Assembly (NCBI GenBank): GCA_025056175.1
Contig: JANWWK010000044.1
Coordinates: 1-33,782 of the forward strand
Source: Anaerolineales bacterium
GTDB lineage: Bacteria > Chloroflexota > Anaerolineae > Anaerolineales > Villigracilaceae
Length of the DNA: 33,782 nt
Direction: 5' to 3'
Shown here: positions 1 through 33,782 of the stretch, piece by piece
Layout of the letters: the number at the start of each line of letters is the position of its first letter
Numbering within the stretch: position 1 is the stretch's first letter
Translations under genes and position numbers: made by a program
The notes under the pieces: generated by a model
The model's input: only the letters and a program-made list of their open reading frames with translations
Database searches by the model: none
What the model was told of the DNA's origin: nothing

Positions 1-22
1 ATGGCAGACCTCCAAATTCGAT

Positions 23-40
23 TATAATCCTGGTCAGGAG
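23..40 (+). promoter_or_regulatory. -10 box and ribosome binding site of the coiled-coil gene
   Basis: A perfect TATAAT lies at 23-28 and an AGGAG ribosome binding site at 36-40, seven bases before the ATG at 48. No convincing -35 can be judged, because only 22 bases lie upstream. This gene therefore has a conventional short leader, unlike several others in the window. Confidence 0.5.
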
Positions 41-47
41 CTCGTCT

Positions 48-929
48 ATGGCCTTTGAAGTGCGCGATTACTACGACTTTATGCGCCTGTTGCACCAGCA
101 CCCGGAGTGGCAGGAAGAACTGCGTCGGCTGGTGCTGACGCGCGAGATTTTGGAACTGCCGGAAATTGTGCGGGAACTGGCGCAAGCCCAAAAACGCACC
201 GAACAGCGCGTGGAAGAACTGGCCGAAGCCCAGAAACGCACCGAACAGCGCGTGGAAGAACTGGCCGAAGCGCAGAAACGCAGCGAAGAGCGGTTGACGC
301 GGCTGGAGCAGGTCGTTGCTGAACTGGCCGAAGCGCAGAAACGCAGCGAAGAGCGGCTGACTCGGCTGGAGCAGGTCGTTGCTGAACTGGCCGAAGCCCA
401 GAAACGCACCGAAGAAGAGCTGCGTGTCTTGACCCGGCGCGTGGATAAGCTGACAGGAGAAGTGGGAAATCTGCGCGGCGATATGCTCGAAATGCAGTAT
501 CGGCAACGGGCTTTCGGCTTCTTCGGGCGGATGGTCTCGCGTGTGCGCGTGGTGGATTTGCAGGAAATCTGGTCTGAACTGGAGCAGCGCTTGACCGAGC
601 AAGAGATGGAGGCCTTGCTCTCGCTCGATATTTTGCTCTCCGGGCGCTTGAAGGCGGGATGGGCTGCGCAGGCCGGGGTTTCGGACATCTGGCTGGCAGT
701 GGAAGTCTCAGGCGTGGTGGACGTGGAAGATGTCCGGCGTGCCTGGAAGCGTGCCGGGTTGTTCCATCGAGCCGGGTTCTGGACGCTGCCGGTGGCAGCC
801 GGAAATCAATGGACGGAAGGAGCCAGAGAGGAAGCAGCGGAGAAGGGGGTTGTGCTGCAACGGGACGGGCAGCTCGAATTTGTGGAGCAGGCGCTGGAGG
901 CGGCCAAAAAGGCGGCGCAAGCGGGCTAA
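48..929 (+). CDS. coiled-coil protein with C-terminal nuclease-like domain (hypothetical)
   Basis: This is a 293-residue protein with no signal peptide. Residues 43-125 are a charged coiled coil built from repeats beginning L-A-E-A-Q-K-R, first with a 14-residue and then a 21-residue period. The C-terminal part, about 160-280, has a pattern of D-I-L, then a strand ending E-V-S, then a helix with R-A-W-K-R-A and a strand F-W-T-L-P-V-A-A-G. This resembles the PD-(D/E)XK-like fold of DUF3782-type hypothetical proteins common in Chloroflexi and cyanobacteria. The usual E-x-K lysine is Ser here, so catalysis is doubtful. The start is supported by AGGAG seven bases upstream. The function is unknown and the family assignment rests on pattern memory only. 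Confidence 0.75.
174..383 (+). repeat. in-frame tandem repeats encoding the coiled coil
   Basis: Two 42-bp units (174-215 and 216-257) are followed by two 63-bp units (258-320 and 321-383). The 63-bp units differ at only two positions, which points to a recent duplication. A partial further unit starts at 384. All lengths are multiples of three and preserve the reading frame. Confidence 0.85.
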
Positions 930-1060
930 ACCATCACACAGCATTTGCATTCAAAAATCTTCGTACGTGGCTTACTCGTTTGAAAAATCGGCTGTATAGA
1001 TGGCCAGACCGTGCAGTCAAGCGTCCATCCCCTGCAAGAAAAGAGCCCGCGCCTTCCGGT

Positions 1061-1066
1061 TATAAT
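1061..1066 (+). promoter_or_regulatory. -10 box of the peptidyl-prolyl isomerase gene (leaderless geometry)
   Basis: TATAAT is followed by only seven bases before the ATG at 1074, so transcription is predicted to start at or next to the start codon. No Shine-Dalgarno sequence fits in the gap and no clear -35 is visible. Confidence 0.6.
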
Positions 1067-1073
1067 CGGCAAA

Positions 1074-1979
1074 ATGTCTATCTCCAAACGTTATTTGTTT
1101 CTCTTTTTGTTGCTGATTGTGTTCAGTCTGACAGCCTGCTCCGGGGGGAACGGGGCTGTGGCCATTCTTCCATCGCCCTCTGCGCCTGCACCCACCGAGA
1201 CCCTCCCCCCGCCCACCGAAACTCCCCTGCCATTGGCGGCTCTGGTCAACGGCGAGCCGATTTTTCTGAGTGACTTTCAGGCCGAACTGGAACGCTACAA
1301 GGTTGCCCAAACTGCGCTGGGCAACCAATTGGACGAGCGCGAAGCCCGCCGAGTGGTGCTGGACGACCTGATAGCACAGACGTTGCTGGCGCAGGGCGCA
1401 GCAGAAGCCGGCTTCGTCCTGGAAGAGGCGACGCTCCAGGCACGAATTCAAACGCTCTCCTCACAAATCGGCGGCCCCGAAGCCCTGCGTGCCTGGATGC
1501 AGACGCATGGATACACCGAAGAGTCCTTTCGCGTGGCCTTGCGCCGGGCCATCGCGGCTGCCTGGATGCGTGACAAAATCATTTCCACCGTCCCCCAAAC
1601 AGCACGGCAGGTACACATCCGTCAAATTTTGCTCTATAATGAAACCGTTGCCCAAAATTACTACCGTCAACTCCAGGCCGGGGCCGATTTTGACGAACTG
1701 GCAATTCGTGTGGACCCGATTACGCGCGGTGATATTGGCTGGTTTCCGCGCAATTACCTGCCCAGCAAAGAAGTGGAAGAGGCCGCTTTCAACCTGGAAA
1801 TCGGCGGCGTGAGCGAAATTATTCAGAGCGAGGCCGGTTTTCACATCCTGAAATTACTGGAAGTGCAGGAAGACCGTCCCCTCAGCCCCGATGCCTTACT
1901 CACGCTCCAGAACCGCGCCCTGGCCGACTGGCTGGCCCAACGCCGCCAGCAAAGCAACATCGAAATACGATTGGAATAA
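1074..1979 (+). CDS. lipoprotein peptidyl-prolyl isomerase (SurA/PrsA-like, parvulin type)
   Basis: This 301-residue protein is a predicted extracytoplasmic folding factor anchored by lipid. The first 22 residues form a signal peptide ending in the lipobox S-L-T-A-C with Cys22, followed by a Pro/Thr-rich linker. Residues about 55-170 form the helical SurA_N-like chaperone region. Residues about 175-270 match a rotamase (PpiC) domain, with a H-I-R-Q-I-L strand, A-D-F-D-E-L-A, a G-D-I-G-W-F segment, and an E-A-G-F-H-I-L-K-L strand near the end. The ATG at 1074 is preferred over an alternative 63 bases upstream because it starts the signal peptide and lies at the right distance from TATAAT. It is probably co-transcribed with the next gene, 16 bases downstream. 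The isomerase family assignment is firm, but the client proteins are unknown. Confidence 0.88.
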   Translation: MSISKRYLFLFLLLIVFSLTACSGGNGAVAILPSPSAPAPTETLPPPTETPLPLAALVNGEPIFLSDFQAELERYKVAQTALGNQLDEREARRVVLDDLIAQTLLAQGAAEAGFVLEEATLQARIQTLSSQIGGPEALRAWMQTHGYTEESFRVALRRAIAAAWMRDKIISTVPQTARQVHIRQILLYNETVAQNYYRQLQAGADFDELAIRVDPITRGDIGWFPRNYLPSKEVEEAAFNLEIGGVSEIIQSEAGFHILKLLEVQEDRPLSPDALLTLQNRALADWLAQRRQQSNIEIRLE

Positions 1980-1995
1980 ATGGAGTTTGGAAGCG

Positions 1996-2775
1996 ATGAC
2001 AAACTACGACGATTTCTTGAATGACACGCCACGTCCTGCCGCGCCGGTCAAGAAGAAAAAAAAGAATAGCCGTGATATGCTCTGGAACGTGCTGACCGGC
2101 GTGATGCTGCTGATGACCGTGTGTGTATGCGGCGTGTTCTTCAACATCTTCAACAATCCCTATTCGGCGCTTAATCCCTTCCAGCCTCCTACGCCCTTGC
2201 CGCCTACGTTGACGCCGACCATTACCCCCATCCGCTTTGACCCTACCTGGACACCGGAACCCACCCTGCCGCCCACGGCATCCAACACGCCGCGCCCCAC
2301 CATCACCCTGGAGCCGACCTTTACGCCCTTCAAACTGATGACCCCCACCAAACCGCCGACCAACACACCGGTGGTCTCGCCGACCCGCACGCCCAAACCC
2401 ACCGGCGCCCCGTATGCCGTTACGGTCAACGCCGTTGCGAGTACCGTCTATCGCGCCGACTCGACCTGTGACCGCATGTACATTGCCGGACAGGCGCTCG
2501 ATAGCAAGAACAACCCCGCCATGGGTCTGATTGTCAAACTCGGCGGCAGCCTGCCGGGCAAATCCTTCAACGAACTCACCATGACCGGCCTGAACCTGGC
2601 CTATGGACAAAGCGGATTCGAGTTCGATTTGGGTATTGCGCCGGTTGCTTCCAAAAACACGCTCTGGATTCAATTGTTGGACCAGGCCAGCGCTCCCATG
2701 TCCGAACAGATTTATCTGACCACCTACGCCGACTGCAACCGCAACCTGATTTACATCCGCTTTACACAGAAATAA
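1996..2775 (+). CDS. membrane-anchored Pro/Thr-rich protein of unknown function
   Basis: This 259-residue protein has a Lys-rich cytoplasmic N-terminus (residues 19-23 are all Lys) and one membrane segment at about 29-50. A Pro/Thr-rich spacer runs from about 62 to 145. The C-terminal extracytoplasmic domain, about 150-259, is rich in beta-strand-like stretches and has Cys residues near both ends that might form a disulfide. I do not recognise the domain; an Ig-like or carbohydrate-binding fold is possible but unproven. The start at 1996 is chosen because the longer frame would overlap the upstream gene, and GGAG occurs shortly before it. It sits 16 bases after the isomerase and ends at a strong terminator, so the two form an operon. 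Confidence 0.8.
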   Translation: MTNYDDFLNDTPRPAAPVKKKKKNSRDMLWNVLTGVMLLMTVCVCGVFFNIFNNPYSALNPFQPPTPLPPTLTPTITPIRFDPTWTPEPTLPPTASNTPRPTITLEPTFTPFKLMTPTKPPTNTPVVSPTRTPKPTGAPYAVTVNAVASTVYRADSTCDRMYIAGQALDSKNNPAMGLIVKLGGSLPGKSFNELTMTGLNLAYGQSGFEFDLGIAPVASKNTLWIQLLDQASAPMSEQIYLTTYADCNRNLIYIRFTQK

Positions 2776-2791
2776 AAAAGACCAACCCCAA

Positions 2792-2821
2792 AAAAGCCCG
2801 GAGGTCCATGTCCGGGCTTTT
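2792..2821. terminator. bidirectional rho-independent terminator
   Basis: Perfect 11-bp arms, AAAAGCCCGGA (2792-2802) and TCCGGGCTTTT (2811-2821), enclose an 8-base loop. Because the stem is flanked by A and T runs, it can end both the plus-strand gene at 1996-2775 and the minus-strand ilvE gene that stops at 2827. Confidence 0.92.
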
Positions 2822-2826
2822 CTTTG

Positions 2827-3741
2827 TTATTCCACTGCCACATTCCAGTGACGGTATTTTGGATTTTTGCCCCGCACGACGTCGTTAAACAAAGCGCGCA
2901 GCCGGGCGGTAATCGCTCCCATCTTGCCGTCTCCCACCGGGCGGTGGTCCACGCGGGTCACGACCGTAATCTGCGCGGCCGTGCCGGTCAGGAACAGTTC
3001 ATCGCACAAAAAGGCTTCGGTTCGGTCAATCGAACGTTCCACTACCTCCAGGCCAAGTTCGTTGCGCGCCAGTTCGATGACCGAACGGCGGGTAATGCCT
3101 TCCAGGATGTTGTCCCACACTGGGGGCGTAATCAAAACCCCATCTCGCACCAGGAAAACGTTCATCGCCGTTCCTTCAGAGAGATGCCCATTCTGGTCCA
3201 GCACAAGCGCCTCATCAAATCCGGCGCGGATGGCATCGGTTTTGATGAGGGCCGAGTTGGCATACGCACCACTGATTTTGCCGCGCGCCGGAATGATATT
3301 GTCATCCACACGCCGCCAGGAGGAAATGGTCACATGGGCGTTGTCCTCATTCTTCCCATACGCGCCAAACGGCACAGCAAAGATGGCAATCTCATCGCGC
3401 AGGTCATGCAGACGCACGCCAATACCGGGGTCGGCTTTGTAGGCCAACGGGCGAATATACACATCCTGCCGCCAGGCATCGGTTTTGAGGAGTTCGATGG
3501 TGATTTGCGTCAGGCTTTCGGGGGTGTGGTCAAATTCCATGCACAGGATTTTGGCAGAATTAAGAAAACGGCGATAATGGTCAAACGGACGGAAGAGCAA
3601 GAGTTTCTCTTCTTCCGCATTCCAATAGGCCCGCAGGCCGCCAAAGGCCGCCGTGCCATAATTCAACCCGTGCGTGGCGATGCTGATTTTGGCCTGGCTG
3701 AAGGGGACGATTTTGCCCTCAAAAAACGCATGCTGTTCCAT
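2827..3741 (-). CDS. ilvE: branched-chain amino acid aminotransferase
   Basis: This 304-residue, PLP-dependent class IV aminotransferase catalyses the last step of leucine, isoleucine and valine synthesis and the first step of their breakdown. The N-terminal region reads G-L-N-Y-G-T-A-A-F-G-G-L-R, typical of the family. Lys155 in R-G-K-I-S-G-A-Y is the predicted PLP Schiff-base lysine. The downstream E-A-L-V-L-D and S-E-G-T-A-M-N-V-F motifs (Glu189) form the cofactor pocket, and G-T-A-A-Q-I-T-V-V is near the end. The length is normal for the family. The start has GGAGG five bases upstream, and the gene lies 18 bases after the zinc-ribbon gene, so the two are likely co-transcribed. D-amino-acid transaminase and aminodeoxychorismate lyase belong to the same fold, but the motif set favours IlvE. 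Confidence 0.93.
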   Translation of the reverse strand: MEQHAFFEGKIVPFSQAKISIATHGLNYGTAAFGGLRAYWNAEEEKLLLFRPFDHYRRFLNSAKILCMEFDHTPESLTQITIELLKTDAWRQDVYIRPLAYKADPGIGVRLHDLRDEIAIFAVPFGAYGKNEDNAHVTISSWRRVDDNIIPARGKISGAYANSALIKTDAIRAGFDEALVLDQNGHLSEGTAMNVFLVRDGVLITPPVWDNILEGITRRSVIELARNELGLEVVERSIDRTEAFLCDELFLTGTAAQITVVTRVDHRPVGDGKMGAITARLRALFNDVVRGKNPKYRHWNVAVE

Positions 3742-3759
3742 AAGTTCCTCCGTGAAAAT

Positions 3760-4179
3760 TTACATCTCCTGGCTGAAAAACGTATGCAACCCTTTCAACA
3801 TCTTCTTCCATTCGGATTCGGCTTCGGTCTTGCGGCGGATTTCCCCCGCCCGCCGGCGCATGAGGGACAGCACATGCTCGTCTTCTCCGGCTTCCAGCCA
3901 GAAACCGTGCTTTTGCGGGCAGACTTCCAGTTTCAGGTCATACAACCGATACTGAAATTCCAGCAATTGGCTTTCACAGGCCGGGCAGACGAACAGCACC
4001 GGTGCTTCACGGTGAATCAACGACCCTTTGTAGTGGTCCTGGTCAAAGACAACATCTTCCAGGCGGTCGAGTTCATGAAAATCGAGCCACATCCCCCGAC
4101 AGAGGGGGCAGTATTCCACCTCCATCATCCCTTTGTAATACTTTTTCGTCAACGCAGCCTGACAGCGAGGGCAGTTCAT
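3760..4179 (-). CDS. TFIIB-type zinc-ribbon protein
   Basis: This is a 139-residue cytoplasmic protein. It starts M-N-C-P-R-C and contains two CxxC pairs in the first 30 residues (C-P-R-C and C-P-L-C-R-G-M-W-L-D), the signature of the bacterial zf-TFIIB (PF13453) ribbon. A second ribbon-like module follows, with C-P-A-C, then C-P-Q-K-H-G-F-W-L-E-A-G, and a charged C-terminal helix. It probably binds zinc; no enzyme activity can be inferred. The ATG at 4179 is chosen over upstream ATGs because GGAG lies six bases before it and the ribbon begins at residue 3. It is followed by ilvE after 18 bases, with no terminator between them. Confidence 0.82.
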   Translation of the reverse strand: MNCPRCQAALTKKYYKGMMEVEYCPLCRGMWLDFHELDRLEDVVFDQDHYKGSLIHREAPVLFVCPACESQLLEFQYRLYDLKLEVCPQKHGFWLEAGEDEHVLSLMRRRAGEIRRKTEAESEWKKMLKGLHTFFSQEM

Positions 4180-4206
4180 CGGGAACTCCATTCGAGAAGC
4201 GGGATG

Positions 4207-4212
4207 ATTATA
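4207..4212 (-). promoter_or_regulatory. -10 box of the zinc-ribbon/ilvE operon
   Basis: On the minus strand this reads TATAAT. Transcription would begin near 4200, about 20 bases before the chosen ATG at 4179, leaving room for its GGAG site. It lies in an 83-base divergent region facing the CDF promoter. No strong -35 was seen. Confidence 0.5.
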
Positions 4213-4250
4213 CATCCGTGTCAGATGTTTTAGCGATACAAGAATAAAGA

Positions 4251-4256
4251 TACAAT
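4251..4256 (+). promoter_or_regulatory. -10 box of the CDF transporter gene (leaderless geometry)
   Basis: TACAAT is followed by six bases and then the ATG at 4263, so the predicted transcript starts at the start codon. No ribosome binding site is present. Confidence 0.45.
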
Positions 4257-4262
4257 TGAAGA

Positions 4263-5225
4263 ATGACACACGAACGCGACAAGAAAAGCCTGTTAGCAGT
4301 CAACCTGGGTCTGGGAGTCAATATCGGGCTGTCTGCACTCAAAACCCTTTTTGGCATTCTCGGCCACAGCCCGGCGCTGCTGGCTGAGGGCATCAATTCC
4401 ACGTCAGATGTCGCCTACTACGTCGTGGCGAGCATCTTCGTCCGCCTGGCGAACAAACCCGCGGATGAAGAACACCCCTACGGTCACCGTCAGCTGGAAA
4501 GCATCGCCGCGCTGGTGGTGGGGTCGTTTATCGTCACCACCGCCGTTGCCGTTTTTTGGGGTTCGGTCGATAAAATGTGGGACATCATCGCCGGCACGGC
4601 AGACTCAGAAGGCGCCCTGGATATTGCCCTGTGGATTGCCCTGCTCACAGTTGGGATTAAACTCTTTCTAACCGTCTACGTGCGCAAATTGGGACAGGAA
4701 ACGAAAAATCCGGTCGTCGAAGCCATGGCTTATGACCATCGCAACGACCTGTTTTCAGCCTCTGCCGCTTCGCTGGGCATCTTTCTTGGTCAACGCGGTT
4801 TAGCCTGGGTAGACCCGCTGGCTGGCGCCCTGGTAGCCTTGCTCATCCTGCGCACCGGCATCTACATCTTGCGCGAATCCTCGGTGGATTTGATGGACGC
4901 CGTTCCCAGCCGCGAACTGACCGAACAAACCTGCCGCCTGATTCAAGACGTCCCCGGCGTGCTTCAATTGGAAGAGCTGCAAGCCCATCGTTTCGGCCCG
5001 CACATCGTTATCAACCTGACGATTGGCGTGGATGGCACACTCAGCGTGCAAGAAGGCAATGACATTGCTCACCAGGTAGAAGCCCTGGTTTGTCGCGGGT
5101 TGGCAAACGTCCGGCGCGTGCATGTTCACTACCATCCAGCCCGTTCCGACAGGCCAATGACGATAGACGACATCCTGGCAGAATCGCGCAAACCGGTGCT
5201 GGTGGATGAAAACCCCGCCGCCTAG
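4263..5225 (+). CDS. cation diffusion facilitator metal exporter, probably Mn(II)
   Basis: This 320-residue inner-membrane antiporter of the CDF family has about six membrane segments in residues 10-210 and a cytoplasmic ferredoxin-like domain at about 215-300. The loop H-P-Y-G-H-R-Q-L-E-S (71-80) is a family hallmark. The transport site pairs Asn45-xxx-Asp49 in TM2 with Asp158-xxx-Asp162 in TM5. Zinc CDFs usually carry His/Asp at these positions, whereas an Asn-Asp-Asp-Asp set is described for manganese exporters such as MntE. Mn(II) efflux is therefore the best inference. The gene ends tail to tail with tlyA, sharing the four bases CTAG (5222-5225). CDF membership is certain, the metal is not. 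Confidence 0.9.
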   Translation: MTHERDKKSLLAVNLGLGVNIGLSALKTLFGILGHSPALLAEGINSTSDVAYYVVASIFVRLANKPADEEHPYGHRQLESIAALVVGSFIVTTAVAVFWGSVDKMWDIIAGTADSEGALDIALWIALLTVGIKLFLTVYVRKLGQETKNPVVEAMAYDHRNDLFSASAASLGIFLGQRGLAWVDPLAGALVALLILRTGIYILRESSVDLMDAVPSRELTEQTCRLIQDVPGVLQLEELQAHRFGPHIVINLTIGVDGTLSVQEGNDIAHQVEALVCRGLANVRRVHVHYHPARSDRPMTIDDILAESRKPVLVDENPAA

Positions 5226-6019
5226 CGCAAAACCTGCTCAATTTGCCGGGAAACTTCCCATTGGCTGGGGTTCAAATCCAGCCAGGCCAGAAATTCCACA
5301 TTCCCTTTTGGCCCAAGCAGGGGCGACCGAATTAACCCCCGCACACCCAGCCCTGTTTCAACAGCAAAGCTCAGCACTTCACTCAAAATGCGCCGGTGCG
5401 CCGCCGGGTCGCGGATAACGCCTTCGCCCCGTGCCGCTTCTTTGCGCCCGGCTTCAAATTGGGGTTTGATGAGGGTAATTATCTGCCCTTCGGTTTCCTG
5501 CGAAGAGGCAGAAAGTGGGCGCAGCCACCCCTTCATCACCGGCAACAGTATCTTCAAAGAGATGAACGACGCATCGCACACCACCAGATGTACGGGCTCC
5601 GGCAGAGATTGGACATAGCGGGCATTGGTCGCCTCCATCACCACCACGCGCGGGTCATTGCGCAATTTCCAGTGCAAAATGCCCTTGCCTACATCAATGG
5701 CATATACTCTGGCCGCACCATGCTGCAGCAGACAGTCGGTAAACCCGCCGGTCGAAGCGCCCACATCGGCACAAACCTTTCCATCGGGGTTAACCGCAAA
5801 GGCCTGCAACGCTGCCAGCAATTTTTCTCCGCCGCGCGAGACAAAACGCGGGCCGGCCTCTACGGTGAGCATCACCGTTTCCTCGAAAAGCGCCGAAGCC
5901 TTATCTACCACCTGCCCATTGACCCGCACCTGTCCGGCCAGAATCACCGCTTGCGCCCTGGCACGGCTCTCCGCCAGCCCGCGTTCCACCAGCAACACAT
6001 CCAATCTCATTTTCGACAT
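5222..6019 (-). CDS. tlyA: TlyA-family rRNA 2'-O-methyltransferase
   Basis: This 265-residue protein is predicted to methylate ribose 2'-hydroxyls in rRNA using S-adenosylmethionine. An S4 RNA-binding domain occupies residues 1-60 (R-L-D-V-L-L-V-E-R-G-L onward). The FtsJ-like domain follows, with the SAM motif D-V-G-A-S-T-G-G-F-T-D at 85-95. The Lys-Asp-Lys-Glu catalytic residues known from TlyA are visible as Lys66, Asp149, Lys185 and Glu242. Old names such as hemolysin come from the same family, but no haemolytic role is implied. The start could be the ATG at 6019 or the one at 6010; no Shine-Dalgarno sequence sits at ideal distance (AGGAGG is about 15 bases away). It converges on the CDF gene with a 4-base overlap. 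Confidence 0.92.
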   Translation of the reverse strand: MSKMRLDVLLVERGLAESRARAQAVILAGQVRVNGQVVDKASALFEETVMLTVEAGPRFVSRGGEKLLAALQAFAVNPDGKVCADVGASTGGFTDCLLQHGAARVYAIDVGKGILHWKLRNDPRVVVMEATNARYVQSLPEPVHLVVCDASFISLKILLPVMKGWLRPLSASSQETEGQIITLIKPQFEAGRKEAARGEGVIRDPAAHRRILSEVLSFAVETGLGVRGLIRSPLLGPKGNVEFLAWLDLNPSQWEVSRQIEQVLR

Positions 6020-6048
6020 GCCCGCATTCTACCACCTCCTCTTTCCCA

Positions 6049-6090
6049 TTTTGCATTCATCATTCTGCATTCATCATTCTGCATTAAAAT
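6049..6090 (+). repeat. 14-bp tandem repeat next to the ubiA-like promoter
   Basis: Three 14-bp units lie in the divergent region: TTTTGCATTCATCA (6049-6062), TTCTGCATTCATCA (6063-6076) and the diverged TTCTGCATTAAAAT (6077-6090). The last unit supplies the -10 hexamer TAAAAT of the downstream gene. Confidence 0.8.
6085..6090 (+). promoter_or_regulatory. -10 box of the prenyltransferase operon (leaderless geometry)
   Basis: TAAAAT is followed by six bases (ACCTCC) and the ATG at 6097, so the predicted mRNA starts at the start codon. No consensus -35 is evident; the region where it would lie is the tandem repeat. Confidence 0.5.
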
Positions 6091-6096
6091 ACCTCC

Positions 6097-6966
6097 ATGT
6101 TCCTCGCCCTGCTCAAAACCATGCGCCCCCGTCAGTGGACGAAGAACGGCTTCGTCTTCTTTGCGCTCATTTTTGATAAACAACTCTTCCAACTCGAACC
6201 CTTGCTTCGCACACTGGGCGGTTTTATCCTGTTCTGCCTGATTTCCAGCGTTGTATACCTGGTCAACGACATCGCCGACATCGAAGCCGACCGTCAGCAC
6301 CCCGAAAAGAAAAAACGCCCTCTGCCTTCAGGCCAACTTTCCGTCAAACTTGCCTGGAGCGTTGCAATTGGGTTGATTGTGCTTGTCCTGCCGTTGGGAT
6401 GGCTGCTCTCTCCGGCCTTTGCAGGTGTGCTGACGGCTTACCTGGTGCTGAACCTGGCCTATTCCAAATGGCTTAAACACATTCCAATTGTGGATGTGCT
6501 GGTCATCGCCGCCGGATTTGTCTTGCGCGTACACGGCGGCGTGACGCTCATCCAGGTGGAACGCTTCTCACCCTGGCTCTACGTCGTCACCACACTTGGC
6601 TCGCTTTACCTGGGGTTTGGCAAACGCCGCGCCGAACTCTCCCTACTCGACCAGGGCGCCGGCTCACACCGCCGAGTCCTGGAAGGCTACACCATCCCCC
6701 TGCTCGACCAGTACGTCACCATCGTCTCGGCGGCCACCATCCTGGCCTACTCCCTGTACACTTTTTCAGCCCCAAACCTGCCAGAAAACCACATCATGAT
6801 GCTCACCATCCCCTTCGTGGTGTACATCATCTTTCGCTATCTCTACCTCATCCAGGTCACGCACGAGGCCGGCGCGCCAGAAGAAGTGCTGCTCAAAGAC
6901 ATTCCCATCCAGATTGCCATTTTGCTGTTTGGCCTGACCGTATTCATCGTCTTCTATCTATCATGA
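6097..6966 (+). CDS. UbiA-family transferase, decaprenyl-phosphate phosphoribosyltransferase-like
   Basis: This 289-residue integral membrane enzyme has eight or nine predicted membrane helices. It carries the UbiA Asp-rich motif N-D-I-A-D-I-E-A-D (Asn57, Asp58, Asp61, Asp65), which binds Mg and the phosphate donor. This is followed by K-K-K-R-P-L-P-S-G and the second-loop motif L-A-Y-S-K-W-L-K. The G-K-R-R-A-E-L segment after TM5 is typical of enzymes that join phosphoribose (PRPP) to a polyprenyl phosphate (Rv3806c type) rather than of quinone or heme prenyltransferases. Its stop overlaps the start of the mevalonate kinase gene (ATGA, 6963-6966), so translation is probably coupled. Polyprenyl-phosphate use would fit a neighbour that makes isoprenoid precursors. 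The exact substrate is inferred. Confidence 0.85.
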   Translation: MFLALLKTMRPRQWTKNGFVFFALIFDKQLFQLEPLLRTLGGFILFCLISSVVYLVNDIADIEADRQHPEKKKRPLPSGQLSVKLAWSVAIGLIVLVLPLGWLLSPAFAGVLTAYLVLNLAYSKWLKHIPIVDVLVIAAGFVLRVHGGVTLIQVERFSPWLYVVTTLGSLYLGFGKRRAELSLLDQGAGSHRRVLEGYTIPLLDQYVTIVSAATILAYSLYTFSAPNLPENHIMMLTIPFVVYIIFRYLYLIQVTHEAGAPEEVLLKDIPIQIAILLFGLTVFIVFYLS

Positions 6967-7898
6967 GCATTGCCTGCGCCCCTGGAAAAATCATTCTGTT
7001 CGGCGAACACGCGGTCGTCTATGGCCGCCCGGCGCTGGCCGTTCCAGTGACACAGCTTCAGGCAACGGCAGAAGTACAGGAGTCCCCTGTGGCTGGAATC
7101 TGGGTCGAGGCTCCCGACATCTCCCTGCACAGTGAACTCACCTGCCTGCCCGCCGGTCACGCACTGCGTACCGTTATCGAAAGCGTGTTTCGCACCCTGA
7201 ACCTTCCTGCGCCTCCCCCCTTGCGAATTCGCGTGACCGCCACCATCCCGGTCGCTTCGGGTCTCGGCTCCGGCGCCGCCGTCAGTGTTGCCATCATCCG
7301 CGCGCTTTGCTCCTTCCTGGGACAATCGCTTTCGGATGAACAGGTCAACGCTTTGGCCTACAATGCCGAGAAACTATATCACGGCACACCTTCTGGCATA
7401 GATAACACCGTCATCACCTACGGCAGACCGGTGTATTTCGTGCGCGGGCAACCAATTGAGACCTTCCGCACCGCCCGCGCCTTCACCCTGCTGATTGGGG
7501 ATACGGGCATCCCGGCGCCAACGCGCGAATCAGTGGGCGACGTGCGTAAACTATGGGAAGCAGACCGCCGCCAGTGGGAAGCCGTGTTCGATGCAGTGGG
7601 AGAAATCGTTCGCGCAGCGAGAGACGCCATCGAAAGCGGCCATATCCCTGCCCTGGGCCCTCTGATGAATGCCAATCACGCGCTTTTACAGGCCATGACC
7701 GTCTCCGGCCCGGAACTTGACCGCCTGGTACTGGCGGCACGCCAGGCCGGAGCGCTGGGGGCCAAACTCTCTGGCGGAGGACGCGGTGGCAACATGATTG
7801 CGCTCGTCACGCCCGAACGGGCCGAATCGGTTGCGGCGGCGCTGCGTTCTGCCGGCGCAAAAAACACCATCATCACCACAATTCAGGAGAACCCATGA
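6963..7898 (+). CDS. mvk: mevalonate kinase
   Basis: This 311-residue cytoplasmic GHMP kinase phosphorylates mevalonate with ATP in the mevalonate route to isopentenyl diphosphate. The N-terminus A-P-G-K-I-I-L-F-G-E-H (6-16) is diagnostic for the family. The ATP-binding loop P-V-A-S-G-L-G-S-G-A-A spans 96-106. The catalytic aspartate is predicted as Asp147 in P-S-G-I-D-N, and the third motif L-S-G-G-G-R-G-G-N lies near 275. The length matches bacterial and archaeal mevalonate kinases. Its start overlaps the upstream transferase and its stop overlaps the downstream thioesterase, both as ATGA. No other mevalonate pathway gene is in the window. Phosphomevalonate or galactokinase identity is less likely given the H-A-V-V-Y-G motif. 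Confidence 0.92.
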   Translation: MSIACAPGKIILFGEHAVVYGRPALAVPVTQLQATAEVQESPVAGIWVEAPDISLHSELTCLPAGHALRTVIESVFRTLNLPAPPPLRIRVTATIPVASGLGSGAAVSVAIIRALCSFLGQSLSDEQVNALAYNAEKLYHGTPSGIDNTVITYGRPVYFVRGQPIETFRTARAFTLLIGDTGIPAPTRESVGDVRKLWEADRRQWEAVFDAVGEIVRAARDAIESGHIPALGPLMNANHALLQAMTVSGPELDRLVLAARQAGALGAKLSGGGRGGNMIALVTPERAESVAAALRSAGAKNTIITTIQENP

Positions 7899-8293
7899 CC
7901 GAACTCACCCCCGGCCTGCGGGCCGAAATCGAAACAACCGTGACCGAAGCCGATACCGCTGCACGTTGGGGCAGCGGCCTGGTGCCGGTATATAGCACAC
8001 CTGCGCTGGTCGGCCTCATGGAAAGCGCCGCCGTTGCTGCTCTCGCCGGTCACTTGCCTGCCGGACAAACCACCGTTGGCGGGCGCATTGACGTTCGTCA
8101 CCTTGCCCCTACGCCGGTCGGCATGAAAGTCCGCGCCATTGCGGAACTCACAGCCATCGAAGGACGCAAATTCATTTTCAAAATCGAAGCGTGGGATGAC
8201 GTGGAACGCATCGGCGAAGCCCTTCACGAACGTTTCCTGGTGGATGAAGCGCGCTTTCTGGCGCGCGTAGAGGCGCGTTACGCAAAATCGTAA
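7895..8293 (+). CDS. FlK-like hot-dog acyl-CoA thioesterase
   Basis: This 132-residue protein has a single hot-dog domain. It resembles fluoroacetyl-CoA thioesterase FlK: Thr35 (Y-S-T-P), Glu43 (L-M-E-S-A) and His69 (V-R-H-L-A-P-T) have the same spacing (8 and 26 residues) as the FlK triad Thr42, Glu50 and His76. The long helix V-G-L-M-E-S-A-A-V-A-A-L and the strand R-K-F-I-F-K-I-E-A-W complete the fold. It probably hydrolyses a small acyl-CoA; fluoroacetate itself is not implied. The ATGA overlap with mevalonate kinase indicates translational coupling, so its substrate may relate to the acetyl-CoA/HMG-CoA branch, which is speculation. Confidence 0.82.
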   Translation: MTELTPGLRAEIETTVTEADTAARWGSGLVPVYSTPALVGLMESAAVAALAGHLPAGQTTVGGRIDVRHLAPTPVGMKVRAIAELTAIEGRKFIFKIEAWDDVERIGEALHERFLVDEARFLARVEARYAKS

Positions 8294-8462
8294 CGTGTTG
8301 GCAGCGATTCAACCTGCCCTGCCTTTATCCTGACAGGGGAGCAAAACGGCCACCCATCGGCGATTCAGCGATTTGAAACAACAAACATCCCCGCCCTCTG
8401 CAAGCACAAGTGGGAGAGGGAAACGGCCGCGAATCACTGCGCTGCAGACAGCGTCCGAAGGG
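8294..8462. other. intergenic region without recognisable features
   Basis: I see no gene, tRNA or strong hairpin between the thioesterase stop and the MFS promoter. No T-tailed terminator for the preceding operon was found. Confidence 0.5.
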
Positions 8463-8491
8463 TTGACCGGAAAGGCGGTTTAGATTATTAT
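8463..8491 (+). promoter_or_regulatory. sigma-70-type promoter of the MFS gene
   Basis: TTGACC (8463-8468) and TATTAT (8486-8491) are separated by exactly 17 bases. The predicted transcription start is near 8498, giving a leader of about 36 bases with no obvious Shine-Dalgarno site. Confidence 0.75.
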
Positions 8492-8514
8492 CGAAGTGTT
8501 AGACGATTATCTAA
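8480..8514. promoter_or_regulatory. two 16-bp operator-like repeats over the MFS promoter
   Basis: TTAGATTATTATCGAA (8480-8495) covers the -10 box, and TTAGACGATTATCTAA (8499-8514) covers the predicted start site. The repeat start points are 19 bp apart. Each has partial dyad symmetry (TTAGA...TCTAA), as expected of a repressor binding site of the MarR or TetR kind. The regulator is not identified in the window. Confidence 0.5.
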
Positions 8515-8533
8515 AAGCGCAACCCAAAAACGT

Positions 8534-9793
8534 ATGAGCCTGATTTTGAAAACCTACCTGCGCCGCGTAAGCGCCTTCAGCCGTAACGCCCGGCTGTACC
8601 TGCTCAGCGCGGTATTGACCGGAGCCGCTTTGGGCGTCTTCCGGTTGTTGTTCAATTTTTATGTGTTGAGCCTCGGATATGATGAAAGCCTGCTGGGACA
8701 ATTGATTACCATCAGCAGCCTTGCAGCCCTGATAAGCGCCGTTCCAATGGGGTACCTGGCCGACCAGCTCGGCAGAAAAGTTTCTTTGCTGTCCGGCGGA
8801 TTCGGCGCAAGCCTCGCCATTTTGGGGATGATTTTGTGGCCGTCTCCAGCGATGTTCTATCTGATGAACATCGCTTTAGGGTTGGCGCAAAGTCTTTCGA
8901 CGGTCACCATGTCGCCCTTCCTGCTGGAAAATTCCGGTGAACAGGAGCGCACCTATCTGTTCAGCCTGAGCTCGGGCCTGCAAATGGCGGCGGCGTTCGT
9001 CGGCAACTCGGTGGGTGGTTACCTGCCGGGCTGGGTAGGGCAGACGCAAGGGGTTGAAGCGACCAGCAGTACAGCGTATGCCGGCGCCCTGCTCCTGATT
9101 ACGGTCAGCTCACTGGTAGGGCTGCTCCCCCTGTTTGGATTGCGAACGCCCCGCCTGCACAAGAAGGACAAAGCCCTGTTCGACCCGTTTGCGTATGCCC
9201 GCAAACATCCGGTGTTGCTCGCCAAACTGGTGATACCCATGCTGGTTGTTTCGGTGGGCGCAGGGCTGTTCATGCCGTTCATGAATGTCTTCTTCCGTGT
9301 GCAATATGGCCAACCAGACCCGGTGATTGGCAACGTGCTGGCATGGGGTGCCCTGGCGATGGGAATTGGCCTGCTGATTGCCCCACCGCTGGCCGACCGC
9401 TACGGCAAAGCCCGGCTGGTGATTGTAACGCAGGGGCTTTCGATTCCCTTTCTGGTTTTGCTGGGGTTTGCGCCGGTTTTCTGGATGTCGGCTCTGGCGC
9501 ACTACGTCCGCCTGACGTTGATGAACATGTCGGGACCGGTATATCAGACCTTTGTGATGGAACATGTCGAACCAGAGTCGCGCGCCACTGTCGCCAGCCT
9601 GGTTTCGATGGCGGGTAACTTCGGGTGGGCTTTCAGCCCAACTCTCAGCGGCTGGATTCAGGTGCATTCTGGCTTTGGGCCGGTATATGTTTCGGTGATT
9701 GTTCTCTATTCGCTGGCGATATTTCTGTATTGGAAGTTCTTCTGGAACGCGCGCACCGAAGCAGAATTACGGCTGGCGCTGGTCGGCGGCTGA
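8534..9793 (+). CDS. major facilitator superfamily transporter
   Basis: This 419-residue integral membrane protein has about twelve predicted membrane helices. The MFS loop 2-3 signature is visible as G-Y-L-A-D-Q-L-G-R-K (73-82), and its counterpart in the second half reads P-L-A-D-R-Y-G-K-A-R. A charged loop near residue 210 (R-L-H-K-K-D-K) separates the halves. The substrate cannot be told from the sequence; such 12-helix carriers often export drugs or metabolites. It is a single gene with its own promoter and operator-like repeats, and ends at a strong terminator, so it is probably induced by a ligand. Confidence 0.9.
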   Translation: MSLILKTYLRRVSAFSRNARLYLLSAVLTGAALGVFRLLFNFYVLSLGYDESLLGQLITISSLAALISAVPMGYLADQLGRKVSLLSGGFGASLAILGMILWPSPAMFYLMNIALGLAQSLSTVTMSPFLLENSGEQERTYLFSLSSGLQMAAAFVGNSVGGYLPGWVGQTQGVEATSSTAYAGALLLITVSSLVGLLPLFGLRTPRLHKKDKALFDPFAYARKHPVLLAKLVIPMLVVSVGAGLFMPFMNVFFRVQYGQPDPVIGNVLAWGALAMGIGLLIAPPLADRYGKARLVIVTQGLSIPFLVLLGFAPVFWMSALAHYVRLTLMNMSGPVYQTFVMEHVEPESRATVASLVSMAGNFGWAFSPTLSGWIQVHSGFGPVYVSVIVLYSLAIFLYWKFFWNARTEAELRLALVGG

Positions 9794-9818
9794 ACCGAAC
9801 GCGCCGGAGAGAGAATAG

Positions 9819-9852
9819 AAAAACGGGCGGAAGTCGTTCCGCCCGTTTTTTT
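9819..9852. terminator. bidirectional rho-independent terminator
   Basis: Perfect 14-bp arms, AAAAACGGGCGGAA (9819-9832) and TTCCGCCCGTTTTT (9837-9850), enclose a GTCG tetraloop. The A and T runs on both sides let it serve the MFS gene and the convergent RNA-binding protein gene, which stops at 9862. Confidence 0.95.
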
Positions 9853-9861
9853 GCAGGATGC

Positions 9862-10236
9862 TTACCAGGGACGTCGTCCGCGGTCACGGTTGCCACCGCC
9901 GCCGCGCCGGTCACGATTACCGCCGCCGCGTCCATAGCCGCCTCCGCCACGATTGCCGCCATAGCCACCTGCGAAGCCGCCGCGTTCCTCGCGGGGCAAC
10001 GCAATTTTGACGCTCAGTGCGCGGTCACGATGCGTTTGTCCGTTGAAGCGGTTGATCGCGGCCTGTGCTTCGGCCTGAGTGGACATTTCGATGAACGCAA
10101 AACCCTTTGAGCGTCCGGTTTCGCGGTCTTTGATGATTGCCACCGACTGAACCACTCCAGCCTGCGAAAACAGGTCTTTGAGTTCTTGCTCGGTGGCATC
10201 ATAGGACAGATTGCCGACATACAGTTTGGTTTCCAT
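9862..10236 (-). CDS. RRM-domain RNA-binding protein with Gly/Arg-rich tail
   Basis: This 124-residue cytoplasmic protein has one RNA recognition motif at residues 3-80. RNP2 is L-Y-V-G-N-L (5-10) and RNP1 is K-G-F-A-F-I-E-M (44-51). A tail from about 86 consists of Gly-, Arg- and Asn-rich repeats of the G-G-Y-G-G-N-R-G kind. The architecture is that of cyanobacterial Rbp proteins and other bacterial glycine-rich RNA-binding proteins, which often respond to cold. The start has GGAGA shortly upstream. A leader of about 90 bases precedes it and could carry post-transcriptional control. Role in RNA binding is firm, physiological role is not. Confidence 0.92.
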
Positions 10237-10334
10237 ATCTCTCCATCAGGAAGGGTGTGTGAAAGGCCTCGTCTGGTACTGTGATGCGAGAGAGGGGAAA
10301 ACCATCTGCGCTCCAGCCGGACAAGTACAGTGAC

Positions 10335-10343
10335 ATTTTAGCA
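10335..10343 (-). promoter_or_regulatory. extended -10 promoter of the RRM gene
   Basis: On the minus strand this reads TGCTAAAAT, an extended -10 (TGn plus TAAAAT). The predicted start near 10328 gives a 5' leader of roughly 90 bases. Confidence 0.5.
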
Positions 10344-10390
10344 CGAATACGCGGATTTTTTCTGCCAAAATTTTGCCGAAAGCAAACTTT

Positions 10391-11806
<1,416 letters not shown>

Positions 11807-11835
11807 TCATCCTCCGTTTGGGAAAGGTGAGAAAA

Positions 11836-12318
11836 TTACTCCAAAGGCAAGGCCATCGAAGCCTTGACTTCGGTCAACACCAGACTGGTATGGATGCGCG
11901 CCACGCCGGGGATAGGCGTCAGCCGGTCCACCAGAAAACGCTCCAGGTCTTTTCGGTTGCGTAACGCTACCTTGAGCAAGTAGTCGTACTCTCCGGTGAT
12001 GTGATGACACTCGAGCACTTCTGGCATTTGGCGGGTGGCAGTGCGAAATTGCTCGACTTGTTCCAATTGGTGCATTTGCAAACTGACGTGGATGAAACAC
12101 AACAGGTCGTAACCGGCTTTTTCGCGGTCGAGCACGGCAGTATAGTGACGGATATACCCTTCGCGTTCCAGCCTTCGCAAACGGGCATGCGTAGCCGGCG
12201 GAGAAAGATGAACCAGGCGCGCCAGTTCCAGGTTGCTCATGCGTCCATCCATTTGCAAGGCGCGCAAAATACGGCGGTCAGTCTCGTCCAGAGCCAATTC
12301 TTGCATCTCTTTTACCAT
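11836..12318 (-). CDS. Lrp/AsnC-family transcriptional regulator
   Basis: This 160-residue DNA-binding regulator senses an amino acid. The N-terminal winged helix-turn-helix spans about 8-65, with L-D-E-T-D-R-R-I-L-R-A-L-Q, then L-S-P-P-A-T-H-A-R-L-R-R-L-E and G-Y-I-R-H-Y-T-A-V-L-D. The C-terminal RAM ligand domain spans about 72-150, including H-H-I-T-G-E-Y-D-Y-L-L-K. The ATG at 12318 is chosen over a longer frame because GGAGAG sits just upstream and the extra N-terminal residues are unlike the family. It stands 32 bases ahead of tpl on the same strand, so tyrosine or another aromatic amino acid is a plausible effector. Confidence 0.9.
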   Translation of the reverse strand: MVKEMQELALDETDRRILRALQMDGRMSNLELARLVHLSPPATHARLRRLEREGYIRHYTAVLDREKAGYDLLCFIHVSLQMHQLEQVEQFRTATRQMPEVLECHHITGEYDYLLKVALRNRKDLERFLVDRLTPIPGVARIHTSLVLTEVKASMALPLE

Positions 12319-12396
12319 AAAACTCTCCAAACTCACTTTATTTTCTAAAAAATCAAAAAATTGAAATAAAACAAAGTATAAATGCGTTATTGCAAA

Positions 12397-12402
12397 ATTA
12401 TA
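12397..12402 (-). promoter_or_regulatory. candidate -10 box of the lrp-tpl operon
   Basis: On the minus strand this reads TATAAT inside a strongly AT-rich stretch (about 12337-12415). A second possible -10, TATACT, lies at 12375-12380. The AT-rich block between the box and the gene contains an imperfect TTTATTTTC...GAAATAAAA dyad (12337-12371) that could bind the Lrp protein itself. No good -35 was found. Confidence 0.4.
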
Positions 12403-12452
12403 TTCGCAAACATTAGAAAGTGCCGCAACCTGGCAAAAGAACATGAAGCAAC

Positions 12453-12500
12453 AAAAAAGGCCGACGTGGCGCCAAAAAAGTATTTCACGCCACGTTGGCC
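12453..12500 (-). terminator. rho-independent terminator of the FAD oxidoreductase gene
   Basis: Arms at 12459-12471 and 12488-12500 pair over 13 bases, with one G-T wobble, around a 16-base loop. On the minus strand the stem is followed by six T (12453-12458). It lies 35 bases after the stop at 12535. Confidence 0.88.
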
Positions 12501-12534
12501 AGGCATAGAGCGCGCTGCCGATGGAAGCCGCCGT

Positions 12535-13833
12535 TCACCGCCCCATCATTATCCGCGCTGCCCGTCTCCCAATCTCGACCGCAAAGTTCGTCCCGCGGTC
12601 CCAGGGGTAGACCTGGCTCATCGAAGCGAAATACAACCCTTCGATAGGCGTCTGAATAGATGGGATGTTCCTGGAATGATTGACCAGCGGCACGGGCTGG
12701 GCATACGCCGTGCGGAACAGCCAGACCTTCTTGACCCAATCCCTTTCGAAATGGGGGTTGAAGCGCTTCAGGCTGGGAGCGAACTTCTCAAACAGTTCGT
12801 CCTGGGTCAGGCGGAAATGCTCATGCTCCGGTTCAAGATAATCGCCGATGTAAACGATGTGGTCACCGCCGAAGTGTTCTGGCGGCACGAAATTGGTGTG
12901 TTCGACCACCGCCAGGAAGGGAAACCCGGCGCTTTTGGGGATGTTGTACCAGTAATAGCCTTCCTGCGAGAGTTGATGCCTGAGCGCCAGCACCATTACT
13001 ACCGCCCCCATAGACTTGAGCCGTAACAACCCTTCCAGATAGTCCTTCGGCAGCGAAGGCACCATCTTCGCAGCAGCGCCCGGCGAAAGCGTCACCAGCG
13101 CCTTCTCGGCAGTTTCTATTCCCTCAGCGGTGGTCAGCTCCAACAGTCCGTTCGAGGTGTTACGCCGAATATGGGTAACGGGCGTAGAGAGTTTTATCTT
13201 CACGCCATCGGCCTGTAAGCGCGCCGCGAACTGGTCGGCAAAGGCCTGAAACCCGCCCTCGAACGTTCCCAGTCGGGTGGTGCGGGCGTGCAGACGCGCC
13301 CACATCCAGGCCATGTTGACCTGTTTGTAATACTTCTCACCAAACTTGCCGATGACGAGCGGCTCCCACATCAATTGATACACCCGTTCGCCCACCCATT
13401 TCCGCATCCACTCATCCACCGTAAATCGTTCAAGCGTTTTCCAATCGGTGGTCAGGCGCAGATATAGCCCCACCAATCCAAAGCGGAGCTTATCTACACC
13501 CCAGCCCAAACCTGGAAACAAAATGGCCTGCAGCACAGAATCGAGCGGATAGAATTTCCCTTTGTGATAAACCACCGTGTACGGACGAGGAAAACGCACC
13601 TTGTGGCTCAGTCCAAGTTCTTCGATGAGACCCAGCATGTGCTTATCGCTGGCAAACCAGTGATGGTAGAACTTCTCGACCGACCAGTCCCAGCCGGGTT
13701 CCTTGAATCCGCTGGCTAAACCGCCGACGTAATCCGCCGATTCGTAGATAGTCACTTCATGTCCGGCGCGCCGCAAATCCCACGCCGCTGCCATGCCGGT
13801 ATATCCCGCGCCAATGATTGCTATTTTGGACAT
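12535..13833 (-). CDS. FAD-dependent oxidoreductase (amine oxidase / UDP-galactopyranose mutase-like)
   Basis: This 432-residue flavoprotein begins with a Rossmann dinucleotide-binding motif, I-I-G-A-G-Y-T-G (6-13), followed by Y-E-S-A-D-Y-V-G-G-L-A. That arrangement is typical of the amine oxidase/protoporphyrinogen oxidase/UDP-galactopyranose mutase group. The middle includes W-S-V-E-K-F-Y-H-H-W and the W-E-P-L-V-I-G-K-F-G-E segment, and the C-terminus has the FAD-closing L-Y-F-A-S-M-S-Q-V-Y-P-W-D-R-G. The substrate is unknown. It follows the flippase-like membrane protein gene by 87 bases, which suggests a shared role in envelope lipid or glycan metabolism. GGAG precedes the start. Confidence 0.85.
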   Translation of the reverse strand: MSKIAIIGAGYTGMAAAWDLRRAGHEVTIYESADYVGGLASGFKEPGWDWSVEKFYHHWFASDKHMLGLIEELGLSHKVRFPRPYTVVYHKGKFYPLDSVLQAILFPGLGWGVDKLRFGLVGLYLRLTTDWKTLERFTVDEWMRKWVGERVYQLMWEPLVIGKFGEKYYKQVNMAWMWARLHARTTRLGTFEGGFQAFADQFAARLQADGVKIKLSTPVTHIRRNTSNGLLELTTAEGIETAEKALVTLSPGAAAKMVPSLPKDYLEGLLRLKSMGAVVMVLALRHQLSQEGYYWYNIPKSAGFPFLAVVEHTNFVPPEHFGGDHIVYIGDYLEPEHEHFRLTQDELFEKFAPSLKRFNPHFERDWVKKVWLFRTAYAQPVPLVNHSRNIPSIQTPIEGLYFASMSQVYPWDRGTNFAVEIGRRAARIMMGR

Positions 13834-13842
13834 AGTTCTCCG

Positions 13843-13870
13843 GTATTCAGTATTCAGTGTTCAGCATCCA
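13843..13870. repeat. degenerate 7-bp tandem repeat
   Basis: Four units, GTATTCA, GTATTCA, GTGTTCA and GCATCCA, lie between the FAD oxidoreductase and membrane protein genes. The third and fourth units have diverged. Confidence 0.7.
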
Positions 13871-13920
13871 GTCATTCGGTCATCCGCTTCATCCGCTGTC
13901 CAATCCGCTTCTCTGTTTCA

Positions 13921-14934
13921 TCAGCCGTTTCCTTCTTCTGTTTCCGCACGCAGAGAATCGCTCCAGCGGATGCCTTCGCGGGCCAGGAACCACGCGCCAA
14001 GCGCAGTAACAGGCAGCCACAGTGCCACGTGCAAAACAAGCGTATACCCGGCGGCCATCGCCTGTTCCACGCCGTAGGCAGTCAAAACCGCAATGCCGGG
14101 CGCGTCGAACGTGCCGATATATCCCGGCGCGGAGGGGATGGTGGTCGCCAGGTTGACAATGCCGTTCATCAGCATCAGTGCAAAGAAGGAGACCTCGAAG
14201 TCAAAGGCGTGCATCACAAACCAGTATTTGGCGGTCTCAAACAGCCAGATAACGAGCGAGGTCAGAAAAACCATCAACACATTGAACGGCGAACGGAGGG
14301 AGGCCAGGCCATGCAGGAATTTGTGCATGATTCCGCTGACTTTTCCGCGCAGCCGGGCGGGCAGGAAACGTAGAATGAACCACTCGCCAGCCCGGGATGT
14401 CACCTGCGGGAACATGGCCGCCAGCAAAAAGACGACCAGCGCGCTCAGAAATGCCGCCGTGCCGTAAAGCGCCACCTGCTGAATGTTACCCACAAACCCC
14501 GACGAAGCGGTCAGGTTTGCCAGTTCCGGCAGGTTAATGAACACAAAAGCCAGCATGACCACTCCATCGAAGATGCGCTCAACGATGATGGTTGCCAGCG
14601 AAGCCGAAACCGGCACGCCCTCTTTGCGCTTGAGAATGACTGCCCGCAACACCTCCCCGGCGCGGGCCGGGTAGATGTTGTTGCCCATATAGCCAATGGT
14701 GGTGATGGGGAACATCTTTGCGGTCGGGATTTTCTTGATGGGACCCAGCAGGTAATGCCAGCGCCAGGCGCGTGCCCAGACGCCCACAAAGTAGACGGCC
14801 ACGCCTGGCAAAATCCACCAGTAGTTGGCCTTCGTCACCGCGCTCCAAAAATCGCCCAGATGCAACCCGCGCAGAGCAAGCCATAAGAACAGGATGCTGA
14901 TAAGCACCCCCAGCCAGAATTGCCATTTTTTCAT
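13921..14934 (-). CDS. lysylphosphatidylglycerol synthase TM-region family membrane protein (flippase-like)
   Basis: This 337-residue polytopic membrane protein has about eight helices. It belongs to the LPG_synthase_TM / UPF0104 family (PF03706): the block I-G-Y-M-G-N-N-I-Y-P-A-R-A-G-E-V-L-R-A and the later P-S-A-P-G-Y-I-G-T-F-D-A-P-G are hallmarks of it. It lacks the soluble aminoacyl-transfer domain of MprF, so it is more likely a lipid or glycolipid flippase-like protein than a lysyl-transferase. The ATG at 14934 fits a leaderless transcript from an extended -10 box eight bases upstream; another ATG two codons earlier (14940) is too close to the promoter. It is divergent from the redoxin gene. 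Confidence 0.86.
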   Translation of the reverse strand: MKKWQFWLGVLISILFLWLALRGLHLGDFWSAVTKANYWWILPGVAVYFVGVWARAWRWHYLLGPIKKIPTAKMFPITTIGYMGNNIYPARAGEVLRAVILKRKEGVPVSASLATIIVERIFDGVVMLAFVFINLPELANLTASSGFVGNIQQVALYGTAAFLSALVVFLLAAMFPQVTSRAGEWFILRFLPARLRGKVSGIMHKFLHGLASLRSPFNVLMVFLTSLVIWLFETAKYWFVMHAFDFEVSFFALMLMNGIVNLATTIPSAPGYIGTFDAPGIAVLTAYGVEQAMAAGYTLVLHVALWLPVTALGAWFLAREGIRWSDSLRAETEEGNG

Positions 14935-14942
14935 AGGCATTG

Positions 14943-14951
14943 ATTTTACCA
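14943..14951 (-). promoter_or_regulatory. extended -10 promoter of the flippase-like gene (leaderless geometry)
   Basis: On the minus strand this reads TGGTAAAAT. The hexamer ends eight bases before the ATG at 14934, predicting an mRNA that starts at the start codon. Confidence 0.5.
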
Positions 14952-14983
14952 TTCCAGAAACACCGTGCAGGTTTCACTCCAGT

Positions 14984-14989
14984 TATAAT
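14984..14989 (+). promoter_or_regulatory. -10 box of the redoxin gene (leaderless geometry)
   Basis: TATAAT is followed by seven bases and the ATG at 14997. No ribosome binding site fits between. Back to back with the flippase-like gene promoter. Confidence 0.58.
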
Positions 14990-14996
14990 TCATTGC

Positions 14997-15503
14997 ATGA
15001 ATCTTAACGCCCCTGCTCCCGATTTTGCCCTCCCCGACCTGGAGGGGACTCTCCACCGCCTGAGCGATTATCGCGGACGGGTGGTGGTCATCAACTTCTG
15101 GTCGGCAGAATGTCCCTGGAGCGAACAATCGGATGCCGAACTTCAGCAGGAGAGTGAAGCCTGGAACGGGCGAGTCGTCCTGCTGCGCGTGGCCTCCAAC
15201 GTCAACGAATCGGAGGAACAAATTCGGCAGACTGCTCGTTTGCGGGGATTGAATCTCATTCTGAAAGATACCGGCGCAATGGTGGCCGATTTGTATGCAG
15301 CACAAACCACACCTCACTGCTTCGTGATTGACCCGGAAGGCCTTCTGCGCTATTGCGGCGCTTTTGATGACCGCACCTTCCGAAAACGAACCGCTTCGCG
15401 CATCTATTTGCGCGAAGCGGTCAACGCCGTGCTGGCCGGACACCTGCCTGAACCGCAGGAAACCGCCCCTTACGGTTGTACGATTGTGCGTCCGATGGAT
15501 TAG
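14997..15503 (+). CDS. thioredoxin-fold redoxin / peroxiredoxin-like protein
   Basis: This 168-residue cytoplasmic protein of the AhpC/TSA-redoxin superfamily starts [14 protein letters not shown]. It has the strand V-V-V-I-N-F-W-S followed by the active-site motif A-E-C-P-W-S. The second Cys of a CxxC pair is Ser, so it cannot work as a classical thioredoxin. Another Cys lies in the C-terminal Y-G-C-T-I motif and might act as a resolving residue. The cis-Pro strand region reads [13 protein letters not shown] peroxidase or monothiol function is possible. The ATG at 14997 is preferred over a frame extension because of the -10 spacing. It ends convergently with xylA, overlapping by four bases (15500-15503). 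Confidence 0.83.
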
Positions 15504-16666
15504 CGCACACCCAGCAGAATATCCATCGTCAACTGGTCGAGCCGCTCATACTTCAACCCGCGCTGACCAATTGCCACGCGGTCGAACGGTTGCGCCTTCA
15601 GGGCCGCAGCTTTTTCGGGGGAGTATTTGCCAAAGAATGCGCTCATGCTGCCATCATCCGCATTGATTTCGGACAGCAGCGCCTGCACTTCGGGGTCAGC
15701 ATTGAATTGGGCGGCTTTTTCCTTCAGGATGAGATACGTCCGCATACAGCCGCGCGCGAAATCTTTAACGCCCTCGAAATCTTCGGTGCGGTAGGCGTGC
15801 GCATCGAAGTGACGCGAGCCCTGATAGCCGACATCTTCCAGGAATTTGACCAGATAGAAAGCGGCTTTGATGTCGCGCGAGCCGAAGCGCAAGTCCTGGT
15901 CGTAACGGCCGGGGTACTGGTCGTTCAGGTCAATGTGAAAGAGTTTGCCCGCTTCCCAGGCCTGGGCCACGCCGTGCATGAAGTTGATTCCGGCCATGTG
16001 TTCGTGCGCCACTTCCGGGTTCACGCCAACCATTTCGGGGTGGTCGAGGCTCTCGATGAAGGCCAGCATGTGGCCAGTGGTGGGGTTGTAGATGTCGCCG
16101 CGTGGTTCGTTGGGTTTGGCTTCGAGGGCGAATTTCAGGTCATATTTCTGGTCAAGGGCGTATTCGCACAAGAAATTCATTGCTTCGCGCATTCGCTTAA
16201 TTGCCTCTACTGGATTCTTGCTGGAATCCGTCTCCGTGCCTTCGCGCCCGCCCCAAAAGACGTAGACCTTCGCGCCAAACTCAACGCCCAAATCCATTGC
16301 CCGCATGGTTTTTTGCAACGCATACGCACGCACTTTGGGGTCATTGCTGGTAAACGCGCCGTCTTTGAAAATTGGGTCGCTGAATAGATTGGTGGTCGCC
16401 ATCGGCACGGTCAGGCCGGTATCGGCCAGGGCTTTGCGAAACTCTTTTTTGATGGCTTCGGCTTCAGCGGGGGTGGCGTCAATCGGAATCAGGTCGTTGT
16501 CGTGAAAGTTGACGCCATACGCGCCGACTTCGCCGAGCAGGTACACCAGTTCGGCAGGGCTTTTGTGTGGACGCACCGCAGAACCGAACGGGTCAGACCC
16601 GCGCGAGCCGACGGTCCACAGGCCAAAGGTGAATTTGTGTTCGGGTTTGGGGGTGTAATCGGACAT
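15500..16666 (-). CDS. xylA: xylose isomerase
   Basis: This 388-residue cytoplasmic TIM-barrel enzyme interconverts D-xylose and D-xylulose with two divalent metals. It is the short, actinomycete-like class. The catalytic F-H-D-N-D-L motif gives His55 and Asp58, and metal and substrate residues lie in [12 protein letters not shown] (Glu183, Lys185). Further metal ligands occur in E-V-A-H-E-H and H-I-D-L-N-D-Q. It is the last gene of the xylan-use locus, 15 bases after the GH3 gene, with AGGAG before the start. No xylulokinase follows, because the next gene is convergent. Its stop overlaps the redoxin stop. Confidence 0.95.
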
Positions 16667-16681
16667 AGGAAGCTCCTGGAA

Positions 16682-18799
16682 TCAAGAAAGTTGAAATTCA
16701 ATACTCACCGGCTGCGGCGCACCGAGGGCTACGCCGCGCGCACCAGGCGAGCAGCCGCCCGCGGTCAGGCGAAATTTACCCGCTTCCAATCTCGGCTTGC
16801 CATCATCATCGTACAACATGAGCATTTCCGGCGTCACGCGGAGTTCCACCTTTCGGCATTCGCCGGGCTGCAAATGGATGCGTTGAAACCCCACCAGACG
16901 GCTGAGCGGTGCGGGCAAACGACTTTCGAGCGCGCTCAGGTAAAACTGCACCACTTCGTCACCGGCCACAGTGCCTGTATTTTGCACGGTCACTTCGACG
17001 CGGAAACCGTCACGCGAGGCGGTTTCGGCGCACAAATCCCGGTAGGCAAAAGTCGTATAGGAGAGGCCAAACCCAAATGGATAGAGCGGCTCTGCGGTCA
17101 TGTAGCGATACGTCCGCCCGGTCATGTTGTAATCCTCGAACGGCGGAAGCTGCTCTAACGATTTGGGGAACGTGACCGGCAACTTTCCGCCCGGCGCGGC
17201 ATCGCCGAACAAGACGTCCGCCACCGCGCGCCCGCCTTCCATACCCGGATACCAGACGAACAGAATGGCATCCACCAGGTCTTCCACCTCGCCCAGCGCA
17301 ATCGGGCTGCCGCCGGTGAGAACCAGCACAATCTTCGCGCCATGCGCGGCCAGTTCCTTAATGTAGTTTACCTGCACGTCTGGCAACGAAATGCTCTCGC
17401 GGTCGCCGTTGAGCGGAGTGAGCAGCGATTCGCCTTCCTCGCCTTCCAGGAAGGGCGAAGACCCGCCGCACACAATCGTCACATCCGCCGATTGCGCCAT
17501 ATAGGGCGCCCACGTTTGCGGAACTTCGCGCGGATGTTTGAGCAGCGTGCCGGGGTGATATTCCATGCCCATCCCTTCGGGCAGGCGTCCGGTGATGCCC
17601 TCCAACAGGGTCACCATACGGTCGTTGAAGCCGTAATAGTTGCCGAGCAACACCTCCAGGCTGGCAGCGGTTGGACCGGTGACGAAAATTTTGCGGACAT
17701 CTGATTTGATAGGCAAGAGATTGTTTCTGTTTTTAAGCAAAACAACCGATTTTACGGCGGCCTGGTAGGCCAGTTGACGGTGGGCTTCGCAGGCCACCAC
17801 GTCCAACCCAATAGAAGCAAACGGCACGGCTTCGGGCGGGTCGAACATACCCAGCTTGAAACGCGTAGCGAGCGTACGCGCGAGGGCGCGGTCTACATCC
17901 GCTTCAGTAATCAGCCCGCGCCGAATGGCTTCGGGAATTTCGTTGAAGACATGGTCACAACCCAGGTCACAGCCCTTCTTCAAGGCCAGCGCCGCCGATT
18001 CGGCTGCGTCAGCGGTCACTTTGTGGTTGGTGTGGAAATCATTCAGCGCGCCGCAATCCGAAACGACATGGCCCTCGAAGCCCCATTCGCCGCGCAGGAT
18101 GTCCTCGAGCAGGAGCTGACTGGCGCAGCAGGGTTCATCGAGAGTGCGGTTATACGCGCCCATGACCGCTTCGACTTTTGCTTCTGTCACCAGTTTCTTG
18201 AAGGCTGGCAGGTAAGTTTCGCGCAAATCGCGCCGCGAAACGATGGCGTTGAAGTGATGGCGGTCTCGCTCCGGCCCGGAGTGGACGGCATAATGCTTGG
18301 CGCAGGCCGCTGCCTTCAAGTATTTGGGATGGTCGCCCTGCAAGCCGCGCACAAAGGCCGCCCCCATTTCGCCGGTCAGGAAGGGGTCTTCGCCCCAGGT
18401 TTCCTGGCCGCGCCCCCAGCGTGGGTCGCGGAAGATGTTGATGTTCGGTGACCAGAAGGTCAGCCCCTGATACTGGTCGGTATAGCCGTTGCGCTTCAAG
18501 GCGGCGTGATACTTGGCGCGGCCTTCATCGCCGATGGCCGAACCAATCTGACGAATTAACGCCGGGTCCCAGGTAGCAGCCATGCCAATCGCCTGCGGAA
18601 AGACCGTAGCGCGTCCATTGCGCGCCACGCCGTGCAGGGCTTCGCTCCAGTAGTTGTACGCCGGGATGCCCAAACGCGGAATGCCATGCGCCGGGTGACT
18701 CATCAGGCCGACTTTTTCTTCGAGCGTCAGGCGCGAAATCAGGTCGCGTACGCGCTCCTGCATGGGAAGTTCAGGGTCGAGATAAGCGGGTTGGGTCAT
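16682..18799 (-). CDS. GH3 family beta-xylosidase/beta-glucosidase
   Basis: This 705-residue glycoside hydrolase has no signal peptide, so it is predicted to act in the cytoplasm on imported oligosaccharides. The N-terminal (alpha/beta)8 domain includes Y-W-S-E-A-L-H-G-V-A-R, a motif frequent in GH3 xylosidases, then K-H-Y-A-V-H-S-G. The catalytic nucleophile is Asp248 in G-H-V-V-S-D-C-G-A. The alpha/beta sandwich domain follows (about 345-560), and a fibronectin-III-like C-terminal domain ends near 700. A-G-A-AGGA-type ribosome binding sequence precedes the start. It lies 11 bases after the GH8 fusion gene and before xylA. Beta-xylosidase is favoured by motif and context, and beta-glucosidase or arabinosidase activity is possible. 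Confidence 0.9.
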   Translation of the reverse strand: MTQPAYLDPELPMQERVRDLISRLTLEEKVGLMSHPAHGIPRLGIPAYNYWSEALHGVARNGRATVFPQAIGMAATWDPALIRQIGSAIGDEGRAKYHAALKRNGYTDQYQGLTFWSPNINIFRDPRWGRGQETWGEDPFLTGEMGAAFVRGLQGDHPKYLKAAACAKHYAVHSGPERDRHHFNAIVSRRDLRETYLPAFKKLVTEAKVEAVMGAYNRTLDEPCCASQLLLEDILRGEWGFEGHVVSDCGALNDFHTNHKVTADAAESAALALKKGCDLGCDHVFNEIPEAIRRGLITEADVDRALARTLATRFKLGMFDPPEAVPFASIGLDVVACEAHRQLAYQAAVKSVVLLKNRNNLLPIKSDVRKIFVTGPTAASLEVLLGNYYGFNDRMVTLLEGITGRLPEGMGMEYHPGTLLKHPREVPQTWAPYMAQSADVTIVCGGSSPFLEGEEGESLLTPLNGDRESISLPDVQVNYIKELAAHGAKIVLVLTGGSPIALGEVEDLVDAILFVWYPGMEGGRAVADVLFGDAAPGGKLPVTFPKSLEQLPPFEDYNMTGRTYRYMTAEPLYPFGFGLSYTTFAYRDLCAETASRDGFRVEVTVQNTGTVAGDEVVQFYLSALESRLPAPLSRLVGFQRIHLQPGECRKVELRVTPEMLMLYDDDGKPRLEAGKFRLTAGGCSPGARGVALGAPQPVSIEFQLS

Positions 18800-18810
18800 A
18801 AATCCTTCTT

Positions 18811-20961
18811 TTACGGTTGAAGCGTATCGAAAAGGCCAGGATTAGCCCGCAGCCAGAACGGCTGCGCAGTTTCGGCCTTCCAGCTTTTCGCAAACTCCGG
18901 GTCATCGAACCGGGCGGGGACGGCGTTCCAATACATCAACGCACGAACCACATCGTTATTGGCGCGCACAAAAGCGAACAGGGGCGCGAACCAGCCCATC
19001 CAATCGGCTTCTGCCGCCGGAACAGCCGCAATGATAACCGGTTTTGAGCGTTCACGGGAGAAATTCAAGACAGATTCAAGCGATTGATTTTCACATGCGG
19101 AAACCTGTTCACGATACGAGACCGCCACCCAATCCACAAATTCATCGCCGGGATACCAGACCTCGGGCGATTGGCCGCCAAACGGCGACTCACACGCCCC
19201 GGCAGTATGCCACACCCAGGCAATCTGCTTCGCGCCGGATGCTTGCGCCCGTTGGTAAACATACCTCCACGCTGAAACATAACGCTCCGGCTCATCGCCA
19301 TTCCCTGCCTGGTCGAACTCCGGCCCCAGCCGCAGGAACACCGGGCGCTGGAGCGCAGCCAGCGCCGCAAGCAAGGAATCAATTTGGGAATCGAATTTTC
19401 CAGCCAAAACGGAATCGGCCTGACCGGAAAACAACAGTCCCACCGAGAGAACGCTGTTCGGGTAACGCTTCGCCAGAGCATTCAGCGCGTCCAGGTCGAG
19501 CGCATCAAGCGCGAGTTCCAGGCTCACCCCGCCCGGCGCGCTGACGACCTTATCGAAATACGCATTCACCGCTTCCGCATCCGGCCCAACCAGGAGCAGG
19601 GCTTTGCCCGTGATGGGCGCGAATTTGCCCTCGATGGCGCGCGGTGGGGGCGGGGCCTCCACGCGCGGCGTAACGCCCGGCTCATAAATGCGGAAGTTGC
19701 CGCTGGCTTGCAGAAGACCAAGCAGGTAGAGCAAGCCATCATAATAGCGATACTTGCCGGTGGGGATGGCGGCATCCCACAAGGCCTGCACAAACGGCTT
19801 ACCGATTTCCGGGTCGGCGGCATGCGCCAGGACAGCATTCGTAGCAATCAGGCCAGTAGCGCGGTGACCGGCAAGGGGTTTACCATCCAGCGAATACTCG
19901 GCCACGTACTGGTCTATGCCCTGCGAGGCAAAGAACGACAACTGGCGATTGGCCTGTTCCCGATACCAGGCCGAAGGATAGAACCAGACATAATCCATGC
20001 CGATATTTGCGCCCACGCGAAAGGCGTCATAGCGGAACTGGCCATGATAGTCGTCATTGTATGGGCGGCCATCGAAATACGAATAATTCGGGGCCAGACC
20101 AGTTTCGGGATGAACCGCTTTGGGCAGGAAATCGCGGCTGGCGGCGGCGGCTTCTTTCCAAAAATCGTTGTTCTTATCGGCCCAGCGCGCCCACAATTCG
20201 TAGTAGTGCGGCATGTGATACGAAGCATCGGTAAATTTAGAATTTTCCCCCAACTGCGGCACAAAGACGACCTGCTTCGTTTCCGGGTCGAACAGGTTGG
20301 TTGCCAGGCTGCCGCCCAATTCTTTGGCGTTCAGGGCGACATCGAGAATCGATTGTGCTTCGGCGCGGTAATTGAAAATTCCCTCGCCGCTGCCCCAGCG
20401 CGCATCGGCAAAGAACAGCGCCATCACAAACCACACTTCGCCATCCGAAGCCGGGTTGGCGGCCAGTTGCGTGCCATCGGTCTTGCAGTGCCAGGCAAAG
20501 TAGCCCTTGTAACCGCCGTCGGTCTGGTACATATAGGTTTTTGCCCATTTCCAGAGACGGTCAAATTCTTCTTTTTTATTTAGCTGAACGGCAATCATCA
20601 TGCCGTAGGACATGCCTTCTGAGCGTACATCGTCATTGCCCGTATCGAGCATATAAGCCATATCACTGCCCACCGGGTAATAAACGCGCTCCGAAACGTC
20701 ATCCCCATAAAAGAGTTGCTGAAAAGCCGCTTCGATTTTGGCTTGCGTTTCGGCTTCGCTCTTGCCGAGATATTTTGCAAACAGGTTGGGGTACTCGCCG
20801 GTCTCATACGCGCCTGCCTGGGGCAGTGGGAGCGGGGTGGGGGTCGGTGGCTGGGTAGGCATAGGGGCGGTTTCCGTCACAGAAGGAGCCGGGCCGGCAC
20901 AAGCGGCCAGCAGGGTCAACAGGAAAAAAAGCGAAAGGAAACGGAGGGGCGTGGTGTGCAT
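18811..20961 (-). CDS. lipoprotein GH8 oligoxylanase fused to a degenerate GH26-like domain
   Basis: This 716-residue surface lipoprotein has a signal peptide with lipobox L-A-A-C (Cys21), then a Pro/Thr linker to about residue 48. Residues about 52-427 are a GH8 domain like reducing-end xylose-releasing exo-oligoxylanase. Glu115 (S-E-G-M-S-Y-G) is the general acid, Asp173 (A-S-D-G-E) the substrate-shaping residue and Asp312 (Y-D-A-F-R-V) the general base. After a Pro-rich linker (about 428-447), residues 448-710 resemble a GH26 barrel: L-R-L-G-P-E-F-D (Glu548), A-W-R-Y-V-Y, I-A-W-V-W-H-T, W-Y-P-G-D-E-F-V-D-W-V. However, the strand expected to carry the nucleophile Glu reads P-V-I-I-A-A-V-P. 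The second domain is therefore likely non-catalytic or altered. It sits between GH43 and GH3 genes. Confidence 0.85.
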   Translation of the reverse strand: MHTTPLRFLSLFFLLTLLAACAGPAPSVTETAPMPTQPPTPTPLPLPQAGAYETGEYPNLFAKYLGKSEAETQAKIEAAFQQLFYGDDVSERVYYPVGSDMAYMLDTGNDDVRSEGMSYGMMIAVQLNKKEEFDRLWKWAKTYMYQTDGGYKGYFAWHCKTDGTQLAANPASDGEVWFVMALFFADARWGSGEGIFNYRAEAQSILDVALNAKELGGSLATNLFDPETKQVVFVPQLGENSKFTDASYHMPHYYELWARWADKNNDFWKEAAAASRDFLPKAVHPETGLAPNYSYFDGRPYNDDYHGQFRYDAFRVGANIGMDYVWFYPSAWYREQANRQLSFFASQGIDQYVAEYSLDGKPLAGHRATGLIATNAVLAHAADPEIGKPFVQALWDAAIPTGKYRYYDGLLYLLGLLQASGNFRIYEPGVTPRVEAPPPPRAIEGKFAPITGKALLLVGPDAEAVNAYFDKVVSAPGGVSLELALDALDLDALNALAKRYPNSVLSVGLLFSGQADSVLAGKFDSQIDSLLAALAALQRPVFLRLGPEFDQAGNGDEPERYVSAWRYVYQRAQASGAKQIAWVWHTAGACESPFGGQSPEVWYPGDEFVDWVAVSYREQVSACENQSLESVLNFSRERSKPVIIAAVPAAEADWMGWFAPLFAFVRANNDVVRALMYWNAVPARFDDPEFAKSWKAETAQPFWLRANPGLFDTLQP

Positions 20962-21034
20962 TCTGAATTGCCTCGTGATTCTTCAATTCTGGCATCCGGG
21001 CTTCGCGTAATCTGCATGCCTGAATGCCCCAAAA

Positions 21035-22594
21035 TTAAATCAATTCGCCATATTCAAACCAGTCGAAATCAGCCCAATTGCTGCCCGGCTGTCCATTGCT
21101 GCTGGCATACATGCCCACATACGCGCCGATGAAACCACCCGCTACTGGCGTACTCAAAATGCGCCCATCAGCATTCTCAAACAGCGCGCGCCAGGTGCCG
21201 GCTTCATCGGCAAAGTAGAAACTGTACTCCTGCCCGCGCGCTTCGATTTTCAGGCGAATTTCGGGAACGGAAATCGGCGTTTGGGCCAGAATCTCATCCA
21301 CGCCTGCGGCGCGCTTCACCAGCCGAAGGAGGGGTTGCTCTTCGCGCGTGACGATGAAACGGTAGTGATAATCGGGGCTTTGATTGAGCGCCAGTCCGGC
21401 GCATTCGTGCGCGGAGGCAGGCGTGAACTCGAACGCGGCTTGCGCGGTGAACGAAAAGTGCTGCTGTCTGCGGCCGATGAAAGCCGGACCGGCGTGTTCG
21501 GAGAGCTGCTCCGGGCGCAGATACAGGCGCAAAAAGCCGGGGCGTTCTTTCAGGCTGCTAAACCGCTCCGGCGAAACACGCAGGGAATTCCACACGAAGG
21601 CGAGCGTCTCAGCATCGAAATCATCGCGCGCCGGAAGGGAAGGCCAGGGATGCGACGGCAGATTGGGCGCCGGGTACTCAAACTCGACCCTGCCCGTGCC
21701 GGGACTGAAAATGGGCCAGCCTTCCTCCCAACGGACGGGGACGAGAAAGGTTTCACGCCCCAGGTTGTAGAAATAGCCGCCATACGGACGCATTGCCAGC
21801 AAAACCGCCCACCACTCGCCTGCGGGCGTCTCCACCAGGTCAGCATGGCCGGTGCCGACAATCGGGTAATCCAGCCCCAGGTGGCGGTGCGTGAGAACCG
21901 GGTTGCCCGGATTCGATTCGTAAGGACCGGTCACACTGCGGCTGCGGGCAATTGTCACCGCATGGTGATGCCCGGTGCCGCCTTCAGCAATCATCAGGTA
22001 ATACCAATCACCAATTTTGTAGAGATGCGGCGCTTCGGCCCAGCGCGCGCCTTTGAGCGCGCCATCCCATAAGACCAGCGGCTTGCCCACCAGCCGCATG
22101 GTTTCTAAATCCAACGCTTGCAGCCAGATTTCGGTATGTCCCTCAAATTGAGGATTGGATACCATGCGGCTGCCAACATACCAGACGCGGCCATCGTCAT
22201 CGAACAGGAGCGAGGGGTCAATCCCCTCGGCTCCTTCCAGCCAGTAAGGCTCAGACCAGGGTCCAGCCGGGTCGGTTGCAGTGACGATGAAATTGCCGGC
22301 TTGCTTTTTGCCACTGACCAGGGTGTTGATGATGTAAAACATTCCGTTGTGATAGCGAATGGTGGGAGCATACAGACCACCGGAGGAGGGAACGCCCTCC
22401 AGCGGCAGTTGCGATTCGCGCGTGAGCGCATGGCCGATTTGCCTCCAGTGAACCAGGTCACGGCTGTGAAAAATGGGCAGGCCGGGGAAGTACTCGAAGG
22501 TCGAAGTGACCAGGTAAAAATCATCCCCTGCGCGACAGAGAGAAGGGTCGGGATAACAACCAGGCAGGATGGGGTTGCGGAAGGTCGCTGGCAT
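21035..22594 (-). CDS. GH43 family beta-xylosidase
   Basis: This 519-residue enzyme lacks a signal peptide and is predicted to act inside the cell. The five-bladed propeller (about 1-310) has the three acidic GH43 residues: Asp16 (Y-P-D-P-S, general base), Asp126 (G-I-D-P-S, pKa modulator) and Glu187 (W-A-E-A-P-H, general acid). A beta-sandwich domain of the GH43 C2 type spans about 320-519 and usually contributes to the active site of beta-1,4-xylosidases. It would release xylose from non-reducing ends of imported xylooligosaccharides; arabinofuranosidase activity is an alternative. It starts 6 bases after the second permease gene, and 73 bases separate its stop from the GH8 fusion gene. Confidence 0.92.
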   Translation of the reverse strand: MPATFRNPILPGCYPDPSLCRAGDDFYLVTSTFEYFPGLPIFHSRDLVHWRQIGHALTRESQLPLEGVPSSGGLYAPTIRYHNGMFYIINTLVSGKKQAGNFIVTATDPAGPWSEPYWLEGAEGIDPSLLFDDDGRVWYVGSRMVSNPQFEGHTEIWLQALDLETMRLVGKPLVLWDGALKGARWAEAPHLYKIGDWYYLMIAEGGTGHHHAVTIARSRSVTGPYESNPGNPVLTHRHLGLDYPIVGTGHADLVETPAGEWWAVLLAMRPYGGYFYNLGRETFLVPVRWEEGWPIFSPGTGRVEFEYPAPNLPSHPWPSLPARDDFDAETLAFVWNSLRVSPERFSSLKERPGFLRLYLRPEQLSEHAGPAFIGRRQQHFSFTAQAAFEFTPASAHECAGLALNQSPDYHYRFIVTREEQPLLRLVKRAAGVDEILAQTPISVPEIRLKIEARGQEYSFYFADEAGTWRALFENADGRILSTPVAGGFIGAYVGMYASSNGQPGSNWADFDWFEYGELI

Positions 22595-22600
22595 GGCAGG

Positions 22601-23467
22601 TTAACCTTTCACGGCGCCAGCCGTCAGACCGGAGACAATTTGGCGCTCGGCGAAGAGATAGAAAATAATGGTCGGCAGAGCCGAGAGCAGAACGAAGGCG
22701 GAAACCAGCGCCAGGTCTTGCCCATACTGCCCCTGGAATTGCATGGTGCCAAGTGGGAGCGGCCAGAGTTTGTCGTTGTTGATGACCACCAGCGGCACGA
22801 GCAGGTCATTCCAGCTCATAATCATCGTCAGCGCGGCCACGGCAGCCAGAGCAGGTTTGGCGAGCGGCAGCAGGATGCGCCAGAAGAAATCGAAGGCGGT
22901 ACAGCCGTCAATGTAAGCTGCGTCCTGTAATTCGGCGGGAATAGCGGCAAAGAATCCGCGCAAAATCAGGATATTGCCCGAAAGCTGGAAAGCGGTTTGC
23001 ACGATGATGACGCCCCACAGGTTATCGAGCAGGTTCAACTGACGCAGGACGAAATAGACCGGCAGGATGGCGATGTTGATGGGAAACATCAGACCAAGCG
23101 TGAAAAGCTGGAAAACCCAGTTCTTGAAGCGAAAATCCATGCGCGAGAAGATGAAAGCCGCCAGACTGCAAATGACCACCACGCCGGTCGTGGTTGCCAC
23201 CATCACCATCACGCTGTTCCACAGCATCGGCCAGAAAGAATAGCGCGGGGTGGTCAGGATGGAAATCAGATTTTCCCAGCGCGGCGGAATGGGCGGCGTA
23301 TAAGGGCTGGACATCAATTCGCCGCGCGTCTTGAGGGCGCCAAAAACCAGGATGACGATGGGGACGAAGACCAGGATGACGACCGTCACCAGCACAGAAT
23401 ACTGGAGAAGGCGTTGAAAGAACTTTCGCGCGTTCCAGGCAGGGCGGTAAGTGGCAGTGGCTTGCAT
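22601..23467 (-). CDS. sugar ABC transporter permease (MalG-type)
   Basis: This 288-residue inner-membrane permease of the CUT1 group has about six helices. The EAA-type loop that contacts the ATPase reads D-A-A-Y-I-D-G-C-T-A-F-D-F-F-W-R-I-L-L-P, and the C-terminus (I-V-S-G-L-T-A-G-A-V-K-G) is typical of MalG-like subunits. It is paired with the MalF-type gene 4 bases upstream and the binding-protein gene before that. No ATPase gene is present nearby, so a shared MsmX-like ATPase encoded elsewhere is expected. Confidence 0.93.
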   Translation of the reverse strand: MQATATYRPAWNARKFFQRLLQYSVLVTVVILVFVPIVILVFGALKTRGELMSSPYTPPIPPRWENLISILTTPRYSFWPMLWNSVMVMVATTTGVVVICSLAAFIFSRMDFRFKNWVFQLFTLGLMFPINIAILPVYFVLRQLNLLDNLWGVIIVQTAFQLSGNILILRGFFAAIPAELQDAAYIDGCTAFDFFWRILLPLAKPALAAVAALTMIMSWNDLLVPLVVINNDKLWPLPLGTMQFQGQYGQDLALVSAFVLLSALPTIIFYLFAERQIVSGLTAGAVKG

Positions 23468-23471
23468 AGGG

Positions 23472-24422
23472 CTATCCTTCCAATCCAGAGAGATAGTCGG
23501 GTTTGCGGGTGAAATGCAGATAAATGAGCGAGAAAATCAGGCACAGCAGAAACATGTAAATGGCAACCGCCGAGCCATAGCCCAGCTGAAAGCGCACAAA
23601 CCCAAAGCGGTACATGTAAGTTGCCATCGTCTCGCTGGCGTTCACCGGGCCGCCTTTGCTCATAATCCAGACCATGATGAACTGCTGGAGCGAACCCAGC
23701 ACAGAAATGTAAACCGAAGTGCGGATGGTGCTGCTCAGGAGCGGCAGGGTGATGTAAAAGAAATTTTGCAGGGCATTGGCGCCATCTACACGCCCGGCTT
23801 CTTCTATTTCACTGGGGATGTTTTGCAAGCCGGTCATGAACAGGAGCATGTGATAGCCAAAATATTTCCAGGTGAGCGCGGCAAAGATGGCAATCAGCAC
23901 CAGGTTGGGGTTGCCCAGCCAGGCCTGGGGCTGCCCGCCCAGCGCCACGATAACAGCATTGACAAAGCCCCGGTCAGGGTCCGGGTTCAGGATGAACAAC
24001 CACATCAACGCAGCAATGACTTCGGAGAGAACGTAAGGCAGAAAAAACACCGTGCGAAAGAACACCCGCCCGGGCAAATCGCGCCCCACCAGCACCGCGA
24101 GCAAAAGAGAGAGCGGCAACTGAACCAACAGCGAAAGGGCAATAATCAAAAGGCCATTCCGCAACGCAATCAGGAACACCCTATCTTTGAGAATGTTCTT
24201 GAAATTATCCAGGCCCACGAAATCCACCGCCGGACCAAAACCTTTCCAGTTAAACAGGCTGTAATACACCGATTGCAGGATGGGGTACACCACAAACAAG
24301 AGAAACAAAACAACCGCCGGAAGCAGGAACAGGAAAATCATCAAATTGTCCTGAAACCGGCGGGGCAGCCCGGCAGAAGGTTTGAGCTTAAGGAGATTTG
24401 AGATTGCGGGAAGCGATTGCAT
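23472..24422 (-). CDS. sugar ABC transporter permease (MalF-type)
   Basis: This 316-residue inner-membrane permease of the CUT1 family has about six helices, preceded by a cytoplasmic N-terminus with P-R-R-F-Q-D-N. The EAA loop reads E-E-A-G-R-V-D-G-A-N-A-L-Q-N-F-F, followed by L-P-L-L. The ATG at 24422 is preferred over an upstream start because GGAG lies seven bases before it and the extra residues look unlike the family. It is separated from the binding-protein gene by an attenuator-like terminator and couples closely to the MalG-type gene (4 bases). Confidence 0.92.
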   Translation of the reverse strand: MQSLPAISNLLKLKPSAGLPRRFQDNLMIFLFLLPAVVLFLLFVVYPILQSVYYSLFNWKGFGPAVDFVGLDNFKNILKDRVFLIALRNGLLIIALSLLVQLPLSLLLAVLVGRDLPGRVFFRTVFFLPYVLSEVIAALMWLFILNPDPDRGFVNAVIVALGGQPQAWLGNPNLVLIAIFAALTWKYFGYHMLLFMTGLQNIPSEIEEAGRVDGANALQNFFYITLPLLSSTIRTSVYISVLGSLQQFIMVWIMSKGGPVNASETMATYMYRFGFVRFQLGYGSAVAIYMFLLCLIFSLIYLHFTRKPDYLSGLEG

Positions 24423-24477
24423 CGCGGCACTCCAGGAGAAGGATAGGAGCGGAGGAAACGAACAACAACATTTTCTC

Positions 24478-24523
24478 AAAAAAGGGCGGGGAAGAAGCCC
24501 TTGCTACAACCTGTTCCCCGCCC
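24478..24523 (-). terminator. intra-operon terminator/attenuator after the binding-protein gene
   Basis: Arms GGGCGGGGAA (24484-24493) and TTCCCCGCCC (24514-24523) form a 10-bp GC-rich stem with a 20-base loop. On the minus strand the stem is followed by six T (24478-24483). Its place between binding protein and permeases would yield more binding-protein mRNA than permease mRNA, a common ABC operon arrangement. Confidence 0.85.
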
Positions 24524-24538
24524 CAGGTGAAAGGCAGA

Positions 24539-25894
24539 TTATTTGATTTCCTGTGCAGCAGAAGCCTCAATGGCCTGCATAGCCTCTTCAGGCGTCATCG
24601 TACCGGCAAACACAGCCTGAATGCTATCGTTGACCACCGAACCAACCGCCGGAGGCAAAGCCTGGTCGTAGTACAACTGGAAATACTGGGCTTTCGAGAG
24701 CGTCTGTTGTAAGGTAATCATCAACGGGTCCGAAAGACCGGCTTCGCCGCCCTTGACCACCGGAATAGCAACGTTGATTTGGGCCAGCTGAACCTGCGAC
24801 TCAGCGCGAGTGAGATACTTCAGGAAATCAATCGCTTCGGGGGGCGCATTTTTGCCGACGGCAAAGCCGTTGCCACCGCCAAAAGCATCGTTCGGGTCAC
24901 CCTTGCCGCCGGGAACCGCCGGGAAGGGGAAGAAGCCGAGCTTATCCCCCAGGCCCTGCTTGTTTTCGCTGTTATCGCGCTGCACGGCAGGCGCCCACTG
25001 GCCCATCAGTTCCATCGCGGCTTTGCCATTGCCCATCAGGGTCGCCTGGTCACCATAGGTTGCGCCCAGATAACCCTCCTGGAACGGCTCGAGGGCTTTG
25101 AGCTCGAGCAGTTTGTTGGCAGCCTCAACGAAGCAGGGGTCGGTAAAGGAGCCGGTGCGCGAAGCGGCCTTGCGGAATCCCTCGGCACCGCAGATGCGGG
25201 TGGCCAGGTAACCAAACCAGAAGTGACCGGGCCACTTATCGCCTTCTCCCAGCGCAATGGGGGTAATGCCAGCGGCCTTGAGCGCCTTGACGGCGTCGAG
25301 CAATTCGGGCCAGGTAGTGGGCGGAGTGGTGATTCCAGCCTGAGCAAAGAGTTCCTTGTTGTACCAGAAGCCCACCATGCCCATATCCCACGGCACGCCA
25401 TAGTTCTTTCCATCTAAGGCATACACACCAAGCGCACCGGGAGAGAACGTGTTGCGCCATGCGCCGCCATCGGCATCCAGGTCAGCAGTGATGTCTTTGA
25501 GCAGACCGGCGCGGGCATATTCGTTCATCACGCCGCCGCCCCAGCTCTGGAAGATGTCGGGCGGGTTACCCGATTGCATCACGGTCGTCAGTTTGGTCTT
25601 GAAGGCTTCGTTTTCGAGGACGGAAATTTCGATAGTCACGTTCGGATGTGCAGCCATGTATTCATCGGCCAGTTTTTGCCAGACGGCCTTGTGGTCTTCA
25701 GCGGTCGAAATATGCCACCAGGTAACCGTGACCTTTTTACCCTGCGAAGGGGACTCTCCGCCCGAAGCGGGCGCCCGCGGTGCAGTGGGCTGCTCCGCAG
25801 GGGCGGAAGGTGCCGCAGTGGGTGAGCCGCACGCGGCTAACGCAAAAGCCGCGATGAGAAGCAGGCTCAATACGGTAGAAATCTTGCGGGACAT
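24539..25894 (-). CDS. sugar ABC transporter substrate-binding lipoprotein
   Basis: This 451-residue extracytoplasmic family 1 binding protein has a signal peptide ending A-L-A-A-C with Cys22, and an Ala/Pro/Ser-rich linker to about residue 52. The mature domain begins V-T-V-T-W-W-H-I-S and contains P-P-D-I-F-Q-S-W-G-G-G and Y-G-V-P-W-D-M-G-M-V-G-F-W-Y-N-K-E-L-F, both typical of CUT1 sugar-binding proteins. Its genomic setting among GH43, GH8 and xylA genes points to xylooligosaccharides or xylose as ligand. AAGGAG lies about eight bases upstream of the ATG. The stop is followed by an attenuator hairpin. Confidence 0.93.
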   Translation of the reverse strand: MSRKISTVLSLLLIAAFALAACGSPTAAPSAPAEQPTAPRAPASGGESPSQGKKVTVTWWHISTAEDHKAVWQKLADEYMAAHPNVTIEISVLENEAFKTKLTTVMQSGNPPDIFQSWGGGVMNEYARAGLLKDITADLDADGGAWRNTFSPGALGVYALDGKNYGVPWDMGMVGFWYNKELFAQAGITTPPTTWPELLDAVKALKAAGITPIALGEGDKWPGHFWFGYLATRICGAEGFRKAASRTGSFTDPCFVEAANKLLELKALEPFQEGYLGATYGDQATLMGNGKAAMELMGQWAPAVQRDNSENKQGLGDKLGFFPFPAVPGGKGDPNDAFGGGNGFAVGKNAPPEAIDFLKYLTRAESQVQLAQINVAIPVVKGGEAGLSDPLMITLQQTLSKAQYFQLYYDQALPPAVGSVVNDSIQAVFAGTMTPEEAMQAIEASAAQEIK

Positions 25895-26002
25895 GTTCTT
25901 CTCCTTGTGAATTTCAGGGAAACGGAAGGGAACGAATGGTCAGGGCAGAGTTTGAGCGTATAATTGACGGGTATTGGGGTCCTCCTTTCGTGGGGATTCC
26001 AT

Positions 26003-26051
26003 ACAAGCAAAACAGGATTGGCGCGGCTGGACGGGCTAGCCAATCCTGTTT
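26003..26051 (-). terminator. terminator at the end of lacI
   Basis: Perfect 13-bp arms, AAACAGGATTGGC (26010-26022) and GCCAATCCTGTTT (26039-26051), overlap the end of lacI (stop at 26036-26038). On the minus strand the stem runs into a T-rich stretch (TTTTGCTTGT). No strong separate promoter was found between it and the binding-protein gene, so leaky read-through may matter. Confidence 0.75.
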
Positions 26052-27079
26052 CGATATGGCGCGGTAGATTGGCGCACAATCAACTCGGTGGGCAATTCAA
26101 TGCGTGAGGTGCGCTTGCCCGGCTCCTGGAGCATATCGAACAACATTTGTGTTGCCACCCGCCCCATCTGCTCCAGCGGCTGCTGGACGGTCGTCAGGGG
26201 GGGCAACAACACTGCCGACTGGGGGATGTTATCGAAGCCGATAATCGAAATATCATCAGGAACGCGCAAACCGCGATGTCGAACGGCATCCATCGCGCCC
26301 ATCGCCATCACATCGTTCGAAGCAAAAATGGCCGAGGGCGGCTCGGGCAGGTCGAGCAGCGCATTGGCGCCCTGCACGCCGGCATGTTGAAAGAAATCTC
26401 CTTCGTAAATCAGTTCGGGGCAAATGGGAAGATGATGAGCGCGCAGAGCGGCTTTGTAGCCTTCCAGACGGTCTTGAGCGCACCCCAAATCCATCGAACC
26501 GGTAATAAAGCCGATGCGGCGATGCCCCAACCCAATCAGATACTCCGTCGCGACAAAGGCTCCCTGCCAGTTGGTGGCACCGACTGCCGGACTGGTGGTA
26601 TCTATGCCCTGATGGTCAATTAACACATGGGGGAACTTACGCGCGCTCAGCACGCCCAGGTAATCCGCCGGGTTGCGCGGCAAAACGAGCAAAAGACCTT
26701 CCACCACGCCCTGCACGAGCGAAGCGACATAATTGGCCTCTTTGGCGGCGCGGCGATGGGTGGTGAAGAGCATCAGGTCGTAGCCGGCCTGGTCCAGTTC
26801 GCCGTCAATGCCGCGCATGATTTCTCCGATGTAGCCATTTCCCAGCTCGGGGACGAGGACCCCGATGACATGCGTTTGTCCGCGCGCCAGGCTTTGCGCC
26901 TGTCGGTTAATGACGTATCCCAAACGTTGAATGGCATCCATCACGCGGGCGCGGGTGGCCGGACGGACGTGCGGGTCGTTGTTGATGACCCGCGAGACTG
27001 TGCCATAAGAAACCCCCGACGCTTCGGCCACATCAAAAATGGTTACCTTGCCGGTCGTTTGCACATCATCGTTGGGCAT
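26036..27079 (-). CDS. LacI-family transcriptional regulator of the xylan-use locus
   Basis: This 347-residue repressor-type regulator has an N-terminal LacI helix-turn-helix (about residues 12-60) with V-T-I-F-D-V-A-E-A-S-G-V-S-Y-G-T-V-S-R-V-I-N and the hinge-forming region near L-A-R-G. A periplasmic-binding-protein-like sugar-sensing domain follows (about 65-340), including A-I-F-A-S-N-D-V-M-A-M-G. The ATG at 27079 is chosen over the one at 27091 because GGAGG lies five bases before it. It heads the sugar-use genes on the same strand. Three matching operators in its own promoter region indicate autoregulation. The inducer is probably a xylan-derived sugar. Confidence 0.92.
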   Translation of the reverse strand: MPNDDVQTTGKVTIFDVAEASGVSYGTVSRVINNDPHVRPATRARVMDAIQRLGYVINRQAQSLARGQTHVIGVLVPELGNGYIGEIMRGIDGELDQAGYDLMLFTTHRRAAKEANYVASLVQGVVEGLLLVLPRNPADYLGVLSARKFPHVLIDHQGIDTTSPAVGATNWQGAFVATEYLIGLGHRRIGFITGSMDLGCAQDRLEGYKAALRAHHLPICPELIYEGDFFQHAGVQGANALLDLPEPPSAIFASNDVMAMGAMDAVRHRGLRVPDDISIIGFDNIPQSAVLLPPLTTVQQPLEQMGRVATQMLFDMLQEPGKRTSRIELPTELIVRQSTAPYRNRIG

Positions 27080-27092
27080 TTCGGCCTCCATC

Positions 27093-27110
27093 TTTGTAAG
27101 CGATTACAAA
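27093..27110. promoter_or_regulatory. LacI-type operator O1
   Basis: TTTGTAAGCGATTACAAA is a near-perfect dyad centred on GCGA. It lies just upstream of the lacI start, within the predicted leader. Confidence 0.85.
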
Positions 27111-27127
27111 ACCTGGCAAAAACAATG

Positions 27128-27145
27128 TTTGTGACCGCTTACAAA
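27128..27145. promoter_or_regulatory. LacI-type operator O2 over the transcription start
   Basis: TTTGTGACCGCTTACAAA is the reverse-orientation copy of the same site with a two-base change. It covers the predicted start (about 27142) of the lacI promoter. Confidence 0.85.
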
Positions 27146-27148
27146 CAC

Positions 27149-27177
27149 ATAATAGCACCAAAAAACACAAAAGTCAA
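27149..27177 (-). promoter_or_regulatory. lacI promoter
   Basis: On the minus strand TTGACT (27172-27177) and TATTAT (27149-27154) are separated by exactly 17 bases. The promoter lies between operators O2 and O3. Confidence 0.82.
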
Positions 27178-27183
27178 GCACTT

Positions 27184-27201
27184 TTTGTAAGCGTTTACAA
27201 A
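27184..27201. promoter_or_regulatory. LacI-type operator O3 upstream of the -35 box
   Basis: TTTGTAAGCGTTTACAAA, extended by one more matching T/A on each side, lies just upstream of the -35 hexamer. Its centre is 56 bp from O2; O2 to O1 is 35 bp. Confidence 0.85.
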
Positions 27202-27245
27202 ACATCCTGAAACGCCCCCTTTGTGGGCGCAGGGAATAACCAACA

Positions 27246-27266
27246 GCGCGAAAAGCCTTCTCGCGC
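27246..27266 (-). terminator. possible weak terminator of the TPR gene
   Basis: GCGCGA and TCGCGC form a 6-bp GC-rich stem with a 9-base loop, 23 bases past the TPR stop. The T tail is poor (TGTTGGTTATT on the minus strand), so termination is uncertain. Confidence 0.35.
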
Positions 27267-27289
27267 CGGATAGAAAACACAGGTGCGTT

Positions 27290-28678
27290 TCACGGGGAAA
27301 AATAACGCGTCAGAATCTCTTGCGCCTGGCGGCCATAAGGACCAGCAGGGTCCAGACGGGTCACCTGCTCAAATTCCGTTCTGGCTTCCACAACCCGGCC
27401 GGTTTGCAAATACAACAACGCCAGATGAAAGCGCGGTGCAGGCAGGGCGGGGTCCAGGTCAAGCGCACGCTGATATAAGACACGCGCGGTTTCCGCTTCT
27501 CCGGTCAAGGCCAGCATGCGCCCCAACAGGTCTAACACGGCGGGGTTTTGCGGCGCAAGGGCATAGGCGCGCAAGGCGGCTTCCAGGCCGACCTCTTCCA
27601 GAAAGGCTTCATGCTCCAGGCAAAAAGCGGCCAGCGACATCCACACAGAAACATCTTGCGGCGCAATGCGCGTGGCGGCCTGGTAATGTTCGAGTGCGGC
27701 GGGCAAATCGCGCCGGGCAATGATGCGCGCCAGCGCCAGCCGCCAGGCCGGATTTTCCGGTTCCAATTGAGCCGCACGCAGATATTGAGATTCGGCTTGA
27801 GCGTAGTTCCCCTGCCGCTCGTAATACAACCCCGCCATTGCCTGAACCCCAGCAGACTGGGGATTCAACGCCAGGGCACGGTCATATAACGCTTCGATAA
27901 CGACAGGGTCGTCGGCTGCCATCTGGTAAAGGGCTTCGGCCTGCCAGGCCCAGGCTTCAGCATAGTTCGGGTTGAATTCGGCAGCCGCGCGAAAAGCGCG
28001 CAAAGCCAGCGGCCATTCGTCAGCGTTCGCCAGCGCACGGCCAACCAGCAGGGCGCGATAAGCAGGGTCTTCTTGCATCAGCGCCTGTTGCAGGGCGTTT
28101 CGGACGGTTTCTGCCGAAGGGTCGGTAAGCATGGAGAGGTGAGTCAAGGCCGTTTGCAGGTCTTCGGGCGCCAGTAACAGCGCCAGGCGGTAACGGGCCG
28201 AGGCACGCGCAGGGTCAAGTTCCAGCAGACGGGTGAGGGCGCGCACTTCCAGGGCGGCATCTTGCCGCTGCGCAGCGTATTCGGCCAGGCGGGCAAACAA
28301 TGCCGGGGATGCGAACCCGGTTTGCCATAATGGAAGCCAGGCCTGTGCGTAGGCGGCGTCCCAATCCCCCTGGCGGGCATAAATTTCTCCAAGCGCAAGC
28401 CACCCCGAAGGCGTCAGCGTCTCCGCCCGACGGGCTTCCAGCAAAAGCGCCAGAGCGCGTTTGTCTTCGCCGGCTTGCAGGGCAGATAACGCGGCCTGTT
28501 CGCGCAGGCCAGCCTCCCAAAACAGCAGATGCGCGGCTATTTCGTAGTGCCGGGAAGCACGCGCAGGAGCAGTCTGGCGCAGCGCTTCGGCCTGGAATCG
28601 GTTAAAATAGGCCAGGCCGACCGGCGGGAGGCCAATCAACAAGAGCAGGCTCAGCAGAATTGCGGCGTTTCGTTTCAC
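27290..28678 (-). CDS. tetratricopeptide-repeat protein
   Basis: This 462-residue protein uses a GTG start. It has a short N-terminal hydrophobic segment (about 5-24) that may be a membrane anchor or signal sequence. The rest is a chain of helical TPR units; several are clear, for example Y-A-E-A-W-A-W-Q-A-E-A-L-Y-Q, A-G-L-Y-Y-E-R-Q-G-N-Y-A-Q-A-E-S-Q-Y-L-R-A-A and A-R-V-L-Y-Q-R-A-L-D-L-D-P. The protein is probably a scaffold for protein-protein contacts at the outer face of the membrane. The partner is unknown. It is divergent from the histidine kinase operon, sharing a 65-base promoter region. No Shine-Dalgarno sequence precedes the GTG. Confidence 0.87.
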   Translation of the reverse strand: MKRNAAILLSLLLLIGLPPVGLAYFNRFQAEALRQTAPARASRHYEIAAHLLFWEAGLREQAALSALQAGEDKRALALLLEARRAETLTPSGWLALGEIYARQGDWDAAYAQAWLPLWQTGFASPALFARLAEYAAQRQDAALEVRALTRLLELDPARASARYRLALLLAPEDLQTALTHLSMLTDPSAETVRNALQQALMQEDPAYRALLVGRALANADEWPLALRAFRAAAEFNPNYAEAWAWQAEALYQMAADDPVVIEALYDRALALNPQSAGVQAMAGLYYERQGNYAQAESQYLRAAQLEPENPAWRLALARIIARRDLPAALEHYQAATRIAPQDVSVWMSLAAFCLEHEAFLEEVGLEAALRAYALAPQNPAVLDLLGRMLALTGEAETARVLYQRALDLDPALPAPRFHLALLYLQTGRVVEARTEFEQVTRLDPAGPYGRQAQEILTRYFSP

Positions 28679-28688
28679 GGTGGGTGTT

Positions 28689-28694
28689 ATTATA
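28689..28694 (-). promoter_or_regulatory. -10 box of the TPR gene
   Basis: On the minus strand this reads TATAAT, ending ten bases before the GTG at 28678. The predicted leader is only about 4 bases. Confidence 0.5.
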
Positions 28695-28723
28695 CGTCCA
28701 TCCCTTAAGTTTCTCGTGAGCCG

Positions 28724-28732
28724 TGCTATAAT
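28724..28732 (+). promoter_or_regulatory. extended -10 promoter of the kinase operon
   Basis: TGCTATAAT is a perfect extended -10. It ends eleven bases before the ATG at 28744, predicting a leader of about 5 bases. No good -35 is seen, as is usual with extended -10 promoters. Confidence 0.6.
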
Positions 28733-28743
28733 CTTAAGAAGCC

Positions 28744-31143
28744 ATGGAACTCATCAATCAACTCCTTACTTTTCTTGCCAATCCCCCGGGGAACTTCATC
28801 TACAACCTGGTCGTTCCGGCCATTCTGGCCGGGGCGCTACAAGGCGCAATCGGTCAATGGCGTGCGACGGGGTATCCGCAGTCGCAGCGCATGGTGTTGG
28901 GGTTGGGGTTGGCGCTGGCCGGGCAGGCGGTGTTGCTCCTGCTCGGCATTTTAATGTATCAGAACATTTTGCCGGGGCTGTCGGTTTTGCCGGTGTTAGA
29001 CCGGGCGGTCATCGTCTTCAGCATGGCATGGATTTTATGGGTATGGGCTTTCCCGGAGCCTTCGCGCCCGGCCGATGTAGTGATTGTGATTGCCAGCCTG
29101 GTTTTGCTGGGGGCGGCTGTGGTAGGCATCTTAGAGCGTTCGATGTCGCCGGTTGCACCGAATTCGTTCAATGCGTCATTGCAGGCGCTCCTGTGGAGCA
29201 TCGGTGGCCTGGTGGTGATGCTGCTGGGTGCGCTGGCGCTGCTCTTGCGCAGACCCCAAGGCTGGGCAACCGGCCTGGCCGTGGCGACGCTGGGGATACT
29301 CGGTTTTACGCTCGATTTATTTCTGACCCCCGCCCAGGGCGATTTTTCGGGCGTGATGCGCTTCTTGATGCTGGCCGGTTATCCGCTTTTGCTCACCCTG
29401 CCAATGCGCTTCCCCATGCCGGTCAACTTTCCCAAGACCCGCACCGTAGCGGCTTACCAGGAAAAGGTGAGCGAAGCGCGCAAACGCGAGGTCGAGACCG
29501 GCGAAACGCCCAGCCAACCCATCCGCGAACGACGCCGTTACAGCACTGACCCCAAAACCCTGCAATCTCTGCTTCTGCTGGCGGCAGAAACCGACCCGAA
29601 AAACATTAACCAGTATATCGCCCGCTCGGTGGCACAATCCATGCTATCAGATTTATGCTTTTTGCTGTATGTAGGCGAGGACAAGAGTTCAATTTACATC
29701 GCATCCGGATATGACCTGATACGCGAAGAAAGCCTGGAAGGCGGCCTGCTGAAAAAAGACGAAGTGCCGATGCTGGCCAACGCCATTTTGCGCGGGCGCG
29801 CTCTGCGGCTCCCGGCCAGCACAACTTCTTCGGATTTGAAAGGGCTGGGCGATATGCTGGGGCTTTCCAATGCCGGCAACCTGCTCAACGTGCCGATTAC
29901 GTCCGAAAAGGGCATCGTCGGCAGTTTTCTGTTGCTTTCACCTTACTCTAACCGCGTCTGGAGTGCAGACGACCAGACCTTCCTGGCAAATATCGCTTCC
30001 TCGTTCGTTTCCATCATCGAGCGCGGCAAACGGATTGACGAAATTCGCCTGGAACGGGAACGCGCCCGCCACGCCGCCGAAGAAGCACAGGCGCAGATGG
30101 CGCGCTTGCAGGCTGCCAATGCCGATTTGAACAACCAGATTGAAACGATGAAAAGCCAGGCCGAGCAAGCCGTGCGCTTGACGGTGGAACGCAATGAGAT
30201 GACCTCTAAACTGGCCGAACTGCAAGCAGAGAACGAGAAATTGCGCGCGCAGCTTGAGTCTCTCTCTGGCGGCACAACGCCGGTTGCCACCAACGAACAG
30301 CTGGAAAACGAACTACGCATGACCCTGCGCGAGATGGCGCGCCTGCAAAACGCTCTGGCCGAATCGAACATGCGCATTCTGGAACTGGAGAACAAAACCT
30401 CTCCCAGCGCCAGCCTGACCACCGAACAGGCCGAAGTGATTGCTTCCATCTCGCAGGAATTGCGCCAGCCCATGTCGTCCATCATCGGGTATGCCGACCT
30501 GTTGCTGGGCGAATCGGTCGGTATTTTAGGGGCACTTCAACGCAAGTTCATTGAACGCATCCGCGCTTCGACCGAGCGGATTGGCAGCCTGATTGACGAC
30601 CTGATTCAGATTAGCACGCTCGAAACGGGGTTGATGTCGCTCAAGCCAGAGCCGGTGGATTTAAACCTCATCATTGACAACGCCATGGCCTACACTTCCA
30701 GCCAGCTGCGCGAGAAAAACATCACCCTGCGGATTGACATTCCCGAAAATATGCCACCGCTTCATACCGACCGTGAGGCGTTGCAGCAAATTCTCATCCA
30801 TCTGCTGCAAAATGCCGGAGCGGCGTCGGCGGTCGAAGGTACGGTGACCCTGCGGGTGCGCACGCAGCGCAAAAACGGCAACGAGTATGCCCTGATTCAG
30901 GTCACTGATACCGGCGGGGGCATCCCCAAAGAAGACTTGCCGCGCGTGTTCTCCCGTCTCTACCGCGCCGATAACGTCCTGATTCAAGGTGTGGGCGATA
31001 CCGGCGTCGGCCTTTCCATTGCTAAAGCCCTGACCGAAGCGCAGGGGGGACAGATTTGGGTGGACACGGAAATGGGCGCAGGGTCTACCTTTAACGTCTT
31101 GTTGCCGTTCAAACAACCGGCAGATGACCACAAGGCAGGGTAA
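28744..31143 (+). CDS. membrane GAF histidine-kinase-like protein with Gln in place of the phospho-His
   Basis: This 799-residue protein has about seven membrane helices in residues 18-222, a GAF-like sensor domain at about 270-425, a long coiled coil at about 428-555, and a kinase core. The dimerisation helix reads S-I-S-Q-E-L-R-Q-P-M-S-S-I-I-G-Y, where the canonical motif is S-H-E-L-R-x-P, so the phospho-accepting His is Gln571. The ATPase domain looks intact: N-box with Asn690, G1 box D-T-G-G-G-I-P (722-728), F-box region and G2 box G-V-G-L-S-I-A-K (754-761). It may bind ATP without autophosphorylating on His, or may act as a scaffold. No response regulator gene is adjacent. The LysM gene begins 2 bases after its stop. 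Confidence 0.88.
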   Translation: MELINQLLTFLANPPGNFIYNLVVPAILAGALQGAIGQWRATGYPQSQRMVLGLGLALAGQAVLLLLGILMYQNILPGLSVLPVLDRAVIVFSMAWILWVWAFPEPSRPADVVIVIASLVLLGAAVVGILERSMSPVAPNSFNASLQALLWSIGGLVVMLLGALALLLRRPQGWATGLAVATLGILGFTLDLFLTPAQGDFSGVMRFLMLAGYPLLLTLPMRFPMPVNFPKTRTVAAYQEKVSEARKREVETGETPSQPIRERRRYSTDPKTLQSLLLLAAETDPKNINQYIARSVAQSMLSDLCFLLYVGEDKSSIYIASGYDLIREESLEGGLLKKDEVPMLANAILRGRALRLPASTTSSDLKGLGDMLGLSNAGNLLNVPITSEKGIVGSFLLLSPYSNRVWSADDQTFLANIASSFVSIIERGKRIDEIRLERERARHAAEEAQAQMARLQAANADLNNQIETMKSQAEQAVRLTVERNEMTSKLAELQAENEKLRAQLESLSGGTTPVATNEQLENELRMTLREMARLQNALAESNMRILELENKTSPSASLTTEQAEVIASISQELRQPMSSIIGYADLLLGESVGILGALQRKFIERIRASTERIGSLIDDLIQISTLETGLMSLKPEPVDLNLIIDNAMAYTSSQLREKNITLRIDIPENMPPLHTDREALQQILIHLLQNAGAASAVEGTVTLRVRTQRKNGNEYALIQVTDTGGGIPKEDLPRVFSRLYRADNVLIQGVGDTGVGLSIAKALTEAQGGQIWVDTEMGAGSTFNVLLPFKQPADDHKAG

Positions 31144-31145
31144 GC

Positions 31146-31961
31146 ATGGACTGGCTGCGACAGGCAGGCTCTGGGCTGTTGTTTGGGCTGGTGTGTGTTG
31201 CAATTGTCATCGGCGGATTTGCCCTTTCGATGGTGGAAGGAGGCATGGGGATGAGTCCGGCAGCAAGCGCCACCCTGCCTGTTTCGACCCCCGCCACGCG
31301 CATTGTTGCCCTTTCGCCGACCCTGCCGCCAGCGAGTTTCACCCAGGCGGCCAACCTGAGTACCGATACCCCGCTCCCCACGCCCACGCTCACATTTACC
31401 CCCCCGCCGCCGCCCACCAACTGTCCGCCGCCGCTCGGCTGGGTGGCCGTGGTGGTGCAACTCTACGACACCCTGCCCGGCCTGGCACAAACCTACAACA
31501 TCAGCATTGAAGCCCTGCGCCAGGCCAACTGCCTGGTGAGTGACCAGCTGGTGCCGGGTTCGTTCCTCTACGTCCCGCCCCTGCCCACCGCCACATCCAT
31601 CCCATGCGGCGCGCCGAGGGGATGGGTGAGTTATGTCGTTCAGCCGGGCGATACGCTCTTCTCGCTCAGCCAGCTATTCCGCGTGAGCGTGGCAGACCTG
31701 CAGCGCGCCAATTGTTTGGGGAATTCAACCTTCATTCAGGCCGGGAAGGTGCTGAAAGTGCCAAATGTGCCGACCAGCACCCCACGTTACTCGGCCACAC
31801 CCTCGGCAACGTTCATCGTGATTCGAGAGGAGACCGGCACTCCCACCGCAACCGCTACGCCGCTCGCTCCAACCACCGAACCCCCCTCACAGACTCCGGC
31901 GCTGCCCACCAGCACGCCATCGCCCTCCAACACACCACCGCCCCCAACGGCAACTCCCTGA
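31146..31961 (+). CDS. membrane-anchored double-LysM protein
   Basis: This 271-residue protein has one N-terminal membrane segment (about 9-30), a Ser/Thr/Pro-rich spacer (about 35-95) and two LysM domains at about 99-144 and 160-206. The second has the classical V-Q-P-G-D-T-L-F-S-L-S start, the first a diverged V-V-V-Q-L-Y-D-T-L. A second Pro/Thr-rich tail ends the protein. LysM domains bind N-acetylglucosamine-containing glycans such as peptidoglycan, so this is probably a cell-wall-binding anchor. No enzyme domain is present. It starts 2 bases after the kinase stop, so the two are translationally coupled. Confidence 0.9.
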   Translation: MDWLRQAGSGLLFGLVCVAIVIGGFALSMVEGGMGMSPAASATLPVSTPATRIVALSPTLPPASFTQAANLSTDTPLPTPTLTFTPPPPPTNCPPPLGWVAVVVQLYDTLPGLAQTYNISIEALRQANCLVSDQLVPGSFLYVPPLPTATSIPCGAPRGWVSYVVQPGDTLFSLSQLFRVSVADLQRANCLGNSTFIQAGKVLKVPNVPTSTPRYSATPSATFIVIREETGTPTATATPLAPTTEPPSQTPALPTSTPSPSNTPPPPTATP

Positions 31962-32004
31962 AGGCCAGAACAAAGCGCCCGGCCCGTTGCCGTTTCATTT
32001 TCGT

Positions 32005-33465
32005 ATGAAAAAGCCGCTCGTTCGCACGGTCTGGCATGCGCTTGTGGCCATTTTTTTGCTGACCTCCTGCGGGGAAATTCAGACCGCGCCGTCGCCTGTC
32101 CTGCCTTATTATTTCGTCACCGCACCAGCCAACGCTACCCCCACACCCACGCCGTTTCAACCCTTTATCCCGGCCATCGGCGGGCAGCCGCTGGCTGCCT
32201 TACCCCCTACGCTTCCGCTCCAGCTCTCTGCAACCCTGCCGCCCCAGGTGGTGACGGCCACGCCCCTGCCAACAGCCATCCCTGCCACTCCACCGGCACC
32301 TCTGCTCAACACGCCGCCGACCCTGCTGGATGCACCGGATGTGATTACATTTCTCCTGCTCGGCTCCGATTTGCGTCCGGGGTCTTCGTATCGCACCGAT
32401 ACGCTGGTGATTGCCATCGTGCGCCCCCACGAGGGACAGGTTTCCCTCGTATCCATTCCGCGCGATTTGTGGGTGAATATCCCTACCGTGGGCATGAACC
32501 GCATCAACACGGCTTATCAGAGCGGTGAACTGACACGCTATCCGGGCGGCGGTCCCGGTTTGCTCCGCGATACCCTGCGCGAAAATTTAGGCTTGACGAT
32601 TGACCATACCGCTATGGTAGATTTCGACGGCTTTCGCCGCATCGTAGATACCCTGGGCGGAATTGATGTGCCAGTGGCCTGTTCTTACACCGACTGGCGT
32701 TTGATAGACCCCTCGCTTGACCCTTATGATGAAAACAATTGGACGCTCTTCACCACCGGGCAGGGATTGATTCACATGGACGGCGACTACGCCCTTTGGT
32801 ATGCCCGCTCGCGCTCCAAATCGAACGATTTTGACCGTGGACGCCGTCAGCAAGAAGTGTTGCGCGCGCTGTATGGGCAGGCCTTGCGCGCCGATGTATT
32901 CTCGCGCCTGCCGCAGCTATATGCCGATTTCCGCACCACCATCCGAACAGATGTGGGCTTAGACGATGTGCTGCAACTGGCACCGCTGGCACTCCACTTG
33001 AGCAATGCTGATATTCGCAGCTACTACATCGCCGGAGAGTTGGTCACGCCCTGGACAACACCCGGGGGAGCCTATGTCCTGCTGCCAAACACGGCGCTCA
33101 TCCAGGAGATGCTGCGGCAGGCCATCTCGCCTTCTCCCCGACAGCAGCAACGACAAACCTGGCAAGTCGAAATCCGCAACGGCACCCCGTACGACAATTG
33201 GGAGATGCTGGCCGCCGAACGGCTGAACTATGCCGGATACGAAACCACATTTCGCGCTTCGGACCACCGTAATTACGCCCAAACCCTGCTCTACGACCTG
33301 ACTCCCGACCAGGACAGAACGCGCTCGGCCAGTCTGCTGGCGGTGCTGGGACTGTCCGAATCGGCCCTGGTGGCCGTGCCTTCTCCGGGCGCACAAACGG
33401 CTTACGTGGTGATTCTGGGGATGGATTACGACCCTTGCTTTCGCCCGCAAGAACTGGCTCCTTAA
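32005..33465 (+). CDS. LytR-CpsA-Psr (LCP) family lipoprotein
   Basis: This 486-residue protein has a signal peptide with lipobox L-L-T-S-C (Cys22) and a long Pro/Thr-rich linker to about residue 105. The LCP catalytic domain spans about 112-285, with L-L-G-S-D-L-R, Y-R-T-D-T-L, S-I-P-R-D-L (Asp154), N-R-I-N-T-A, G-G-I-D-V and R-S-R-S-K-S-N-D-F-D-R-G-R-R-Q-Q (268-283). A LytR_C domain lies at about 388-480. LCP proteins transfer polyprenyl-linked glycopolymers to the cell wall. A lipoprotein anchor replaces the usual N-terminal helix. The ATG at 32005 is used; a TTG 18 bases upstream would only lengthen the n-region. It follows the LysM gene by 43 bases. Confidence 0.92.
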   Translation: MKKPLVRTVWHALVAIFLLTSCGEIQTAPSPVLPYYFVTAPANATPTPTPFQPFIPAIGGQPLAALPPTLPLQLSATLPPQVVTATPLPTAIPATPPAPLLNTPPTLLDAPDVITFLLLGSDLRPGSSYRTDTLVIAIVRPHEGQVSLVSIPRDLWVNIPTVGMNRINTAYQSGELTRYPGGGPGLLRDTLRENLGLTIDHTAMVDFDGFRRIVDTLGGIDVPVACSYTDWRLIDPSLDPYDENNWTLFTTGQGLIHMDGDYALWYARSRSKSNDFDRGRRQQEVLRALYGQALRADVFSRLPQLYADFRTTIRTDVGLDDVLQLAPLALHLSNADIRSYYIAGELVTPWTTPGGAYVLLPNTALIQEMLRQAISPSPRQQQRQTWQVEIRNGTPYDNWEMLAAERLNYAGYETTFRASDHRNYAQTLLYDLTPDQDRTRSASLLAVLGLSESALVAVPSPGAQTAYVVILGMDYDPCFRPQELAP

Positions 33466-33476
33466 TTGCAAACGCC

Positions 33477-33505
33477 GTGCAGGCGGGCTTTCCACGCGCC
33501 TGCAC
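33477..33505. other. hairpin downstream of the LCP gene
   Basis: GTGCAGGCG (33477-33485) and CGCCTGCAC (33497-33505) form a 9-bp stem with an 11-base loop, 11 bases past the stop codon. There is no T run, so it may stabilise the mRNA end or be a weak terminator. Confidence 0.45.
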
Positions 33506-33592
33506 TGCACCGCACATTTGTCGGAAACCGCCGATTGCCCGGCATCCTCCATCGGTTATGGACGCCAGAAAAACCTGGTAGGGCAAGGCGGG

Positions 33593-33782
33593 GTTTCAAT
33601 CCCTCAGTCGGGATAGGGGTGGTTTAGACTTATCAGGAGCGCAGGATATTATTTTTCGCTCCGTAGTTTCAATCCCTCAGTCGGGATAGGGGTGGTTTAG
33701 ACTGTTGTCGGAAAACGACATGGTGTTATGTCGAGTTGTTTCAATCCCTCAGTCGGGATAGGGGTGGTTTAGACTCCGACCA
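33593..33782 (-). CRISPR. CRISPR array, leader-distal end (three repeats, array continues right)
   Basis: Three identical 38-bp repeats lie at 33593-33630, 33666-33703 and 33738-33775. The plus-strand copy begins GTTTCAATCCCTCAGTCGGG and ends GGTTTAGACT. Spacers are 35 nt (33631-33665) and 34 nt (33704-33737), and a third spacer is cut by the window end. The minus-strand repeat ends in GGGATTGAAAC, the usual 3' end of type I and type III repeats that leaves an 8-base ATTGAAAC handle on crRNA. The array is therefore predicted to be transcribed right to left, with the leader outside the window. A small dyad, ATCCC/GGGAT, occurs inside the repeat. No cas gene is in the window. Spacer targets were not identified. 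Confidence 0.93.

Follow-up and report, generated by a model that had tools for sequence, protein, structure and literature searches.

The locus and its product

The window, that is, the whole stretch of 33,782 nt analysed from contig JANWWK010000044.1 of an Anaerolineales bacterium, carries a gene for a membrane protein with a histidine kinase module, together with genes for a LysM protein and for a LytR-CpsA-Psr (LCP) enzyme (Table 1).

Table 1. Features of the kinase-like gene, its product, and the two downstream genes.
Feature	Positions	Strand	Basis
Pseudo-histidine kinase gene, 799 aa, ATG start, frame intact	28744..31143	+	ORF; Pfam HisKA and HATPase_c
Membrane domain at the N-terminus, residues 1-223, with seven long helices and a short one	28744..29412	+	AlphaFold2 model, block pLDDT 79-97 to residue 220
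GAF-like domain, residues 270-425	29551..30018	+	Helices and strands in AlphaFold2 model
Long coiled-coil-like linker, residues 408-550	29965..30393	+	AlphaFold2 model helices 408-504 and 518-550; low confidence in part of 490-560
DHp domain (HisKA), residues 560-627, helices 560-590 and 597-627	30421..30624	+	Pfam, AlphaFold2 model, alignments
Codon of Gln571, phospho-His position	30454..30456	+	Alignments
CA (HATPase_c) domain, residues 640-790	30661..31113	+	Pfam, AlphaFold2 model
N box H686-LLQN690-AGAA694 (other kinases mostly NLxxNAxKY/F)	30799..30825	+	Alignment
G1 box D722-T-G-G-G-I	30907..30924	+	D722 in 182/182 and G726 in 182/182 modules
G2 box G751-D752-T-G-V-G-L, acidic residue replacing Gly	30994..31014	+	D/E at 752
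LysM protein gene; single hydrophobic helix at the N-terminus, a stretch rich in Pro and Thr, two LysM stretches	31146..31961	+	Pfam, hydropathy
LCP (LytR-CpsA-Psr) glycopolymer transferase gene	31987..33465	+	Pfam PF03816 2.2e-34; NCBIfam TIGR00350

In the kinase-like protein, Pfam matched HisKA (residues 562-629; 4e-15) and HATPase_c (residues 676-790; 2.7e-23) above cut-off, and both were matched by all 37 class members scanned; the Pfam GAF models each matched 14-15 of these 37 members, the window protein itself being unmatched. The AlphaFold2 model of the whole protein reached a mean pLDDT of 81 and a pTM of 0.40, so that single domains are credible and their mutual arrangement is not. 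Simple hydropathy marked six segments in the N-terminal membrane domain, where homologue alignment revealed conserved blocks near PPGN, LPxLDR, and RFP, and the DHp domain bears the family signature GYxDLLLGESVGILGALQR. Among the best 50 Foldseek matches of the model, a WalK-YycH model came first, and HK853, RetS, and DivL were also present. Among solved structures, HK853 (of Thermotoga maritima, a name also found in some entry titles) was moreover the best match to the family profile (E 3e-44).

A perfect TATAAT lies within 28727-28744, its end 11 nt 5' of the kinase-like ATG, and the transcript of this gene may therefore be almost leaderless; the motif is absent from the promoter-scan list. 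Upstream, a divergent TPR gene (27290-28678, minus strand) encodes a product with one N-terminal hydrophobic helix, and many loci of the window's family (L053, L054, L055, L063, and others) have such a divergent TPR gene next to the kinase-like one. Positions 16682-27091 hold a cluster, perhaps serving the use of hemicellulose, in which glycoside hydrolases GH3, GH8, and GH43 are accompanied by a LacI-type regulator and an ABC transporter of sugar type.

The LysM gene begins 2 nt past the stop codon of the kinase-like gene, and the LCP gene then follows. In 56 loci including the window, the next downstream ORF, chosen as the longest reading frame with a start close to the stop codon (by which a shorter gene can be skipped), was matched by Pfam to LysM in 45, to LCP in four, and to a response regulator in one, the gap from the kinase-like gene having a median of 5 nt. 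A LysM-like motif was detected by pattern in 42 of these 56 ORFs, and each of the 42 products has exactly one hydrophobic helix, near its N-terminus. Outside the window's family, 69 further loci were added from among the class-wide module matches listed, of which 65 had at least 700 nt of downstream sequence; a home-made LysM profile built from eight seeds scored a LysM gene downstream on the same strand in 51 of the 65. Other wall genes lie directly upstream in some loci, namely a TPR-SLT lytic transglycosylase gene in L151 and L155 and MurJ in L148. The LysM linkage and these adjoining wall genes point to an association with the cell wall, which outlasts large changes in the sensor part among the class loci. 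The link by gene order to cell-wall proteins that a preliminary description had proposed from the window alone is thus found class-wide, with a LysM gene and often with an LCP gene.

The same description had reported that no response regulator adjoins the gene. Indeed, a Pfam scan of nine window genes (21035-33465) found none, and the sole locus among the 56 with a response regulator as next ORF belongs to a Ser-bearing member (L149), in which a kinase gene comes after it.

Phospho site and nucleotide site

The H-box of the window protein reads S568-I-S-Q571-E-L-R-Q575-P. The place of the phospho-accepting His of a canonical HisKA domain is therefore taken by Gln571, exactly as read and numbered in the preliminary description (S-Q-E-L-R-Q-P). 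Gln occupies this position in all 54 rows of an alignment of distinct proteins, formed by the window protein and 53 close homologues. Class-wide, 182 distinct modules were compared ("family" meaning at least 260 bits; identical rows and fragments of <190 residues left out; the window's family over-represented), and position 571 was Gln in 155, Asn in 13, His in eight, Ser in four, Asp in one, and Glu in one. In other words, 174 of the 182 modules have a residue other than His, against none of 30 other kinases from the window's genome and the fetched loci, all 30 of which have His. The preliminary description had regarded His in orthologues as the sign of a point change in this genome; this is contradicted by the 53 close homologues, none of which has a phospho-His, although eight of the class-wide modules do have one.

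The alignment of the 53 close homologues also contains no conserved alternative His within the DHp domain, in line with the earlier proposal that phosphotransfer is not used. The candidate H686 was considered as a substitute and rejected: it is conserved in 53 of the 54 close rows, but it lies inside the N box, and class-wide only 101 of 182 modules have His there. The residue that follows the phospho site is Glu in 169 modules, Asp in 12, and Arg in one, and R574 is invariant. A second, divergent copy in genome G071 (L290) has Gln at the phospho position followed by Arg instead of an acidic residue (SQRLRTP). Position 575, which we take to be linked to phosphatase activity, is Gln in the window protein and Thr in 22 of the 30 other kinases (Asn in three, Gln in two, Ser in two). 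Replacement of His by Gln is a laboratory substitution that serves to prevent autophosphorylation (PMC11784639), and for this reason the absence of phosphotransfer through residue 571 in the Gln members is strongly supported.

With regard to the nucleotide site, the preliminary description had called the N, G1, and G2 boxes functional, which stands for N690, D722, and the G1 glycines, all present in the window protein, but not for four other canonical residues, since N686 is replaced by His, K693 and Y/F694 by Ala, and the first Gly of G2 by D752. Among the 182 modules, N690 is kept in 181, and the G1 glycines vary little or not at all. Position 752 is Asp or Glu in each of the 181 family rows with a residue there, against Gly in 27 of 29 other kinases. 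Position 686 is His in 101 modules, Asn in 29, Gln in 27, Arg in 16, Glu in six, and Ser in two (one row not listed), whereas 28 of the 30 other kinases have Asn; position 693 is mainly Ala (66), Leu (64), Lys (19), or Gln (14), against Lys in 22 of 30; and position 694 is Ala (102), Cys (44), Val (24), or Ser (10), with Tyr or Phe in none of those listed, against Tyr or Phe in 28 of 30. By established knowledge of the fold, we take N690, D722, and G726 to bind Mg and adenine, and positions 686, 693, 694, and 752 to lie near the phosphates, as in solved kinases. Judged by sequence, the core of the site is kept and its phosphate end altered, a pattern that fits nucleotide binding without the old chemistry, and the acidic residue in G2 could weaken this binding. 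In this context, DivL, a known pseudo-histidine kinase, shows only weak binding of an ATP analogue (PMC4211667), and changes in the G1 and G2 motifs of phytochrome A are reported to have had little effect (PMC5712524).

An early-branching clade with Gln (e.g., L146, L151, L152, L155, and L163) pairs N686 and K693 with Gln571, E752, and the lack of Tyr694, and the latter changes thus seem earlier than those at 686 and 693. The position four before N690 is that of the general-base Glu of GHKL ATPases. From the N-box pattern, a GHKL ATPase or a Ser kinase of PDK type, which has Glu at this position, was attractive in the window's lineage, but it was rejected because the residue is His in the window and varies across the class, with Glu in six of 182 modules. 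As position 686 is variable, no new catalytic base is indicated, and the suggestion that the switch is ATP-driven, made in the preliminary description, is not supported.

It is unlikely that the protein is still a kinase or an ATPase, which would use a different residue, or Ser/Thr in a partner, as phosphate acceptor, or would hydrolyze ATP. The conserved core ATP residues and the acidic residue kept after the phospho site would suit such an activity, as would H686, or Glu in the six modules, at the base position of GHKL ATPases. Plant phytochromes, which are without the His, have been described as Ser/Thr kinases (PMC4525182; PMC5712524). All this is offset by the variation at 686 (H/N/Q/R/E/S across the family), by the scarcity of Lys693 (19/182), by the lack of Tyr or Phe among the residues listed at 694, and by the close homologues, which have no conserved alternative His outside the N box.

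Distribution, history, and conservation of the family

Matches at E<=1e-100 were obtained in 42 of 61 related genomes (own genome counted), most of them of full length and a few partial or in two pieces, and in 33 of the 37 genomes of the window's own taxonomic family (own included). A collection of bacterial and archaeal contigs yielded 34 loci, labelled Anaerolineae, Anaerolineales, Anaerolinea, Chloroflexi/Chloroflexota, or Desulfolinea. Furthermore, of 396 Anaerolineae genomes sampled, 159 matched a profile of the DHp-CA module at E<=1e-75, the other 237 falling below that level. In a phylum-wide sample of 400 genomes every match of at least 290 bits lay within this class; the next match scored 247 bits, and outside the class the top score was 233.

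On a tree from which column 571 had been omitted (117 rows, 111 of them of the family), the states at this position need at least 12 changes with the outgroup and at least 11 within the family, and the distinction of His from other residues needs at least six, five of them forced by well-supported branches; since the trees come from quick searches and contain many weak forks, all change counts are tied to those trees. Gln is present from the deepest family branches upward. One sub-lineage (sampled families f23, f59, and f61) is labile, with Asn, Ser, Asp, His, and one Gln; His also occurs in f20, Ser in L149 of the window's order, and Glu in one member of f33. The eight His-bearing modules are scattered in the tree, so that His was either lost once and then regained several times or lost repeatedly. 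Under either history the pseudo-kinase family as a whole is independent of His, and the eight modules suggest that phosphorylation may persist or return in some lineages.

Within the 41-row clade that holds most sampled rows of the window's order, site 571 shows at least eight codon changes and one amino-acid change, and a family tree made before, with codons for 67 rows, has at least 13 switches between CAA and CAG against four amino-acid changes. Codon switches so far outnumber amino-acid changes that selection must be keeping Gln in the window's lineage.

Canonical kinases from largely the same genomes keep the His in both groups compared (18/18 and 20/20; 38/38 together). Mean pairwise identity of the module was 0.720 in the Gln family vs 0.711 in the first control and 0.752 vs 0.732 in the second (18 matched genomes each), although these controls are the strongest non-family matches of the phylum sample and may therefore be unusually conserved. 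The CA part is slightly more conserved in the Gln family (0.705 vs 0.679; 0.739 vs 0.700), and the DHp helices alpha-1 and alpha-2 are slightly less so (0.837 vs 0.865 and 0.730 vs 0.783 for the first control; 0.871 vs 0.899 and 0.746 vs 0.775 for the second). The DHp loop is clearly more conserved than in the controls (0.842 vs 0.590; 0.907 vs 0.748). Special conservation of the DHp docking face was looked for and not found, only the loop exceeding the controls. This loop, GESVGILGALQR (residues 589-600; 30508-30543), is nearly invariant and is possibly a partner site.

Since the canonical kinases keep the His and show overall no higher conservation of their modules, the Gln family is not decaying. 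An artefact or a decaying gene, in the form of a sequencing error, a point mutation, or a dying reading frame, can accordingly be given hardly any credence: the Gln is present in all 54 close rows from many genomes, the frames are open, conservation equals that of canonical kinases, and the Gln codon has undergone synonymous changes.

Known systems and the proposed role

HK853-type HisKA kinases (PDB 2c2a, 4jas) share the DHp-CA fold and the order of the boxes with the protein described here and are among its top fold matches; in the latter, however, Gln replaces the phospho-His, His replaces Asn at 686, residues 693 and 694 are both Ala instead of Lys and Tyr, Asp stands at the first Gly of G2, and none of the neighbours scanned is a response regulator. 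With its fold conserved and its phospho-His absent, the 799-residue protein fits the descriptive class of pseudo-histidine kinases. DivL of Caulobacter (PMC4211667; PDB 4q20) likewise has a HisKA-type module whose lack of the phospho-His is conserved in its lineage, but with Tyr550 instead of Gln, PAS domains, the cell-cycle partner DivK, and a host from another phylum. DivL is recognized by Tyr or Ala at the site and by multiple PAS domains, in place of which Gln571, membrane and GAF-like domains, and no Pfam PAS match were found here.

This bears on whether signalling could run in reverse as in DivL, with the DHp domain binding a (phosphorylated) response regulator and reporting its state to the envelope. 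DivL is among both the sequence and the fold matches, and it is described as lacking the His, not autophosphorylating, and binding DivK~P (PMC4211667). Nevertheless, the architecture and the site residue differ from those of DivL, and just one of 56 loci has a response regulator as next ORF, which makes this arrangement quite improbable.

RetS-GacS is an example of control by kinase-kinase contact. The module fold is highly similar to that of RetS and of the RetS-GacS complex (PDB 6dk7, 7n0e). RetS is described as a 7TMR-DISM kinase of Pseudomonas (PMC6107284), while no 7TMR-DISM domain was found by Pfam in the window protein or among the 25 listed of 35 families matched by 37 members. RocA of Streptococcus (PMC7028121) also joins a membrane sensor of several helices to a kinase-like part for which a phospho-His is dispensable, but it keeps its His (H246) with a CA domain without several kinase residues, whereas in the protein described here the CA core is retained and the His is gone. 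By the features compared, the latter is therefore neither a DivL nor a RocA nor a 7TMR-DISM protein.

Such cases raise the explanation that the protein regulates a canonical histidine kinase whose gene lies elsewhere, which it would tune through heterodimers or DHp docking, as RocA acts on CovS and RetS on GacS. The fold matches include DivL and RetS, with TMt up to 0.85 for the RetS-GacS complex entry (7n0e), and both heterodimers of a ChrS pseudokinase with HrrS (PMC9491836) and an interaction of RocA with CovS (PMC7028121) have been described. Of the five His-bearing members with a visible upstream gene, two are adjoined by a same-strand GAF-PAS kinase, and three have no kinase directly upstream by the module profile. 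The partner kinase is hypothetical, and few of the drawn loci have a neighbouring kinase gene, so that we regard this explanation as unlikely. The two adjoined members (L153, 5805-8204, minus strand; L182, 8718-11099, minus strand) are each preceded by their GAF-PAS histidine kinase, and these kinases are tree sisters. Pairing with a neighbouring kinase was rejected as a rule for His-bearing members, given the two of five; the other His-bearing loci were too short.

Two further systems concern the membrane and the wall. RgsP-RgsM of Sinorhizobium (PMC6107284) is a seven-helix receptor that works with a membrane-anchored cell-wall protein, which shows that a pairing like the one proposed here is feasible, although RgsP has PAS, GGDEF, and EAL domains and not a kinase-like module. 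WalK with WalH/WalI (PMC7299342) is a membrane kinase for cell-wall homeostasis, and a WalK-YycH model was the top Foldseek match, but WalK is a working kinase paired with WalR, unlike the protein described here.

Taken together, we favor, as somewhat more likely than not, a membrane pseudo-histidine kinase that acts as a nucleotide-dependent switch for the envelope through conformation and contacts, and not through a phospho-His. The observation of the preliminary description is confirmed, and its interpretation, an ATP-driven or ATP-sensing membrane switch without phosphotransfer, is partly supported. The seven-helix membrane domain and the GAF-like domain would feed via the long coiled coil into the DHp-CA module, which, as the usual phospho-His is absent, could not take up or pass on phosphate at that site. 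Judged by its sequence, the module probably retains nucleotide binding, and the arrangement of DHp and CA, acting as the switch, would be set when nucleotide or a GAF ligand binds or is released. The signal may pass through the coiled coil and the seven helices to a LysM partner, or in the reverse direction. The switch would act through contacts between proteins, its most likely partner being the LysM protein anchored in the membrane, and the pair of kinase-like and LysM proteins would then couple a signal from the cytoplasm (or the membrane) to the condition of the wall. Gene order is no proof of such a complex, given that LysM is missing as next ORF in 11 of 56 loci and was not found downstream in 14 of the 65 further loci. 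The acidic residue after position 571 and the invariant R574 resemble active kinases and count against this switch, although both can be structural.

In brief, a protein that many bacteria of a single class have retained, its gene mostly adjoining one for a wall-binding protein, probably controls the envelope by means other than phosphotransfer. More tentatively, much of the class Anaerolineae may have turned a former histidine kinase into a phosphotransfer-free, nucleotide-gated inside-out receptor, in which the cytoplasmic GAF and CA domains would read metabolism and the seven helices would relay this reading through the membrane to a LysM protein dedicated to it (and to the LCP enzyme), the phospho site having drifted among Gln, Asn, Ser, Asp, Glu, and His because it no longer carried phosphate.

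Among the titles and abstracts listed in searches of a collection of open-access papers, none concerned this family, and the pseudo-histidine kinases found there are single cases, whereas here the module is spread over a class. Routine annotation, with HisKA matched in all 37 members, counts such proteins as working kinases. The family offers a natural series of phospho-site states with which to ask what a histidine kinase fold does without phosphotransfer, and it ties this question to the control of the cell wall in a little-studied phylum.
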